Source: Saccharothrix sp. S26 (GTDB lineage Bacteria > Actinomycetota > Actinomycetes > Mycobacteriales > Pseudonocardiaceae). From it: DNA of 64,000 nt. The notes under the pieces are model-generated. The model saw nothing but the letters and a program-made list of their open reading frames with translations, did no database searches and was not told the origin of the DNA. The stretch covers positions 186,001-250,000 of the forward strand of contig NZ_JAJUWT010000001.1 of the NCBI RefSeq assembly GCF_021390395.1, read 5' to 3'. Both the position numbers and the translations under genes were made by a program. How positions within the stretch are numbered: position 1 is the first letter of the stretch; every line of letters begins with the position of its first letter. Of this stretch, positions 1 to 64,000 are shown in pieces.

Positions 1-2
1 AG

Positions 3-1895
<1,893 letters not shown>

Positions 1896-1904
1896 CACAA
1901 AGCC

Positions 1905-2280
1905 GACTGGATGCGGCCGGAATGCGCGGCGCACGTCGACGGCGTGCCCGTGCGGCTCGGTGACCAAGGCGCACCGCTGGGCTGAGCCTCGTTCGACGTG
2001 GACGGCAGGAACACCCGGCCGGTCTCCCGGTCCACGACGGGAGCCGGGTCGCCCCTGGTGAACGGCCGTTCCGGGTCGTCCGGCACGCCGCTGAGCACCA
2101 CCCGCGCGGGCCTGGGCGAACGCCGGCACCGTGTCCGCCGCGGTCCGCACCAGCGCCGGGACGCGGTAGCACCCGTACGCGAGCCCGCCGGACACGGGGA
2201 CGGCCGCCCCCAGGTCGGCCGTCCCCGTGAGTTCCGAGGTGCCCGCGCACCCGAACCGGGGCCGGACACGCCGCGGCGTC
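1905..2280 (-). pseudogene. Decayed sialidase (neuraminidase) remnant
   Basis: No intact gene fits the stretch of about 550 bp between geoA and the SARP gene. On the minus strand, two frames together carry sialidase-like text: first an FGCAGTSELTG... segment leading into YGCYRVPALVRTAADTV and FAQARA (the YRIP/FRIP box region and following strand), then, after a frameshift near 2120, DPAPVVDRETGRVFL, which resembles the G(N)PxPVVDxxTGRVxL strand of BNR-repeat exo-alpha-sialidases. The segment between these blocks in intact sialidases is missing, as is everything after about 1,900, and no clean start is visible. I read it as an N-terminal fragment of a secreted sialidase destroyed by frameshift and deletion. 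Family assignment rests on two short motifs only. Confidence 0.5.
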
Positions 2281-2452
2281 CCAACCGGCAGGGGGAGCAC
2301 CGGTCGGGACGTCGACCCCTCGAACCGGGCGGAGGTGTGGGGCAACTCCGCCGGGTCACTTCATCGATCCGCGGTCATGGGCACACCCTGCTCGGCCCAC
2401 CGGGAGCGAACCTAGGATGAACCTTGAACCGGCTGTTCGAGGGGGCTCCAGC

Positions 2453-5107
2453 GTGGACTTCGGACTGCTCGGCGGCGTCCGGGCACGGGTCGGCGGCGCC
2501 GACCTCGACATCGGGCACACCCGGCGGCGCAGCGTGCTGGCGGCCTTGCTGCTGGAGTCCGGGAGGCCGGTGCCCGCGGAACGGCTCGTCGACCGCGTCT
2601 GGGGTGATCAACCGCCGTTGCGGGCGAAGGAGACCTTGTACGGCTACGTGTCGAAGCTGCGGTCGGCCGGGATCGACATCCAGCGGCGGCCGGGCGGCTA
2701 CCTGCTGGATACCGACCGGGTCGACCTGGTCGAGTTCCGCGCCCTGGCGAAGCGGGCGCGTGCCGAAGCCGACTCCGACCGTGCCGCCGAGCTGTACGAC
2801 CAGGCGTTGGCGTTGTGGCGCGGCGAGGCGCTGGACGGGCTCGACTCGCCGTGGTTCGCGCAGGTCAGGGAGTCGTTGCAGGCTGAACGGGCGGCCGTCG
2901 AGCTGGACCGCAACGACGTGGCGATCCGGCTGGGCCACCACGCCGACCTGCTGCCCGCGCTCCGCGACGCCACGCAGGCCCACCCGCTGGACGAGCGCCT
3001 CGCCGGCCAGCTCATGCTCGCCCTGCACCGCAGCGGCCGGTCGTCGGAGGCGTTGCGGCACTACGACGCGTTGCGCCGCACGCTCGCCGACGAGCTGGGC
3101 ACCGACCCCGGCGCCCCGCTGCAAGAGCTCTACCTGCGACTGCTGGGCCGGCAGGCCACGCCGGAGACGGAGACCACCAGGGCGGTGCCCCGGCAACTGC
3201 CCGCGCCGCAACGCTGGTTCACCGGCCGCGAGAAGGAGATCGCCGACCTCGCCGAACCGTCGGCCACCGTCGTGATCACCGCCATCGGCGGCGCGGGCGG
3301 CATCGGCAAGACGGCGTTGGCGCTGCACTGGGCGCACCAGCACGCGGACGACTTCCCGGACGGCCAGCTCTACGTCAACCTGCGCGGTTTCGACCCGGTC
3401 GGCGACCCGGTGACGCCGCAGAACGCGCTGCGCGGCTTCCTCGAAGCCCTCGGCGTCGCCGACCCGCCCGCCGACCTCGACGCCCAGTCCGCCCTCTACC
3501 GCAGCCTGGTCGCGGACAAGCGGATGCTGGTCGTGCTGGACAACGCCCGCGACACCGCCCAGGTCACGCCCCTGCTGCCCGGTGGCGCGCACTGCACCGT
3601 GCTGGTCACCAGCCGCCTGCAACTGCTCGGCCTGCTCACCGCGCACGGCGCGCGTTCGGTCGTGCTCGACGTGCTGGACGAGCACGAGTCCCGCGCGTTC
3701 CTCGTCTCCCGGCTGGGCGCGCAACGCGTCGAGGCCGAGCCGGACGTGACCCGAGAGCTGCTCGAACTGTGCGGCGGGCTGCCGCTGGCGCTGAGCATCA
3801 TCGCGGCCCGTGCCGTGACGCAGCCGGACCTGCCGCTGTCGGCGCTGACCGAGGAGCTGCGGGAGCACCGGCTGGACGCGTTGGACGACCTCAGCGCCGA
3901 CCTGCGCACGGTGTTCGCCTGCTCGTTGCGGGTGCTCAGCGACCAGGCCGCGCGGCTGTTCGGGCTGATCGGCCTGACGTGCGCGCCGGACCTGGGCCTG
4001 CGGGCGATCACCGCGCTCACCGGCCGGTCCGACACGCGCCGGCTGCTGCGCGAGCTGGAGGCCGCCCACCTGGTGCAGCAGCACCGCGTCAGCCGCTACC
4101 GGATGCACGACCTCGTCCGCCTCTACGCCGCCGAGGTGGCGCCCGCGCACGCCGACGCGAACATCGAGGCGTTCATCGGCTACTTCGCCGCCACCGCGCA
4201 CGACGGGGACCGGCTCATCGAGCCGCACCGCCCGCCGGTGCCCAGGCCGGACGGCGACGCGGCGCCGCTGCCCGACGTGACCGCGGCGATGGACTGGTTC
4301 GACGCCGAGTACGAGTCCCTGCTGGCCGCCCAGCGGTTGGCCGCTGGGCACGGCCGCCACGACCTGGCGTGGCACCTGGCGTGGGCGTTGACGAACTACC
4401 ACCTGCGGCGCGGTCACGCGGCCGAGGACATCGCGGTGTGGCGGACCGCGCTGGAGGCCGCCTACGCGCTGGGCGACCGGTTCAAACAGGTCTCGGCGCA
4501 CAAGTTCCTCGGCATGGCGTTGACCGACGTGGGCCGCTACGACGAGGGCGACCACCACCTGCGGCAGGCGTTGGAGCTGGTGGACGACGACTACGGCAAG
4601 GCCGCCGCGCACCGCGCCATGGCGTGGGCGATGGAACGACGGGGTGACGTCGAGGGCGCGCTGGAGCACGCGCTGGCCCAGCTGGAGCGGTTCCGGGCGC
4701 TCGGCATCCCGGTCCGGGTCGCGGAAGCGCTCAACGACGTCGGCTACCGGATGGCGAGGCTCGGCGACCACGCGGGGGCCGAGGCGCACTGCCGGGAGGC
4801 GTTGGCGCTCAACGTGGAGCTCGGTCACGTCGAGGGCGAGGCGGCCACCTCGGACAGCCTCGGCTACATCGCCCACCACCACGGCCGCGACGCCGACGCG
4901 GTCGAGCACTACCGGCACGCGTTGACCCTCTACCGGCAACTGGACAACTCCTACGAGGAAGCCACCGTGCTGCGGCACTTCGGCGACGTGCTCGCCGCCG
5001 TCGGGCGGCACGCCGAAGCGCGTGACGCGTGGCAACGGGCCCTCACCCTGTTCCGCGCCCAGGGCCGCGTCGAGGACACCGAGGAAGTGCTCGCGCTGCT
5101 CGGCTGA
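2453..5107 (+). CDS. AfsR/SARP-family transcriptional regulator with NB-ARC and TPR domains
   Basis: Large SARP (Streptomyces antibiotic regulatory protein) type activator. The N-terminal 90 residues form an OmpR-like winged helix, followed by a bacterial transcriptional activator domain to about residue 240. An NB-ARC ATPase module follows, with P-loop GGAGGIGKT near residue 280, a Walker B-like strand RMLVVLDNARD, a GLPLAL box and an HDLVRLYA sensor region. The C-terminal quarter is helical TPR-like repeat. I chose the GTG at 2453 (VDFGLLGGVRARVGG) because SARPs start at this strand and a GAGGGGG Shine-Dalgarno sits 7 nt upstream; an ATG at 2417 would add 12 atypical residues. The AfsR architecture is usually tied to secondary metabolism, but no biosynthetic cluster is visible here. 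An FMN reductase follows 84 nt downstream. Confidence 0.9.
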   Translation: MDFGLLGGVRARVGGADLDIGHTRRRSVLAALLLESGRPVPAERLVDRVWGDQPPLRAKETLYGYVSKLRSAGIDIQRRPGGYLLDTDRVDLVEFRALAKRARAEADSDRAAELYDQALALWRGEALDGLDSPWFAQVRESLQAERAAVELDRNDVAIRLGHHADLLPALRDATQAHPLDERLAGQLMLALHRSGRSSEALRHYDALRRTLADELGTDPGAPLQELYLRLLGRQATPETETTRAVPRQLPAPQRWFTGREKEIADLAEPSATVVITAIGGAGGIGKTALALHWAHQHADDFPDGQLYVNLRGFDPVGDPVTPQNALRGFLEALGVADPPADLDAQSALYRSLVADKRMLVVLDNARDTAQVTPLLPGGAHCTVLVTSRLQLLGLLTAHGARSVVLDVLDEHESRAFLVSRLGAQRVEAEPDVTRELLELCGGLPLALSIIAARAVTQPDLPLSALTEELREHRLDALDDLSADLRTVFACSLRVLSDQAARLFGLIGLTCAPDLGLRAITALTGRSDTRRLLRELEAAHLVQQHRVSRYRMHDLVRLYAAEVAPAHADANIEAFIGYFAATAHDGDRLIEPHRPPVPRPDGDAAPLPDVTAAMDWFDAEYESLLAAQRLAAGHGRHDLAWHLAWALTNYHLRRGHAAEDIAVWRTALEAAYALGDRFKQVSAHKFLGMALTDVGRYDEGDHHLRQALELVDDDYGKAAAHRAMAWAMERRGDVEGALEHALAQLERFRALGIPVRVAEALNDVGYRMARLGDHAGAEAHCREALALNVELGHVEGEAATSDSLGYIAHHHGRDADAVEHYRHALTLYRQLDNSYEEATVLRHFGDVLAAVGRHAEARDAWQRALTLFRAQGRVEDTEEVLALLG

Positions 5108-5191
5108 CCCGCACGACCAGTCACGTGACAGATGCCCGGCCCCTCGGCCCGCTCCTAGCGTCGGTGGCACGCAACCGAGGGAGGAACTGTT

Positions 5192-5761
5192 GTGATCAAG
5201 CTCGCGATCATCGTCGGCAGCACCCGGCGCGGGAGGTTCGCGCCGGTCGTGGCGAACTGGTTCGCCGACCGGGCCAAGCAGCGCGAGGACCTGACCGTGG
5301 ACGTGCTCGACCTCGACGACCTGGACCTGCCGGACCGGCTGCACGCGTTCGGCGAGGATCCCGCTCCGGAGGTGGCCCTGGTCTCGCCGCGCCTGCGTGA
5401 CGCGGACGCGTTCGTCGTCGTCACGCCCGAGTACAACCACAGCTTCCCCGCGCCGTTGAAGAGCGCGATCGACTGGCACTTCACCGAGTGGCAGGCCAAG
5501 CCGGTCGGGTTCGTGTCCTACGGCGGCATCGGCGGCGGGTTGCGGGCGGTCGAGCAACTGCGTCAGGTCTTCGCCGAGCTGCACGCCGTCACGGTGCGGG
5601 ACACGGTGAGCTTCCACGGCGCGTGGTCCCGGTTCGACGAGGCCGGGAACCCGGTGGACGCGGCCGAGGCGGACAAGGCCGCCACGACGGTGCTCGACCA
5701 GCTGGTCTGGTGGGGCACGGCGCTGAAGGAGGCCCGCGCCAAGCGGCCTTACGGGACCTGA
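5192..5761 (+). CDS. NAD(P)H-dependent FMN reductase (flavodoxin fold)
   Basis: Flavodoxin-like reductase of 189 residues that would reduce FMN (or quinone/azo substrates) with NAD(P)H in the cytosol. The N-terminal phosphate-binding loop IIVGSTRRGRFAP and the family signature PEYNHSFPAPLKSAIDW, which contacts the isoalloxazine ring, are both present, and length is normal for the family. The GTG start at 5192 follows a strong GAGGGAGGAA ribosome site. It stands between two large regulators (SARP upstream, LuxR downstream), with an 84-nt gap on each side, so it may have its own promoter. Its physiological partner is not evident; FMN-dependent monooxygenases at 14.8 and 56 kb are possible but distant clients. 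Confidence 0.9.
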   Translation: MIKLAIIVGSTRRGRFAPVVANWFADRAKQREDLTVDVLDLDDLDLPDRLHAFGEDPAPEVALVSPRLRDADAFVVVTPEYNHSFPAPLKSAIDWHFTEWQAKPVGFVSYGGIGGGLRAVEQLRQVFAELHAVTVRDTVSFHGAWSRFDEAGNPVDAAEADKAATTVLDQLVWWGTALKEARAKRPYGT

Positions 5762-5846
5762 CGCGCGGGCGGTGCGGCTCAGGTCCCGGCGGAGGAGATC
5801 AGGCACACGGTCGTCGTGCTGCCGGGTGCCGGCTAGGGTCGGAGAT

Positions 5847-8531
5847 GTGCTGCACGGTCGTTCCGCGGAACTGGCGGTGGTGGACGACCTGCTGTCCGCC
5901 GCGCGCGCCGGTCGCAGCGGTGTGCTCGTGGTGCGGGGTGAGGCGGGCATCGGCAAGTCCGCGCTGCTCGACCTCGCCGCCACCCGGGCGACCTCGCCGC
6001 CACCGGGCCCCTCCGGGTTCCTGGTCCTGCGCGGCACCGCGGTGGAGCCGGAGTCGGTCGTGCCGTTCGCCGGGCTGAACCTGCTCCTCGGGCCCGTCGT
6101 GGACCGGGTCGACGCCCTGCCGCCCAACCAGGCCACCGCCCTGCGCACCGCCCTCGGCCTCGCCCCGCCCGACGGCGGCGACCACCACCTCGTTGGCCTG
6201 GCCGTGCTGACCCTGCTGGCCGACCTCGCCGAGCACCGCCCGGTCCTGTGCCTGGTGGACGACGCCCACTGGCTCGACCAGGGCTCCGCGCACGCCCTGG
6301 TCTTCGCCGCCCGCCGGTTGCAGGCCGAGGGCGTCGCGGTGGTGTTCGCCGCCCGCGACCTGCACGCGCCCCCGTTCCCCGCGCCCGGCCTGCCCGAACT
6401 GCGCCTCACCGGCCTGGCGCCCGAGCACGCCGCCGCGCTGCTCGACGAGCACGCCGCCGACCTCCCGAGCCACGTCCGCGACCGGATCGCCGAGGAAGCC
6501 GACGGCAACCCGTTGGCGCTGCTCGAACTGCCCGCCGCCCAACGGGAAGGGCGCCTGCCCGCCCACGCCTTCGGCGTCGCCGCCCTGCCCACCCACAGCC
6601 GCGTCCAGCAGACGTTCGCCGACCGCATCGGCACGCTGCCCGAACGCACCCGAACCCTCCTGCTGGTCGCCGCCGCCGACGACACCGGCGACCCGGGCGT
6701 CGTGCTCAAGGCCGCGGGCCTGCTGGACGCCACCGTGGACGACCTCGAAGCCGCCGAGCAACGCCAGCTCCTGCGCTCCGACGACGGCCGGTTGACCTTC
6801 CGCCACCCCCTGATCCGCGCCGCCGCCTACCAGAGCGCGCCGCTCAAGCACCGCCTCGCCGTGCACCGGGCCCTGGCCGAGGTGCTGGACGACGCCCACC
6901 GCAGCGCCTGGCACCTGGCCGCCGCCACCACCGCGCCGGACGAACAGGTCGCCCGGGCCTTGGCCCGCACCGCCGAGGACGCCCGCGACCGGGGCGGGTA
7001 CAGCGCCGTCGCGTCGGCCTACCACCGCGCCGCCGAGCTGACCCCCGACCCGGTCGAACGCGGCCACCGGCTGGCGGCGGCCGCGGGCGCGGCGGGTGCG
7101 GCGGGCCAGTTCGACCGCGCGGTCGTGCTCGCCGACCGGGCGTGGGAGCTGGTGTCCGACCCGGTGGACGGGGCCAGGGTGGCGCGCATCCAGGCCAGGC
7201 TGGCCGGCGAGCAGGGACGGTCCGCGCAGGCCGCGGCGCAGCTGCTGCGCGCGGTCTCCTGCGCCGAGCACACCGACCGCGAGCTGGCGGGTGACCTGCT
7301 GTTCAACGCCGCCAACCACGCGTGGGCGGGTCAGGACCTCGACACCCTCAGGGACATCGCGGCACGGGCGCGCGACCTGCCCGGTGCGGACGACACGCGA
7401 GCCGTGGTGACCGCCGCGCTGGGCCTGGCGGGCGACGACGTGCCCGGTGGCATGGCCGCGCTGCGCGGGCTCCTGGGTTCCCCGTACGTGGGCGGACCGG
7501 GCAACGCCGTCACCGCGTGGTGGCACCTGGTCCTCGGTGACGACCAGGCCGCGCACGCCTGGGCGTTCGACCTCGAACGCCGGTCCCGCGCGCAAGGCGC
7601 TCTCGGCGTGCTGCCGCGTGCCCTGGCCTACCTGGCGCGGGGCCGCCTGCACCTGGGCCGGCACCGCGACGCGCGGGCCACCGCCGAGGAGGGGCTGCGC
7701 ATCGCCGGGGACATCGGCCAGGAGTTCAGCGTCGGCTTCCTGGCCGGTGTGCTGGCCGAGCTGGCGGCCATCGAGGGCGACGAGGTCCGGTGCGCGGAGC
7801 TGGTGTCGATCCTGACCGAGGGCTCGTCGCGCTCCGTGCGGGCCGCGGGTGCGTCGGCGTTGCTGGACCTGGGCCTGGGCCGGCACGAGGCCGTGCTGGA
7901 CCGGTTGGCCGACGTCGCCGCCGGTGCGGACCGCCTGCACTCGATCACCAGCCTGCCCGACCTGGTGGAGGCGTCCGCGAGGCTGGGCCGGCACGGGTTC
8001 GCCGAGAACGCCGCGACCTGGTACGACGAGTGGGCGTCGAGCACCGGCCGACCGTGGGCGCGGGCCGTCGCCGCCCGCTGCCGCGCCCTGCTCACCGACG
8101 ACGAGCGGTGGTACGCGCGAGCCGTCGACCTGCACCGGGCGCACGAGGGCCGCCCGTTCGAACGCGCCCGCACCGAGCTGCTGTACGGGGAGTGGCTGCG
8201 CCGGGCCCGCCGCCGGGCCGACGCCCGCCCGCACCTGCGCTCGGCGCTGGCGGAGTTCGAACGGCTCGGCGCGACACCGTGGGCGTCGCGCGCCCGCACC
8301 GAGCTGCGCGCCACGGGGGAGAGCCGCTCCGCACCGGGCCCGGACCCGCTCGGCACCCTCACCCCGCAGGAGTTGCAGGTCGTGCGGCTGGCGGCCGAGG
8401 GCCTGAGCAACCGGGACATCGGCGCGCAGCTGTTCCTGAGCCCGCGCACGGTCGGCTACCACCTCTACAAGGCGTACCCGAAGCTGGGCGTCGCCTCCCG
8501 CGTGGAACTGGCCAAGCTCGACCTCGCCTGA
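5847..8531 (+). CDS. LuxR-family (LAL) transcriptional regulator with N-terminal AAA ATPase
   Basis: Large ATP-binding regulator of the LuxR family (MalT-like), 894 residues. It starts directly with an ATPase module: LHGRSAELAVVDDLL, P-loop GEAGIGKS at residues 31-38, and Walker B LCLVDDAHWLD near 135. A long helical TPR-like middle follows. The last 60 residues form a LuxR/GerE helix-turn-helix (LTPQELQVVRLAAEGLSNRD ... SPRTVGYHL). The GTG at 5847 is preferred: the upstream open frame (from 5772) has no protein-like content, and a TAGGGT hexamer ends 7 nt before the GTG, suggesting a leaderless transcript. The signal sensed and target genes cannot be read from the sequence. A hairpin overlapping the stop codon separates it from the convergent membrane gene. 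Confidence 0.9.
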   Translation: MLHGRSAELAVVDDLLSAARAGRSGVLVVRGEAGIGKSALLDLAATRATSPPPGPSGFLVLRGTAVEPESVVPFAGLNLLLGPVVDRVDALPPNQATALRTALGLAPPDGGDHHLVGLAVLTLLADLAEHRPVLCLVDDAHWLDQGSAHALVFAARRLQAEGVAVVFAARDLHAPPFPAPGLPELRLTGLAPEHAAALLDEHAADLPSHVRDRIAEEADGNPLALLELPAAQREGRLPAHAFGVAALPTHSRVQQTFADRIGTLPERTRTLLLVAAADDTGDPGVVLKAAGLLDATVDDLEAAEQRQLLRSDDGRLTFRHPLIRAAAYQSAPLKHRLAVHRALAEVLDDAHRSAWHLAAATTAPDEQVARALARTAEDARDRGGYSAVASAYHRAAELTPDPVERGHRLAAAAGAAGAAGQFDRAVVLADRAWELVSDPVDGARVARIQARLAGEQGRSAQAAAQLLRAVSCAEHTDRELAGDLLFNAANHAWAGQDLDTLRDIAARARDLPGADDTRAVVTAALGLAGDDVPGGMAALRGLLGSPYVGGPGNAVTAWWHLVLGDDQAAHAWAFDLERRSRAQGALGVLPRALAYLARGRLHLGRHRDARATAEEGLRIAGDIGQEFSVGFLAGVLAELAAIEGDEVRCAELVSILTEGSSRSVRAAGASALLDLGLGRHEAVLDRLADVAAGADRLHSITSLPDLVEASARLGRHGFAENAATWYDEWASSTGRPWARAVAARCRALLTDDERWYARAVDLHRAHEGRPFERARTELLYGEWLRRARRRADARPHLRSALAEFERLGATPWASRARTELRATGESRSAPGPDPLGTLTPQELQVVRLAAEGLSNRDIGAQLFLSPRTVGYHLYKAYPKLGVASRVELAKLDLA

Positions 8532-8549
8532 CGACCCGACCGGGTCGTC
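8530..8549. terminator. Short bidirectional hairpin between convergent genes
   Basis: GACGACCC and GGGTCGTC form a perfect 8-bp stem with a 4-nt loop. The left arm overlaps the luxR-type gene's TGA and the right arm ends 3 nt before the stop of the convergent membrane gene, so it could end both transcripts. No U-tract follows, as is usual in actinobacteria. Confidence 0.55.
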
Positions 8550-8552
8550 GCC

Positions 8553-9017
8553 TCACCGGGACGCGGGTTCGGCGGCCAGGCGGAAGAGGTCGCGCGTCGG
8601 GTGCACGTCGACCGGGACGCGCGTCCCGACTTCGACGACCCGCTCCCCGGCGACGAGGTGGCTCGTGGTGAACGGCGGCCGGCCCGGCACGGCGACCAGC
8701 ATCCGGATCCTGGTGCAGCGGTCGTCCTCGCCGGACCACACGTGCTGCGCCGACGTCACCTCGCCCAGCACGCGCACGCCGGCCGCGTCCAGCTCGCGCC
8801 ACACGCGCTGGTCCCGCAGGGTGCCGACGACGAACAGGACCAGGACGACCGCGGTGAACGGGGTCCAGACGAGGCCGGTCACGACGACGCCCGCCCTGGC
8901 GTCGTCGGGGACGAGCCCGCTGACACCGGCCAGCAGGATCAGGGGACCGGCGCAGACGACCAGGAGCCCGAGCGCGGTCCAGCCCGGCTGCTCGGTGAAG
9001 CCAGTCGGGCGGTTCAC
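8553..9017 (-). CDS. DUF3592-like two-helix membrane protein
   Basis: Protein of 154 residues with two predicted membrane helices (about residues 15-35 and 42-66), then a soluble domain of about 85 residues. The soluble part (GVRVLGEVTSAQHVW ... GTRVPVDVHPTRD) resembles DUF3592, a small beta-domain found after membrane helices in actinobacterial proteins of unknown function. The GTG at 9017 is chosen because GAAGGG lies just upstream and the residues before it are not protein-like, although the frame stays open further 5'. It is divergent from the hexosaminidase gene with about 225 bp between them. No function can be assigned beyond an envelope location. Confidence 0.7.
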   Translation of the reverse strand: MNRPTGFTEQPGWTALGLLVVCAGPLILLAGVSGLVPDDARAGVVVTGLVWTPFTAVVLVLFVVGTLRDQRVWRELDAAGVRVLGEVTSAQHVWSGEDDRCTRIRMLVAVPGRPPFTTSHLVAGERVVEVGTRVPVDVHPTRDLFRLAAEPASR

Positions 9018-9157
9018 CGGCCCTTCGGCCTCGGGCAACCCGCCGCCGGCCGGGGAGTCCGGAGCACTGCGCGAATGTCCTGGCACAGGCGGAACATAGC
9101 GAAGCCGATCCGGTCGCGACACCCCTTCGAGCGGCGCTCCTGCCCAGCGCACAGCCG

Positions 9158-9198
9158 AATGGTCTAGACCCATTGACAGCACCCGCCGGGCGTACGCA
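9158..9198 (+). promoter_or_regulatory. DasR-type operator (dre) overlapping a -35 box
   Basis: AATGGTCTAGACCCATT (9158-9174) holds the core TGGTCTAGACC of the DasR-responsive element (consensus close to AGTGGTCTAGACCACT). Its 3' edge overlaps TTGACA (9173-9178), a consensus -35 box, with a weak -10 candidate TACGCA at 9193 (14-nt spacing). The site lies about 70 nt before the GH20 hexosaminidase start. DasR is the GntR-family repressor of chitin and N-acetylglucosamine use in streptomycetes, so position and target agree. Confidence 0.75.
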
Positions 9199-9243
9199 CG
9201 CTTGACGGCAGCCGGCCGCCGCCTTGCCCCAGGAGGACCAACG

Positions 9244-11004
9244 GTGAAACTCCCAACGAGGACGGCGCGAGCGCTCGCCGTCCTGGTGATGGCGCTCGGC
9301 GCGATCGCGGTCTGGAACATCGACGCGGGCCCCGCCTCGGCCGCCGAACCCCTGCGGGGCATCGTCCCGGCCCCGGTCTCGGTGCAGCCCTCCCCCGGCG
9401 TCACGCACGTGATCACCGCGGAGACCAGGATCCACACCTCGCCCGCCGCGCACGGCGTCGGTGACCAGCTCGCCGCCCTGCTCCGCCCGTCGACCGGCTA
9501 CGCCCTGCCCGTCACCGACACCACCGGCGTCCCGGCCGACGGCATCGCGCTGCTCGTCGGCGGCGCGCCCGCGTCCGTCGGCGACCAGGGCTACCAGCTC
9601 ACCGTCACGTCGGCGGCCGTGCTGGTGCGCGCCACCACGCCGGCGGGCCTGTTCGCGGGCGTGCAGACGCTGCGCCAGCTCCTGCCCGCCAAGGTGGAGA
9701 GCCGGACCGCGCAGCCGGGCCCGTGGACCGTGCCGGGCGCGACGATCACCGATTACCCGCGGTTCTCCCACCGCGGCGCGATGCTCGACGTGGCCCGGCA
9801 CTTCCACCCCGTCGCCACGGTCAAGCGGTACCTCGACCAGCTCGCCCTCTACAAGGTCAACTACTTCCACCTGCACCTGACCGACGACCAGGGCTGGCGG
9901 ATCGTGGTCGACAGCTGGCCGCGGCTGGCCACGCACGGCGGCAGCACCCAGGTCGGCGGCGGACCCGGCGGGTACTACACCAAGGCGCAGTACCAGGAGA
10001 TCGTGGCGTACGCGGCGGCACGGCACATCACCGTGGTGCCCGAGGTCGACCTGCCCGGCCACACCAACGCGGCGCTGGCGTCGTACGCCGAGCTGAACTG
10101 CAACGGCGTCGCGCCCGCGCTGCGCACCGACATCGCGGTCGGCTACTCGTCGTTGTGCGTGTCCAAGGAGATCACCTACGCGTTCGTGGAGGACGTGATC
10201 CGCGAGATCGCCGCGTTGACGCCCGGGCCGTACCTGCACATCGGCGGCGACGAGGCGAACGCGACGACCGACCAGGAGTACCTGACGTTCATGAACCGGG
10301 TGCTGCCGCTGGTCGGCAAGTACGGCAAGAAGCCCATGGGCTGGCACGAGTTCGTCAAGACGACCACCGACACCGGGGCGGTCGCCCAGTACTGGGGCAC
10401 GACGACGTCCAACGCGGTGGTGCAGAACGCCGCCGCGCGCGGGCAGAAGGTCCTGATGTCGCCCGCGAACAAGGCGTACCTCGACATGAAGTACAACTCC
10501 GGCACGCCGCTGGGCCTGAGCTGGGCGGGCCTCGTCGAGGTGCAGGACGCCTACAACTGGAACCCCGGCACGCACGTCAGCGGGGTGCCCGAGTCCGCCG
10601 TGCTGGGCGTCGAGGCCCCACTGTGGAGCGAGACGATCGTGACGCCGGCGCACGTCGACTTCATGGCGTTCCCGCGCCTGCCGGCGATCGCCGAGCTGGG
10701 CTGGTCGCCGTGGTCGACGCACAACTGGGACGCGTTCCGCCTGCGCCTGGGCGCGCAAGCCCCGCGCTGGACCGCCATGGGCCTCGACTTCTACCGCTCA
10801 CCCCAGGTTCCCTGGGACAACGGCGGCACCACCACCACGACCACCACGACCACCCAACCGTCCGGCGCCTGGGCCCCGAACCGCGCGTACACGGCTGGCA
10901 CCCAGGTCACCTACAACGGCGTCACCTACCAGTGCCGCCAGTCGCACACGTCCCTGGTGGGCTGGGAACCACCGAACGCCCCCGCCCTCTGGCAACGCCT
11001 CTGA
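9244..11004 (+). CDS. Secreted beta-N-acetylhexosaminidase (GH20) with C-terminal CBM5/12
   Basis: Extracellular chitobiase-type enzyme that removes terminal GlcNAc from chito-oligosaccharides. Residues 1-36 are a Sec signal peptide (KLPTRTARALAVLVMAL ... ASAAEP). A GH20b domain is followed by the GH20 barrel, with the catalytic Asp-Glu pair in HIGGDEAN near residue 335 and a substrate Trp in GWHEF. A Thr-rich linker (TTTTTTTTTQPSG) leads to a final 48-residue chitin-binding module of the CBM5/12 type (WAPNRAYTAGTQVTYNG ... WEPPNAPALW). The GTG at 9244 follows AGGAGG by 7 nt. The upstream dre operator implies DasR control. An array of 22-bp repeats begins 10 bp after the stop. Confidence 0.95.
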   Translation: MKLPTRTARALAVLVMALGAIAVWNIDAGPASAAEPLRGIVPAPVSVQPSPGVTHVITAETRIHTSPAAHGVGDQLAALLRPSTGYALPVTDTTGVPADGIALLVGGAPASVGDQGYQLTVTSAAVLVRATTPAGLFAGVQTLRQLLPAKVESRTAQPGPWTVPGATITDYPRFSHRGAMLDVARHFHPVATVKRYLDQLALYKVNYFHLHLTDDQGWRIVVDSWPRLATHGGSTQVGGGPGGYYTKAQYQEIVAYAAARHITVVPEVDLPGHTNAALASYAELNCNGVAPALRTDIAVGYSSLCVSKEITYAFVEDVIREIAALTPGPYLHIGGDEANATTDQEYLTFMNRVLPLVGKYGKKPMGWHEFVKTTTDTGAVAQYWGTTTSNAVVQNAAARGQKVLMSPANKAYLDMKYNSGTPLGLSWAGLVEVQDAYNWNPGTHVSGVPESAVLGVEAPLWSETIVTPAHVDFMAFPRLPAIAELGWSPWSTHNWDAFRLRLGAQAPRWTAMGLDFYRSPQVPWDNGGTTTTTTTTTQPSGAWAPNRAYTAGTQVTYNGVTYQCRQSHTSLVGWEPPNAPALWQRL

Positions 11005-11013
11005 CCAACACCC

Positions 11014-11099
11014 GAGAGTCCTACGTTCAGAACGCGTGTGTCCTACGTTCAGAACGCGAGAGTCCTACGTTCAGAACCCCCGAGTTCAACGCTCAGAAC
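11014..11099 (+). repeat. 22-bp-period intergenic repeat array A (3 units + terminal motif)
   Basis: Three copies of GTCCTACGTTCAGAAC start at 11018, 11040 and 11062, exactly 22 bp apart, with GCGNGN spacers. A terminal motif CCCCCGAGTTCAACGCTC plus AGAAC (11077-11099) closes the array. It lies between the convergent hexosaminidase and the Cys/His protein. Its terminal motif, read on the minus strand, supplies the TGA stop codon (11093-11095) of the Cys/His gene. Confidence 0.9.
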
Positions 11100-11917
11100 G
11101 TCACGCGGGCGGCGGACACCGGTCGTTCCGCCGCCGCGTACGTCCCCGCGGACGACGTGTTCACGCTCCACCGGTACCGGCTGAACTCGCCGGTCGCGTC
11201 GGAGGCGTAGAACATCATGTGCCCGTACCCGGCGCCGTCGGTCGACGCGGTGGCGTTGAAGATGCGGTTGTCGGGGAACCGGAAGTAGTTGCCCACCCCG
11301 TACACGCCGTGCGGCTCGGACGTGCAGTCCACCACCTCCACCGCGTACTGCGTCTCACCGGCGAAGTTCAGCCCGCGGGTCGGCGCGGTGTAGACGCCCT
11401 TGACCGAACGCACCATCACCACGTGCCCGGTGTTGGTGTCCTGGTCGTTGCGGTAGTCGATGGCGATCAGGTCACCCGGACGAAGGTCCGCCACCCTGGT
11501 GACGCGCTCGAAGTGCGGGATCTCCCGCTCCGCGAACGCCGCCCGGTAGTCCCGCGCGAACGGGCTGGCGACGCCGAAGTGGGCGCTGAAGAAACCTGAA
11601 GTCGCCCACCGGTACGTCCGCTTGAGCACGGCGGTCAGGAACGAAGCGCACTGGCTCTGGTTGACCCACCCGGACGCGTCGCCGGGCGAGCCCCACCGGA
11701 CCACGTTCGGCTGGTCGGGTTCCTTGTAGGTGTTGTTCGCCAACGGGCACGTCGGCAGGGACAGGTAGCCGACCAGCTGCTCGGCTTCGAGCAGGTGCGG
11801 TGTGGACGGCCGGTGTGGACGCGGCGTCCGGGCCGGCGCGGCGGTCGTCCCGGGGGTCGCGCCCGCCGGTGCGGCGAGAGCGGTTCCCCCGGAGGACGGT
11901 CTGCGCGACAGGTCCAT
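11093..11917 (-). CDS. Putative CHAP/NlpC-like Cys-His hydrolase-fold protein
   Basis: Protein of 274 residues. The first 45 are Pro/Ala/Thr-rich and lack a convincing signal peptide. The core carries a Cys in GWVNQSQCASFL (Cys90), a Gly-Asp turn LRPGDLIAIDY, and a His in TGHVVMV (His165), the order found in papain-like CHAP/NlpC-P60 amidases; the QCASF context is typical of CHAP. This is an inference from motif order. Secretion would need another start or a non-classical route. The ATG at 11917 is used. The stop codon lies inside repeat array A. About 70 bp upstream is a small membrane-protein gene on the same strand, possibly co-transcribed. Confidence 0.65.
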   Translation of the reverse strand: MDLSRRPSSGGTALAAPAGATPGTTAAPARTPRPHRPSTPHLLEAEQLVGYLSLPTCPLANNTYKEPDQPNVVRWGSPGDASGWVNQSQCASFLTAVLKRTYRWATSGFFSAHFGVASPFARDYRAAFAEREIPHFERVTRVADLRPGDLIAIDYRNDQDTNTGHVVMVRSVKGVYTAPTRGLNFAGETQYAVEVVDCTSEPHGVYGVGNYFRFPDNRIFNATASTDGAGYGHMMFYASDATGEFSRYRWSVNTSSAGTYAAAERPVSAARVTF

Positions 11918-11984
11918 CGTGCGACTCCCCCTTCGATGCGGGCCCGCATACCGTAGTCGAAGGGGGTGGGCCGCACGTGGCGGT

Positions 11985-12221
11985 TCAGCGCACGTAGACC
12001 AGCAGAACGGTGGTCAGCACGGTGCACATGGCCAGCATGGTGGCGATCCCGGTCATCGCCGCACCGGCCGTCAGCAGGATCCGGGTGAGCAGGCCGAGCA
12101 CTCGGCGCAGGAGCTTGACCAGGCCCATGACCAGCGTCAACGCGCCGATCAGGACGACCACCACGAGCGGCGTCCACTCGGTGGTGGGAGATGATTGAGC
12201 TAACGCGGTGAGCATGTTCAT
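11985..12221 (-). CDS. Small membrane protein, divergent from the XRE regulator
   Basis: Protein of 78 residues, almost entirely two hydrophobic helices (about 19-38 and 45-74) with a basic loop KLLRRVLGLLTR between them. The start at 12221 (MNMLTALAQSS) is preferred because the 34 upstream residues of the longer frame cover the operator and promoter region. Its putative promoter (TTGTCA near 12320, TACCCT near 12297) would start transcription right at the left copy of the duplicated operator, mirroring the divergent regulator gene. I do not recognise a family. Size, position and shared control make it a candidate small toxin, sensor or partner of the XRE/glycosyltransferase pair, but this is speculation. 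Confidence 0.65.
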   Translation of the reverse strand: MNMLTALAQSSPTTEWTPLVVVVLIGALTLVMGLVKLLRRVLGLLTRILLTAGAAMTGIATMLAMCTVLTTVLLVYVR

Positions 12222-12250
12222 GATGACCCCCGGATGGCTTCCTGGGTGAA

Positions 12251-12280
12251 CTTCACCTAGACTCACTGAAGTTGACTGAA
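12251..12280. promoter_or_regulatory. Operator-like repeat, left copy
   Basis: CTTCACCTAG, 5 nt, then CTGAAGTTGACTGAA. The same composite element recurs at 12380-12408. CTTCA and TGAAG arms make it partly palindromic. It sits just downstream of the likely promoter of the small membrane protein gene, a repressor-type position. Confidence 0.6.
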
Positions 12281-12379
12281 CCTCAGTAACTTGAGGGTAA
12301 GTCCAGCTGTATAGGAGTGACAAGCCCCTTACGGGGGTATCGGCTCGTGACTTTTCTCCGCAATCGTGTATGTTTCACG

Positions 12380-12408
12380 CTTCAGCTAGTGCGCTGAAGT
12401 TCACTGAA
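12380..12408. promoter_or_regulatory. Operator-like repeat, right copy
   Basis: CTTCAGCTAG, 4 nt, then CTGAAGTTCACTGAA, near-identical to the element at 12251-12280. A likely promoter (GTGACT at 12347-12352, 16 nt, TATGTT at 12369-12374) would place the transcription start at this element, 13 nt before the probable GTG of the XRE gene, as expected for autorepression. Confidence 0.6.
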
Positions 12409-12420
12409 GGGCGCGCGGTC

Positions 12421-13518
12421 GTGGTCGTTGCGGATGACTCCCACACGCTGGCGCACCGCCTCCGGGCGCTGCGCGAGGAGCGCTGGCCCGACGTGACGAT
12501 CACGCAGAGTGATCTTGCCCAGGCGTTCAGCGCCGAGAAGCCGGCCAGCGTGCCGCTGCTGTCGTCGTGGGAGAGCCGCACCAAGCCCAAGACCCCGCCG
12601 CTGCACCGCCTCGCCGCCTACGCCACGTTCTTCGCCACCAAGCGGTCCGTCGCCTCCCGTCCCTACCGGCTGGTCCCGGTCGAGGAGCTGACCCCGGACG
12701 AGCTGCGCCGGCGTGACGAGCTGCTGCGCGAGCTGACCGACCTGCGGGCCGCGGCCGCCGAGCGCGAGGACGGCGCCACCCCCGCGCACGACCGCGCCGA
12801 CCGCGGCTTCTGGTACTTCCACGACCGGCACGTGATCACCATCGTCGTCGCCCAGCTCCCGGCCGACATGCGGGCGAAGATGCCCTACTCCGACCCCACG
12901 CAGCCGGACTACGTCGAGCTGTACACCTACGCCGACCTCGACGCCCTGATCGAGCTGCACGGCCACATCCGCGCGCTCAACCCGCGCAGCCAGGTCAACT
13001 TCCGCATCGCCTCCGACCTCGCGCCCGACGACTACACCACGCACCTCGTGCTGCTCGGCGGCGTCGACTGGAACCTCGTCACCCGCGAGCTGCTCGACCG
13101 GGTCGACCTGCCGATCACGCAGGTCGCCCGGCACGTCGAGGACGAGGCGGGCGGGTTCGTGGTGCGCACGCCCGGCGGCGACGAGCGCCTCTACGCGCCC
13201 AAGCTCGGTAACCACGACGGCCGCGAGGTCCTGCTGGAGGACGTCGGGCACTTCTACCGCGGCACGAACCCGTTCAACCACAAGCGAACGGTGACGATCT
13301 GCAACGGCCAGTACGGCAGGGGGACCCTCGGCGTCGTGCGGGCACTCACCGACAGCAGGTTCCGCGACCGCAACGCCGAGTACCTCGGCCAGCGGTTCGC
13401 CGGCCTGGCCTCCTACAGCGTCCTCACCAGGGTGATGGTCGTGAACGGCCAGGTCGTCACGCCGGACTGGAACCTGCCGTACTTCCGCCTCTTCGAATGG
13501 CCGGAGGGCCAGAGTTGA
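12421..13518 (+). CDS. XRE-type helix-turn-helix regulator with C-terminal unknown domain
   Basis: Probable DNA-binding regulator of about 365 residues. The N-terminal 75 residues have an XRE-like HTH pattern (HTLAHRLRALREERWPDVTITQSDLAQAF ... LLSSWESRTKPKTPPLHRLAAYATFF). The rest is a conserved-looking globular domain (YVELYTYADLDALIELHGHI, LVLLGGVDWN, DVGHFYRGTNPFNHKRTVTICNG) that I cannot name; a ligand- or nucleotide-sensing role is possible. GTG at 12421 is preferred over ATG at 12370, because the latter would place the duplicated operator and -10 box inside the coding region; GAAGG lies 11 nt upstream. The stop overlaps the start of the glycosyltransferase gene (TTGA), so the two form an operon and are probably translationally coupled. 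Confidence 0.75.
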   Translation: MVVADDSHTLAHRLRALREERWPDVTITQSDLAQAFSAEKPASVPLLSSWESRTKPKTPPLHRLAAYATFFATKRSVASRPYRLVPVEELTPDELRRRDELLRELTDLRAAAAEREDGATPAHDRADRGFWYFHDRHVITIVVAQLPADMRAKMPYSDPTQPDYVELYTYADLDALIELHGHIRALNPRSQVNFRIASDLAPDDYTTHLVLLGGVDWNLVTRELLDRVDLPITQVARHVEDEAGGFVVRTPGGDERLYAPKLGNHDGREVLLEDVGHFYRGTNPFNHKRTVTICNGQYGRGTLGVVRALTDSRFRDRNAEYLGQRFAGLASYSVLTRVMVVNGQVVTPDWNLPYFRLFEWPEGQS

Positions 13519-14678
13519 ACGCCGCAGCGCCCGCGCTCGCCGGGACCCCCGCGCCAGGCGGGCGACCCGGGCCGCGAGGCCCCCGGTCGGCGAACCACCA
13601 CGGTTCGCACCGCCACCTGCTGACCCGGGACGCGTTCGCCGTGCCCGCCGCGGTGGACGCGATCATCGTGCCGACCGCGCGACCGACCGCCTACCTGGAG
13701 CACGTCGTCACGCTCGCCGCGCACCACGGCTGCACGCTGGTCGTGCTGTGCAGCCGTCACGCGTCCGCCGACGCCGCCACCGCGCTCGCCGAACGCGCCG
13801 GTGTCGAGATCGTCGCGGTCGACCTCGCCGTCGCCCCCGCGGGCGTGGTGCCCGACTTCCGCACGACGGCGATGCTGCGCGGCGGCCGGTTCGACCGCCG
13901 CACCGACACCAGCCTGAAGCGCAACCTGGGGCTGCTGCTCGCCACCGCGGCGGGCTGGGAGCGGGTCGTCTACGTGGACGACGACGTGGTGATCCCCAAC
14001 CCCGACGACCTCGGCACGGCGGTGGGCCTGCTCGACACCTTCACCGGCGTGGGCCTGTCGGTCGGCGGCTACCCGGACAACTCGGTGGTCTGCCACGCCT
14101 ACCGGGAGGCGGGCGGCGACCAGGACACGTTCATCGGCACGGGCGCGCTGGCGATCGGCCGCGAGTCGTTCACCTCGTTCTTCCCGAACATCTACAACGA
14201 GGACTGGTTCTTCCTGCTCAACGACACGGGCCTGTCGCCGTCGGCGGTGACGGGCCTGGCGTTGCAGAAGCCGTACGACCCCTACCGCGACACCACTCGG
14301 GCCCGCACCGAGGAGCTGGGCGACTGCCTGGCCGAAGGGCTGTTCGGCCTGCTGGACACCGGCCGCGGCCTGACCGAGGCCACCGCGGGCTACTGGCGGT
14401 GGTTCCTGGGCCAGCGCAGGCGGTTCATCGACGAGGTGATCGCGCTGGTCGAGGACACCCAGCCGGACGGTGCCGCGAAGGGCAGGATGATCGCCGCGCT
14501 CAAGGCCGCCCGCGGTCGCAACCGCCTGATCGAGCCGCGGCTGTGCGTGGACTACCTCACGGCGTGGCGCGCCGACCGCGAGGTGTGGCGCGACCACGTG
14601 GAGGCGACCCGGGGCCGATCCGTGCCGAAACTGCTGGCCGACCTGGGCCTGCCGCACCACTGCCGCCCGCGCGCCTGA
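13515..14678 (+). CDS. GT-A-fold glycosyltransferase-like protein
   Basis: Protein of 387 residues. After a 45-residue low-complexity start comes VDAIIVPTARPTAYLEHVVTLAAHHGCTLVVLCS, a typical GT-A N-terminal strand-helix, then SLKRNLGLLLATAAGWERVVYVDDDVVIPN, where DDD is the metal/nucleotide-sugar DxD motif. FIGTGALAIGRESF and YNEDWFFLL resemble the acceptor-side Gly and ED motifs of GT2-like enzymes. No membrane segment, so cytosolic. Start TTG at 13515, overlapping the upstream stop, with GGAGGG 6 nt before it; ATG at 13497 is the alternative. Donor and acceptor cannot be inferred. Operonic with an XRE-type regulator and divergent from a small membrane protein. Confidence 0.75.
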   Translation: MNAAAPALAGTPAPGGRPGPRGPRSANHHGSHRHLLTRDAFAVPAAVDAIIVPTARPTAYLEHVVTLAAHHGCTLVVLCSRHASADAATALAERAGVEIVAVDLAVAPAGVVPDFRTTAMLRGGRFDRRTDTSLKRNLGLLLATAAGWERVVYVDDDVVIPNPDDLGTAVGLLDTFTGVGLSVGGYPDNSVVCHAYREAGGDQDTFIGTGALAIGRESFTSFFPNIYNEDWFFLLNDTGLSPSAVTGLALQKPYDPYRDTTRARTEELGDCLAEGLFGLLDTGRGLTEATAGYWRWFLGQRRRFIDEVIALVEDTQPDGAAKGRMIAALKAARGRNRLIEPRLCVDYLTAWRADREVWRDHVEATRGRSVPKLLADLGLPHHCRPRA

Positions 14679-14785
14679 CCGCCGTCGCGGGTGCTCCCAT
14701 GTGGCGGAACGCTCAGTCCGCGGCCCGTCGCGGCGATTAGGCTCGCCTGCTGGGAACGTGCGGGCGAGGCAGACGGAGGCAAGGC

Positions 14786-15925
14786 ATGACGAGCACCGAT
14801 GGTCGGCAGAAGTGGCTGACCGTCGCCGAGGAGCTGGCCGCGGCGTTGCGGGTGGACGCGGCGGAACGCGACCGGCGGGGTGCCGAGCCCGTGGCCGAGG
14901 TCGAGGCGTTGCGCCGCTCCGGGCTGCTCGGGATCGGCGACTGGGCCACGCAGCAGGCCGTGACCAGGGTCGTCGGCGCGGCGGACGCCAACGTCGGCCA
15001 CCTCCTCGGCTACCACTACCTCCAGGTGTGGCGCAGCGGCCTGTTCGACAACCCGGACCACCGACCCGGCGACAACGGGTCCGGTGCCGATCTCTTCTGG
15101 GCAGGGGTCAGCAACCCGCTGGACGCCGCACTGGAGCTGCGCCCGGTCGACGGCGGGTTCGAGGTCAGCGGCCGCAAGACGTTCGCCACCGGCGCGTCGG
15201 TCGCCGACCGGCTCGTGGTCAGCGCCACGCACACCGACACCGGCGACAAGGTCACGTTCACCCTCGACGCCAAGGCCGACGGCATCACCTACCGCGGTGA
15301 CTGGGACAACATCGGCCAGCGCCTCACCGCCAGCGGCGGCGTGGTGTTCGACCGCGTCCACGTGCCGTCCGACCAGGTGCTCGGCACGCACGACGAGACC
15401 AGCCCGCGCCTCTCGCTGGCCGCCCTCGGGTTCCAGCTCGTGCTGGCCCAGCTGTACGTGGCGATGGCCGAGGGCGCGCTGGCCGAGGCGTCCCGGTACA
15501 CCCGCACGACCACCCGCCCGTGGTTCCTCAGCGGCGTCGACGCGGCCACCGCCGACCCGTACGTCCTGGCCACGTACGGCGAGCTGGTCGCCGAGGTGCG
15601 GGCCGCCGGCCTCCTCGCCGACCACGCCTCGGACCGGCTGGACCTGGCGTCGCGGCGCGGCGCGGACCTGACCCACGACGAACGCGCCGAGACCGCCGCC
15701 GCGATCTCCTCGGCCAAGGTCGTGTCCACCAAGGTCGCCAACCAGACCACCAGCCGGGTGTTCGAGCTGTGCGGTGCGCGGGCCACGGCCGCCGGCTACG
15801 CCTTCGACCGGTTCTGGCGCAACGCCCGCACCCTCACCCTGCACGACCCCGTGTCGTACAAGGCGCGTGAGCTCGGCGCGTACTACCTGACCGGCGAGCA
15901 CGCCCCGTTCACCGGGTACAGCTGA
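14786..15925 (+). CDS. DszC/SfnC-like acyl-CoA dehydrogenase-fold flavin monooxygenase
   Basis: 379-residue protein of the acyl-CoA dehydrogenase superfamily, nearer to the DszC/SfnC monooxygenase branch than to true dehydrogenases: it has GLLGIGDWATQQAVTRVVGAADANVGHLLGYHY, FEVSGRKTFATGAS, VVFDRVHVPSDQVLG and a C-terminal VFELCGARATAAGYAFDRFWRNARTLTLHDPVSYK. It lacks the catalytic Glu context of acyl-CoA oxidation. Such enzymes use reduced FMN and oxygen, often to oxidise sulfur compounds. ATG at 14786; a TAGGCT hexamer near 14739 is a -10 candidate. It is the first gene of the mtn operon, overlapping mtnA by one base (TGATG), so a role in organosulfur metabolism linked to methylthioadenosine salvage is likely, though not part of the textbook pathway. 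Confidence 0.8.
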   Translation: MTSTDGRQKWLTVAEELAAALRVDAAERDRRGAEPVAEVEALRRSGLLGIGDWATQQAVTRVVGAADANVGHLLGYHYLQVWRSGLFDNPDHRPGDNGSGADLFWAGVSNPLDAALELRPVDGGFEVSGRKTFATGASVADRLVVSATHTDTGDKVTFTLDAKADGITYRGDWDNIGQRLTASGGVVFDRVHVPSDQVLGTHDETSPRLSLAALGFQLVLAQLYVAMAEGALAEASRYTRTTTRPWFLSGVDAATADPYVLATYGELVAEVRAAGLLADHASDRLDLASRRGADLTHDERAETAAAISSAKVVSTKVANQTTSRVFELCGARATAAGYAFDRFWRNARTLTLHDPVSYKARELGAYYLTGEHAPFTGYS

Positions 15926-16932
15926 TGGAACCGCTGCTCGCCCGCAGCGTGCGCCTCGAGGACGACGGGGTGCACATCCTGGACCGGCGCGACTTCCCGT
16001 TCGAGAAGACGTGGGTGCGCTGCGCCACGGTCGCCGAGGTCGCCAAGGCCATCGAGGACATGGTCACGCAGTCCTCCGGGCCGTACTTCGCCGCGCTGTG
16101 GGGCATGGTGCTGGCCGCCCGCGAGGCCCGCGGCCTGCCGCGCGACGAGGCCCGCGCCCGGCTCGACCGGGCCGGGCGGCTCCTGGTCGCCACCCGTCCC
16201 ACCAACAACCACCTGCGCAAGGCGGTGGCCGCCGTGCTGGCCGGGGTGGACGCGGCCGACGACCTCGAAGCCGGTGCGCTGGCCGGCGCGCGAGCGGGGG
16301 ACGAGCGCTACCGCGACCGCAGCCGCCGCCTCGGCGCGCACACCGCGCGACTGCTGCCGGACGAGGGCGCGGTGCTCACGCACTGCTGGGCCGACCTGTA
16401 CCTGACCGAGACCGTCGCCGCTGCCCAGGCCATGGGCAAACGTTTGCGCTTCGTCTGCACGGAGACCCGACCGTACCTCCAGGGCGCACGCCTGACCGCG
16501 GAGACGCTGGGAGAGATGGGCGTGGACACGACCCTGATCACCGACGGCATGGGCGCGGCGGTCATGTCGACCGGCGAGGTGGACGTGCTGCTGACCGCCG
16601 CCGACCGCGTCACCATGGACGGGCACGTGGTCAACAAGGTCGGCACGCTCGGCCTCGCGGTCGCCGCGCACGCGTTCGACGTGCCGTTCCTGGCCATGGT
16701 GCAGGCACCGGACCGCCTGGCCCCGACCGCCGCCGACGTGCCCATCGAGCACCGGCCCGGCGACGAGGTGCTGCACACCCTGGGCCGCCGCACGGCCACC
16801 GACCGGGCCCGCGGCCTGTACCCGGCGTTCGACGTCACCCCGCCCCGGTTCGTCACGACGGTGGTGACCGACCGCGGTGCGTACGCTCCGGACGGTTTGG
16901 CCGATTACTACGTTGGGGACGTTCATGACTGA
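15925..16932 (+). CDS. mtnA: 5-methylthioribose-1-phosphate isomerase
   Basis: Methionine salvage enzyme isomerising MTR-1-P to methylthioribulose-1-P. Of its 335 residues, the eIF2B-like fold is marked by FVCTETRPYLQGARLT (catalytic Cys region and substrate loop), TLITDGMGAAVM, and LLTAADRVTMDGHVVNKVGTLGLAVAAHAFDVPF, which contains the Asp and NKxGT signatures. Start ATG overlaps the preceding stop by 1 nt; the stop overlaps mtnC by 8 nt. The N-terminus is somewhat divergent from Bacillus MtnA, but the motifs fix the family. It would act after MTA phosphorylase, which is not in this window. Confidence 0.9.
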   Translation: MEPLLARSVRLEDDGVHILDRRDFPFEKTWVRCATVAEVAKAIEDMVTQSSGPYFAALWGMVLAAREARGLPRDEARARLDRAGRLLVATRPTNNHLRKAVAAVLAGVDAADDLEAGALAGARAGDERYRDRSRRLGAHTARLLPDEGAVLTHCWADLYLTETVAAAQAMGKRLRFVCTETRPYLQGARLTAETLGEMGVDTTLITDGMGAAVMSTGEVDVLLTAADRVTMDGHVVNKVGTLGLAVAAHAFDVPFLAMVQAPDRLAPTAADVPIEHRPGDEVLHTLGRRTATDRARGLYPAFDVTPPRFVTTVVTDRGAYAPDGLADYYVGDVHD

Positions 16933-17590
16933 ATGGGTCGTGCTGGACATCGAAGGCACGCTCAGCGCCACCGACCAGGTCCTGGTCACGCTGTACGACT
17001 ACGCCCGGCCCCGGCTCGGGCCGTGGATCGACGAGCACGGCGACGACCCGGCGGTGGCCGAGGCCGTCGCGCAGATCCGGGAGCTGTCCGGTGTGGACGG
17101 CGGCACGGACGAGCTGGTGCGCGTGCTGCACGGCTGGATGGACGCCGACCAGAAGGTCACGCCGCTCAAGACGTTGCAGGGCCTGATCTGGCAGCGCGGG
17201 TACGCGCGGGGCGACCTGGTGGCCGAGTTCTTCCCGGACGTCGTGCCGGCGCTGCGCGCGTGGCACGCCGGGGGCGTCAAGCTGGCCGTGTTCTCCTCGG
17301 GCTCGGTCGCGGGCCAGGTGGCGTTCTTCGCCCACACCGCGGACGGCGACCTCACGTCGTTGTTCGAGCACCACTTCGACACGGTCAACGCGGGCCCGAA
17401 GCGCGAGGCCGCGTCGTACCTGAAGATCGCCTCCGTGCTCGGCTCCGACGACATCACGTTCTACTCCGACGTGCCCGCCGAGCTGGACGCCGCCGCCGAG
17501 GCGGGTTGGCGGACCGTCGGCGTGGCGCGGCCGGGGGAGCCGTACGGCGACGCGGACTTCGGTCCACACCGGACGGTGCGGGCCCTGTGA
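16925..17590 (+). CDS. mtnC: Acireductone synthase (enolase-phosphatase E1)
   Basis: Bifunctional HAD-family enzyme of 221 residues that enolises and dephosphorylates 2,3-diketo-5-methylthiopentyl-1-phosphate to acireductone. HAD motif I is VLDIEGTLS, where the second acidic residue is Glu as usual in MtnC. FSSGSVAGQ provides the Ser/Thr motif, GPKREAASY the Lys, and ITFYSDVPAELDAA the final acidic motif. Start ATG at 16925 overlaps the end of mtnA; the TGA overlaps the GTG of mtnB (GTGA). Order mtnA-mtnC-mtnB-mtnD with overlaps indicates a single, tightly coupled operon. Confidence 0.95.
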   Translation: MTEWVVLDIEGTLSATDQVLVTLYDYARPRLGPWIDEHGDDPAVAEAVAQIRELSGVDGGTDELVRVLHGWMDADQKVTPLKTLQGLIWQRGYARGDLVAEFFPDVVPALRAWHAGGVKLAVFSSGSVAGQVAFFAHTADGDLTSLFEHHFDTVNAGPKREAASYLKIASVLGSDDITFYSDVPAELDAAAEAGWRTVGVARPGEPYGDADFGPHRTVRAL

Positions 17591-18180
17591 CGCCGGGGGA
17601 GGCGCTGGCCGCCGAGTGCGCCCGGTACACCGCGATGGGCTGGATGCGCGGCACGTCGGGCAACCTGTCCGTGGTCGTGGACCGCGACCCGCTGCGGCTC
17701 GCGGTCACCGTCAGCGGCAAGGACAAGGGCGAGCTCACGCCCGACGACGTCGTGATCATCGACGCCGACGGCCGCACGGACGACCCGGTGCGCGTGCCGT
17801 CGGCCGAAGCGGGCCTGCACGGGCGGATCGCGGCGGTGTCCGGCGCGGGCGCGGTGGTCCACGTGCACGCCCTCGCGCCCGTGGTCGCCGCCGAGCGCTG
17901 GCCCGGGGGCGTCGAGCTGAGCGACCTGGAGATGCTCAAGGGCTTCGGCCGCCAGGCGCACGAGACCGTCGTGGTCCCGGTCGTGCCGAACAGCCAGGAC
18001 ATGCGGGTGCTCGGCGACGCGTTCGAGGCCGGTTTCCGCCCGGACGTGCCGGCCTTGATCGTGGCCCGGCACGGGGTGTACGTGTGGGGTGACGACCTCT
18101 ACCAGGCGCGGCACCGGCTGGAGTGCTTGGAGTGGCTGTTGCGCTTCAAAGCCGAGACCACGAACCCACCGCGAGCGTGA
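17587..18180 (+). CDS. mtnB: Methylthioribulose-1-phosphate dehydratase
   Basis: Class II aldolase-fold zinc enzyme, 197 residues, that dehydrates methylthioribulose-1-P. The signatures are GWMRGTSGNLSV (phosphate-binding loop), SGKDKGELTPDDVV, the metal ligands VVHVHALAPV (HxH) and the third His in ALIVARHGVYVWG. The catalytic Glu lies in SAEAGLH. GTG start overlaps the mtnC stop by 4 nt. A 13-nt gap with GGGAGC precedes mtnD. Confidence 0.95.
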   Translation: MTPGEALAAECARYTAMGWMRGTSGNLSVVVDRDPLRLAVTVSGKDKGELTPDDVVIIDADGRTDDPVRVPSAEAGLHGRIAAVSGAGAVVHVHALAPVVAAERWPGGVELSDLEMLKGFGRQAHETVVVPVVPNSQDMRVLGDAFEAGFRPDVPALIVARHGVYVWGDDLYQARHRLECLEWLLRFKAETTNPPRA

Positions 18181-18193
18181 GGGAGCAGGCGCG

Positions 18194-18766
18194 ATGACGT
18201 TGCTGACCGTGTGGTCGGACACCGACCCGGAGACCGCCCTGGTGCGCACCACCGACCCCGCCGAGGTCGCGGCCGAGCTGAAGCGGCTGGGCGTGCGCTA
18301 CGAGCAGTGGCCGGTGGTGCCGGGCGTGACCAAGGACAACGCCCTGGAGGTGTACGCCGAGCAGGTCGCGCGGGTGACCGAGACCGAGGGCTACATCCTG
18401 GTCGACGCGATGGAGATGACCCCGTCGGACGACCCCGAGTGGCTGGAGTCGGCGGGTCGGGCGCGGCTGAAGTTCCTGGCCGAGCACACCCACGACGACG
18501 ACGAGGACCGGTTCTTCGCGCGGGGCTCCGGCGTGTTCTACCTGCACGTCGACGAGCGCGTGTACGCGGTGCTGTGCGAGGCGGGCGACCTGCTGAGCGT
18601 GCCCGCGAACACCACGCACTGGTTCGACATGGGCACCCGGCCGGACTACGTGTCGATCCGGTTCTTCCACGACGACGACGGCTGGGTCGGCAACTTCACC
18701 GGCAGCGAGATCGCCAAGTCGTTCCCCACGTTCGACGTGCTCATGGCGGGTCACCGAGCGAGCTGA
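18194..18766 (+). CDS. mtnD: Acireductone dioxygenase
   Basis: Cupin dioxygenase of 190 residues that converts acireductone to 4-methylthio-2-oxobutanoate (Fe form) or to methylthiopropionate and CO (Ni form). Metal ligands are visible: HTHDDDED (two His and the Glu after four residues) and the C-terminal His in NTTHWFDMG. ATG at 18194 with GGGAGCAGGC upstream. It closes the salvage operon; the final transaminase and the upstream MTA phosphorylase are not adjacent. Its 3' end overlaps the convergent HD-domain gene by 26 bp, with no terminator between them. Confidence 0.95.
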   Translation: MTLLTVWSDTDPETALVRTTDPAEVAAELKRLGVRYEQWPVVPGVTKDNALEVYAEQVARVTETEGYILVDAMEMTPSDDPEWLESAGRARLKFLAEHTHDDDEDRFFARGSGVFYLHVDERVYAVLCEAGDLLSVPANTTHWFDMGTRPDYVSIRFFHDDDGWVGNFTGSEIAKSFPTFDVLMAGHRAS

Positions 18767-19355
18767 GCTCGGCGGCGAGGTTGGCCTTGGCGCGGTCCTC
18801 CCAGCGTGCGCGCGCGTACGGGGTGACGTAGAGCGGGTCGCGCCCGGCCAACGACCGCAGCACGGCGGCGCGGCCGACCCGCCAGGCGTCGTCCGGCACG
18901 TGCGCGTACTCGGCGCGCACGGCCGCGCGGTAGCGCTCGTAGACGGCCGGGTCGGCGCCGAGGACGGCCAGGTCGGCGTCCAGGAGCAGGCACGTCAGCG
19001 GGTCGTCCGAGGCGTGGTCGGCGGTGGCGAGCACGAGGTCGGCCACCTCGTCGGCCTCGGGCAGGCCGGCGAGCCGGTCCCGGGCCCACTCGGCGCTGCG
19101 GCGCTCGTCGTCGCCCGGCTTGCCGTCGTAGATCACGTCGTGCGCCAGGGCGGCCAACGTCAGCACAGCGCGCTCGCGTGCCGTGCGGTGGTCGGCTTCG
19201 GCGAGCACCGTGACGTCGCGCACGACGGCCAGCACGTGGTCGGCGTTGTGGTAGCCGCGGTGCGGTTCGGCGTAGCGCCGCACGAGGTCCGCGGGCCCGT
19301 GCGCGCCGCCCAGCACCCCGACCGCCTCGTGCCACCGGACTTCCAGCTCATGCAT
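18741..19355 (-). CDS. HD-domain protein (predicted metal-dependent phosphohydrolase)
   Basis: 204-residue HD-superfamily protein. The first His-pair is in YHNADHVLAVV and the HD doublet in LTLAALAHDVIYD, with later acidic/His residues (ATADHAS, LLLDADLAVLG) typical of the N-methyl-D-aspartate receptor NMDAR2C-like HD family in bacteria. Substrate unknown; such proteins hydrolyse nucleotide phosphates. ATG at 19355 overlaps the 3' end of the histidine kinase gene by 8 nt, making it the third gene of the response regulator-kinase-HD operon. Confidence 0.85.
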   Translation of the reverse strand: MHELEVRWHEAVGVLGGAHGPADLVRRYAEPHRGYHNADHVLAVVRDVTVLAEADHRTARERAVLTLAALAHDVIYDGKPGDDERRSAEWARDRLAGLPEADEVADLVLATADHASDDPLTCLLLDADLAVLGADPAVYERYRAAVRAEYAHVPDDAWRVGRAAVLRSLAGRDPLYVTPYARARWEDRAKANLAAELSSLGDPP

Positions 19356-20637
19356 GGGGCAACCTCACCGTGAACGCCGCGCCGCCCTCGGGTGCGGGAC
19401 CGGCCTCGATCGTGCCACCCAACCGGGTCACCAGGCCGTGCACCAGGGCGAGGCCGACGCCGGTGCCGACCGGTCGGGACCGTTCGTACTTGGCGTGCAG
19501 GGCACCTTTCCGGAACGCGACGCGGTAGTCGTCGTCGGACAACCCCGGACCGCCGTCACGCACTTGCAGCACGTCGTCCAGCGCCAGCACCACCGGCTTG
19601 CCGGCGGGCGTGAGGCGCAGCGCGTTCTCCAGCAGCCCGTCCAGCACCTGCCGCAGCCGCCGGGCGTCCGTCCGCCGCACGGTCGGTCCCGGCGGCAGTT
19701 CCAGCCGGAACTCGACGCCTTTCGCCGCGCACCGCGCCCGCCACACCTGCGCCGCCGACGACACCACGTCGACCAGGTCGACCGCGGCGAGGTCGACCCG
19801 GAAGTCGTCGGCGCCCAACCGGGCCAGGTCCAGCAGGTCCGTGACCAGCCGGTCGAGCCGGTGCGCCTCCTCGGAGATCGTGCGGCCCACTCCCGGCACC
19901 TCCGCACCGGACACCACGCCGTCGGCCAACGACTCGGCGAACCCGCTCACCGCGGTTAACGGCGTGCGCAGCTCGTGGGAGACCGACAACAGGAACTCCC
20001 GCTGCCTGGCCTCGCTGCGCGCCAACGCGTCGGCCAGCGCGTTCACCGCCCCGCCCACCTCGGCGACCTCCGCCGGCCCGTGCTCCGGCGCGCGCAGGTC
20101 ACGCCGACCGCCGCTCATCGTGCGCGCGACCTCCGCCGTGCGCCGCAACGGCCGCGCGACCAGCTTGCCCAGCAGCCACCCGGCCACCGCCGCCACCAGC
20201 AGCCCGAACCCCAGCGCGACCGCGATGTTGCGCAGCAGTTCGCGCCCCGGCCCGTTGCCTGTCGCCGTTTCCTGCACCAGCGCGACCCCGGGCCGCACCT
20301 CGACCAGCCGGGTGCCCGCGGTGCCCGACCGGACCCCGGTGTCACGCACCGCGCGCACGGCTGGCGCGGCGCCGACCAACCCGCCGTCCGGCCCGATCCG
20401 CACCAGGTCGATGCCCTGCCCGCGCAACACCTCGACCGCCCGCAGCCGCCCGGCCCGTCCGACCTCGAGCTGCCCGGCCACCACGTCCGCCTGGTCGGCC
20501 AGCGCCTGCCGGCTCACCTCCCGCGACGTGCTCAGCACCAGCCGCGCCGACACCAGCCCGGCCACCACGACCGCGACCCCGGCCACGGCCAGGCACAGCG
20601 CCGTGATCCGGAACGCCAGGCTCGTGCGGCCGGTCAC
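19348..20637 (-). CDS. Two-component sensor histidine kinase (OmpR-partner type)
   Basis: Membrane kinase of 429 residues. TM1 is at about 12-32 and TM2 at 137-157, bracketing an extracytoplasmic domain of about 100 residues. HAMP follows (KLVARPLRRTAEVARTMSGG). The HisKA H-box is SVSHELRTPLTAVSGF with His221. The ATPase has an N-box LLENALRLTP, G1 VRDGGPGLSDDDY and G2 GTGVGLALVHGL. GTG start overlaps the response regulator stop (GTGA), so the pair is translationally coupled. The extracytoplasmic stimulus cannot be read. The pair sits back-to-back with the LAxTG surface protein genes, which are plausible targets. Confidence 0.95.
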   Translation of the reverse strand: MTGRTSLAFRITALCLAVAGVAVVVAGLVSARLVLSTSREVSRQALADQADVVAGQLEVGRAGRLRAVEVLRGQGIDLVRIGPDGGLVGAAPAVRAVRDTGVRSGTAGTRLVEVRPGVALVQETATGNGPGRELLRNIAVALGFGLLVAAVAGWLLGKLVARPLRRTAEVARTMSGGRRDLRAPEHGPAEVAEVGGAVNALADALARSEARQREFLLSVSHELRTPLTAVSGFAESLADGVVSGAEVPGVGRTISEEAHRLDRLVTDLLDLARLGADDFRVDLAAVDLVDVVSSAAQVWRARCAAKGVEFRLELPPGPTVRRTDARRLRQVLDGLLENALRLTPAGKPVVLALDDVLQVRDGGPGLSDDDYRVAFRKGALHAKYERSRPVGTGVGLALVHGLVTRLGGTIEAGPAPEGGAAFTVRLPHA

Positions 20638-21311
20638 GACGCCTCGACCGAGTAGCCGACCCCGCGCACGGTCCTGATCGGACTGCGATCACCGAGCTTG
20701 GCCCGCAACTGCGCCACGTGCACGTCCACCGTGCGCGTGCCCGCGGCCGCCGCGTAACCCCACACCGCGCTCAGCAGCTGCTCCCGCGCGAACACCCGGC
20801 CCGGGTGCCGCATCAGGTGCGCCAACAGGTCGAACTCCGTCGACGTCAACGCCACCTCGGCCGCGCCCGCCCACACCCGCCGCCGGTCGCCGTCCAGCTT
20901 CACCTCACCCACCACGTGCACCGGGCTGACCTGCGGCGTTCCCCGGCGCAGCACGGTGCGCACGCGGGCCACCAGCTCGCGCGGGCTGAACGGCTTGGTC
21001 ACGTAGTCGTCCGCGCCCAGCTCCAGGCCGAGCACGCGGTCCACCTCGTCGTCGCGTGCGGTCACGAACAGCACCGGCGTCCAGTCGCCCGCCGCGCGCA
21101 GCGCCCGGCACACCTCGACCCCGTCCATCCCGGGCAGCCCGACGTCCAGCAGCACCGCCACCGGCCGCAACCGCCGCACCGCGGCCAACGCGTCGTGCCC
21201 GTCCGCCTCCACGTGCACGCCGAACCCGTCCCGGCGCAGGTAGAGGCAGATCAGGTCGGCGATGGCCCGTTCGTCCTCCACGACCAGCACGAGTCCCGGC
21301 ACGCCGCGCAT
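20634..21311 (-). CDS. OmpR-family response regulator
   Basis: 225-residue response regulator. The receiver domain has acidic pocket VVEDE, phospho-acceptor Asp56 in VLLDVGLPGMDG, and the conserved Lys in YVTKPFSPRELVARVR. The C-terminal winged helix contains LTSTEFDLLAHLMRHPGRVFAREQLLSAVWGY ... RTVDVHVAQLRAKLGD, followed by IRTVRGVGYSVE. ATG at 21311 gives a normal N-terminus; the 26 extra upstream residues are not receiver-like, and no strong ribosome site is visible. First gene of the operon with the kinase and HD protein; divergent from the first LAxTG surface protein gene with 219 bp between. Confidence 0.95.
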   Translation of the reverse strand: MRGVPGLVLVVEDERAIADLICLYLRRDGFGVHVEADGHDALAAVRRLRPVAVLLDVGLPGMDGVEVCRALRAAGDWTPVLFVTARDDEVDRVLGLELGADDYVTKPFSPRELVARVRTVLRRGTPQVSPVHVVGEVKLDGDRRRVWAGAAEVALTSTEFDLLAHLMRHPGRVFAREQLLSAVWGYAAAAGTRTVDVHVAQLRAKLGDRSPIRTVRGVGYSVEAS

Positions 21312-21421
21312 CGTGGCACGACGGGGGCCGTGATCAGGGCGACGAGCGTGTTCGGGTTCGGTAAAGGTCGCGGGCGGCATCCCCGGCACGGGTGAAATCC
21401 GGTCATTCCAGGTGAGCGCGG

Positions 21422-21470
21422 CATAACGACTCGGTCTCGACGTGCATCAACCGAACGGCGCAACGCGATA
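21422..21470 (+). promoter_or_regulatory. Duplicated promoter element, copy 1
   Basis: CATAACGA, 22 nt, CGAACGG, 7 nt, CGATA. The same three blocks recur with identical spacing at 22317-22365, and in both cases CGATA ends 61 bp before the ATG of a LAxTG-protein gene. Conserved spacing despite diverged sequence between blocks suggests sigma-factor or activator contacts. Confidence 0.55.
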
Positions 21471-21530
21471 CAGCAGCGACGGAGCAGTCCGATCCGCCGA
21501 ACGCCACTGCGAGCCCATGCGGAGACCCCC

Positions 21531-22283
21531 ATGCGCACGACAAGCCGCATCCTGTTCGGAGCAGTCCCGTTGCTGGCCGTGATCGCGGCCGGTGTCCTGG
21601 CCGGCGGCGCGTCCGCCCAGCCGAACCAGGACCCGCCGCAGTCCGGCGACCCCCGCGCGACCGCCGTCGCCGGGAACATCGACATCGGCCAGCCGGGCAA
21701 CGCGTGCGCCACCGTCGGCCTGCCCGGCACCGAGGCGACCCTGTCCGGTGGGTTCACCGACGACGGCACGTACATCGACATCACCGCCAACCCGGACGGT
21801 TCCCAGATCAGCGGCGTCGTGGTCAAGGGCGGCGACGCCTACAACGTCTACCCGGCGCTCGGCGCGCTGCCGTGGCCGGACCTGCACGCCCCGCTGAACG
21901 CGAGCGGCAAGCCGGCCGCGATCAGCCACTGGTTCGTCTGCCTGACCCCCGTCACCACCACGACGACCACCACTACGACCACCAGTGACACGACCACGAC
22001 GACCACCGTGGGCACCACTCAGCCGACCGTGACGACGACGGCCACCACCGTGCCCACGACCACCACCGCGGTCCCCGTGATCACGACCACGGCACCGCTC
22101 GTCGTGATCACCCCGACCACGACCACCAAGGCCGCCGGCGCGGTGGTCGTGCCCGGCTCGGGCGAGGGCCTGGCGAGCACCGGCTTCGACGGCTGGTGGC
22201 TGCTCGTCGCCGGGCTGTCCCTGCTGGCCGCGGGTTCCGCGTTCCTCGTCTCGCCGAAACTCCGCAAGCTCCTCCGGAAGTGA
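21531..22283 (+). CDS. LAxTG-anchored surface protein with Thr-rich stalk (paralog 1)
   Basis: Secreted, wall-anchored protein of 250 residues. A signal peptide (RTTSRILFGAVPLLAVIAAGVLAGGASAQ is split here: hydrophobic core AVPLLAVIAAGVLAG, cleavage after ASA) precedes a domain of about 115 residues (GNIDIGQPGNACATVGLPG ... VVVKGGDAYNVYPAL ... GKPAAISHWFVC) with two Cys that could pair. A Thr/Val-rich stalk of about 70 residues follows, then LASTG, a hydrophobic helix and the basic tail KLRKLLRK. LAxTG is the signal read by class E sortases of high-GC Gram-positives. ATG at 21531 with GGAG upstream. Function of the globular domain is unknown. Tandem paralog downstream. Confidence 0.85.
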   Translation: MRTTSRILFGAVPLLAVIAAGVLAGGASAQPNQDPPQSGDPRATAVAGNIDIGQPGNACATVGLPGTEATLSGGFTDDGTYIDITANPDGSQISGVVVKGGDAYNVYPALGALPWPDLHAPLNASGKPAAISHWFVCLTPVTTTTTTTTTTSDTTTTTTVGTTQPTVTTTATTVPTTTTAVPVITTTAPLVVITPTTTTKAAGAVVVPGSGEGLASTGFDGWWLLVAGLSLLAAGSAFLVSPKLRKLLRK

Positions 22284-22316
22284 ACGGTCCGATACGGACG
22301 GTGAACATCACCACGT

Positions 22317-22365
22317 CATAACGAATAGACGGCAACCCGCTTCGTTCGAATGGGCTACCTCGATA
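22317..22365 (+). promoter_or_regulatory. Duplicated promoter element, copy 2
   Basis: CATAACGA, 22 nt, CGAATGG, 7 nt, CGATA, aligned block for block with 21422-21470 and at the same 61-bp distance from the start codon of the downstream paralog. Confidence 0.55.
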
Positions 22366-22425
22366 GAGGGGTGGTCGGTGTAGTTCGATCCCCCGGTCAG
22401 CCCTCGAACCACGCGGAGCAGCACC

Positions 22426-23136
22426 ATGCGCATCACCACCCGCCGTCTTCTCGGAGCAGCCGCCCTGCTCGCCCTCTGCACCACCGGTCTGCTGGGCGGC
22501 ACCGCCTCGGCCTCGCCGGGCGCGCCCCTCGACGCGGGCGACGACCGTGCCACCGCGGTCGGGGGCAACGTCGACATCGGCCAGCCCGGCGACGCCTGCG
22601 ACGTCGTCGGGCTGCCCGGCGACGAGCTGACGATGCCCGCCGGCACCTTCACCGTCGAAGGCGTCAACATCACCGTCACCGCGCACCCGGAGGGCTACGT
22701 CCTCACCGGCGTCGTGGTGAAGGGCGGCAACGCCTACAACGTCTACGACGCCGCCGACCTGGGCGACCTGGCCTGGGAAGACCTGCACGCGCCGCTCAAC
22801 GCCAGCGGCAAGCCGGCGGGCATCAGCCACTGGTTCGTCTGCGCCGAGCAGGACGACTCGGTCACCACGACCACCACCGCCCCGACCACCACGACCACCA
22901 CGGTGACGACCACCACCGAGGCCACCCCGACGACGACCACCACCACCACCGACTCCGTCGCGGTCACCCCGACCAGCACCTCGACCCCCGCCGCCGCACC
23001 GGGCACGGACAACGAGGGCAACCTGGCCAACACGGGCTTCGACGGCGGCTGGCTGCTCATCGTCGGCCTGGCCCTGGTCGCCGCCGGCGCCGCCTTCGTC
23101 GCCTCCCCGAAGCTGCGCTCCCTCCTGCGCCGCTGA
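22426..23136 (+). CDS. LAxTG-anchored surface protein with Thr-rich stalk (paralog 2)
   Basis: 236-residue paralog of the preceding protein. The signal peptide core is AAALLALCTTGLLGG with cleavage after ASA. The shared domain has GNVDIGQPGDACDVVGLPGD, GVVVKGGNAYNVYDAA, DLHAPLNASGKP and SHWFVC, so the block order and both Cys are conserved. A Thr-rich stalk leads to LANTG, a hydrophobic helix (WLLIVGLALVAAGAAFVA) and KLRSLLRR. Each gene has its own upstream region of equal length, so the duplication covered promoter and gene. A strong hairpin follows. Expected to be displayed on peptidoglycan by a class E sortase encoded elsewhere. Confidence 0.85.
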   Translation: MRITTRRLLGAAALLALCTTGLLGGTASASPGAPLDAGDDRATAVGGNVDIGQPGDACDVVGLPGDELTMPAGTFTVEGVNITVTAHPEGYVLTGVVVKGGNAYNVYDAADLGDLAWEDLHAPLNASGKPAGISHWFVCAEQDDSVTTTTTAPTTTTTTVTTTTEATPTTTTTTTDSVAVTPTSTSTPAAAPGTDNEGNLANTGFDGGWLLIVGLALVAAGAAFVASPKLRSLLRR

Positions 23137-23164
23137 CCTTCACCTGCGCCTTCGACCTATCCCA

Positions 23165-23215
23165 CCCTCGACGCGACCTCGCCTTCCCCCTGGGACCGCG
23201 AGGTCGCGTCGAGGG
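23165..23215. terminator. Strong hairpin terminator, 17-bp perfect stem
   Basis: CCCTCGACGCGACCTCG (23165-23181) pairs perfectly with 23199-23215 around a 17-nt loop. It lies 28 bp after the second LAxTG gene and 165 bp before ctaD, separating the two transcription units. No U-tract. Confidence 0.8.
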
Positions 23216-23381
23216 AGCCGCCATCTGCGAAGCAGGGGCAATCCAACACTGTGACCTGCGCTACCTCACTTGATCCAGGGGGCAGCCCAGCCGCACCTCC
23301 CGGAACAGCGCCGTCTACGATCCGATGAGCCGGCGGCGCCACCCACCGGCACAGCCAGTACCAGACAGTGCAGGAGGCACC

Positions 23382-25169
23382 GTGACGGCCGTAGCCCCGC
23401 AGCCGATCGCAACGCGGCCCTTCGGGACTCGCGAGGCGGTCAAGGGTTCGTTCCTGCTGCGGATGTTCCGCACCACGGACCACAAGCAGATCGGGATCAT
23501 GTACCTGGTCACGTCGTTCGCCTTCTTCATGGTGGGCGGCGCGATGGCCATGCTGATGCGGACCGAGCTGGCTCGGCCGGGTATGCAGTTCCTGTCGCAG
23601 GAGCAGTTCAACCAGCTGTTCACCATGCACGGCACGGTGATGCTGCTGCTCTACGCGACGCCCATCGTGTTCGGCTTCGCCAACTTCGTCCTGCCGTTGC
23701 AGATCGGCTCGCCGGACGTGGCGTTCCCCCGCCTCAACGCGTTCTCGTACTGGCTGTACCTGTTCGGCGGCCTGATCGTGATGGCGGGCTTCCTCACGCC
23801 GGGCGGCGCGGCCGACTTCGGCTGGTTCGCCTACACCCCGCTGTCGAACGCCATCCACTCGCCCGGCGTCGGCGCCGACCTGTGGATCTCCGGCCTGGTC
23901 GTCGGTGGTCTGGGCACCATCCTCGGCGCGGTCAACATGATCACCACCGTGGTGTGCCTGCGCGCGCCCGGCATGACCATGTTCCGCATGCCGATCTTCA
24001 CCTGGAACATCCTGGTGACCTCGGTGCTGGTGCTGCTGGCGTTCCCGATCCTGACCGCCGCGCTGCTGGGCCTGCTGGCCGACCGCCACCTGGGCGCGCA
24101 CGTGTTCGACCCCGCCAACGGCGGCGTGATCCTGTGGCAGCACCTGTTCTGGTTCTTCGGCCACCCCGAGGTCTACATCGTCGCGCTGCCGTTCTTCGGC
24201 ATCGTGTCGGAGATCTTCCCGGTGTTCAGCCGCAAGCCGATCTTCGGCTACAACGGCCTGGTCTACGCGACGCTGGGCATCGCGGCGCTGTCCGTGGCGG
24301 TGTGGGCGCACCACATGTACGCCACCGGCGCGGTGCTGCTGCCGTTCTTCGCGTTCATGACGTTCCTGATCGCGGTGCCGACCGGCATCAAGTTCTTCAA
24401 CTGGATCGGCACGATGTGGAAGGGGCAGCTGACGTTCGAGACCCCGATGCTGTTCAGCATCGGCTTCATCGTCACGTTCCTCTTCGGTGGCCTGTCCGGC
24501 ATCCTGCTGGCCGCGCCGGCGATCGACTTCCACGTCTCGGACACGTACTTCGTCGTCGCGCACTTCCACTACGTGCTGTACGGCACGATCGTGTTCGCCA
24601 CGTTCGCGGGCATCTACTTCTGGTTCCCGAAGATCACCGGCCGGATGATGGACGAGCCGCTGGGCAAGCTCCACTTCTGGACCACGTTCCTCGGCTTCCA
24701 CGCCACGTTCCTGGTGCAGCACTGGCTGGGCAACGAGGGCATGCCGCGCCGGTACGCCGACTACCTGCCCAGCGACGGCTTCACCACGCTGAACACGATC
24801 TCCACGATCGGCGCGTACATCCTGGGCGCGTCCACGCTGCCGTTCATCTGGAACGTGTTCAAGAGCTACCGCTACGGCGAGACCGTGCACGTGGACGACC
24901 CGTGGGGCTTCGGCAACTCGCTGGAGTGGGCCACCTCGTGCCCGCCGCCGCGGCACAACTTCACCGAGCTGCCGCGCATCCGGTCGGCGCGCCCGGCGTT
25001 CGAGCTGCACTACCCGCACATGATCGAGCGGCTGCACAGCGAGGCGCACGTGACGTTCACCGGCAAGGCGATCGCGCACGAGGACGCGCCGAAGGCGCCG
25101 TCCGAGGTGGCCGCCGCGGCTGTGCAATCGGGCACAGCCTCGGAAGGGACCGAGGGCGACCACAAGTAA
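23382..25169 (+). CDS. ctaD: Cytochrome c oxidase subunit I (aa3 type)
   Basis: Catalytic subunit of the terminal oxidase, 595 residues, with about 12 membrane helices. Visible ligands are the heme a His in [12 protein letters not shown], the CuB His and cross-linked Tyr in [13 protein letters not shown], the CuB pair in WAHHMYATG, and the heme a3 and heme a His in [11 protein letters not shown]. The proton-channel segment [25 protein letters not shown] is also present. GTG at 23382 follows AGGAGG by 4 nt; an upstream in-frame ATG at 23325 lacks a ribosome site. TACGAT at 23316 is a -10 candidate. As in other actinobacteria, it is not next to ctaC or ctaE, and serB follows. Confidence 0.97.
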
Positions 25170-25196
25170 CGCTTGTAACCTGAGCGCAGGTTCAAC

Positions 25197-25252
25197 GGCG
25201 AGCCCCGACGACCGGCGTCCGAATCCTCGGGCCCGGGTCGTCGGGGCTCGCC
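25197..25252. terminator. Strong hairpin terminator after ctaD
   Basis: GGCGAGCCCCGACGACC (25197-25213) pairs perfectly with 25236-25252 (17 bp, 22-nt loop). It lies between ctaD and the serB ribosome site, so serB probably needs its own promoter or read-through. Confidence 0.8.
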
Positions 25253-25266
25253 GCTGTCTGGCATAG

Positions 25267-27206
<1,940 letters not shown>

Positions 27207-27231
27207 CCGTTTTGCGGTAACCATCCCCAGC

Positions 27232-28641
27232 GTGGGCCTGCTGGACGTGCTGGACGCGAAGCTCGGTGACGGGCTGGAGAGCTTGTTGTGCGCGCACCAC
27301 GCGAGACGGTTGCGCAAACTCGGGTGGGGTTCGGTGTTCGACCCCGCGGACGGCTGGTGGACGCCGCGGCGGCCGGTGCGGACCGGCAACCGGGTCGAGG
27401 TGCTGGTGGACGGGCACGAGGTGCTGCCCGCCATCGCCGAGGCGATCTCGTCGGCCCGCAAGTCCGTGCACCTGGCGGGGTGGTGCGCGAGCCCGGACTT
27501 CCGGCTGACCCGTGAGCCGGGCTCGCCGACGTTGCGCGAACTGCTGGCCTCGGCGGCGTCCCGGGTGCCGGTGCGCGTGCTGCTGTGGGCGGGGCCGCCG
27601 GTGCCGATGTTCGAGCCGACCCGCAAGCGGGTGCTGGCGAGCCAACGGGAGTTCACCCGGGACAGCGCGGTGCGGTGCGAGATCGACGCGCGCGAGCGGA
27701 CCTTGCACTGCCACCACGAGAAGATCGTCGTGGTGGACGACGAGGTGGCGTTCGTCGGCGGCATGGACCTGACCGCCGTGGAGGGCGACCGGCACGACAC
27801 CGCCGAGCACCCGCCGCGCGAACCGCTGGGCTGGCACGACATCGGCACGCGCCTGCGCGGCCCGATCGTCGCCGACGTGGCCGAGCACTTCCGGCAGCGC
27901 TGGCAGGAGATCGCGGGCGAGCAACTGCCGCCCGTGACCCCGCCCGCTCCCGCCGGTTCGTCGTCGGCGCAACTGGTGCGCACGATCCCGGAGCGCACCT
28001 ACGACTTCTGCTCGCGCGGCGAGTTCAGCCTGCTCGACTCCTACCTGCGGGCACTGCGCTCGGCGCAGCGCCTGGTCTACATCGAGAACCAGTTCCTGTG
28101 GTCACCGGAGGTGACCGAGGTGCTGCTGGCCAAGCTGCGCAAGCCGCCGCACCCGGACTTCCGGGTCGTCCTGGTGCTCCCGCGCAAGCCGAGCAACGGC
28201 GCCGACACCACCCGCGGCCAGCTCGGGCGCCTGCTGGACGCCGACGACGGCAACCACCGCCTGGTGGCCGCGACCTTGTCCTCGCACGACGGCGTGACGT
28301 CCTCGTCGGTCTACGTGCACGCCAAGCTGGCCATCGTGGACGACCGCTGGCTGAGCGTGGGTTCGGCCAACCTCAACGAGCACTCGCTGTTCAACGACAC
28401 CGAGGTCAACCTCGTCACCGACGACCCGGCGGTCGCCCGTGACACCCGCCTGCGCCTGTGGTCGGAACACCTGCAACGCCCGCTGTCCGCGGTGTCGGGC
28501 CCCGCCCACGAGGTCGTGGACCGCCTCTGGCGCCCGACCCTGACCTCTCCCGGCAAACACCGCCTGACCGCCCTGCCGGGCGTCTCCCGCCGCGCCGGCC
28601 GCCTCCAAGGCCCGCTGCGCGGCCTCCTCGTCGACGGCTGA
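27232..28641 (+). CDS. Phospholipase D-like protein (two HKD motifs)
   Basis: 469-residue PLD-superfamily enzyme. The two catalytic motifs are HHEKIVVVDDEVAFVGGMDL near residue 163 and VHAKLAIVDDRWLSVGSANL near residue 363, so one complete active site can form. There is no signal peptide or membrane segment, though the C-terminus is very basic (KHRLTALPGVSRRAGRLQG). It could be a phospholipase, a cardiolipin synthase-like transferase or a nuclease; PGWHDIGTRLRGP and ENQFLWSPEV favour the phospholipid-acting branch. GTG at 27232, 25 nt after the Pth2 gene; no clear ribosome site. Repeat array B starts 8 bp after the stop. Confidence 0.85.
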   Translation: MGLLDVLDAKLGDGLESLLCAHHARRLRKLGWGSVFDPADGWWTPRRPVRTGNRVEVLVDGHEVLPAIAEAISSARKSVHLAGWCASPDFRLTREPGSPTLRELLASAASRVPVRVLLWAGPPVPMFEPTRKRVLASQREFTRDSAVRCEIDARERTLHCHHEKIVVVDDEVAFVGGMDLTAVEGDRHDTAEHPPREPLGWHDIGTRLRGPIVADVAEHFRQRWQEIAGEQLPPVTPPAPAGSSSAQLVRTIPERTYDFCSRGEFSLLDSYLRALRSAQRLVYIENQFLWSPEVTEVLLAKLRKPPHPDFRVVLVLPRKPSNGADTTRGQLGRLLDADDGNHRLVAATLSSHDGVTSSSVYVHAKLAIVDDRWLSVGSANLNEHSLFNDTEVNLVTDDPAVARDTRLRLWSEHLQRPLSAVSGPAHEVVDRLWRPTLTSPGKHRLTALPGVSRRAGRLQGPLRGLLVDG

Positions 28642-28648
28642 CCCGCGA

Positions 28649-28752
28649 GTCCTACGTTCAGAACGCGAGAGTCCTACGTTCGCGTCGCGCGTGTCCTACG
28701 TTCAGAACGCGCGTGTCCTACGTTCAGAACCCCCGAATTCAACACTCAGAAC
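28649..28752 (+). repeat. 22-bp-period repeat array B (4 units + terminal motif)
   Basis: Units start at 28649, 28671, 28693 and 28715, exactly 22 bp apart. Unit 2 has a diverged right half (TTCGCGTC in place of TTCAGAAC). The terminal motif runs 28730-28752 (CCCCCGAATTCAACACTC then AGAAC). Lies between the convergent PLD and dinG genes. Confidence 0.9.
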
Positions 28753-28773
28753 ACGCGACCTGCGCGAACGCCG

Positions 28774-30801
28774 TCAGTTGTTCGCCGCGTCGAGCCGCTT
28801 GAGCGCCGCACGCACGACCTCCGGGTCGTACGTCGTCCAGAACGGCGGCAGCGAGGCGCGCAGGAACCCGCCGTAACGGGCCGTCGCCAGGCGCGGGTCG
28901 AGGATCGCCACCACGCCCTTGTCGTTCATCGAACGCAGCAGCCGCCCGGCACCCTGGGCCAGCAGCAGCGCCGCGTGCGTCGCCGCCACGGTGAGGAAAC
29001 CGTTGCCGCCACGCGTTTCCACCGCCTTCTGCCGCGCCGACGCCAGCGGGTCGTCCGGCCGCGGGAACGGGATGCGGTCCATCACCACCAGCGACAGCGA
29101 CGGCCCCGGCACGTCCACGCCCTGCCACAACGACAACGTCCCGAACAGGCACGTCCGCGCGTCCTCGGCGAACCGCTTCACCAACTGCCCGGTCGCGTCG
29201 TCACCCTGGCACAGCACGGGGTGCTCCAGCTTGCCCCGCAACGCCTCCGCCGCCGCCTTCGCCGCACGCATCGACGAGAACAGCCCCAACGTCCGTCCAC
29301 CGGCCGCGTTCACCAGGCCCTCGATCTCGTCCACATAGGACGGTGGCAGCCCGTCGCGCCCCGGCGGTGGGAGGTGCCGTGCCACGTACAGGATCCCGGC
29401 GCTCCCGTGCGAGAACGGCGAGCCGACGTCCAGCCCGCTCCACCGCGGCCCGCTCACGTCCGACGGCGGCTCCTTGTCCGTCGCCGCACCCTCGGCCTTC
29501 TTCACCCCGGACGACGCCGGCAGCCCCCACTGCCGCGCCAACGTGTCGAACGTCCCGCCCAACGTCAACGTCGCCGACGTCAGGACCGTGGTGCGCTTGC
29601 CGAACAGCCGCTCCCGCAGCAACCCGCCCACGCCCAGCGGCGCGACCCGCAGCGACGGCGCCTTGGTGCGGTCCGCGAAGTCACCCGACACCCACACCAC
29701 GTCGTGGTCGGCGTCGAACGCCTCCAGGATCCGCGTGGCGCAGTCGTGCACCTCGTCCAGCAGCGACAGCGCCAGCTTGCGCGAGGTCGCGCCGTCGACG
29801 TCCTCCTTGCGTTCCGGCCCCAACGACGTGATGCACGCGTGCGCCGCGTCCTTGGTCGCCCGCAACGCGCCCGCCAACGCCTGCGGCAGGCTGTCGAGCC
29901 GACCCGGGGGCATCTCCTCGAGGATCATCGCCAGGCCGTCGCTCGCCTCGGCCATCCGGTCGGCCACGCCCTGGTCGATGAGCCGTCCGCAGCGCCGCGC
30001 GGCCGTGGCGACCAGGGACGCGCTCAGCTCCTCCGTGGCCACCGACGTCACCCGGTCGACCAGGTCGTGCGCCTCGTCGATCACGACCACGTCGTGGTCG
30101 GGCAGCACCTGGTAGCCCTCCAGCGCGTCCACGGCGAGCATCGCGTGGTTGGTCACCACGATGTCGGCCTTGCCCGCCTCGGCCCGCGCCTTCTCGGCGA
30201 AGCAGTCGACGCCGATCGGGCACTTGTTCACGCCCAGGCACTCGCGCGCGGTCACGGACACCTGCCGCCACGCCTGGTCCGTGACGCCGGGGACGAGCTC
30301 GTCCCGGTCGCCGGTCTCGGTGTCGGACGACCACTCGTGCAGGCGCTTGATCTCGCGGCCCATCTTGGACACCGCGAACGGGTCGAACAGGCCCGCGTCC
30401 TCGGGCTCGTCGGGCGCGCCGGTGTGCAGGCGGTGCATGCACAGGTAGTTGCGGCGGCCCTTGAGGATGGCGAAGCGCGGTTCGCGTCCCAGCTCCTTGC
30501 GCAACGCCTTGGCCAGGCGCGGCAGGTCGCGGTCCACGAGCTGGCGTTGCAGGGCGATCGTGGCGGTGGAGATGACGACCGTCGACTCCTCGGCCACCGC
30601 GTGCCGCAGGGAGGGCACCAGGTAGGCCAGCGACTTGCCGGTGCCGGTGCCCGCCTGCACGGCCAGGTGCTCTCCGGTGCGGATCGCCCGTTCGACGGCC
30701 TCGGCCATGTCGACCTGGCCCTGCCGTTCGGCTCCGCCCACCGCCTCCACGGCGACGGCGAGCAACGTCCGGGTGTCGGGGATCGCGGTGGTGGCGGGCA
30801 C
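28774..30801 (-). CDS. dinG: DinG-family ATP-dependent DNA helicase
   Basis: Superfamily 2 iron-sulfur (XPD-like) helicase of 675 residues. Motif I is QAGTGTGKSLAYLVP, motif Ia follows in TIALQRQL, motif II is VVIDEAHDLVDR (DEAH), and the C-terminal motif VI is AQGAGRLLRSMNDKG. Four Cys fit the 4Fe-4S cluster: LCMHR, then ECLGVNKCPIGVDCF. The GTG at 30801 (VPATTAIPDTRTLL) is preferred; the frame remains open much further upstream but that part is antisense shadow of the glycosyltransferase region. TACGGT ends 7 nt before it, suggesting a leaderless start. In mycobacteria dinG is followed directly by pncB; here about 5 kb intervene. Confidence 0.95.
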   Translation of the reverse strand: MPATTAIPDTRTLLAVAVEAVGGAERQGQVDMAEAVERAIRTGEHLAVQAGTGTGKSLAYLVPSLRHAVAEESTVVISTATIALQRQLVDRDLPRLAKALRKELGREPRFAILKGRRNYLCMHRLHTGAPDEPEDAGLFDPFAVSKMGREIKRLHEWSSDTETGDRDELVPGVTDQAWRQVSVTARECLGVNKCPIGVDCFAEKARAEAGKADIVVTNHAMLAVDALEGYQVLPDHDVVVIDEAHDLVDRVTSVATEELSASLVATAARRCGRLIDQGVADRMAEASDGLAMILEEMPPGRLDSLPQALAGALRATKDAAHACITSLGPERKEDVDGATSRKLALSLLDEVHDCATRILEAFDADHDVVWVSGDFADRTKAPSLRVAPLGVGGLLRERLFGKRTTVLTSATLTLGGTFDTLARQWGLPASSGVKKAEGAATDKEPPSDVSGPRWSGLDVGSPFSHGSAGILYVARHLPPPGRDGLPPSYVDEIEGLVNAAGGRTLGLFSSMRAAKAAAEALRGKLEHPVLCQGDDATGQLVKRFAEDARTCLFGTLSLWQGVDVPGPSLSLVVMDRIPFPRPDDPLASARQKAVETRGGNGFLTVAATHAALLLAQGAGRLLRSMNDKGVVAILDPRLATARYGGFLRASLPPFWTTYDPEVVRAALKRLDAANN

Positions 30802-30853
30802 GGCGAAGACCGTACCCGCCCACCCCGTCAGGGCGGGTCGGACACCCCAACGC

Positions 30854-30913
30854 GTCCTGAGCGTTGAACTCGGGGGTTCTGAACGTAGGACACTCGCGTT
30901 CTGAACGTAGGAC
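30854..30913 (-). repeat. 22-bp-period repeat array C (2 units, minus orientation)
   Basis: Two reverse-oriented units (GTTCTGAACGTAGGAC) at 30876-30891 and 30898-30913, preceded by the reverse terminal motif GAGCGTTGAACTCGGGGG. It starts 10 bp after the glycosyltransferase stop on the minus strand, so it has the same 3'-of-gene orientation as arrays A and B. Confidence 0.9.
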
Positions 30914-30923
30914 TCGCGCGGGG

Positions 30924-32282
30924 TCAGTGGTCCAGTGCCACGTCGCCGGTGATCCGCTCGGTGTTCCGGCGCGTCTTGGCCCACCCGTTGCGCCCGCGCG
31001 CCAACCGGATCACGGCCCGCCACGACGTGATGTAGAAGGTGTAGATGTAGAGCGCGTACGCGAACCCGAGGCCGACCGCCCGCCAACGACCCAGCGCAGG
31101 CGCGCACCGCGTCCGGTACACCGGTCCCCACAGCACGAACGGCAGCAGGCCGAACATCCCGTACACCGTGAACAGGATCCACGCGCCGTCGACGAACCAC
31201 GTCCACACCTCGCCCGGCGCGGTCACGGCCCGGTGGCCCAGCAGCAGCAACGGGATGGGGTAGACGAGCGTGCCGAGCAACTGCATCCACGGCTGGGCCA
31301 GGTAGTACATCATCTCCGACGCGCCCAACGTGGACAGGTGCGGCGACGCCCAGATCCGCCGCACGTACCGCAGGCACTGCATCGTCCCCTGGCCCCACCG
31401 GGTGCGCTGCGCGAGGAACCGCCGCAGGCTGTACAGCCCTTCCTGGTGCACGTGCGCGTCCAACGTGAACCCGGTGCGCCACCCCGCGGTGAGCAGGTGC
31501 ACCCCCAGCTCGAAGTCCTCCAGCAGCGACCCGCGCCACGGCTGACCGGCCGGCCCGGCGATGGAGTCCAACGCCGACAACCGGGTGAACTGGCCGTTGC
31601 CGCCCATGGAGATCGTGCCGGTGACCCCGCGTGACAGCTGGATCGCCGCGATCGCCGTCCGGAACTCCAGGTCCTGCATCCGCACCAGCAGGTCGCCGAG
31701 CACCCCGCGCCACCGCGGCACGCCCGCCTGCCGCACGCCCGCGTTCACCATCCGCACGTCCACCTGCACCGCGCCGATCGCGGGGTCGCCGAACAGGTGC
31801 TCCGCCGCGCACACGTCCAGGCAGTTGCGGGCGGGGCGCCCGTCGGCGTCGACCACGACGACCACGGCCCGGTCGGCGTCCGCGTGCCGCCCCATCCACA
31901 GCTTCAACGTCCGGTAGGCGTCGTTGAGCGCGTCACCCTTGCCGGTCCGCGCGTGCGGCCGCCGCCGTCGCACGAGGTGGATGTTGCGGTCGTCGCGGAA
32001 GCCGCGCACGACCTCCGCCGTGCCGTCGTCGGAGTCGTCGTCGATGACCCACACGTGCGCCCCGGGGAACGACTCGCGCAGGTACCGGACCGTGTCACCG
32101 ATGACGGCCTCCTCGTCGCGGCACGGCACGAGGAAGTGCCACTCGAAGTCGGCCGCCCGCCCCACCGGCCGCGGCCGGTACCGCAGGTAGGGCACCACGA
32201 TCAGGAACACGTACGTCACGAACGCGACGCTCATCGTCAGCGCCAACGCCTGGGTGAACCCCAGCAGCACGTCGAGGTTCAT
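30924..32282 (-). CDS. Processive-type GT2 membrane glycosyltransferase
   Basis: 452-residue membrane enzyme of the cellulose/hyaluronan synthase-like GT2 class. An N-terminal helix (10-31) precedes the GT-A domain: WVIDDDSDDGTAEVV, VVVVDADGRP (DxD, about 145), LLEDFELG (ED, 255-257) and QRTRWGQG (the QxxRW motif, 292-296), which marks processive beta-glycosyltransferases. Three to four C-terminal helices follow. It would polymerise a sugar chain from a UDP-sugar and extrude it. It lies 28 nt behind the exosortase gene on the same strand, so both are probably one transcript; UDP-GlcNAc 2-epimerase, a donor-making enzyme, is divergently encoded in the same island. The product is unknown. Confidence 0.9.
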   Translation of the reverse strand: MNLDVLLGFTQALALTMSVAFVTYVFLIVVPYLRYRPRPVGRAADFEWHFLVPCRDEEAVIGDTVRYLRESFPGAHVWVIDDDSDDGTAEVVRGFRDDRNIHLVRRRRPHARTGKGDALNDAYRTLKLWMGRHADADRAVVVVVDADGRPARNCLDVCAAEHLFGDPAIGAVQVDVRMVNAGVRQAGVPRWRGVLGDLLVRMQDLEFRTAIAAIQLSRGVTGTISMGGNGQFTRLSALDSIAGPAGQPWRGSLLEDFELGVHLLTAGWRTGFTLDAHVHQEGLYSLRRFLAQRTRWGQGTMQCLRYVRRIWASPHLSTLGASEMMYYLAQPWMQLLGTLVYPIPLLLLGHRAVTAPGEVWTWFVDGAWILFTVYGMFGLLPFVLWGPVYRTRCAPALGRWRAVGLGFAYALYIYTFYITSWRAVIRLARGRNGWAKTRRNTERITGDVALDH

Positions 32283-32310
32283 CGCGCCACCACGACCACG
32301 TCGGCGCGCC

Positions 32311-32829
32311 TCACCGCCGCGTCGCCAACCACACGAACGCCACCAGCGCGGCCGCGCCGCCGAACACGCTCACCATCGAGCCGAGCAGCGTGTGGCCCCA
32401 GTAGTAGCCGCGGTCGACGCCGAGCCACTCGACCAGCCCGACCAGCGTCAACACCCGCGCCTGGTTCACCACGACCACCGCGACGCCCGCCACGACCAGC
32501 GCGAACAGCACCCTGCGCGTGATCCGCGGCCGCAACGCGATCATCACCGCGCCCACCGCCAGCAGCGGCACGACGAGGAACGCCGACGTGCACTCGGGCG
32601 TCATCCGCAGGCCGAGCGGGGTGCCGGAGCCGAGCCCGAAGTAGACGGTCTGCCGTGCCACGACGACCTCCACCCCGTCGGAGCTGATCAGGTCGAGCAG
32701 CAGCCCGGACAGCAGGATCTCGGCGGTCCGGTAGGCCCGGTGCGCCACCACGAGGCCGGCGGCGGCCGCCACCAGTGCGACGACGACCACCCGGTTGAGG
32801 CGTTCGGTGCGGGGCACGGCAAGCGCCAC
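32311..32829 (-). CDS. Exosortase/archaeosortase-family transpeptidase (likely XrtP-like)
   Basis: 172-residue polytopic membrane protein with about five helices. The exosortase/archaeosortase catalytic triad is in the right order and topology: Cys80 in MTPECTSAFL, Arg125 in VNQARVLTLVGLVEW and His146 in YYWGHTLLGS. These enzymes cut C-terminal tripartite tags and transfer the protein to an envelope component. It is much shorter than proteobacterial EpsH-type enzymes, as usual for compact actinobacterial forms. GTG at 32829 with GGAAGGA upstream. Its probable substrate, with an exosortase-type tag, is encoded divergently 256 bp away. The class assignment (exosortase P) is from memory of the NCBI family naming, not from a search. 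Confidence 0.85.
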   Translation of the reverse strand: MALAVPRTERLNRVVVVALVAAAAGLVVAHRAYRTAEILLSGLLLDLISSDGVEVVVARQTVYFGLGSGTPLGLRMTPECTSAFLVVPLLAVGAVMIALRPRITRRVLFALVVAGVAVVVVNQARVLTLVGLVEWLGVDRGYYWGHTLLGSMVSVFGGAAALVAFVWLATRR

Positions 32830-32847
32830 TGAAAGAGTCCTTCCATC

Positions 32848-32860
32848 CGATCAGGGATCG
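32848..32860. promoter_or_regulatory. CGATCAGGGATCG motif upstream of the exosortase gene
   Basis: Imperfect palindrome with CGAT and ATCG arms, 18 bp upstream of the exosortase start. An almost identical sequence (one base different) stands at 35295-35307 before the second secreted protein of the island, suggesting a common regulator. Confidence 0.4.
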
Positions 32861-33018
32861 CCCGATAGGGCTGCTTGAAGGTCATCGGATCGCCGTACTG
32901 CGAACCTCACCCCCGGATCGAGTGACAACGTGAGGTGATTTCGGGCTGACTACCCACCTGCGGTGGTCCCGATTGGGCGATTCGAGTGGCCGCCGTCCCC
33001 CTTTACGGTCAGTAACCC

Positions 33019-33045
33019 TTAATCCCACGGGAGGAACGCCGATAG
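33019..33045 (+). promoter_or_regulatory. WhiG/FliA-like promoter candidate
   Basis: TTAA, 15 nt, GCCGATAG, against the WhiG/FliA consensus TAAA-N15-GCCGATAA (one mismatch in each box). It lies 40 bp before the ATG of the tagged secreted protein. WhiG controls early sporulation in aerial hyphae of streptomycetes; whether this organism has WhiG cannot be seen here. Confidence 0.4.
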
Positions 33046-33085
33046 GGGCAATTGCTCGATAAACACGTTTCGAGAAAGGAGCCCC

Positions 33086-33859
33086 ATGCGTGTCCGAATG
33101 ACGCGTCGTGCCGCGGTGGCCGGGCTGGTCGCCGTCGCGGCGCTCGTCGTGAGCGCCGCGCCCGCCTCGGCGGCGCCCGGGGACGCCTCGGCCCACGGCG
33201 CCAAGCTCGCCCTCTCGCTCCTGGGCCGGGACGCGGTGTCCGCCGGGCCCTTCGCCGCCGCCGCCGCGGACGGCCCCACGACCAGCACGTTCGCGTCCGT
33301 GGACCGGCCCGGCGTGCTGCGCACCGGCGTGCTCGACGCGTCCGCGTCACGCGATGACAAGACCGGCGGCGTCAGCTCCTGGGCGAGCACCGCCGACGTC
33401 CGCCTCGACCTGCTCGCGACCGTCACCGGCGGCCTGTCGGCCCAGTTGGCCGAGGCCGAGTGCGCGGCCACCCAGAAGGGCGTGATGGGCAAGGCGAAGC
33501 TCGCCGGGCTCGACCTCGGCCGGCTCGGCGACGTCGACGCGGAACCCGCGCCCAACACCGCGATCGACGTCGACCTCCTGGGCGTGGACATCGCCAGGGT
33601 CGTGTTCAACGAGCAGGTCCGCAACGCCGACGGCAGCCTCACCGTCAACGCCGTCCACGTCACCCTGATCGGTGGCGTGCTCGGCTCGCTCGGCTCCGGC
33701 GACCTGGTGATCTCGTCCGCGACCTGCGGTCCGGCCGGCTTGCCGATCCCGATGGCGTCCGGCGCGGGCCTGTGGATCGGGCTGGGCCTGCTCGCGCTGT
33801 TCGGCGTGCCCGTCGGCGCCGCGGCGCTGCGCCGCCGGCACGACCTCGAGGCGGTCTGA
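33086..33859 (+). CDS. Secreted protein with exosortase-type C-terminal sorting signal (choice-of-anchor P-like)
   Basis: 257-residue exported protein. The signal peptide (RMTRRAAVAGLVAVAALVV, cleavage after ASA-AP) precedes a beta-rich domain of about 190 residues with two late Cys (AEAECAAT, SSATCGPAG). The C-terminus is a tripartite tag: LPIPMASG, a hydrophobic helix of about 20 residues (GLWIGLGLLALFGVPVGAAA) and basic ALRRRH. The tag lacks an LPxTG-type Thr-Gly, which fits exosortase rather than sortase processing. The pattern VNAVHVTLxxG ... GDLVISSATC resembles the domain NCBI calls choice-of-anchor P. ATG at 33086 with AAAGGAG upstream. Divergent from the exosortase gene and followed after 2 nt by the mini-anchor gene, so these form a natural enzyme-substrate locus. 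Confidence 0.8.
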   Translation: MRVRMTRRAAVAGLVAVAALVVSAAPASAAPGDASAHGAKLALSLLGRDAVSAGPFAAAAADGPTTSTFASVDRPGVLRTGVLDASASRDDKTGGVSSWASTADVRLDLLATVTGGLSAQLAEAECAATQKGVMGKAKLAGLDLGRLGDVDAEPAPNTAIDVDLLGVDIARVVFNEQVRNADGSLTVNAVHVTLIGGVLGSLGSGDLVISSATCGPAGLPIPMASGAGLWIGLGLLALFGVPVGAAALRRRHDLEAV

Positions 33860-33861
33860 GC

Positions 33862-34029
33862 ATGTACAGGGTTCCCGGCAGCGGTGTCGCGGTCGGTACG
33901 GGAATCGGCTCGTTGGCGGCCACCGGCGCCGGCGTCGCGTGGTGGGTGGTGGCCGGTGTCGTGCTGCTGGTGGCCGGCCTGCTGCTGATCCGCGCGTCAC
34001 GCGGGCGACGAGCGGCGGCCGACGAGTAG
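33862..34029 (+). CDS. 55-residue LAATG mini-anchor membrane protein
   Basis: Very small protein: about 17 N-terminal residues (MYRVPGSGVAVGTGIGS), then LAATG, a single hydrophobic helix (VAWWVVAGVVLLVAGLLLI) and the basic end RASRGRRAAADE. It looks like a bare class E sortase (LAxTG) or exosortase-type anchor with no passenger domain and no signal peptide. The ATG lies 2 nt after the tagged protein's stop, so it is translated from the same message. Such small tag-only proteins could act as an assembly partner or a decoy substrate. Family not recognised. Confidence is for the gene being real. Confidence 0.65.
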   Translation: MYRVPGSGVAVGTGIGSLAATGAGVAWWVVAGVVLLVAGLLLIRASRGRRAAADE

Positions 34030-34115
34030 CGCGCGTGCGCCCCGGTCGCGCGCCCACCCCCAGTCGCGCGCCCGGGGCGCCGCACCACCCACCGAACCGC
34101 AGTGAGAGGAGCAAG

Positions 34116-35279
34116 GTGAAGGAAGTCGTGCTGCTCGCGGGCACCCGGCCCGAAGCGGTGAAGATCGCGCCGGTGGCGCTGGCGCTGGGCGACCACCCGG
34201 TGCTCCGACCCGTGATCGTGCACAGTGGACAGCACAACGGCATGGTCGAGCAGGCGCTGCGCTCGTTCGGCCTGCTCGCGGACGTCGAGCTGGACGTGCC
34301 GCGGGTCACCGGCAGCCAGGCCGAGCTGCTGGCCCGCCTGGTCGCGGAGTTCGACCGGCTGCTGCGCGAGCGCGACCCGGCCGTCGTCCTCGTCCAGGGC
34401 GACACGACCACCGCACTGGCGGGCGCGCTCGCCGCCTTCTGGCGCGGCATCCCGGTCGCCCACCTCGAAGCCGGCCTGCGCACCGGCGACCTCGCCGGGC
34501 CGTTCCCCGAGGAGGGCACCCGGCAGATGATCGCCCGGATCTGCGCGCTGCACCTCGCGCCCACCGACGACGCCGCGGCCGCGCTGGTCCGCGAGGGCAT
34601 GGCCGACCGCCGGATCGTGGTCACCGGCAACACCGTGGTCGACGCCGTGCAGCGCGTCGCCGCCGCCGACCTGCCCGCCCGCGACCCCCGGCTCGCCGTG
34701 CTGGAACGCGTGCTCGACGAGCGCTCCGAACGCCTGGTCCTGGTCACGGTGCACCGGCGCGAGTCGTGGGGCGAGCCGCTGTCGCGCGTGCTGCGCGCCG
34801 TGCGGGCGATCGCCGACCGGCACCCCGACGTGCGCGTGCTGCTGCCCGTGCACCCGAACCCGCGGGTGCGCGCGGCGGCGCGGAACCTGCTCGGCGGGCA
34901 CGAGCGGATCGTGGTGACCGAGCCGTTGGACTACTCCGACCTGGTGCGCGCGCTGCGCCGGGCCGCGCTGGTGCTGACCGACTCCGGCGGCCTCCAGGAG
35001 GAAGCGCCCACGTTCGGCGTGCCGGTGCTCGTGCTGCGTGACACGACCGAGCGGGTGGCCGCGGTGGACGCGGGCTGCGCGTGGCTGGTCGGCACCGACC
35101 CGATCCGGATCATCGCCGAGGCGGGCTGGGTGCTCGGCGCGCGGCTGCGGCTGCCGTTGGGGCGCAACCCGTTCGGCGACGGGCGGGCGGCGGGCAGGGT
35201 GCGCGGGGCCTTGGAGCGGCTCGTCGGCCTGCCGAACGACTTCTCGACCGCGCCGCTGCCCGTGCGCATCCCGTGCTGA
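34116..35279 (+). CDS. wecB: UDP-N-acetylglucosamine 2-epimerase (non-hydrolysing)
   Basis: 387-residue GT-B-fold epimerase interconverting UDP-GlcNAc and UDP-ManNAc. The family markers are LLAGTRPEAVKIAPV, VIVHSGQHNGMVEQ, VQGDTTTALAGALAAF, HLEAGLRTGDLAGPFPEEGTRQMI (with the catalytic acidic residues), VTVHRRESWGEPL and LTDSGGLQEEAPTFGVPVLVLRDTTER. GTG at 34116 with GAGAGGAG upstream. It supplies an activated sugar and lies in the exosortase island opposite a processive glycosyltransferase, so ManNAc-containing glycan synthesis is a reasonable guess. Confidence 0.93.
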   Translation: MKEVVLLAGTRPEAVKIAPVALALGDHPVLRPVIVHSGQHNGMVEQALRSFGLLADVELDVPRVTGSQAELLARLVAEFDRLLRERDPAVVLVQGDTTTALAGALAAFWRGIPVAHLEAGLRTGDLAGPFPEEGTRQMIARICALHLAPTDDAAAALVREGMADRRIVVTGNTVVDAVQRVAAADLPARDPRLAVLERVLDERSERLVLVTVHRRESWGEPLSRVLRAVRAIADRHPDVRVLLPVHPNPRVRAAARNLLGGHERIVVTEPLDYSDLVRALRRAALVLTDSGGLQEEAPTFGVPVLVLRDTTERVAAVDAGCAWLVGTDPIRIIAEAGWVLGARLRLPLGRNPFGDGRAAGRVRGALERLVGLPNDFSTAPLPVRIPC

Positions 35280-35294
35280 CCGCGCCCTGTCACT

Positions 35295-35307
35295 CGATCA
35301 GGTATCG
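35295..35307. promoter_or_regulatory. CGATCAGGTATCG motif upstream of the second secreted protein
   Basis: Differs by one base from the motif at 32848-32860. It lies about 100 bp before the start codon. The shared motif ties this gene to the exosortase promoter. Confidence 0.4.
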
Positions 35308-35406
35308 GTTTTTCCACTTGCGGGTGATGTGGGCGCTAGATCGTCAGCCGCCGTCCGCCGGGGCTCGATAGTCCTCACGTCCGTGATGAAGGAGAAGGGC
35401 GACACG

Positions 35407-36069
35407 ATGAAGCAGATCGGAGCGCGCCGGGTCGGCGCCGTGGCCTCGGCGCTCGTACTCGGCCTGGTCGCGGCCGCGCCACCGGCGTCGGCGGCCAACC
35501 CGGCGGGGGTGGCGTCCGTCGGCTCCGCCGAGTTCACCAAGGCGGGCACGCGGGTCACCGTCGCGCCGCTGGCGCCGTGCGCGGTGGACGGCCGGACGTC
35601 GAACTCGTCCGAGGCGGTGAGCCGCACGGGCGTCCGGTTCGGCCCGGGCACGTCGTCGTGCGCCACCGCGGTCGTGGACCCGGACCACGGCACGACCAGG
35701 ACCACGTCCGAGGCGGACGGCACCGAGTTCGAGCTGTCGGCGCTGGTGTCGGCGGGCGGGCCGCGCCTGCGGGTGGCCCGGTGGAAGGTGACGTGCACGG
35801 GCACCGAGTCCGGCACGAGCGCGGGCTGGGCGGCCGACGGTTTGCAGGGCTTCTCGGGGCTGCCGGAGCAGATCACGCCGAACTACGTGCACGAGGTGAA
35901 GGCGGGCAACGGCGCGGTGCTGGCGACCGCGACGTTCGGCGAGACGATCCTGCCCGACCCGAACGACGGCAGCATCGCGATGAACATGCTGCACCTGCGC
36001 TTCACCGAGGCCTCGGGCTTGACCGGCGACGTCGTCCTCGGCTCCACCGCCTGCTCCCCAACCCCCTAA
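35407..36069 (+). CDS. Secreted protein related to the tagged surface protein, without an anchor
   Basis: 220-residue exported protein with signal peptide (RRVGAVASALVLGLVAAAP, cleavage near ASA-AN). The mature part has four Cys (APCAVDG, SSCATAV, VTCTGTES, STACSPTP). Its end (MNMLHLRFTEASGLTGDVVLGSTAC) aligns in pattern with the same segment of the 33.1-kb protein (VNAVHVTLIGG ... GDLVISSATC), but it stops there with no hydrophobic tag. It may be a freely secreted companion of the anchored form. ATG at 35407 with GGAGAAGGG upstream; an ATG at 35386 is possible. Repeat array D starts 10 bp after the stop. Confidence 0.75.
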   Translation: MKQIGARRVGAVASALVLGLVAAAPPASAANPAGVASVGSAEFTKAGTRVTVAPLAPCAVDGRTSNSSEAVSRTGVRFGPGTSSCATAVVDPDHGTTRTTSEADGTEFELSALVSAGGPRLRVARWKVTCTGTESGTSAGWAADGLQGFSGLPEQITPNYVHEVKAGNGAVLATATFGETILPDPNDGSIAMNMLHLRFTEASGLTGDVVLGSTACSPTP

Positions 36070-36078
36070 CCCGCGCGA

Positions 36079-36160
36079 GTCCTACCTCCAGAACGCGTGT
36101 GTCCTACGTTCAGAACGCGAGAGTCCTACGTTCAGGACCCCCGAGTTCAACGCTCAGAAC
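36079..36160 (+). repeat. 22-bp-period repeat array D (3 units + terminal motif)
   Basis: Units at 36079, 36101 and 36123 (22-bp steps). Unit 1 is diverged (TACCTCCAG). The terminal motif CCCCCGAGTTCAACGCTC plus AGAAC ends at 36160. Lies at the right edge of the exosortase island, between convergent genes. Confidence 0.9.
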
Positions 36161-36177
36161 ACGCCACCCGCGGGTTC

Positions 36178-36206
36178 GGGTGCCCCGGAGCCGATCCGGG
36201 GCACCC
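36178..36206. terminator. Hairpin terminator for pncA
   Basis: GGGTGCCCCGGA (36178-36189) pairs perfectly with TCCGGGGCACCC (36195-36206), 5-nt loop. It begins 7 bp beyond the pncA stop and could also stop plus-strand transcripts coming from the island. Confidence 0.75.
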
Positions 36207-36212
36207 AGGGGG

Positions 36213-36782
36213 TCAGCCGACGCGCGGGGTGCCCTTCAGCGTCACGCCGGCGTCACCGAGCTGCGCCAACGCCCCGTCCACCGTCGCCCGCGCCACACCG
36301 GCCGTCAGGTCCAGCAGCACGGTCGTGGCGAACCCGGCGCCCGCCGCGTCCAACGCCGTCGCCCGCACGCAGTGGTCCGTGGCGATCCCCACCACGTCCA
36401 CCCGCTCCACGCCACGCGCCCGCAGCCAGTCCACCAACTGCTCGCCCGCGCCGGACGTGCCCTCGAACCCCGAGTACGCCGCCGCGTACTCGCCCTTCGA
36501 GAACACCGCCTCCACCGCCGTCACGTCCAGCTCCGGGTGGAACGACGCACCGGCCGTCCCCGCCACGCAGTGCACCGGCCACGAGTCCACGAAGTCCGGC
36601 GTCTCGCTGAAGTGCGACCCCGGGTCCACGTGGTAGTCGCGCGTCGCCACGACGTGGTCGTACGACGACGACGCGACGTGCGCCGAGATCGCCGCCGCCA
36701 CCGCCGCACCGCCCGCCACCGCCAACGACCCGCCCTCGCAGAAGTCGTTCTGCACGTCCACCACGATCAGCGCCTTGCCCAT
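36213..36782 (-). CDS. pncA: Nicotinamidase
   Basis: Isochorismatase-fold amidase of 189 residues that hydrolyses nicotinamide to nicotinate (and activates pyrazinamide in mycobacteria). Catalytic Asp is in IVVDVQNDFCEGG, Lys in VFSKGEYAAAYSGFEG, and nucleophilic Cys in GIATDHCVRATALDA; metal ligands in TRDYHVDPGSHF. ATG at 36782, 7 nt after the pncB stop, with GAGG upstream; a GTG at 36785 is the alternative. Co-transcribed with pncB for NAD salvage. Confidence 0.95.
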   Translation of the reverse strand: MGKALIVVDVQNDFCEGGSLAVAGGAAVAAAISAHVASSSYDHVVATRDYHVDPGSHFSETPDFVDSWPVHCVAGTAGASFHPELDVTAVEAVFSKGEYAAAYSGFEGTSGAGEQLVDWLRARGVERVDVVGIATDHCVRATALDAAGAGFATTVLLDLTAGVARATVDGALAQLGDAGVTLKGTPRVG

Positions 36783-36789
36783 CACAGCC

Positions 36790-38064
36790 TCACAGGAACG
36801 TCGTCGGAATCGCGGGCTCGCCGCGGGACAGCTTCAGACCCTCCCACGGCACCGTCACCAGGGCGGCACGCAGCCGCTCCCGGCTCTCCACCAGGGTGTC
36901 GAGGTCGTCCACCCGTTGTCCAGCGCGGACCAGCGGCACGGCCAGCAGCCGGTCGTGCTCGCCCGTCGACGGCTGGGCGTCGTGCGGGAACACGACCTCC
37001 TCCAACGCCGTCCCGGTCTCCTTGTGCCGCCGCAGCGCGCTCTTGCGCCCGCCGCGCGACTCCTTGTGCGAGCTGCGCTTGGCCACCGGCCGCCCGTCCA
37101 CCTCGACCAGCTTGTAGACCATGCCCGCGGTCGGTGCGCCGGACCCCGTGACCAGCGACGTGCCGACGCCGTACGCGTCCACCGGTTCGGCCCGCAGCAT
37201 CGCGATCGAGTACTCGTCGAGGTCGCCCGACACCACGATCCGGGTGTTCCGCGCGCCCAGCGAGTCGAGCTGGTCGCGCGCCTGCCGCGCCAGCACGCCC
37301 AGGTCGCCGGAGTCGATCCGCACCGCGCCCAGCTCAGGCCCGGCCACCTCCACGGCGGTCTTGATGCCGTTGGTGATGTCGTAGGTGTCCACCAGGAGGG
37401 TCGTGTCCACGCCCAACGCCTCGACCTGCGCCCGGAACGCCTCCTCCTCGCTGTCGTGCAGCAGGGTGAACGCGTGCGCGCACGTCCCGGCGGTCGGGAT
37501 GCCGTGCCGCCGGGCCGCCTCCAGGTTCGACGTGGCGGTGAACCCGGCCAGGTACGCGGCGCGTGCGGCGGCCACCGCCGCCTCCTCGTGCGTGCGGCGC
37601 GACCCCATCTCGATCATGCGCCGCCCGTTGGCCGCGCTGACCATCCGCGCCGCGGCCGACGCGATCGCGCTGTCGTGGTTGAGGATCGACAGGGCGAGCG
37701 TCTCCAGCACCACGCCCACGCCGAACGGCGCGCGCACGGACAGGATCGGCGAGCCCGGGAAGTACAGCTCGCCCTCCGGGTAGCCGTCCACGTCACCGGT
37801 GAACGAGTAGTCCGCCAGCCACGACAGCGTGGCCTGGTCGACCACGTTCGTGCGTTCCAGCAGCTCCAGGTCACGTTCGGTGAACGTGAAGTCGGTGATC
37901 GCGTCCAGCAGCCTGCCGGTGCCCGCGACCACCCCGTACCGCCTGCCCTCCGGCAGCCGCCGGGCGAAGACCTCGAAGACGCACGGCCGGTCCGCGGTGC
38001 CGTCGCGCAGCGCCGCGGCGAGCATCGTCAACTCGTAGTGGTCGGTGAACAGCGACGTCGACAT
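36790..38064 (-). CDS. pncB: Nicotinate phosphoribosyltransferase
   Basis: 424-residue NAD-salvage enzyme that forms nicotinate mononucleotide from nicotinate and PRPP. Visible are [19 protein letters not shown], the phosphorylated-His region and ribose-phosphate contacts in [64 protein letters not shown] and [12 protein letters not shown]. Start ATG at 38064; the ribosome site is weak. Upstream and divergent is clpS, with 77 bp between, exactly as in the mycobacterial pncB1-clpS arrangement. Confidence 0.95.
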
Positions 38065-38141
38065 GGGGACAGAGCCTAAGCGGTCGGCCGGGGTGGCCCT
38101 GCGGGCTCCACCGCGGAGCGGAACATGACACCATTGGCGGT

Positions 38142-38441
38142 ATGACCACGCCCGTCGAGCATGAGCGGACGCAGGTTGACCCGGCAGGCGAGGAGGTCCG
38201 CTCCGAGGACCGCCCCTGGCAGACGCTGGTCTGGAACGACCCGGTGAACCTGATGTCCTACGTGACGTACGTGTTCCAGAAGCTGTTCGGCTACAGCCGC
38301 GACCACGCGACCAAGCTGATGCTGGACGTGCACCACAAGGGCAGGGCGATCGTGTCGTCGGGGACCAAGGACAAGGTGGAGGCCGACGTGGCCAAGCTGC
38401 ACGCGGCCGGGCTCTGGGCGACCATGCAGCGTTCGTCGTGA
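38142..38441 (+). CDS. clpS: ATP-dependent Clp protease adaptor ClpS
   Basis: 99-residue adaptor that delivers N-degron substrates to ClpC/ClpAP. The core [46 protein letters not shown] carries the N-end binding pocket (ND...M) and the Clp-contact helix. An acidic tail of about 25 residues precedes the core. The stop overlaps the GTG of the following DUF2017 gene, as in mycobacteria. Confidence 0.96.
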
Positions 38442-38995
38442 AGAAGTGGACACGCACCGGCGACCAGGTGCTCGGCCGGTTCGACCGGCAGGAAGCGGCC
38501 GTGGTGCGCGGCCTGGTGAGCCAGATCCAGGACATGCTGCTGGCCCGCGCCGAGGAGGCGCCGCAGGACGAGCTGGCGGAGCTGACCGGCATCCGCACCG
38601 GGCCGTCCACGCCGCCGGACGACCCGATCCTGGGCCGGCTGCTGCCGGACTTCCACCGGCTCGACCCCGACGCGCCGGACCCGGCCGAGGTCGACTCGGC
38701 CAACGCGCTGCGGTCGTTGCACGAGCCGGAGCTGCTGGACCTCAAGACCGGGGTCGCGGCCGTGGTGCTCCAGACGTGCCCGCCCGACGGCGGTGAGGTG
38801 CGGCTGGCGTTGGAGCAGGCCGAGGCGTGGCTGTCGGCGTTGAACGACGTGCGGCTGGCGCTGGGCACGGCGCTGGACGTGCAGGAGGACATGCCCGACG
38901 AGCTGCCGCCGGACGACCCGCGGTCGCCGCACCTGGGCGTCTACCACTGGTTGACGTGGGTGCAGGAGACGCTGGTCGAAGCGGTCATGAACTGA
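38438..38995 (+). CDS. DUF2017 family protein
   Basis: 185-residue helical protein of unknown function, ortholog by position of mycobacterial Rv1332. Conserved parts are [53 protein letters not shown] and a C-terminal [22 protein letters not shown] ... [15 protein letters not shown]. The constant association with clpS suggests a role in regulated proteolysis, but no activity is known. GTGA overlap with clpS and TGATG overlap with the next gene. Confidence 0.9.
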
Positions 38996-39558
38996 TGCTG
39001 GTGGGGCGGGCGGCGGGGGCGGCCGTGCTGCTGACGCCCGGTGGGGCGGTGGCCGGGGTGGACGTGCGGGGCGCGCCGGTCGGCACCCGTGAGCTGGACC
39101 TGCTGGACCCGTCGACGTTGGTGCGGCGGGTGCACGCCGTGGTGCTGGGCGGGCCTTCGGTGGTCGACGGTGTCGTGCGCTGGCTGGCCGAACGCGGCCA
39201 CGGCTTCCCCGTCGGCCCGCAGCCGTTCGAGGTCGTCCCGATCGTCCCCGCCGCCGAGCCCTTGGGCCTGCCCCCGGCCGACGGCTACGCGATGTGCACC
39301 TCCGCCGTGCCGCTGGACGCCCCCGCTCTGGCCCTGATCGGCTCGACCGCCGTCGGCTTGGTCGTGGTGGACGCCGACCTGGACCCGGCGGGGTGCCGAA
39401 GGGTGGCGATGTCCGCCCAGGACGCCTTGGCCCGCGCCGGCGTGACCGCGCCCGCCACCGTCTTCGCCGTCGCCACCGGCCACCCGACCGACACCGGCTT
39501 GAACACCCTCTGCACCACCGCCACCACCGCCCTCCACCACGCCGTCGGCCGGTCCTGA
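38995..39558 (+). CDS. Compact P1 (DmpA/S58)-family peptidase
   Basis: 187 residues, against roughly 330-370 for normal actinobacterial P1 peptidases such as Rv1333, which holds this place in the operon. The start of the fold is recognisable (GAAVLLTPGGAVAGVDVRGAPVGTRELDLLDPSTLVRRVHAVVLGGPS, VRWLAERGHGFPVG, VVPIVPAA). So is a shortened end: ALIGSTAVGLVVVDADL, CRRVAMSAQDALARA, TVFAVATG and NTLCTTATTAL. The long middle, including the GNVGAGTGATVGK-type segment, is missing in frame. A Gly-Ser pair (GSTA) sits where S58 enzymes self-cleave before Ser/Thr, so partial activity is conceivable, but it may be a non-enzymatic relic. Its stop codon lies inside repeat array E. Confidence 0.8.
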   Translation: MLVGRAAGAAVLLTPGGAVAGVDVRGAPVGTRELDLLDPSTLVRRVHAVVLGGPSVVDGVVRWLAERGHGFPVGPQPFEVVPIVPAAEPLGLPPADGYAMCTSAVPLDAPALALIGSTAVGLVVVDADLDPAGCRRVAMSAQDALARAGVTAPATVFAVATGHPTDTGLNTLCTTATTALHHAVGRS

Positions 39559-39682
39559 GCGTTGAACTCGGGGGTTTTGGACGTAGGACTCTCGCGTTCC
39601 GAACGTAGGACTCGCGCGAGAGTCCTACGTTCGCGCCGCGTGTGTCCTACGTTCGGAACGGCTGAATTCAACGCTCGCGAAC
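39552..39682. repeat. Repeat array E, outward inverted pair (2 reverse + 2 forward units)
   Basis: Reverse terminal motif and reverse units at 39574 and 39596, then forward units at 39622 and 39644 and a diverged forward terminal motif to 39682. At the junction GTAGGACTCGCGCGAGAGTCCTAC is nearly palindromic. The reverse terminal motif supplies the TGA (39556-39558) of the P1 peptidase gene. Orientation is opposite to the other pairs (F and G), where forward comes first. Confidence 0.85.
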
Positions 39683-39698
39683 GGGGTACCCGGCCGGT

Positions 39699-40235
39699 AT
39701 GGCCGGTGTGCAGAAGGCGTTGAAGTGGGTGCGGACGAGTCCGGCGGTCGGCAAGGCGGCCGGGGCGTTGGCGGAGGCGGTGCCCGCCGCCCTACGCCGA
39801 CGCGAGGTGACCAAGCTGCTGCGCGCGCGAGCCCTGGGACGGCCGGTGCACCCGGCGGTCGTGGCGTTGCCCATCGGGCTGTACGCGGCGTCCGCGGCGC
39901 TGGACCTGATGCCGGGCGGCGGCAAGGCGGCGCGGACGGCTATCGGGGCGGGGCTGGCCCTCGCACCGGCGGCGTTGGCCACCGAACTGGCCGAGTACGG
40001 CACGCTGCCCGAGAACAAGCGGCGGGCCGCGTTCGTGCAACTGGCCGCCAACGCAGCGGCGACTGTGTGCTACCTCACGTCGTTCCGGCTCCGGGGCCAC
40101 GGCTTCGGCCTGATGGCCAGGGGCGCTTCCGCGCTCGGGCTCGCGGTGCTGGGCGCGGGCGGCCTGCTGGGCGTCCACCCGACCGACCCCGCGGTGCACC
40201 GTGCGGTCTACGAAGGCACGCGCGAACCGGTGTAG
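39699..40235 (+). CDS. DUF2231-type membrane protein
   Basis: 178 residues with about four hydrophobic segments. The DUF2231 signature is RPVHPAVVALPIGLYAASAALDL; similar HPxxVxxPIG motifs mark this family of presumed redox/heme-associated membrane proteins. An amphipathic N-terminal helix of about 45 residues precedes it. It separates the P1 peptidase from mec, a pair adjacent in mycobacteria, so it is an insertion flanked on its left by repeat array E. Confidence 0.8.
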   Translation: MAGVQKALKWVRTSPAVGKAAGALAEAVPAALRRREVTKLLRARALGRPVHPAVVALPIGLYAASAALDLMPGGGKAARTAIGAGLALAPAALATELAEYGTLPENKRRAAFVQLAANAAATVCYLTSFRLRGHGFGLMARGASALGLAVLGAGGLLGVHPTDPAVHRAVYEGTREPV

Positions 40236-40286
40236 TGCGAGTTCTCACACCCCGGGACACCTTCCCCCACCACGTAGGATGGAGGG

Positions 40287-40742
40287 GTGCTGGTGATTCG
40301 CCGTGACCTCGTCGACGCGATGGTGGCGCACGCCCGTCGCGACCACCCGGACGAGGCGTGCGGGATCATCGCGGGCCCGGAGGGTTCCGACCGCCCGGAG
40401 CGGTTCATCGCGATGGACAACGCCGAGCGCTCGCCGACGTTCTACCGCTTCGACTCGATGGAGCAGCTGCGCGTCCACCGCGAGATGAGCGCGAACGACG
40501 AGGAGACGATCGTCGTCTACCACTCGCACACGGCGACGGAGGCATACCCGTCCCGCACGGACATCTCCTACGCGAGCGAACCGCAGGCGCACTACGTGCT
40601 CATCTCCACCCGTGACCCGGAGCAGCACGAGCTGCGCTCCTACCGGATCGTGGACGGCGTGGTGACCGAAGAGCCGGTCGAGGTCGTGGAGTCGTACATG
40701 TTCGCCCACACCGGCGCCGACGACACCCCCGACTGTCCCTGA
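40287..40742 (+). CDS. mec: CysO-cysteine peptidase (JAMM metalloprotease)
   Basis: 151-residue JAB1/MPN+ zinc peptidase that releases cysteine from the CysO-cysteine adduct. The JAMM motif is complete: Glu in PDEACGIIAGPE, then VVYHSHTATEAYPSRTDISYA (HxHx7Sx2D). A leaderless start is likely: TAGGAT ends 6 nt before the GTG at 40287, so the transcript begins at the start codon. Followed after 73 nt by cysO and then cysM. Confidence 0.95.
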   Translation: MLVIRRDLVDAMVAHARRDHPDEACGIIAGPEGSDRPERFIAMDNAERSPTFYRFDSMEQLRVHREMSANDEETIVVYHSHTATEAYPSRTDISYASEPQAHYVLISTRDPEQHELRSYRIVDGVVTEEPVEVVESYMFAHTGADDTPDCP

Positions 40743-42062
<1,320 letters not shown>

Positions 42063-42110
42063 GCGCGCGAGAAGGGCCCCGCCTGTCCGGGCGGGGCCCT
42101 TCTCGCGCGC
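42063..42110. terminator. Very strong hairpin, 21-bp perfect stem
   Basis: The arms at 42063-42083 and 42090-42110 are perfectly complementary (GCGCGCGAGAAGGGCCCCGC and its complement) around a 6-nt loop. It starts at the base after the cysM stop and ends 2 bp before the stop of the convergent esterase gene, so it serves both. Confidence 0.9.
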
Positions 42111-42112
42111 GG

Positions 42113-43450
42113 TCAGCCGACCGTGCAGGGGATCCCGTTGAGCCGGAACGAGTCCGCCTTCGCGGTGTTGCCGCCGTGGGTGGCCTGGAAGCCGATCGTG
42201 ACCGAGCCCGACGGGGCGATGGAGCCGTTGTAGTTGACGTTGGTCGCGTTGACCATGCCGCTGGTGGGCGAGTAGGTCGCGTTCCAGCCGCTGGTGATCG
42301 CCTGCCCGCTGGGCAGGGTGAACGCGAGCGTCCAGCCGTTGATGGCCGTGGTGCCGGTGTTGGCCACCGTGATGCTCGCGGTCAGGCCGGTGTTCCAGGC
42401 ATTGACGGTGTACGTCACGCGGCAGTTCGACACCGGCTGGGTGGTGGTGGTGCTGGTCGTGGACGTGTTGGACGTCGTGGTGGTGGTCGTGGTCGTGGTC
42501 GTGGTGCTGGTGGTCGTCGAAGTGGTCGTGGTCGTGGTGTCACCGGGCTTGTCCAGCCCGAAGAACTGGATCGCGCGCAACGCCATGCCCGTGCTCAGCA
42601 CGTTGTGGCCGGTGCCCTGGAGGGAGATGGCCTCGACCTTGTCGCCGTAACGGGTGCGCGTCCAGCCGGACTGCGGGCTGTCGGTGGACGTCGGCGTGGT
42701 CGACAGGCCGTGGACGTTGGTCCACTGGTCGATCGTCTCGCCGAAGTTCGGGTACCGCAGCGTGTCGTCCGCGGTGCCGTGCCAGATCTGCACGCGCGGG
42801 CGCGGGCCGCTGTAGCCGGGGTACATGCCGCGGGCGATGTTGCCCCACTCCTGCGGCGTGCGCAGCACCTGGCCGTTGGCGCAGGCGCTGTTCCAGCCGG
42901 AGCCGTCGGTGGTGGCGAAGCAGCCGGCGGGCACGCCCGCGAACGCCGCGCCCGCGGCGAACACGTCCGGGTAGTCGGCCAGCATGACGTTCGTGGTCAT
43001 CGCGCCGGACGAGACGCCGGTGACGAACACGCGGCTCGTGTCGCCGTTGTAGCGCTGGAGCACGTACCGGACCATCGACATCAGGCCGACCGGGTCGCTG
43101 CCGCCGTCACGCCGCAGCGCCTGCGGGCTCGACACGTCGAAGCACTGACCGCTGCGGGTGGCCGACGGGTAGATGACGATGAAGCCGTACTGGTCGGCCA
43201 GCCGGGCGAACTCCGTGCCCGAGTAGAACGCCGGGCCGGTGCCCGTGCAGTAGTGCACGGCCAGCAGCACGCCGGGCCTGGCCTGCACGCGGTCGGGCAC
43301 GTACAGGTGCATGCGCAGGTTGGTCGGGTTCGTGCCGAAGCCGGTGACCTCGGTCAACGTCGCCGCGGACGCCTGCGGTGCGGCCACGAGCGCCAGCACG
43401 AAGGCCGCCGCGGCGGCCAGGGAGGTCACGATCGCGCCGAGGACCTTCAC
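42113..43450 (-). CDS. Secreted PHB depolymerase/acetylxylan esterase-family (CE1-like) enzyme with CBM2
   Basis: Exported esterase of 445 residues. The signal peptide (AIVTSLAAAAAFVLALVAAP, cleavage after ASA) precedes an alpha/beta-hydrolase domain. The nucleophile elbow is GVSSGAMTT (GxSxG), with Asp and His candidates in IWHGTADDTLRY and QGTGHNVLS; VGLMSMVRYVLQRYNGDTSRVFVTG is typical of esterase_phb/CE1. A Thr/Ser stalk of about 40 residues links to a C-terminal CBM2 (CRVTYTVNAWNTGLTASI ... GWTLAFTLPSGQ). Likely substrate is acetylated or feruloylated plant polysaccharide. GTG at 43450 overlaps the upstream deacetylase stop (GTGA), so both are one operon. Confidence 0.85.
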   Translation of the reverse strand: MKVLGAIVTSLAAAAAFVLALVAAPQASAATLTEVTGFGTNPTNLRMHLYVPDRVQARPGVLLAVHYCTGTGPAFYSGTEFARLADQYGFIVIYPSATRSGQCFDVSSPQALRRDGGSDPVGLMSMVRYVLQRYNGDTSRVFVTGVSSGAMTTNVMLADYPDVFAAGAAFAGVPAGCFATTDGSGWNSACANGQVLRTPQEWGNIARGMYPGYSGPRPRVQIWHGTADDTLRYPNFGETIDQWTNVHGLSTTPTSTDSPQSGWTRTRYGDKVEAISLQGTGHNVLSTGMALRAIQFFGLDKPGDTTTTTTSTTTSTTTTTTTTTTTSNTSTTSTTTTQPVSNCRVTYTVNAWNTGLTASITVANTGTTAINGWTLAFTLPSGQAITSGWNATYSPTSGMVNATNVNYNGSIAPSGSVTIGFQATHGGNTAKADSFRLNGIPCTVG

Positions 43451-44130
43451 GGGGCCACCACCCGTCCGGTGTTGTCGATGCGGCCGGGGCACAGGTTCTT
43501 GGCCGCCAGGCCCTGCACGATGCGCGGCACCGCGTTGACCGTGTTCTGGTAGCTCGCGTGCATGAGCACGATGCCGCCGGCGTTCGCGCCGGTCGCCGCG
43601 CGCACGATGGCGTCGGTCGACGCGCCGTTCCAGTCCTGCGTGTCGACCGACCAGATGACCTGGGTCAGGCCGAGCTTGCGCGCCTCGGTCTGCACGGTGG
43701 CGTTGGTCGAGCCGTAGGGCGGCCGGAACAGCGTCGGCGTTTGGCCGCTGGCGTTGCGGATCGCGTTCTGGGTGTCGGCGAGTTCCTTGGCCACGGCGGC
43801 GGCGCTGAGGTTGGTCAGGTACGGGTGCGACCACGAGTGGTTGCCGATCCACATGCCGGCCTGCGCGGCCTCGCGGGTCAGCTGCGGCTGCTGCTGCACG
43901 CGTGAGCCGAGGTCGAAGAACGTGGCCCGCGCGCCCGCCGAGCGCAGCGCGCTGATCAGGGGACGGGTGAACTGCGCGTTCGGGCCGTCGTCGTAGGTCA
44001 ACGCGACGTACCCGTTGCACGCGAGCGCGACCGGGCCGGCTTGCGGCGCGGGTGCGGCGCCCGCAGCGTTCGAGGACAACAGCGGCGCGGCCACCAGCAG
44101 CACCGCGGCCAGCAGGGTTCTCAAGACCAT
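43447..44130 (-). CDS. Secreted polysaccharide deacetylase (CE4)
   Basis: 227-residue exported NodB-homology enzyme. Signal peptide VLRTLLAAVLLVAAPLLSSNAAGA. All CE4 motifs are present: TYDDGPN (catalytic base and metal Asp), HSWSHP (metal HxxxH), RPPYGS, DTQDW and the final His in IVLMHASY. With the co-transcribed CE1-CBM2 enzyme, this points to deacetylation of xylan or chitin. ATG at 44130 follows the strong AAGGAGGAGGG; the longer frame upstream lacks protein character. Confidence 0.9.
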   Translation of the reverse strand: MVLRTLLAAVLLVAAPLLSSNAAGAAPAPQAGPVALACNGYVALTYDDGPNAQFTRPLISALRSAGARATFFDLGSRVQQQPQLTREAAQAGMWIGNHSWSHPYLTNLSAAAVAKELADTQNAIRNASGQTPTLFRPPYGSTNATVQTEARKLGLTQVIWSVDTQDWNGASTDAIVRAATGANAGGIVLMHASYQNTVNAVPRIVQGLAAKNLCPGRIDNTGRVVAP

Positions 44131-44540
44131 TCCCTCCTCCTTGAGGATCACGGCGTGAGTTGTCGTCACTATCTGGCGCGGAGCGGTCGCGGACAACGAG
44201 TTTCGTGAATGTTGCGAGTCTCAAATGGCACGGTGATCTGCGGCAACGACCGGTGCACCCGTTTGGTCGCGTCCGCTCGGCCCGAAACCTTTCGATCGGC
44301 CGCGCGGTGGTTCGCGCGAATACCTGTCGCCGGTCGTGCCGGGTAATTGCACAACATCCGGGACGGTAATGGCGGAAATTGTCGCGTTACCGATTCTCCT
44401 TCGGCAACCCGTATCCTCCGACAGGTCGTTCACCTCGGTTGATGCATTCGAGTGAACCTTGGCGGCGGTCGAATTAATGAACCGGCGGGTGCCCTGTCGC
44501 CGCATTTTTCGGCATCGGTCGGGCTGCTATCGTTTCACCC
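44131..44540. other. 410-bp divergent regulatory region without a gene
   Basis: Holds the promoters of the deacetylase operon (minus) and the MBL gene (plus). Locally lower GC than neighbours. Contains one dyad, CGAAACCTTTCG (44283-44294), described separately. No ORF with protein-like content and no RNA gene recognised. Confidence 0.6.
44283..44294. promoter_or_regulatory. CGAAACCTTTCG dyad, possible xylan-type operator
   Basis: Perfect CGAAA-NN-TTTCG dyad about 150 bp upstream of the CE4-CE1 operon. CGAAAnTTTCG-like elements precede xylanolytic genes in streptomycetes and bind LacI-family regulators, which fits the esterase products. A single short site, so weak. Confidence 0.35.
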
Positions 44541-45311
44541 ATGCAATTGACGGTGCTCGGGTGTTCGGGCAGTGCGCCGGGCCCTGATCTGCCCACCTCC
44601 GGGTACCTCGTCGAGGCGGGCGGCGTGCGGATCGCGCTGGAGCTGGGCAGTGGCGTGTTCGGCCCGCTCATGCGGCTGTGCGACCCGTTCGACCTCGACG
44701 CCGTGCTGCTGTCGCACCTGCACCTCGACCACTGCGCGGACTTCGGCTCGCTCGCCGTCTACCGGCGCGAGCACCCGGAGCCGCCCTACGACGTCACCGA
44801 ACACCGGTTGCGGGTGTTCGCGCCCGCGCACGCGCCGTCCCGGCTCGCCAACGCGCACGCCGCCGGCCGCGCCGAGCTGGCCACCACGGACCTGACCGAG
44901 ACGTTCGACTTCGTGCCGCTGGCGCCCGGCCGGTACGCCGTGGGGCCGGTGGACGTGGAAGTCGCCGCCATGCGGCACATCTGCGAGGCCTACGGGTTCC
45001 GCATCTCCTACGGCGGCGCGTCGCTGGCGTTCTCCGGCGACACGGTGCCGTGCCCCGAGCTGGTGCGGCTGGCCGCGGGCGCGGACCTGCTGCTGGCCGA
45101 CTCGGCGTGGCGCACCCAGGCCGGCCGGGCCAACTACCTGCACATGAGCGGCCGGGAGGCGGGCGAGGTGGCGCGGGCCGCCGGCGTCGGCCGCCTGGTC
45201 CTGACCCACGTCCTGCCGTGGTCGGACCGCGAGGGCGTGCTGCGTGACGCCGAGGAGGCGTTCGACGGGCCGGTCACCCTGGCCACCCCCGGCGCGACCT
45301 ACGCGATCTAG
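44541..45311 (+). CDS. MBL-fold metallo-hydrolase (paralog of the murI-linked enzyme)
   Basis: 256-residue metallo-beta-lactamase-fold hydrolase. Metal site: SHLHLDHCAD (HxHxDH), His in MRHICEAYG, Asp in AFSGDTVPC, and final His in LVLTHVLPW. N-terminus LTVLGCSGSAPGPDLPTSGYLVEAGG matches the protein at 47.7 kb (LTILGCSGSLPGPHGPASGYLVEAEG), the ortholog of mycobacterial Rv1339, reported as an atypical cyclic-nucleotide phosphodiesterase. So there are two copies 3 kb apart. TATCGT ends 7 nt before the ATG, suggesting a leaderless start. 3' end overlaps the convergent SMP-30 gene by 4 bp. Confidence 0.9.
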   Translation: MQLTVLGCSGSAPGPDLPTSGYLVEAGGVRIALELGSGVFGPLMRLCDPFDLDAVLLSHLHLDHCADFGSLAVYRREHPEPPYDVTEHRLRVFAPAHAPSRLANAHAAGRAELATTDLTETFDFVPLAPGRYAVGPVDVEVAAMRHICEAYGFRISYGGASLAFSGDTVPCPELVRLAAGADLLLADSAWRTQAGRANYLHMSGREAGEVARAAGVGRLVLTHVLPWSDREGVLRDAEEAFDGPVTLATPGATYAI

Positions 45312-46153
45312 CCCGCGAACGCGGTGGAGGGCAGGCCCTCGCCGACGCCCGGCAGCACCAGGACCGACCCGGCCAGCTCGCTCGACGCCCCCTCGCCCAA
45401 CCCGACCCGCGCGGTCGTCACGTAGAGGTCGGTGAAGTCCGCGCCGCCGAAGCAGCACGCAGTCGGCTGGCCCACCGGCAGCTCGACCTCGCGGTCCAGC
45501 CGGCCGTCCGGCGTGTACCGGTGCAGCGCCGCGCCACCCCACAGCGCGACCCACACCGCACCGGACGAGTCCACGGTGAGGCCGTCGGGCAGCCCGCGCG
45601 GCACCTCCGCCAGCGGACGGCGGTTGGTCGCCTCACCGCTCTCGCGGTCGTAGTCGAGCACGTCGATCCGCCGCTGCGCCGAGTCGACGTAGTACATGAG
45701 GCTCGCGTCGGGGCTCCAGCCGATGCCGTTGCTCACGCCCACCTCGTCCAGCACGACCTTCGCGTCACCGCTGGGCTCGACGCGGGCCAGCCAGCCGCCC
45801 GGGTCCTCGTCGTAGCGCATCGTGCCCGCCCACAGCCGACCCGCCGGGTCGACCGCGGCGTCGTTGCCCCGCACGCCGTCACGCGCCCAGTAGACGAGCC
45901 ACGTCTTGGCGCCGTCCCGGTCGATCAGCGCCACGCCGTCGCGCAGGTTGAGCACCAGGCCACCCCTGGTGCGCGGCTTGGCCGCGCCCACGTGCTGCGG
46001 CACGTCGAGGACGGCGTCGTCGTCGCGGGACGGGCTGTACCGGTGCACCTCGCTGCCGAGGACGTCCACCCAGAGCAACGTTCCGCTGGCGTGGTCCCAC
46101 GTGGGGGCCTCACCCAGTTCCGCTTCGGCCCGCACCGCCACTTCGATCGACAC
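45308..46153 (-). CDS. SMP-30/gluconolactonase-family protein
   Basis: Beta-propeller lactonase-like protein of 281 residues. Family marks are the metal-binding Glu in LGEAPTWDHASGTLLWVDV, Asn in NDAAVDPAGRLWAGTM, VSNGIGWSPDASLMYYVDSAQRRIDVLDYD, and LPDGLTVDSSGAVWVALWGG with the catalytic Asp. Likely hydrolyses a sugar lactone. Start GTG at 46153 is favoured, as TAGGCT (46165-46160 on the minus strand) ends 6 nt before it, a leaderless arrangement; GTG at 46159 would add two residues. Not part of the mycobacterial block. Confidence 0.85.
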   Translation of the reverse strand: MSIEVAVRAEAELGEAPTWDHASGTLLWVDVLGSEVHRYSPSRDDDAVLDVPQHVGAAKPRTRGGLVLNLRDGVALIDRDGAKTWLVYWARDGVRGNDAAVDPAGRLWAGTMRYDEDPGGWLARVEPSGDAKVVLDEVGVSNGIGWSPDASLMYYVDSAQRRIDVLDYDRESGEATNRRPLAEVPRGLPDGLTVDSSGAVWVALWGGAALHRYTPDGRLDREVELPVGQPTACCFGGADFTDLYVTTARVGLGEGASSELAGSVLVLPGVGEGLPSTAFAG

Positions 46154-46242
46154 CGGCACAGCCTACGGTCACGCCCGGGCCGCCCACGGCGAAGACGCGG
46201 AACTCGCCGCCCGACCCCGGATCCCCGCGTAGCCTGGGTGAC

Positions 46243-46908
46243 GTGGACCCCACCGGCCCCTTCACACCGCCGACGCCCGAGCCGGTGCTCGCCGCGCCGA
46301 AACCGGCCAAGCCGTTGGCCAAGCGCGTCGTGCCGCCCAGGCCCGTGCTGTCGGCCGTGGTCGTGCTCGGCTTCGTCGGCCTGCTCTACGTCGTCGAGGC
46401 GGTCGACACCGTCCTGGGCGGGGCCCTCGACGACGACGGCGTGATCCCGCGCGACTTCAGCCAGTGGGACAACATCGCGTGGTACCCGCTGCTGCACGGC
46501 GACTGGGCCCACCTGACCGGCAACGCCGTGCCGCTGCTCGTGCTGGGCTTCCTGGCCACCTCCGGCGGCATCAAGCAGTTCTTCCAGATCACCGCCGTCA
46601 TCTGGCTGACCAGCGGCCTGGGCGTGTGGCTCTTCGGCTCCTACGGCAGCCACATCGGCGCGTCCGGCCTGGTGTTCGGCTTCCTGGTGTTCCTGCTGGT
46701 GCGCGGCATCTTCGCGCGCAGCCCGCTGCAGATCGTGCTGGCCGTGGTCGTCTTCGCGATCTACGGCGCGGCGCTGTGGGGCGTGCTGCCCGGTCAGCCC
46801 GGCATCTCGTGGGAGGGGCACCTGTTCGGCGCGCTCGGCGGCGTGCTGGCCGCGTGGGGCGTCGCCCGGGATGCCAGGAAGGGCGCCGCGGCTACGCTGA
46901 ACGCGTGA
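46243..46908 (+). CDS. Rhomboid-family intramembrane serine protease
   Basis: 221-residue membrane protease, positional ortholog of mycobacterial Rv1337. A Pro-rich cytosolic start precedes six helices. Catalytic Ser is in [19 protein letters not shown] (GxSG) and catalytic His in [35 protein letters not shown] carries the HxxxxHxxxN loop. Leaderless start likely: TAGCCT ends 7 nt before GTG 46243. The stop overlaps the murI GTG (GTGA). Confidence 0.92.
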
Positions 46909-47702
46909 CCGTCACGGCCGATTCGCCCATCGCGATCTTCGACTCCGGCGTCGGCGGGCTGACCGTCGCCCGGGCGATCATGGACCAGCTGCCGGGCGAG
47001 CGGATCCGCTACGTCGGTGACACGGCCAACTGCCCGTACGGGCCGCTGCCGATCGCGCAGGCGCGGAAGTTCGCGCTGGAGGTGATGGACCGGCAGGTCG
47101 CCGACGGGGCGAAGCTGCTGGTCATCGCGTGCAACACGGCGTCCGCGGCCTGCCTGCGCGACGCGCGCGAGCGCTACGACATCCCGGTGATCGAGGTCGT
47201 GCTGCCGGCCGTGCGCCGTGCGGTCGCCACCACCCGCACGGGCCGGGTCGGCGTCATCGGCACGGTGGGCACGGTCGGCTCCGGTGCCTACCAGGACGCG
47301 TTCGCCGCCGCCCGCGACATCGAGGTCACGGCGGTCCCGTGCCCGAGGTTCGTGGACTTCGTGGAACGCGGCATCACCTCCGGCCGCCAGGTGCTGGGCC
47401 TGGCGCAGGCGTACCTGGAACCGTTGCAGCGGGCCGAGGTCGACACGCTCGTGCTGGGCTGCACGCACTACCCGTTGCTGACCGGCGTCCTGCAGATCGT
47501 GATGGGCGACGGCGTGATGCTCGTCTCCAGCGCCGAGGAGACCGTGAAGGACGTCGTGCGGGTGCTCACCGAGCACGACCTGTTCCGCTCCGGCGACCCC
47601 GACCAGCGGTTCAGCTGCACCGGCCCGGTGGAGCCGTTCACCAGGCTCGCCCGCCGATTCCTGCCCGGGTTGGAAAAGGCGTCCTTCCAAGCCCACGGCT
47701 GA
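46905..47702 (+). CDS. murI: Glutamate racemase
   Basis: Makes D-glutamate for peptidoglycan. The 265 residues carry both catalytic Cys: [11 protein letters not shown] and [27 protein letters not shown] and [12 protein letters not shown] are further signatures. GTG at 46905 overlaps the rhomboid stop. Followed 17 nt later by the MBL gene, as in mycobacteria. Confidence 0.96.
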
Positions 47703-47719
47703 CCTGGCACGCTCCACGG

Positions 47720-48532
47720 GTGCTGTTGACCATCCTCGGCTGCTCGGGCAGCCTGCCGGGACCGCACGGACCCGCCTCCGGCTACCTCGTCGAGGCGGAG
47801 GGCTGCCGACTCGCGATCGAACTGGGCAGCGGCGTGCTGGCGGCGTTGCAGGCGCGTCACAACGCGTTCTCGTTGGACGCCCTGCTGTTCTCCCACCTGC
47901 ACCCGGACCACTGCGCCGACTTCACCACCCTCGCCGTCATCCGCCGCTACCACACGCACCCGCCGCACGACACCCGCGAGCACCGGCTGCCCGTGCACGG
48001 GCCGACCGAGACCGCCGACCGGTTCGCCCGCGCGTACGCCGAGACCGCCGACGAACTGCTCACCACCGACCTGAGCGACGTGTTCGAGTTCCACACCCTC
48101 ACCGACGGCGAGGTGACGCGCATCGGGCCGTTCGAGATCACCGCGGTCCGGGTCGACCACCCGACCGAGGCGTACGGGTTCCGCATCGCCACCAAGACCG
48201 CGACGTTGGCCTACACCGGTGACACCGGGCCGTGCGAGGCGTTGCGCGACCTGGCGCGTGACGTGGACGTGCTGCTGTCCGAGGCGACGTGGACGCACTC
48301 CGACGACCGGCCGCCCGGCACGCACCTGTCGGGCGTGCAGGCGGGGCGGGTGGCGGCGGAGGCGGGCGTCGGCCGGCTGCTGCTCACGCACGTCGCGCCG
48401 TGGACCGACCGCGACGCCGTGCTGGCGGAGGCGCGCAGCCAGTTCACCGGACCCGTGGAGGTGGTCAGCCAGGGCGACACGTACGCGGTTGACGGGTCGA
48501 AGGTCCGGGTAATCGGCGGCCATGGCAACTGA
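47720..48532 (+). CDS. MBL-fold metallo-hydrolase, Rv1339-type phosphodiesterase-like
   Basis: 270-residue metallo-hydrolase in the conserved position after murI. Metal ligands: SHLHPDHCAD, His in VRVDHPTEAYGF, Asp in AYTGDTGPC, His in LLLTHVAPW. The mycobacterial ortholog Rv1339 has been reported to hydrolyse cAMP; whether this or the 44.5-kb paralog keeps that role is open. Start GTG at 47720 gives the conserved LLTILGCSGS beginning. Its last 11 bp overlap the hemerythrin gene. Confidence 0.92.
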   Translation: MLLTILGCSGSLPGPHGPASGYLVEAEGCRLAIELGSGVLAALQARHNAFSLDALLFSHLHPDHCADFTTLAVIRRYHTHPPHDTREHRLPVHGPTETADRFARAYAETADELLTTDLSDVFEFHTLTDGEVTRIGPFEITAVRVDHPTEAYGFRIATKTATLAYTGDTGPCEALRDLARDVDVLLSEATWTHSDDRPPGTHLSGVQAGRVAAEAGVGRLLLTHVAPWTDRDAVLAEARSQFTGPVEVVSQGDTYAVDGSKVRVIGGHGN

Positions 48533-49025
48533 TGTCGTCGAGCTGATCCTGGCCGACCACCGCAGGTTCGAGGAGCTGTTCCGCACGTTGCGCGACCGCG
48601 AGTCCGACCGCGCGATGGCGTTGAGCGAACTGGCGGCGCTGCTCGTCGCGCACGCCGAGGCCGAGGAGTCCGAGGTGTACCCGGCCCTCAAGCGGTACAA
48701 GGAGGTCGACAACGACGAGGTCGACCACGGCGCGGAGGAGCACGCCGAGGGGCACCAGGCGTTGCTGGCCCTCATGGAGGTCCAGGACACCAGCTCCGAG
48801 GAGTGGGAGAGCAAGCTGGAGGAGCTGGTCGAGGCGCTCAACCACCACGTGGACGAGGAGGAGCGCACGATCCTCAACGACGCGCGGCAGGAGGTGTCCG
48901 ACGAGCGGCGCGAGGAGCTGGGCCGGTTGTTCGTCGAGATCCGGCAGAGCCGGTTGGACGACGACTGCGGTGACATCGGCTACGTCCGCAAGATCGCGGC
49001 AGCCACGGCGGACCGGATCGACTAA
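48522..49025 (+). CDS. Hemerythrin HHE-domain protein
   Basis: 167-residue four-helix protein with the iron-binding pattern of HHE domains: ILADHRRFEELF, LLVAHAEAEESEVYP, HAEGHQALLALM and LNHHVDEEERTIL. Would bind a di-iron centre and sense or scavenge O2, NO or peroxide. Starts inside the end of the MBL gene (11-bp overlap), so co-translated. An insertion relative to the mycobacterial order MBL-rph. Confidence 0.9.
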   Translation: MATDVVELILADHRRFEELFRTLRDRESDRAMALSELAALLVAHAEAEESEVYPALKRYKEVDNDEVDHGAEEHAEGHQALLALMEVQDTSSEEWESKLEELVEALNHHVDEEERTILNDARQEVSDERREELGRLFVEIRQSRLDDDCGDIGYVRKIAAATADRID

Positions 49026-49035
49026 CGTCGATCAC

Positions 49036-49437
49036 GTGTCGAACGTCGAGGTGCGTCGGGTCGGTCAGCACGACTTCGTGGCCACGAACGACCGGGGCGC
49101 GTCCGTGCGCGTCGGTCGCAAGGGGGCCGAGGGCGCGTTCACGCCCGTCGAACTGCTGCTCGCGGCGGCGGCGGGCTGCGCGGCCGTGACGGCGGAAACC
49201 CTGATCACCCGCCGCGTGGACGGCGACCTGGTGGCCCGTGCGGACGACGTGCGCGCGCCGGACGGCCACTCGCTGTCCAGCGTCCCCGTGACCCTGGACT
49301 ACGACATCTCCGCCTTGGACGACGCCGAACGCGCCGCCCTGGAAACCGCCGTCCGCCGCGCGATCGACCAACTGTGCACCGTCACCCGCACCCTGAAAGC
49401 CACCCCTCCCACCCCCCTAATCCTCCCTAACCCGTGA
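49036..49437 (+). CDS. OsmC/Ohr-family peroxide-detoxifying protein
   Basis: 133-residue OsmC-like thiol peroxidase. Two reactive Cys are visible in LLAAAAGCAAVTAETLI and in AIDQLCTVTRTLK, the usual spacing. GTG at 49036; TAACGT ends 7 nt before it (leaderless). Next to a hemerythrin gene, so a small oxidative-stress insert between the MBL gene and rph. Repeat array F begins at the base after its stop codon. Confidence 0.88.
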   Translation: MSNVEVRRVGQHDFVATNDRGASVRVGRKGAEGAFTPVELLLAAAAGCAAVTAETLITRRVDGDLVARADDVRAPDGHSLSSVPVTLDYDISALDDAERAALETAVRRAIDQLCTVTRTLKATPPTPLILPNP

Positions 49438-49611
49438 GTCCTACGTTCAGAACGCGCGTGTCCTACGTTCAGAACGCGCGTGTCCTACGTTCAGGACCCC
49501 CGAGTTGAACACTCAGAACGCCCCCGGCTGTCGTGAGCGTTGAATTCGGGGGTTCTGAACGTAGGACTCTCGCGTTCTGGACGTAGGACACTCGCGTTCT
49601 GGAGGTAGGAC
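49438..49611. repeat. Repeat array F, complete inverted pair (3 forward + 3 reverse units)
   Basis: Forward units at 49438, 49460 and 49482, terminal motif to 49519, a short joint, the reverse terminal motif, then reverse units at 49552, 49574 and 49596. Every step is 22 bp. The two terminal motifs (GAGTTGAAC / GTTGAATTC regions flanked by CCCCC and GGGGG) can pair, so the whole element folds as one long dyad. It fills the gap between convergent OsmC and DUF2231 genes. Confidence 0.92.
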
Positions 49612-49620
49612 ACGCGGGGG

Positions 49621-50139
49621 TTAGGAGGTGCCCACGCCGTTCCAGACGGCGGTGGAGCCGCTGTGGCCGATGCGGACGGTCTGCACGGTGGCGGCGGCAC
49701 CTGCGGCGATCACCAGGACGGCGACGACCGCGGCGATCCGACGCCACGTCTTCGGCACGGCCGGGTCCTCGGCGGCCGCGGCACGTTCGCGGTCCGCCAG
49801 TCGGCCCGCGACCAGCAGCGCCACGACCACCACCCCGAACCCCAGCGCGAACGGCAGCAGGTCGTTGCCCAGGTCGGCGTGACGCTTGATCAACGGGTTG
49901 CCGAGCTGCTCGAAGTGCAGGTACAGCTGGTCGCCAGCCGCCTGCGCCAACGGCACCGAGCCCACCCCCAGCAGCGTCACGCCCAGCAGGGGCCACGCGT
50001 ACCGCTGCCGCCACCGCGGCACCACGGCCATCGCCGCCGCACCCGCCGCGGCCAACGGGAGCAGCACCACCACCGCGTGGACCAGCAGCGGGTGCGCGGG
50101 GAGACCGAAGATCGTCACCAGGTCGTTCGCGAGTGCCAT
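49621..50139 (-). CDS. DUF2231 family membrane protein
   Basis: 172-residue protein with four hydrophobic helices. The signature GLPAHPLLVHAVVVLLPLAAAGAA is the DUF2231 HPxxVHxxxxLLPxA motif. A conserved HFEQLGNPLIKRHADLGN loop follows helix 2. Function unknown; the family often accompanies redox genes. It is the second DUF2231-type protein in the window (the other at 39.7 kb is quite diverged). ATG at 50139; divergent from rph. Confidence 0.85.
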   Translation of the reverse strand: MALANDLVTIFGLPAHPLLVHAVVVLLPLAAAGAAAMAVVPRWRQRYAWPLLGVTLLGVGSVPLAQAAGDQLYLHFEQLGNPLIKRHADLGNDLLPFALGFGVVVVALLVAGRLADRERAAAAEDPAVPKTWRRIAAVVAVLVIAAGAAATVQTVRIGHSGSTAVWNGVGTS

Positions 50140-50193
50140 GCCTCTCCCTACGCCGGTGGGTCGCCCCCGGGTTCAGCGACATAGGGTAGTGCC

Positions 50194-50958
<765 letters not shown>

Positions 50959-50968
50959 AGGTCTTGCT

Positions 50969-51571
50969 GTGAAGCTGCTGCTCGCGTCGCGGAACAAGAA
51001 GAAGCTCGGCGAACTGCGCCGGATCCTGCTGGCCGAGGGGCTGGAGGGGATCGAGGTCGTCGGGCTGGACGACGTGCCGGAGTTCCCGGAGGCCCCGGAG
51101 ACCGACCCGACGTTCGAGGGCAACGCCCTGGCGAAGGCCCGTGACGCGTTCAACGCCACCGGCCTGCCGTCGGTCGCGGACGACTCCGGCATCGCCATCG
51201 ACGCCCTGAACGGGATGCCGGGCGTGCTGTCGGCCCGCTGGTCCGGCCGCCACGGTGACGACCAGGCCAACCTGGACCTGGTGCTCGGCCAGTTGCGCGA
51301 CGTCCCGGACGAGCGCCGTGGTGCGGCGTTCGTGTGCACGGCCGCGTTCGTGGCGGGCCCGGACGCGGAAACCGTCGTGCGCGGCGAGTGGCGCGGCACG
51401 ATCACCCGCGAGCCCGCCGGCGAGAACGGCTTCGGCTACGACCCGATCTTCCGCCCGGAAGGCCACGACGTCACCTCCGCCGAACTGACCCCGGCCGAGA
51501 AGGACGCCCTCTCCCACCGCGGCCGCGCCCTGCGACTGCTCCTCCCGCACCTGCGGCAACTGGCTCAGTAG
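50969..51571 (+). CDS. rdgB: XTP/dITP diphosphatase (RdgB/HAM1)
   Basis: 200-residue house-cleaning pyrophosphatase for non-canonical purine triphosphates. N-terminal LLASRNKKKLGELRRIL (SxNxxK motif), FEGNALAKARDAF, GLPSVADDSGIAIDALNGMPGVLSARW and GENGFGYDPIFRPEG identify it. GTG at 50969. Ends the block shared with mycobacteria; the 3' end overlaps the convergent NACHT gene by 7 bp. Confidence 0.96.
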   Translation: MKLLLASRNKKKLGELRRILLAEGLEGIEVVGLDDVPEFPEAPETDPTFEGNALAKARDAFNATGLPSVADDSGIAIDALNGMPGVLSARWSGRHGDDQANLDLVLGQLRDVPDERRGAAFVCTAAFVAGPDAETVVRGEWRGTITREPAGENGFGYDPIFRPEGHDVTSAELTPAEKDALSHRGRALRLLLPHLRQLAQ

Positions 51572-54558
51572 TACTCGATCCTCACGCCGGGCCCGAGCAC
51601 GTCCAAGCCGATGTACTCGTCTCCCCGCAGGAGGCGGAGGCGGAGGTCCATCCCCCGGAGGGGACGCAGGTCGAGCAGTTCGGAACCTTCGGTGTACAGG
51701 GTCAGGACCTGCAAGTGCTCGAGCCGCGAGGCGGCGCGCAGGTTCCGCGCCGCCGCTCCCTCCAGCTCCAGGTGCACCAAGTCGGGCAGGTGGACGTCGA
51801 TGTCGTCGACGACCTCGGGGGTGTCCGATTGCACGCAGAGGGCGTGCAGGGCGGGTAGCCGACGCAGAAGTGCCAGGTCTGCTCCGCCATGGGGGACGCT
51901 GATGTCCAGGTATTCCACCTTGCGCATCGCCGGTAGGGCGTCCAGGTCGATCGAACCGTCCAACGAGAGCGCGACCAGGTCCGGTAGGCGTTCGAGCAGA
52001 GCCAGGTCCCGGTAGCCGGAAGCCCCGCGGAGGTAGAGGTGCCGGAGAGCGGGGTGCTCCGAGAGCGGAGCCAAGTCGATCTCACCGATGCACACCTGGT
52101 ACAAGAACGAGAGGTGCGGGATCCCTCTGAGGTGGTCGAGATCGGCGCACGGTCGGTCCAGCAGCCAGAGCTCGGTCTCGGTCAGGTTCCGCAGCGAGCC
52201 AAGGAGCGGTAACAACCGGAGCGACCGCACGCTGATGCGGCCATCGTCAAGCGGGGCGTCGGCGAGCACCTCGCGCGCGTAGCGTTCGGGGTCGAAGTAC
52301 TCCCAAGCGTTGATGATCTCGTTCTGCACGTCCTTCCGGGCGTCCCGCGCGTAGTGCGCGAGGCGGGGGATGGCGTCCGCGCCACCGGTCAGCGCGACGG
52401 CACGGGTGGTCGCTGCGGCGGCGGCCTCCGACAGCCCGTCCAACGTCTCCGGCAGGTAGCGCAGCACGCGGTGGCCGATGGAGGCCAGGGAACGGGTCTC
52501 CCGCACGCTGCGCGGCGGCACGAGGTGGTCGCGGATGACGTGGTCGATCCGGGAGTGCACCGGGGCGTCCACATCCGTGACGGTCTCGAGGCACGCGGCG
52601 GCCAGCAGGCGCAACCGCCGGGCGTGCCGGGGCTCGGCGTCGGCACGGTCCAGGATGGCGGTCAGCAGGTCACGGGTCTGTGAGCGCTTGCCGTGGCCGC
52701 ACGCCATCACCACGGTCTCGCGCCACGTGTCCAGGTGCGCGTTGCGGGCCAGCGTCTCGATGTGCTCCTGCTCGGTGGCCTCACTCGCCGCCAAGTACTC
52801 CTGGAACGTCCGGTGCACGAAGTCGACCCGCCCGGACACCGGCTCCCGCAGCACCCCGCTGCGCTCCAGCAGGTGGGTCAGGACCACCTCCGCGGGAGAG
52901 TCCACGGTGGGCATCGAGGTCAGCTTCAGCGACACGAAAGAAATCGCTCGATCGAGTGGCAGTTCACTCCGACCGGCCTGGATCAGCCGCCACGCCAGAT
53001 CCCGCAGCAGCACGGTCTTCTCGGTACCGCTCAACATGCCCGCGATCTCGCGTTCCGCGTCACGCAGGTCCAGCAGCATGGTCAACGCCGCCTGGTACAG
53101 CTCCATCCGGCTCTGCGGCAGCTCGGAGGTCCGCCCCAGGTTCAGAGCGCACAACATCGCGCACAACAACGGCGAAGCCGCCAGCGCCCGCAGGTGCGGC
53201 CGGTTGTCCAACTGCCGCAGCAGCCGCCGTTCCGCGACCGGCAGGTCCTCCGGCGCGCACGGCAGCGACTCGGCGTCACGGGCCGCCTCGTGCCAGCGTT
53301 GCAGGAACACCCGTACGTCGGCCGGGCTCATCTGCTCCAACAACACCGAGCCGAAGCCCTCGTCGTGCAGCCACCGCTGGTCGGCGGCCGCCGGCCGCGA
53401 CGTCACCACCACGCGGGCCCGCGGGAACGCCGGCACCAGCTCCCGCAGCCAGTCGCGCACCAGCCGCCGCTTCCCGGCCGGCACCTCGTCCACCCCGTCG
53501 ACCAGCACCAACCCCTGACCGGCCCGCAGCACCCGGTGCACCCAGCCGCGGGGCATCAAGCCGACCAGCCACCCCGCCGCGTGGTCCAGGAACTGCTCGG
53601 GCCGGGGCAGGGGCGAGTCCGCGTACCGGCGCAGCCGCACGACCAGCGGCACCAGGCCGTTCCACGACGCCAACCGGTCGGTGAACGCCTCTCGTGCCGC
53701 CGTCACGGCCAGCCAGTCCAGCAACGTCGTCTTGCCCGACCCCGCCTCACCGCGCACCAACGTCCGGTCGGCGTTGCCGATGGCCGCCTCCACCCGCAGC
53801 GAGCCCGGCACGTGGTCGACGTCCGCGCCGAACCAGCGGTCGAACTCGAACCGAGAGCCGCGGCGGTCCTGGTCGGTCACGCTCAGGCTCAGGTAGGCCA
53901 CGCTCAACGCGAGCTTCGGCCGGTGCCGCATGGTCAGGCCCAGCAGCTCCAGCCGGTCCAGGGTGTTGCCGACGTAGCGCAGGTACTCGTCGCGGAACTC
54001 CTCGTCGGTCTCGGCGCCCGCCGGGGCGTGCAGGCTGGTGCGCGGCAGCCGGGCCAGCACGTCCTCCAGCAACGCCGTCTGCTGGGAGGCCCGGCCCAGC
54101 ACCTCGGCCAACGCGCGCGGCTGGAACTCGGGGAGGTGCCGGATCACCTGGACGAGGTACCGGCACGCCTGGTCCAAGGCGATCTCGTAGAGGCGGGTCG
54201 CCTGCTCGGACAGCCCGGCGTCGCGGACGAGCGTCGCGCGCACCCGGCGGGCCAGCAGCTCGGGGTCGGCGTCGGCCGCCAGCAACGCCTCGTCGGACAG
54301 GTCCAGCTCACCCAGCGCGTCGACCACGGCGTCCAGCGCCGCCCGCGACTCGTGCTCCGGCAGCGACGCGAACTTGGCGGCCAGCAACGGCTCGAGCTGG
54401 TCACCCACCTGGTGGCCGATTCCCGCGATCAGGTGATCGAGTCGGGCGCGCTGGCGCACCGACGACAGCTCCTCCGCGGCCAGCGAGGCCAACGACGCCG
54501 CGCGGTCACGCGACTTTCGCCTCCGGGCCAGCCAGGCTTTCGCGGCGTGCTGCGCCAC
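51565..54558 (-). CDS. NACHT-domain STAND ATPase with C-terminal leucine-rich repeats
   Basis: Bacterial NLR-like protein of at least 997 residues. An N-terminal helical domain of about 230 residues precedes the NACHT ATPase: P-loop VRGEAGSGKTTLLDW near residue 270, Walker B GLVLVDGVDEVPAG near 350 and a sensor arginine in VVVTSRPAA. Next are winged-helix and helical segments (VDFVHRTFQEYLAA) and, from about 780, leucine-rich repeats (DLDHLRGIPHLSFL ... PALRHLYLRGASG). Some bacterial NACHT proteins defend against phage. No partner genes are visible. GTG at 54558 is the first canonical start, but ILEAAAGKLGEAVAQHAAKAWL continues upstream in frame and resembles the usual NACHT N-terminus, with GGGGAGGG near 54615. 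Initiation may be at an ATT or ATC codon. Confidence 0.88.
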   Translation of the reverse strand: MAQHAAKAWLARRRKSRDRAASLASLAAEELSSVRQRARLDHLIAGIGHQVGDQLEPLLAAKFASLPEHESRAALDAVVDALGELDLSDEALLAADADPELLARRVRATLVRDAGLSEQATRLYEIALDQACRYLVQVIRHLPEFQPRALAEVLGRASQQTALLEDVLARLPRTSLHAPAGAETDEEFRDEYLRYVGNTLDRLELLGLTMRHRPKLALSVAYLSLSVTDQDRRGSRFEFDRWFGADVDHVPGSLRVEAAIGNADRTLVRGEAGSGKTTLLDWLAVTAAREAFTDRLASWNGLVPLVVRLRRYADSPLPRPEQFLDHAAGWLVGLMPRGWVHRVLRAGQGLVLVDGVDEVPAGKRRLVRDWLRELVPAFPRARVVVTSRPAAADQRWLHDEGFGSVLLEQMSPADVRVFLQRWHEAARDAESLPCAPEDLPVAERRLLRQLDNRPHLRALAASPLLCAMLCALNLGRTSELPQSRMELYQAALTMLLDLRDAEREIAGMLSGTEKTVLLRDLAWRLIQAGRSELPLDRAISFVSLKLTSMPTVDSPAEVVLTHLLERSGVLREPVSGRVDFVHRTFQEYLAASEATEQEHIETLARNAHLDTWRETVVMACGHGKRSQTRDLLTAILDRADAEPRHARRLRLLAAACLETVTDVDAPVHSRIDHVIRDHLVPPRSVRETRSLASIGHRVLRYLPETLDGLSEAAAAATTRAVALTGGADAIPRLAHYARDARKDVQNEIINAWEYFDPERYAREVLADAPLDDGRISVRSLRLLPLLGSLRNLTETELWLLDRPCADLDHLRGIPHLSFLYQVCIGEIDLAPLSEHPALRHLYLRGASGYRDLALLERLPDLVALSLDGSIDLDALPAMRKVEYLDISVPHGGADLALLRRLPALHALCVQSDTPEVVDDIDVHLPDLVHLELEGAAARNLRAASRLEHLQVLTLYTEGSELLDLRPLRGMDLRLRLLRGDEYIGLDVLGPGVRIEYY

Positions 54559-54672
54559 GGCTTCGCCGAGCTTGCCGGCCGCCGCCTCCAGAATGGCGAT
54601 GGTGCCCTCCCCGTGCTCCCCGCCGACAGGGTCGGGCAGGGGAGGACGCCCGGCAATCGGTCGTACGGGTGA

Positions 54673-55146
54673 TCAGGCGGGCAGTTCGCGCAGCAGCTTG
54701 GCCACGTGGCCGGTCGCGCGGACGTTGTACATCGCCTTCTTGACGTTGCCCTCGGGGTCGACCAGGAACGTCGAGCGGATCACGCCCATGACGGTCTTGC
54801 CGTAGTTCTGCTTCTCCCCGAACGCGCCCCACTCGGCCAGCACCTTGCGGTCGACGTCGGACAGCAGCGGGAAGTTCAGCCCCTCCGCGGCGGCGAACTT
54901 GGCCAGCTTCTCGGGCTTGTCCGGCGAGATGCCGACCACGTCGTAGCCCGACGACGCGAGGTCGCCGAGGCTGTCGCGGAAGTCGCACGCCTGCTTGGTG
55001 CAGCCCGGCGTGCCCGCGGCCGGGTAGAAGTAGACGACCACGGAGCGGCCGAGGTAGTCGGAAAGCGAGACGGGCTTGCCCTCGCTGTCGGGCAGCGTGA
55101 ACGCCGGGGCCTTGTCGCCCGGGGACAGGCGCTTCTGCTCGGTCAT
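54673..55146 (-). CDS. bcp: Thioredoxin-dependent thiol peroxidase (Bcp/PrxQ)
   Basis: 157-residue peroxiredoxin of the atypical 2-Cys Bcp class. Peroxidatic Cys in GTPGCTKQACDFRD and resolving Cys five residues later; APAFTLPDSEGKPVSLSDY and VVVYFYPAA are typical. Ends with VRATGHVAKLLREL. ATG at 55146. The lipoprotein gene upstream on the same strand ends 19 bp before it. Confidence 0.95.
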   Translation of the reverse strand: MTEQKRLSPGDKAPAFTLPDSEGKPVSLSDYLGRSVVVYFYPAAGTPGCTKQACDFRDSLGDLASSGYDVVGISPDKPEKLAKFAAAEGLNFPLLSDVDRKVLAEWGAFGEKQNYGKTVMGVIRSTFLVDPEGNVKKAMYNVRATGHVAKLLRELPA

Positions 55147-55165
55147 GGCCCCAGACGCTACAAGG

Positions 55166-55696
55166 TCAGGCCACGCCCTCGTACGTCGCGCTCGGCTCCT
55201 GGTCGGCCCCGTTCGGCTCGACCACCAACCGCAGCCGCACGGGCTCGGCGGGCACCGCGAACGCCACCGTCAGCACGGTCTCCGCACCGGGTGCCACCTC
55301 GGTGACCCCCGCGCCGACGCCGTTGATCCCCTGCACGGAGTCGCGCACCTCGGCCACCGGCGCGCCGTCGACGAACGCCCGCAGGGACAGTTGGCTGGTC
55401 CGGTAGGCGGTCTTGGTGCCGTTGACCACGGTCAGGGTGAACACGGCGGTGCGCGGCGACTGCGGGAACGACGTGTCGCTCGGCTTGAGCGACGTGGGCG
55501 GCTGCACGGTGACGGCCATGCCGTTGCCCCACACGCGCTGCGTGCCGAAGGCGGTGGAGCCCGAGGACGACGGCGAGTCGCCGCGCTGCTCGGCCACCGC
55601 GGACGGCCCGGGGGGCGTGGAAATGTCGGAGGGGTCCGCACATCCCGCCATTGCCAGGCCGAGGCACACGCCGGCGGCCAGTCTGGCGAACTTCAC
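55166..55696 (-). CDS. Secreted lipoprotein of unknown function
   Basis: 176-residue lipoprotein. Signal FARLAAGVCLGLAMAGC ends in the lipobox LAMAGC, so Cys would be lipidated. After a Ser/Pro-rich linker comes a beta-sandwich-like domain (VWGNGMAVTVQPPTSLKPS ... RTAVFTLTVVNGTKTAY ... APGAETVLTVAFAVPAEPVRLRLVVEP), similar in pattern to DUF4352-type Ig-like domains on actinobacterial lipoproteins. GTG at 55696 with GGGGAGG upstream; the longer frame is not signal-peptide-like. Role unknown. Confidence 0.85.
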   Translation of the reverse strand: MKFARLAAGVCLGLAMAGCADPSDISTPPGPSAVAEQRGDSPSSSGSTAFGTQRVWGNGMAVTVQPPTSLKPSDTSFPQSPRTAVFTLTVVNGTKTAYRTSQLSLRAFVDGAPVAEVRDSVQGINGVGAGVTEVAPGAETVLTVAFAVPAEPVRLRLVVEPNGADQEPSATYEGVA

Positions 55697-55839
55697 GAAC
55701 CTCCCCTTCCCGCCCCGGCGGTGGGCTTGACTGCGACTGCCACCACCATGACGGTGTCGAGGGGTGCCCGGTGGCCGAACCAGGGCCTTGATTCGCACCT
55801 GGTGCCTGCCTGTGGCCAAGCCGTGATGACGCACGGCTG

Positions 55840-55880
55840 CCCGCGTGGGCGGCGCCACACCTGACGGGCGCCCACGCGGG
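55840..55880. terminator. Hairpin, 12-bp perfect stem, in a 294-bp gap
   Basis: CCCGCGTGGGCG (55840-55851) pairs with CGCCCACGCGGG (55869-55880), 17-nt loop. It lies downstream of the LLM oxidoreductase gene on the minus strand and upstream of the lipoprotein gene. The rest of 55697-55990 shows no gene. Confidence 0.6.
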
Positions 55881-55990
55881 TCGGCGGCGGCCGAGCACCG
55901 GGCGAGCGGGTCGCCCGGAAGTTGGGGAGCGCGTCGGGGGGCGTGCGCGCTCCACTACGATCATCGCGGCCCGTGGCCGAACCGCTACAC

Positions 55991-57028
<1,038 letters not shown>

Positions 57029-57122
57029 GCCTTCCACCAACGTCGAAGACCCCGAATGCCTTCCTGGTGTGACGGTCCCGACACCGGGAAGTGCCCGACC
57101 GGGCCCCGGTGTTGGTCATGGC

Positions 57123-58163
57123 ATGGACGTCGTGGTCGTCGGTGCGGGTCAAGCGGGGCTGTCCGCGGCCTACTTCCTCAAGCGCGCGAACCTCGACCAC
57201 GTCGTGCTCGACGCCGACGAGGGGCCCGGCGGCGCGTGGCGGCACCGCTGGCCGACGCTGCGGATGGCGACCGTGCACGGCATCCACGATTTGCCCGGCA
57301 TGCCGTTCACCGAACCGGACCCGACCGCGCCCGCCAACGAGGTGCTGCCCGCCTACTTCGCCGACTTCGAGCGCCGCAACGGCATCGACGTGCGGCGGCC
57401 GGTGCGCGTGCACGCCGTGCGCGACCACGACGGCCTGCTGCGCGTGGAGACCGACCAGGGCGTCTGGGAGGCCCGCGCCCTGGTCAACGCCACCGGCACG
57501 TGGACCCGCCCGTTCTGGCCCCGCTACCCCGGCCAGGAGCTGTTCGAGGGCCGTCAGCTGCACTCCTCGCAGTACCGGGGGCCCGAGGAGTTCGCCGGGC
57601 AGCGCGTGGTCGTGGTCGGCGGCGGCACGTCGGCCGTGCAGCAGTTGCTGGAGGTCGACCGGCACGCCGCGCGCACGACCTGGGTGACGCGCCGTGAGCC
57701 GGAGTTCTTCGACGAGCCGTTCACGCCGGAACTGGGCCGGGCCGTGGTGGCGAAGGTGGAGGACCGGGTCCGCCGGGGCCTGCCGCCGCGCAGCGTGGTC
57801 AGCGTCACCGGCCTGAACCTCACCCCGGCCGTCCGCGCGGGCCTGGCGACCGGTGTGCTGGCCCGTCGGCCGATGTTCGACCGCATCACGCCGGACGGCG
57901 TGGCCTGGCCCGACGGCACGCACGAGCGGGTCGACGTGATCCTGTGGGCGACCGGGTTCCGCGCCGCCCTGGACCACCTCGCCCCGCTGCGCCTGCGCGG
58001 CCCCGGCGGCGGCATCCGGCTCGACGGCACGAGGGTCGTCGCCGACCCGCGCGTGCACCTCGTCGGCTACGGGCCGTCGGCCAGCACCGTCGGCGCCACC
58101 CGGGCGGGCCGTGCCGCGGCGAAGGAGATCAAGGCGTCGCTGACCCTCCGACCGGCCGCCTGA
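57123..58163 (+). CDS. FAD-dependent flavoprotein monooxygenase (CzcO/FMO-like)
   Basis: 346-residue NAD(P)H-dependent FAD oxidoreductase. FAD-binding GxGxxG in VVVVGAGQAGLSAAYFL at the N-terminus, NAD(P)-binding in VVVVGGGTSAVQQLLEV, and the ATGF box in VILWATGFRAALDHL. GPGGAWRHRWPTLRM resembles the FMO/Baeyer-Villiger active-site strand, but the protein is shorter than true BVMOs. Start ATG at 57123. 3' end overlaps the convergent StyA-like gene by 35 bp. Confidence 0.9.
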   Translation: MDVVVVGAGQAGLSAAYFLKRANLDHVVLDADEGPGGAWRHRWPTLRMATVHGIHDLPGMPFTEPDPTAPANEVLPAYFADFERRNGIDVRRPVRVHAVRDHDGLLRVETDQGVWEARALVNATGTWTRPFWPRYPGQELFEGRQLHSSQYRGPEEFAGQRVVVVGGGTSAVQQLLEVDRHAARTTWVTRREPEFFDEPFTPELGRAVVAKVEDRVRRGLPPRSVVSVTGLNLTPAVRAGLATGVLARRPMFDRITPDGVAWPDGTHERVDVILWATGFRAALDHLAPLRLRGPGGGIRLDGTRVVADPRVHLVGYGPSASTVGATRAGRAAAKEIKASLTLRPAA

Positions 58164-59460
58164 ACAGCCGCGACGCCTTCTGCCCGAGCAGGTTCGCGCC
58201 GACGCCCAGCTTGTACCGCAGCACGTCCAACCTGCCCACGTCGCGCCGGGCCAGGAACTCGCGGGTGGCCGCCGCGTCGAAGAACCACGGGAACAGCGAC
58301 GACGGGTCGTTGAAGCCCTCCCACAGCTGCTCGCCGATGTCCTCCCGGCGTGACGCGGCCAGCATCACGGTCTTCTGCTCGTTCGACAGCGGCGCGAGCA
58401 GCCCGTTGGAGAAGTCGCTGGTGTAGCGGCCGTGCTCCCACCACTCGTCGAACCGCCCGGTCAGCCACGACGCGGTGAACGGGCCGTCGTGCGCGGCGAG
58501 TTCCTCGGCGAAGAACCGGGCCATCCGGGTGGCGTTGTTCGCGCCCTGGCCCGCCAGCGGGTCGTTGAGCACGACGGCGTCGCCGAGGCCGAGCACGTGC
58601 CGCCCGGACGGCAGCACGGCCACCGGCTTGCGCACCACCGGCACGACCTGGCCCTTGATCCAGGTCACCGGGCTGGTCGGGCGCGCGGGCCGCAGGAACG
58701 CCGACTCGTGCGGGAACAGCTCGTCCACGACCTCCTTGAGCACGTCGAGGCCCTCGTCGGCCGAGGTCACGCCCCGGAACCGGTCGGCGCGGCCACCCGG
58801 CGCGGCCTCCACCACGATGCTGCGCGACTCGCCCACGTCCTTGTCGAAGAACGGCACCCAGAACACCTCCAGCGTGCCCGGCAGGTACGAGAACACGCCC
58901 TCCCGGTGCTCGGGCCGAGCGGCCAGGTCGTAGCCGTGGATGTTGACCATGAACAGGCTGCGCTGCGGCTCGGAGTGCACCGACCGCGCCGGGTCGCGCT
59001 CGAACAGGCCGGTCAGCGACTTGTGCCCGGCCGTGACGACCACCAGGTCGTGCGCGGCGGCCAGCTCGTCCAGGTCGTCCACGTCGACCTCGCCGATCAC
59101 CAGCTCCGCGCCCCGCTTCTCCACCTCGCGCATCCCGGCGGAGAACTTCAGCCGCTGGTCCACGGCCAGCGCGGGCTTGCGCAGCGGCGCGTCGACGGAG
59201 AACGCGAGCGCGCGGCCGTCCGTGAACAGGTCGAGGTGGATGCGCCCCATCCGGGACGCCTCGGGCCAGAAGTCCAGGCCCAGCTCAGCCTCGTACTCGA
59301 CCTGGTCGCCGAACAGGCAGGCGGTCGGCCGGCCGCGGTCGTCGAGGTGCTCGTCCGCCGTCCGGTCGGAGTAGAGGGTGACCTGCCATCCGGCCCGCAA
59401 GAGCGCCGCCGACAACACCAGACCCGCCTGACCTGCACCGATGACCCCGATTGTCGCCAC
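58129..59460 (-). CDS. Styrene monooxygenase StyA-like FAD oxygenase
   Basis: 443-residue group E-like flavoprotein monooxygenase. TIGVIGAGQAGLVLSAALLRAG binds FAD; HVLGLGDAVVLNDPLAGQGANNATRMARFFAEEL is the second FAD motif with the DPxxGQGAN pattern of StyA/StyB-type enzymes. StyA enzymes accept reduced FAD from a separate reductase; none is adjacent. GTG at 59460 gives a native N-terminus. Long convergent overlap (35 bp) with the FAD monooxygenase gene. Confidence 0.88.
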   Translation of the reverse strand: MATIGVIGAGQAGLVLSAALLRAGWQVTLYSDRTADEHLDDRGRPTACLFGDQVEYEAELGLDFWPEASRMGRIHLDLFTDGRALAFSVDAPLRKPALAVDQRLKFSAGMREVEKRGAELVIGEVDVDDLDELAAAHDLVVVTAGHKSLTGLFERDPARSVHSEPQRSLFMVNIHGYDLAARPEHREGVFSYLPGTLEVFWVPFFDKDVGESRSIVVEAAPGGRADRFRGVTSADEGLDVLKEVVDELFPHESAFLRPARPTSPVTWIKGQVVPVVRKPVAVLPSGRHVLGLGDAVVLNDPLAGQGANNATRMARFFAEELAAHDGPFTASWLTGRFDEWWEHGRYTSDFSNGLLAPLSNEQKTVMLAASRREDIGEQLWEGFNDPSSLFPWFFDAAATREFLARRDVGRLDVLRYKLGVGANLLGQKASRLFRRPVGGSATP

Positions 59461-59527
59461 GCTACCGATCCTGGGCAGCGGGTGTGCGATGGCCAATAGC
59501 ACGATCGGGTCGACTAGCCTCGATCAG

Positions 59528-60601
59528 GTGCACAGGGGGTTGCGCGTCGTTGCCGGGCTGTTGCTCGGCTTCGGATCCGCGCTGGTGGATCTCTTGGTGG
59601 TGGTGTTCACCCGGAAGGCGGCTGTCGCCGCGGCCGGGTGGGAACGGCGGCGGCTGCGCGCGTTCCTCGGGATCGACAGCGCCGAGCCCAGCCGCGAGCA
59701 GGCGGTGCGCTACCTGGCCGTGCGCGCGCCGGTCGGCCTGTTCGGCGGTTTCGTGCTGGCCTGGCTGTTCTACGGGCTGGCCATGGGCGTGGTCGTGGCG
59801 TACCGGCTGGTCGCGGGCGGTCCCACCAGCGGGCTGGACCGGTCCGACAACTGGACCGACTTCCTGTGGACGGGCTTGATCGGGCTGGTCCTGCTCTACA
59901 TCGAGGTCCAGGGCATCATCGGCGTGGTCGCGCTGGAGGCGAAGGTGGCCCGGCGCTGGCTCGGACCCAGCGAGGCCGAGCTGCTGCGCCTGCGCATCGA
60001 CGAGCTGGCCGCGAGCCGGGCGGGCATCGTGGCCGCCGTGGACGCCGAGCGGCGGCGCATCGAACGCGACCTGCACGACGGCGTGCAGCAGCGGCTGGTC
60101 GCGCTGGGCATGCTGCTCGGCCGCGCCCGCCGCAACCCCGACCACGCCGACGCCCTGCTGGCCCAGGCGCACGAGGAGTCCCGGCACGTGCTGGAGGACC
60201 TGCGCGAGGTGGCGTGGCGGGTCTACCCGGCGGCGCTGGACTCGTTGGGCCTGGTCGAGGCGTTGGAGGCGGTCGCGGACCGGTCGGCGATCCCGGTGCG
60301 GATCCGGTGCGCGCCCCTGACCGCCGCGCCGCAGGTGGAGACGGCCGTGTACTTCGTGGTGTGCGAGGCGGTGACGAACGCGGCCAAGCACTCGGGTGCG
60401 ACCATGATCGGCGTGGACATCACCCAGGAGGCGGGCGCGGTGCGCGTGCGGGTCGCCGACGACGGCGTCGGGGGAGCGGACCCGGCGGGCGGTGGGCTGG
60501 CCGGGCTGTCGCGGCGGGTGCTCGCGCTGGACGGCACGTTCGGCGTGACCAGCCCGGCGGGCGGCCCCACGGTGATCACCGCGGAGGTTCCGTGCGGGTG
60601 A
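59528..60601 (+). CDS. NarL-type sensor histidine kinase
   Basis: 357-residue membrane kinase with three to four helices in the first 140 residues. HisKA_3 motif AERRRIERDLHDGVQQRLVALG with His183; ATPase with VCEAVTNAAKHSGAT (N-box), VADDGVGGADPAGGGLAGLSRRVLALDG. GTG at 59528; TAGCCT ends 7 nt before, a leaderless start. The last 10 bp overlap the response regulator gene, so the pair is coupled. Confidence 0.93.
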   Translation: MHRGLRVVAGLLLGFGSALVDLLVVVFTRKAAVAAAGWERRRLRAFLGIDSAEPSREQAVRYLAVRAPVGLFGGFVLAWLFYGLAMGVVVAYRLVAGGPTSGLDRSDNWTDFLWTGLIGLVLLYIEVQGIIGVVALEAKVARRWLGPSEAELLRLRIDELAASRAGIVAAVDAERRRIERDLHDGVQQRLVALGMLLGRARRNPDHADALLAQAHEESRHVLEDLREVAWRVYPAALDSLGLVEALEAVADRSAIPVRIRCAPLTAAPQVETAVYFVVCEAVTNAAKHSGATMIGVDITQEAGAVRVRVADDGVGGADPAGGGLAGLSRRVLALDGTFGVTSPAGGPTVITAEVPCG

Positions 60602-61230
60602 TCCTGGCCGAGGACTCGACGTTGCTGCGCGAGGGCTTGGTGCGGCTGCTGGTCGAGGAGGGCCACGAGGTGCTGGCCGCCGTCGGTGACGCGGAAGCGC
60701 TGGTCAGCGCCGTGGCGGCGCACGTGCCGGACGTCGTGGTGACCGACGTGCGGATGCCGCCGACGAACTCCGACGAGGGACTGAAGGCCGCGTTGGAGAT
60801 CCGCCGGCGGTTCCCCGGCGTGGGCGTGCTGGTGCTGTCGCAGTACGTCGAGCAGCGCTACGCCGTCGACCTGCTCACCGAGCACGCCGACGGCGTCGGC
60901 TACCTGCTCAAGGACCGCGTGGTGCAGGTGGAGGAGTTCCTGGACGCGTTGCGCCGGGTCGGCGCGGGCGACGTGGCGTTCGACCCGGAGGTGGTGCGGC
61001 GGCTGCTGGCCCGCACCACCCACCCGCTGGACGTGCTGACCGAGCGGGAGCGGCAGGTGCTGGCGCACATGGCCGAGGGGCACACGAACAACGCGATCGC
61101 GTCCCGGCTGCACGTGTCGCGCAGCGCGGTGGAGAAGCACATCAACTCGATCTTCGACAAGCTCGGTCTGTCCGACGTGGACGGCTACAGCAGGCGGGTG
61201 CTGGCGATCCTGCGCTACCTGCGGGCCTGA
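60592..61230 (+). CDS. NarL/LuxR-family response regulator
   Basis: 212-residue response regulator. Receiver with VILAEDSTLLREGLVRLL, phospho-acceptor Asp52 in VVVTDVRMPP, and Lys in GYLLKDRV. HTH of LuxR type: LTERERQVLAHMAEGHTNNAIASRLHVSRSAVEKHINSIFDKLGL. GTG at 60592 with GGAGG upstream. Partner of the preceding kinase; 3' end overlaps the convergent dedA gene by 16 bp. Similar pairs regulate neighbouring transporters or membrane genes, but the target is unknown. Confidence 0.94.
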   Translation: MRVILAEDSTLLREGLVRLLVEEGHEVLAAVGDAEALVSAVAAHVPDVVVTDVRMPPTNSDEGLKAALEIRRRFPGVGVLVLSQYVEQRYAVDLLTEHADGVGYLLKDRVVQVEEFLDALRRVGAGDVAFDPEVVRRLLARTTHPLDVLTERERQVLAHMAEGHTNNAIASRLHVSRSAVEKHINSIFDKLGLSDVDGYSRRVLAILRYLRA

Positions 61231-61835
61231 TCGGACTTGCGGCGCTGGGCCAGCCGTGACACGACGAACCACCCCACGGCCAGCACGACCAGGCCGAGCA
61301 CGACCTTCGACACGATGCCCATGTACTGGTCGACGAGGTGGTAGTTCGCGCCGAGCACGTACCCGGCGAGGATGAGCGCGGTGTTCCAGATCAGGCTGCC
61401 CGCCGCCGTCAGCAGCAGGAAGCTCGGCAACGGCATGCGCTCGACGCCCGCGGGGATGGAGATGAGGCTGCGGAAGATCGGCACCATGCGCCCGAAGAAC
61501 ACCGTCGCCTTGCCGTGGCGGGCGAACCACTCCTCGGTGCGGTCCACGTCGGACACGTTCACCAGCGGCATGCGCTGGGCGATGGCCCTGATCCGGTCAC
61601 GGCCCAGCGCCGCGCCCAGGTAGTACAGCGCCAGCGCGCCGGCGACCGACCCGGTGGTGGTCCACAGGATCGCGGCGAACAGGTTCATCTTGCCCTGGCT
61701 CGCGGTGAAGCCCGCCATCGGCAGGAACAGCTCGCTCGGCAGGGGAGGGAACAGGTTCTCCAGCGCGATCGCGATCCCGGCGCCGGGCGCGCCGAGGGTT
61801 TCCATCAGGTCGGTGATCCACGAGACGACGTCCAT
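61215..61835 (-). CDS. DedA/SNARE-associated membrane protein
   Basis: 206-residue polytopic protein. DedA motifs: ENLFPPLPSELFLPMAGFTASQG and FGRMVPIFRSLISIPAGVERMP (the FxRxxPxxRxxxxxxAG motif), with re-entrant loops and at least four helices. DedA proteins act in undecaprenyl-phosphate or phospholipid flipping and membrane-potential homeostasis. ATG at 61835. Confidence 0.93.
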   Translation of the reverse strand: MDVVSWITDLMETLGAPGAGIAIALENLFPPLPSELFLPMAGFTASQGKMNLFAAILWTTTGSVAGALALYYLGAALGRDRIRAIAQRMPLVNVSDVDRTEEWFARHGKATVFFGRMVPIFRSLISIPAGVERMPLPSFLLLTAAGSLIWNTALILAGYVLGANYHLVDQYMGIVSKVVLGLVVLAVGWFVVSRLAQRRKSDQARR

Positions 61836-61903
61836 GATCCCAAGTTACGAACGCGCCGGTGCCGTCACCATGAAGTCCGCCGCACACCGGGGTGTGGAAA
61901 ACC

Positions 61904-62338
61904 TCAGTCCTCCACCGCGGCGCGTGCGGCCAGTGCCTTGGCGTACCGCGAGATCACGGCTTGGAGCACCCGGCGGTAGAGCCACCCCGTCCCGCGTGCC
62001 TTGGGCTCGAACGACGAGTGCCAGCGGATCGCCGTCCCGTCGCCGTCCGGCGAGAGGTCGATGAACGCCCGGTAGTCGCGAATGGCGAGACCCGAGAGCA
62101 GGACGTAGCCCACCCGCCGGTTCGGCGTCAGTTCGACGACCTCCTCCCTCGTCGGCTCCTTGCGGCCTTTGTTGTGGAATACCCGCACTTCGCCGACGCC
62201 ATGCGCGTCACCCGCGCGTTCGCGCTCGTACCGCAGCACGGGCGACCACTCGGGCCACGTCGAGCTGTCGGCGGCCAGCCGGTAGACCCGTTCCGGCGGT
62301 GCTTCGCTGCGGACGCGCACGTCCACTCTCTGTACCAT
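61904..62338 (-). CDS. SRPBCC (START-like) family protein
   Basis: 144-residue helix-grip protein of the polyketide cyclase/SRPBCC superfamily: RVDVRVRSEAPPERVYRLAADSSTWPEWSPVLRYERE ... TAIRWHSSFEPKARGTGWLYRRVLQAVISRYAKALAA. Binds an unknown hydrophobic ligand. Start either ATG 62338 or ATG 62347; both lie inside the tandem operator, and neither has a ribosome site, so initiation is probably leaderless. Divergent from the TetR gene and almost certainly under its control. Confidence 0.85.
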   Translation of the reverse strand: MVQRVDVRVRSEAPPERVYRLAADSSTWPEWSPVLRYERERAGDAHGVGEVRVFHNKGRKEPTREEVVELTPNRRVGYVLLSGLAIRDYRAFIDLSPDGDGTAIRWHSSFEPKARGTGWLYRRVLQAVISRYAKALAARAAVED

Positions 62339-62362
62339 GCGGTACATGTACCATCTGGTACA
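62331..62362. promoter_or_regulatory. Tandem TetR-type operator, two abutting 16-bp palindromes
   Basis: TGTACCATGCGGTACA (62331-62346) and TGTACCATCTGGTACA (62347-62362) share the half-sites TGTACC/GGTACA with a 4-nt centre and touch without a gap. They cover both possible starts of the SRPBCC gene and the first base of the TetR start codon. TACCAT in the second copy could also be the -10 box of tetR. Binding of the TetR protein here would shut off both genes. Confidence 0.8.
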
Positions 62363-62913
62363 TGACGGAACAAGGGGGTGCGCGGCAACGCCTGCTCGCC
62401 GCCGTGGTCGAGCACCTCGCCGAGCACGGCCTGGCCGACGTGAGCCTGCGCGGTCTCGCCGAGGCCGTGGGCACCAGCCACCGGATGCTCATCTACCACT
62501 TCGGCTCGATGGAGGGCCTGCTGGTCGAGGTCGTGCGCGCGGTCGAGGCGAGGCAGCGGGCCGTGCTGGCGTCACTGCCGACCGACGACCCGGCCGAGGC
62601 CGCCCGCGCGTTCTGGCGCACGCTGACCAACCCGTCCCTGCGCGCCCACGAACGCCTGTTCTTCGAGCTCTACGCCCAGGCCGCCCAGGGCCGTCCCGGC
62701 ACCACGCCGCTGCTGGACGGCATCGTCACCGACTGGCTGGAACCGATCGCCGCCGTCCAGCGCTCCCTCGGCCACCCGCCGGCCGTCGCCGAGGCCCGCG
62801 CCCGCCTCGGCCTGGCCGTCGCCCGCGGCCTCCTGCTGGACCTGATCGCCACCAACGACCTGCCCGCCGTCAACGCCGCCATGGACCAGTTCATCACCCT
62901 GACCACCCCGTGA
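62362..62913 (+). CDS. TetR-family transcriptional regulator
   Basis: 183-residue regulator. N-terminal HTH RQRLLAAVVEHLAEHGLADVSLRGLAEAVGTSHRMLIYHFGSMEGLL is typical TetR; the helical rest (FWRTLTNPSLRAHERLFFELYAQAAQG, DWLEPIAAVQRSLG) is a ligand domain of the TetR_C_33-like kind. ATG at 62362, placed 7 nt after TACCAT, suggesting leaderless translation. Likely controls itself and the divergent SRPBCC gene. Repeat array G begins at the base after the stop. Confidence 0.92.
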   Translation: MTEQGGARQRLLAAVVEHLAEHGLADVSLRGLAEAVGTSHRMLIYHFGSMEGLLVEVVRAVEARQRAVLASLPTDDPAEAARAFWRTLTNPSLRAHERLFFELYAQAAQGRPGTTPLLDGIVTDWLEPIAAVQRSLGHPPAVAEARARLGLAVARGLLLDLIATNDLPAVNAAMDQFITLTTP

Positions 62914-63087
62914 GTCCTACCTCCACGCCGCGTGTGTCCTACGTCCAGAACGCGTGTGTCCTACGTTCAGGACCCCCGAATTCAACGTTCAGAACCCCCG
63001 CCGCCCCTCCGTGAGCGTTGAACTCGGGGGTCGCGAACGTTGGACTCTCGAGGTGCGAACGTAGGACTCTCGCGGGGGACGTAGGAT
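62914..63087. repeat. Repeat array G, inverted pair (3 forward + 3 reverse, diverged)
   Basis: Forward units at 62914, 62936 and 62958 with terminal motif to 62995; reverse terminal motif 63011-63030, reverse units at 63030 and 63052, and a shortened third at about 63072-63087. Reverse units are diverged (GTCGCGAACGTTGGAC, GGTGCGAACGTAGGAC). The third reads ...GACGTAGGAT, turning the usual TAGGAC into a perfect TAGGAT -10 box 8 nt before the CobW-like start. Confidence 0.85.
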
Positions 63088-63095
63088 CGGCAGGC

Positions 63096-64000
63096 GTGAA
63101 GCGGATCCCGGTGGTCGTGGTCGCGGGGTTCCTCGGGGCCGGCAAGACGACGTTGCTCAACCACCTGCTCAACGGCAGCCGCGGCACGCGGATCGGGGTC
63201 GTGGTCAACGACTTCGGCGCGATCGGCATCGACGCGATGAGCGTGGCCGGGCAGGTCGACTCCACCGTCTCGCTGAGCAACGGGTGCCTGTGCTGCGCGG
63301 TCGACGTGAGCGAGCTCGACGCGATGCTGGCCAAGCTGGACTCGCTGGTCGACGTCATCGTGATCGAGGCGAGCGGCTTGGCCGAACCGCAGGCCATGGC
63401 GCGGATGGTGCTCGCCACCGAGAACCCCCGCCTGACCTACGGCGGCCTGGTGCTGCTGGTCGACGCCGCCGAGTTCCCCGACGACCTGGCCAAGGCACCT
63501 GCGCGTGGCCGACCTCGTGGTGCTGAACAAGGTCGACCGCGTCACGGACCCGGACGCGCTCGCGGCCGAGATCGAGCGGCTCAAGCCGGGCGTGCCCGTG
63601 GTGCGGTCGTCGTTCGGCCGCGTGGACCCGGCCCTGCTGTTCGACCCGCGCCCGCGCGAGCGGTCCGGCCAACTGTCCTTCGAGGACCTGCTGGACGAAG
63701 AGCACGACCACGTGCGCTACGACAGCGTGGAGTTCACCGGCGGCGCGATGAACCCGTTGCGCTTCATGGCTTTCCTCGACGCACGGCCCAAGGGCCTGTA
63801 CCGGATCAAGGGCTTCGTGCGGTTCGACGTGCCCGGCCACCGGCAGCGGTTCGGCCTGCACACCGTCGGCGCGTTCCTGCGGTTCGAACGGTCGGCGTGG
63901 CCGGGGCTGCGGCGCACGGAGCTCGTGCTCATCGGCACGGGCCTGGACGTCGCCGCGATCCGCGCGGAGCTGGCCGCCTGCGAGGAGCCGGACCCGGCCT
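63096..64000 (+). pseudogene. CobW/COG0523-family GTP-binding protein, frameshifted and cut by the window end
   Basis: G3E-family GTPase (metal chaperone type). The first part (GTG at 63096) has P-loop VVAGFLGAGKTTLLNHLL and the metal-binding CxCC in SNGCLCCAVD (Cys64, 66, 67), then VIVIEASGLAEPQ and LLVDAAEFPDDLAK. At about 63495 the frame shifts by one base: the correct continuation HLRVADLVVLNKVDR and the C-terminal domain (FTGGAMNPLRFMAFLDARPKGLYRIKGFVRFD) are in the next frame. The segment expected between EFP and HLR also looks short. Either a real pseudogene or a sequencing error; the protein parts on both sides look undamaged. It starts leaderless from TAGGAT in repeat array G. Confidence 0.8.

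Follow-up and report, generated by a model that had tools for sequence, protein, structure and literature searches.

To our knowledge, the acceptor to which bacterial exosortases attach their cargo is still open. One published account, in the part considered here, suggests that some new moiety may remain at the exosortase cleavage site. In the PEP-CTERM/EpsH system of Gram-negative bacteria, a triad exosortase and a tripartite tag on the cargo are linked to polysaccharide synthesis, and the portion of Haft 2006 used here (PMC1569441) gives no actinomycete examples and connects the system with bacteria that have an outer membrane. A Gram-positive system has been described in Lactiplantibacillus plantarum, where a Firmicu-CTERM protein is accompanied by XrtG and two glycosyltransferases; the excerpt of that report (PMC12854382) mentions neither an LPXTG micro-protein nor WecB. 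Archaeosortase A of Haloferax belongs to the same enzyme superfamily, with a proposed thioester chemistry and a lipid-anchored product, and the excerpt of PMC7157517 likewise mentions no micro-protein. Class E sortases, which belong to a different anchoring system, read LAXTG in Streptomyces substrates that carry this motif, a helix and a basic tail (PMC5148588, in excerpt). Finally, NCBIfam models already exist for all five core genes of the kind of locus analyzed here; they name the parts only, and the glycosyltransferase model NF053846 is named for XrtP. Among the literature matches listed, titles and abstract openings gave no description of this system.

We analyzed a locus in a window of 64,000 nucleotides from Saccharothrix sp. 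S26. Every model of the NCBIfam XrtP set (NF012139, NF053846, NF053845/NF040603 and NF058583) matches the window over its cut-off, which makes the locus a member of that set. It resembles the PEP-CTERM/EpsH system in the features named above, but differs in that a dedicated cargo is encoded next to it and that a micro-protein with a sortase-type signal is present. It shares an exosortase, a cargo and glycosyltransferase function with the XrtG system, but the XrtG model gave no match to the window exosortase at E values up to 1. In contrast to the Streptomyces LAXTG substrates, the micro-protein lacks a signal peptide, has just 17 residues preceding its motif, and is encoded within an exosortase module. 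What is new, as judged by sequence comparison, is the constancy of five genes including the micro-protein, the relaxation or decay of the four partners of XrtP in natural knockouts, and the same kind of micro-protein at divergent exosortases. The original prediction for this locus was partly supported.

The XrtP locus of Saccharothrix sp. S26

All six predicted open reading frames were found at the positions given below. The exosortase gene (32311–32829, minus strand) encodes 172 residues that match the XrtP model NF012139 with 259.2 bits (cut-off 200) over profile positions 1–159 of 159, and the exosortase/archaeosortase superfamily signature TIGR04178 with 33.6 bits (cut-off 23). The Pfam model PF09721 stayed below its cut-off (22.5 against 25.7 bits), as did the EpsH-type model TIGR02602 (13.7 against 105.55 bits), and solved structures gave no match to the CoaP and XrtP profiles at E values up to 1. 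The catalytic triad of C79, R124 and H145 (numbering of alignment A1; add 1 for the 172-residue protein) is invariant in 21 aligned exosortases. These matches bear out the predicted exosortase and its Cys/Arg/His triad. The suggested independent actinobacterial version had already been modelled by NCBI as XrtP.

Downstream on the same strand, the glycosyltransferase gene (30924–32282) encodes a GT2 enzyme of the processive type, as predicted, with 724 bits to NF053846 (cut-off 520), the motifs DDDS, DADG, EDFEL and QRTRW at residues 81, 145, 255 and 292, and hydrophobic segments close to both termini. Across a divergent intergenic region (32830–33085), three genes run on the plus strand. The first encodes CoaP (33086–33859), the secreted choice-of-anchor P protein, which matches NF040603 with 77.7 bits (cut-off 27) and, at residues 219–252 of 257, the CoaP_CTERM model NF053845 with 67 bits (cut-off 35). 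This C-terminal sorting tail (33740–33841; G000:C1:219740-219841), composed of PIPMASGAGLW..., a helix and RRRH, confirms the expected tagged secreted protein; its motif is PIPMASG and not PEP. It was the sole CoaP_CTERM match reported in the genome, with 69 out of 150 candidates given a score. The last of the three, wecB (34116–35279), matches TIGR00236 with 377.5 bits (cut-off 210), in agreement with the predicted UDP-GlcNAc 2-epimerase. Judging from family membership, WecB would supply UDP-ManNAc to the membrane-bound processive GT2 synthase.

Between coaP and wecB lies the gene for a 55-residue micro-protein (33862–34029), the proposed mini-anchor. It exceeds the cut-offs of both NF058583 LAXTG_small_WW (80.9 against 65 bits) and TIGR01167 LPXTG_anchor (17.3 against 15.9 bits). 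It starts with Met-Tyr, carries LAATG at residues 18–22 (33913–33927), and continues into a single membrane helix (hydrophobic residues 25–43) and a basic tail, an arrangement of motif, helix and tail that is the C-terminal signal of a sortase substrate. We found no signal peptide in it, its one hydrophobic segment lying 3' of the motif. A chance open reading frame is an explanation we rejected, since 1.89 Mb of sequence distant from exosortases contained a single instance of the strict Met-Tyr/L[AP]xTG pattern, at the relic site of the XrtP-less genome G020; the locus set behind this count is redundant, as some genomes are in it both with and without a name. Seven further matches in the 1.89 Mb had a different second residue. 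Among 13 XrtP-less loci, the pattern was present in four, as relics (L178 and L180) or as ends of a longer LANTG protein (L173, L176 and L178).

A sortase domain was present in all 21 genomes searched, which is permissive only. We compared the motif of the micro-protein with that of other sortase substrates, using the 16 readable of 30 LPXTG_anchor matches; these came from 8 genomes of a set of 12, and the model itself favours LPXTG. Substrates and micro-protein agree in four genomes (G000, G087, G276 and G830) and are mixed in G361; in G132, G154 and G285 the readable substrates carry LPxTG and the micro-protein LAxTG, which counts against the reading preferred below. We regard processing of the micro-protein by a sortase as somewhat more likely than not.

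Constancy of the five genes and loss of XrtP

The order and strands of the five genes are identical in 76 of 76 XrtP loci (75 named loci and the window), XrtP itself being present in all of them by construction of the search. The synthase and wecB are found at every locus, and so is the divergent orientation of xrtP-GT and coaP-micro-wecB. The micro-protein gene always starts 1–21 nucleotides after the CoaP stop, and Tyr2 and LAxTG are kept in all 76 micro-proteins; the CoaP tail motif PxPxAS[GA]xG occurs in 75. No XrtP locus lacked a tagged neighbour. The proposal that an exosortase, a tagged cargo, a glycan synthase and a UDP-sugar epimerase form one module thus stands, on this constancy and on the decay of the partners without XrtP, and the five genes very probably act as one functional unit for surface display.

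XrtP was found over the cut-off in 13 of 25 genomes of the genus. According to the tree, XrtP disappeared on at least four occasions while CoaP was retained, a count that treats losses as irreversible. Remnants in XrtP-less genomes indicate that this patchiness reflects losses, and the module has been lost repeatedly. Six genomes encode CoaP without any exosortase over the cut-off. A replacement enzyme, which we considered and rejected, was sought with TIGR04178: in all 12 genomes of the genus that lack XrtP, every score was below the 23-bit cut-off, with weak matches of 12.7–17 bits in G002, G003, G009 and G020. Such natural knockouts provide an evolutionary assay of exosortase-dependent parts.

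We compared dN/dS in pairs of XrtP-less and XrtP-carrying genomes with that in pairs of carriers; the pairs share genomes and take in both branches, and p-values ignore relatedness. The ratio was 0.55 against 0.35 for the CoaP body, 0.46 against 0.25 for the CoaP tail, 0.62 against 0.43 for the micro-protein, 0.37 against 0.20 for wecB, and 0.65 against 0.20 for the one surviving synthase. It was not raised for pncB (0.13 against 0.12). Six XrtP-less genomes retain CoaP: two of them lack the micro-protein, and in three of the other four it is altered at its most conserved positions, including Y2, L18, T21 and WW. The five genes are thus passed on together, and CoaP, the micro-protein, WecB and the synthase relax, decay or vanish after the loss of XrtP. 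Two observations count against the reading preferred below: the micro-protein looks intact in G020 despite the loss of XrtP, and the 12 most conserved tail columns are unchanged in G001 and G003. The CoaP reading frame is open in all six knockouts, so CoaP may have a role without sorting.

Micro-proteins at divergent exosortases

Outside the XrtP group, a micro-protein was found in 12 of 23 collected exosortase loci. All 12 belong to the 14 loci in which a divergent actinobacterial exosortase accompanies a related synthase, whereas it is missing from the eight loci in which the synthase is of another kind or no related one occurs; this split was made post hoc by the score of the window glycosyltransferase profile (≥219 against ≤61 bits), and the very weak match L051, also without a micro-protein, belongs to neither class. 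The two exceptions among the 14, L050 and L206, count against the preferred reading; L044 does have a micro-protein. A tagged cargo lies in or near 12 of the 14 loci, with none in L205 and a distant candidate in L048. Several genome searches scored part of their candidates, so that misses do not prove absence.

These micro-proteins share one plan: Met-Tyr without a signal peptide, a spacer of 6 to 74 residues, L[AP]xTG, one helix and a basic tail. None of the 10 tested (of 12) reached the NF058583 cut-off, and two passed that of LPXTG_anchor. Similarly, none of the nine divergent exosortases validly tested (of 14; L221 not counted) reached the cut-offs for XrtP, XrtS or XrtR. The cargo tails vary (VAPA, PVPLGDG, IPVASS) while L[AP]xTG is constant, consistent with recognition of L[AP]xTG by a second enzyme whose specificity does not change. 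In one synthase search, with 30 of 37 matches fetched, a micro-protein of this plan was found in 7 of 8 loci with an exosortase and in none of 21 without (Fisher p 5e-6). Nine of those 21 (L267, L271–L274 and L276–L279) do have Met-Tyr micro-proteins beside the related synthase, which are without an L[AP]xTG adjoining the helix. Applied near exosortases that accompany a GT2 synthase, the rule of Met-Tyr, spacer, L[AP]xTG, helix and basic tail should uncover more small genes.

Possible routes of CoaP to the cell surface

We consider it likely that the micro-protein belongs to the exosortase pathway. Our best reading, held tentatively and with slightly less than even confidence, is that XrtP moves CoaP onto a sortase-held wall acceptor, which would be the micro-protein, a ManNAc glycan or both. 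By analogy with its family, the membrane-embedded Cys/Arg/His site of XrtP would cut the CoaP tail near P-x-P-x-A-S-G and form a thioester. The micro-protein would adopt an N-out orientation in the membrane despite lacking a signal peptide; a housekeeping sortase would cut L[AP]xTG and join the micro-protein to peptidoglycan. We place the Met-Tyr end on the synthase side, where it might accept or prime the ManNAc glycan or serve as a subunit in its synthesis, since several related synthases without an exosortase also have a Met-Tyr micro-protein next to them. XrtP would then pass CoaP to the wall-held micro-protein or its glycan, so that the exosortase step would end on the cell wall and not on lipid. 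That CoaP ends covalently on such an acceptor is a possibility to which we give a modest chance. Slightly more doubtful is the extension to Actinomycetota at large, in which exosortase and sortase would be chained and the Met-Tyr/L[AP]xTG micro-protein would be a covalent adapter that bears or primes the ManNAc glycan at one end, is bound to peptidoglycan by sortase at the other, and receives the cargo. If true, the exosortase acceptor in the actinobacterial branch would be a gene-encoded peptide. The presence of a micro-protein with a sortase-type signal beside the exosortase, its cargo and the synthase in all 76 loci suggests that two anchoring systems so far regarded as distinct may cooperate. 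An acceptor pathway that includes a micro-protein with a sortase signal would also make the acceptor question experimentally testable.

A more direct scheme would have XrtP join the new C terminus of CoaP directly to the Met-Tyr amine, with the sortase attaching L[AP]xTG to the wall and the glycan being separate. The constant ends with a variable spacer, the position of the gene directly 3' of coaP, and the N terminus that would itself be exposed without a signal peptide all fit this scheme. However, XrtP alone does not explain Met-Tyr micro-proteins beside exosortase-less synthases, and because of them we demoted it from first choice and regard it as unlikely. Equally improbable to us is an archaeal-style anchor, in which XrtP would attach CoaP to an aminolipid, and the only role of the micro-protein would be that of a small subunit, regulatory or structural, of the synthase. 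The same exosortase-less synthases would agree with such a subunit, and ArtA needs homologues of phosphatidylserine synthase and decarboxylase and has a lipidated substrate (PMC7157517, in excerpt), but no lipid enzyme is found among the six island reading frames, and L[AP]xTG, which follows the exosortase, would be left without a role. Less likely still is that XrtP cleaves not only CoaP but also the micro-protein, the latter at L[AP]xTG, without a sortase. The helix-adjoining motif does follow exosortase presence, both window tails have an A-[ST]-G...W layout, and in three genomes the motif is unlike the other readable sortase substrates; the wide variation of cargo tails beside a constant L[AP]xTG nevertheless fits a separate reader, and LAXTG is a class E sortase signal in the part of PMC5148588 considered.

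Of the sortase-held acceptor and its rivals, the least probable by far is the recently inserted accessory island bordered by repeats of the original prediction, which agrees with the patchy occurrence of XrtP but not with the shared dinG-pncA site in other genera, the remnants in XrtP-less genomes or the distribution of the repeats. The 22-bp arrays C (30851–30920) and D (36072–36164) are dispersed repeats rather than edges: their 16-base core has 8 copies in the window and 82 in the genome, and 16 of the 25 genomes in the genus are without it, including eight (G004, G010, G011, G012, G014, G017, G019 and G022) that carry XrtP over the cut-off. A nicotinamidase-like gene (36213–36785, minus strand; its top NCBIfam hit, PRK11609 at 119.5 bits, falls short of the 174-bit cut-off) separates the island from pncB, which corrects the predicted interval to dinG-pncA. 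The module occupies this site in 35 of 75 named loci from several genera, which speaks against a discrete insertion. No Rfam family matched region 26000–41000 at the gathering threshold.

ORF6 (35407–36069, plus strand), proposed as an anchorless relative of CoaP within the island, had no NCBIfam or Pfam match. It is indeed a weak secreted relative (55 bits to the CoaP profile), but we rejected it as a member of the module: its dN/dS shows no increase after the loss of XrtP (0.50 against 0.55), and it is present in all 25 genus genomes and in 32 of 75 named loci.

An exosortase module of a catalogued family

Six open reading frames (ORFs) lie at 30924-36069 of the window, and five of them score over NCBIfam cut-offs: an XrtP-associated glycosyltransferase (GT), exosortase P (XrtP), the choice-of-anchor P protein CoaP with its CoaP_CTERM tail, a LAXTG small protein (hereafter the micro-protein) and WecB. 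The exosortase claimed in the original prediction is therefore correct, and the locus belongs to a catalogued family for whose parts NCBI models already exist; our literature searches returned no paper describing the XrtP module among the matches listed. The nearest four named XrtP relatives belong to Saccharothrix (84-88% protein identity). The xrtP and GT genes are transcribed away from coaP, the micro-protein gene and wecB. Motifs DDDS, DADG, EDFEL and QRTRW of the GT form the pattern typical of processive GT2 synthases. Because WecB converts UDP-GlcNAc into UDP-ManNAc, the GT product is likely a ManNAc-containing polymer. The micro-protein, whose sequence begins MYRVPGSGVAVGTGIGSLAATGAGVAWW, has its sole hydrophobic segment at residues 25-43 and thus is without a signal peptide.

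An XrtP search of genome contigs yielded 75 named loci, which are not independent (related species of one family, one strain supplying two copies), or 76 with the window. XrtP is present in them by search design, and the other four genes were not preselected. All 76 contain the five genes, arranged as GT(-), xrtP(-), coaP(+), micro-protein(+), wecB(+), with the micro-protein start 1-21 nt past the CoaP stop, and with Tyr at position 2 and LAxTG in the micro-protein; PxPxAS[GA]xG is found in the CoaP tail of 75. The module is doubled in Actinokineospora iranica IBRC-M 10403 (loci L083, L099) and in genome G030 (L044, L045), whose exosortases, at 191 and 177 bits, fall slightly under the XrtP cut-off.

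The module had also been described as an insertion with repeat edges, which is contradicted by a common dinG/pncA site, the dispersed nature of the repeat and remnants in XrtP-less genomes. Both dinG and pncA lie inside the ~20-kb locus around the module in 35 of the 75 named loci, in genera including Lentzea, Kutzneria, Umezawaea, Actinokineospora and Labedaea; the remaining loci are mostly from Amycolatopsis, where both genes are out of reach. Partial module remnants occupy the same site in XrtP-less genomes. The 22-bp repeat (core TCCTACGTTCAGAACG) forms tandem arrays at 11013-11100, 28644-28758, 30851-30920, 36072-36164, 49438-49613 and 62909-63086, and its core has 82 exact copies in the window's genome. 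Of 25 genus genomes, 9 contain the core and 16 do not, and eight of these 16 carry XrtP. Near dinG, several relatives encode a membrane protein of about 165-190 aa that looks BioY-like by eye and is absent from the window (L173 8362-8904, L175 11822-12364, L177 7644-8216, L180 6228-6728, L187 7261-7812, L190 7926-8468, L191 8365-8916); the L173 copy had no NCBIfam match.

Natural knockouts of XrtP in the genus

XrtP scores over its cut-off in 13 of the 25 genus genomes, and in the other 12 no exosortase reaches even the general cut-off. Six of these 12 keep CoaP (G001, G002, G003, G005, G009, G020). With losses taken as irreversible, these natural knockouts fall on at least four branches (G001/G003/G005, G020, G002 and G009) of a tree of four flanking proteins in which several deeper nodes are weak (support 99 for G013-G020, 78 for G009-G011). 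Among them, the GT is over the cut-off only in G003, and G009 has a remnant. In pairs of genomes without versus with XrtP, dN/dS is raised for the CoaP body, the CoaP tail, the micro-protein, wecB and the GT, and is not raised for pncB or for ORF6, the secreted CoaP relative beside the module (35407-36069, plus strand), which is found in all 25 genomes with unchanged constraint.

Changes were scored at columns at least 95% conserved across the 76 loci, which include 7 of the 13 XrtP-carrying genomes. The micro-protein has three changes in G001, three in G002, four in G009, none in G020 and one in G045, which is from the same family and lacks both XrtP and CoaP; the micro-protein is missing from G003 and G005. 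Twelve of the 13 XrtP-carrying genomes have no change and one has a single change. The CoaP tail has no change in G001 and G003, one in G002, G005 and G020, and two in G009, and one of the 13 XrtP-carrying genomes has one. Rank tests gave p values of 0.001 (micro-protein) and 0.004 (CoaP tail) on genomes that are related. WecB is whole in all six knockouts and in G021 and G024, suggesting that it may serve elsewhere too. In G007, wecB is split over two frames (L187 7886-9194) at a site without XrtP, GT, CoaP or micro-protein.

The micro-protein beside other exosortases and synthases

With the XrtP model, the XrtS model and an alignment, we gathered another 23 exosortase loci that do not belong to the XrtP group. 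Of these, 14 include a synthase with at least 219 bits to the window GT profile (L046-L050, L203-L210, L221), eight score at most 61 bits (L211, L212, L222-L227), and L051 has a very weak match. Twelve of the 14 contain one micro-protein each of the same plan, namely Met-Tyr, 6 to 74 residues, L[AP]xTG, a helix and a basic tail, with variants including LPQTG, LPFTG, LAVTG, LAPTG and LAFTG. None was found in L050 and L206 despite the related synthase, nor in the eight low-scoring loci or L051. Twelve of the 14 have tagged cargo inside the locus or close to it; L048 has only a distant candidate, and none was seen in or near L205. One cargo resembles an ice-binding protein and another a tandem-repeat adhesin, each under cut-off. 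All nine divergent exosortases tested passed the general exo_archaeo cut-off and none those of XrtP, XrtS or XrtR; none of ten divergent micro-proteins tested passed that of LAXTG_small_WW. In L203 (7094-9598), one exosortase is followed by three tandem cargo proteins with a near-identical IP[AI]VAPAVA tail. Genome G049 has a CoaP_CTERM protein (G049:C45:20019-20120, L179) and a divergent exosortase, the latter accompanied by a LAATG micro-protein of its own (G049:C40, L048), on separate contigs.

As a control, a synthase-alignment search of 394 class genomes gave 37 matches, of which 30 were fetched; the window's own match, one of the 30, was left out of the comparison, and exosortase presence was judged inside the fetched stretch. 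Where an exosortase was present, 7 of 8 loci had a Met-Tyr/L[AP]xTG micro-protein within about 1.5 kb, and where none was, 0 of 21 did (Fisher p 5e-6, relatedness uncorrected). Another five loci (L181-L185), which have no local exosortase, gave one LAGTG case, L182, without Tyr2; G043, the source of one of the five, has exosortases elsewhere in its genome. Nine of the 21 exosortase-less loci have a one-helix Met-Tyr micro-protein immediately upstream of the synthase (L267, L271-L274, L276-L279). Hence, the Met-Tyr end goes with the synthase, in some of the loci, and the L[AP]xTG end goes with the exosortase. This speaks against the model we began with, where XrtP would have used the Met-Tyr amine as its acceptor. 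The Met-Tyr micro-proteins of L271-L274 have LA[LF]TG close to the N-terminus and distant from the helix, and in two other exosortase-less loci the micro-protein starts with Met-His (L282, L283).

A candidate acceptor for CoaP

In our best reading, XrtP would cleave CoaP and then pass it to an acceptor, which may be the micro-protein and/or its ManNAc glycan, fixed to the wall by a sortase. The sequences favour a separate sortase as the reader of L[AP]xTG, since this motif stays constant while cargo tails vary. Class E sortases recognise LAXTG (PMC5148588), and all 21 genomes searched for a sortase domain have one. Compared within single genomes, the micro-protein motif matches that of other sortase substrates in some cases and differs in others, a mixed outcome that is in part against the sortase reading. 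In Gram-negatives, according to one study, N-acyl amino acid synthase genes often adjoin PEP-CTERM/exosortase genes, and one such cluster yields N-acyl tyrosines (PMC7293339); a parallel to the micro-protein tyrosine would be speculative and is possibly a coincidence. The wider pairing of an exosortase with a GT2 synthase and a sortase-signal micro-protein, together with the natural-knockout evidence, extends past the catalogued family and provides a testable hypothesis on the exosortase acceptor. Outside the module, two neighbouring plus-strand ORFs of the window (21396-22283 and 22384-23136) carry the classical C-terminal LAXTG signals LASTG and LANTG.
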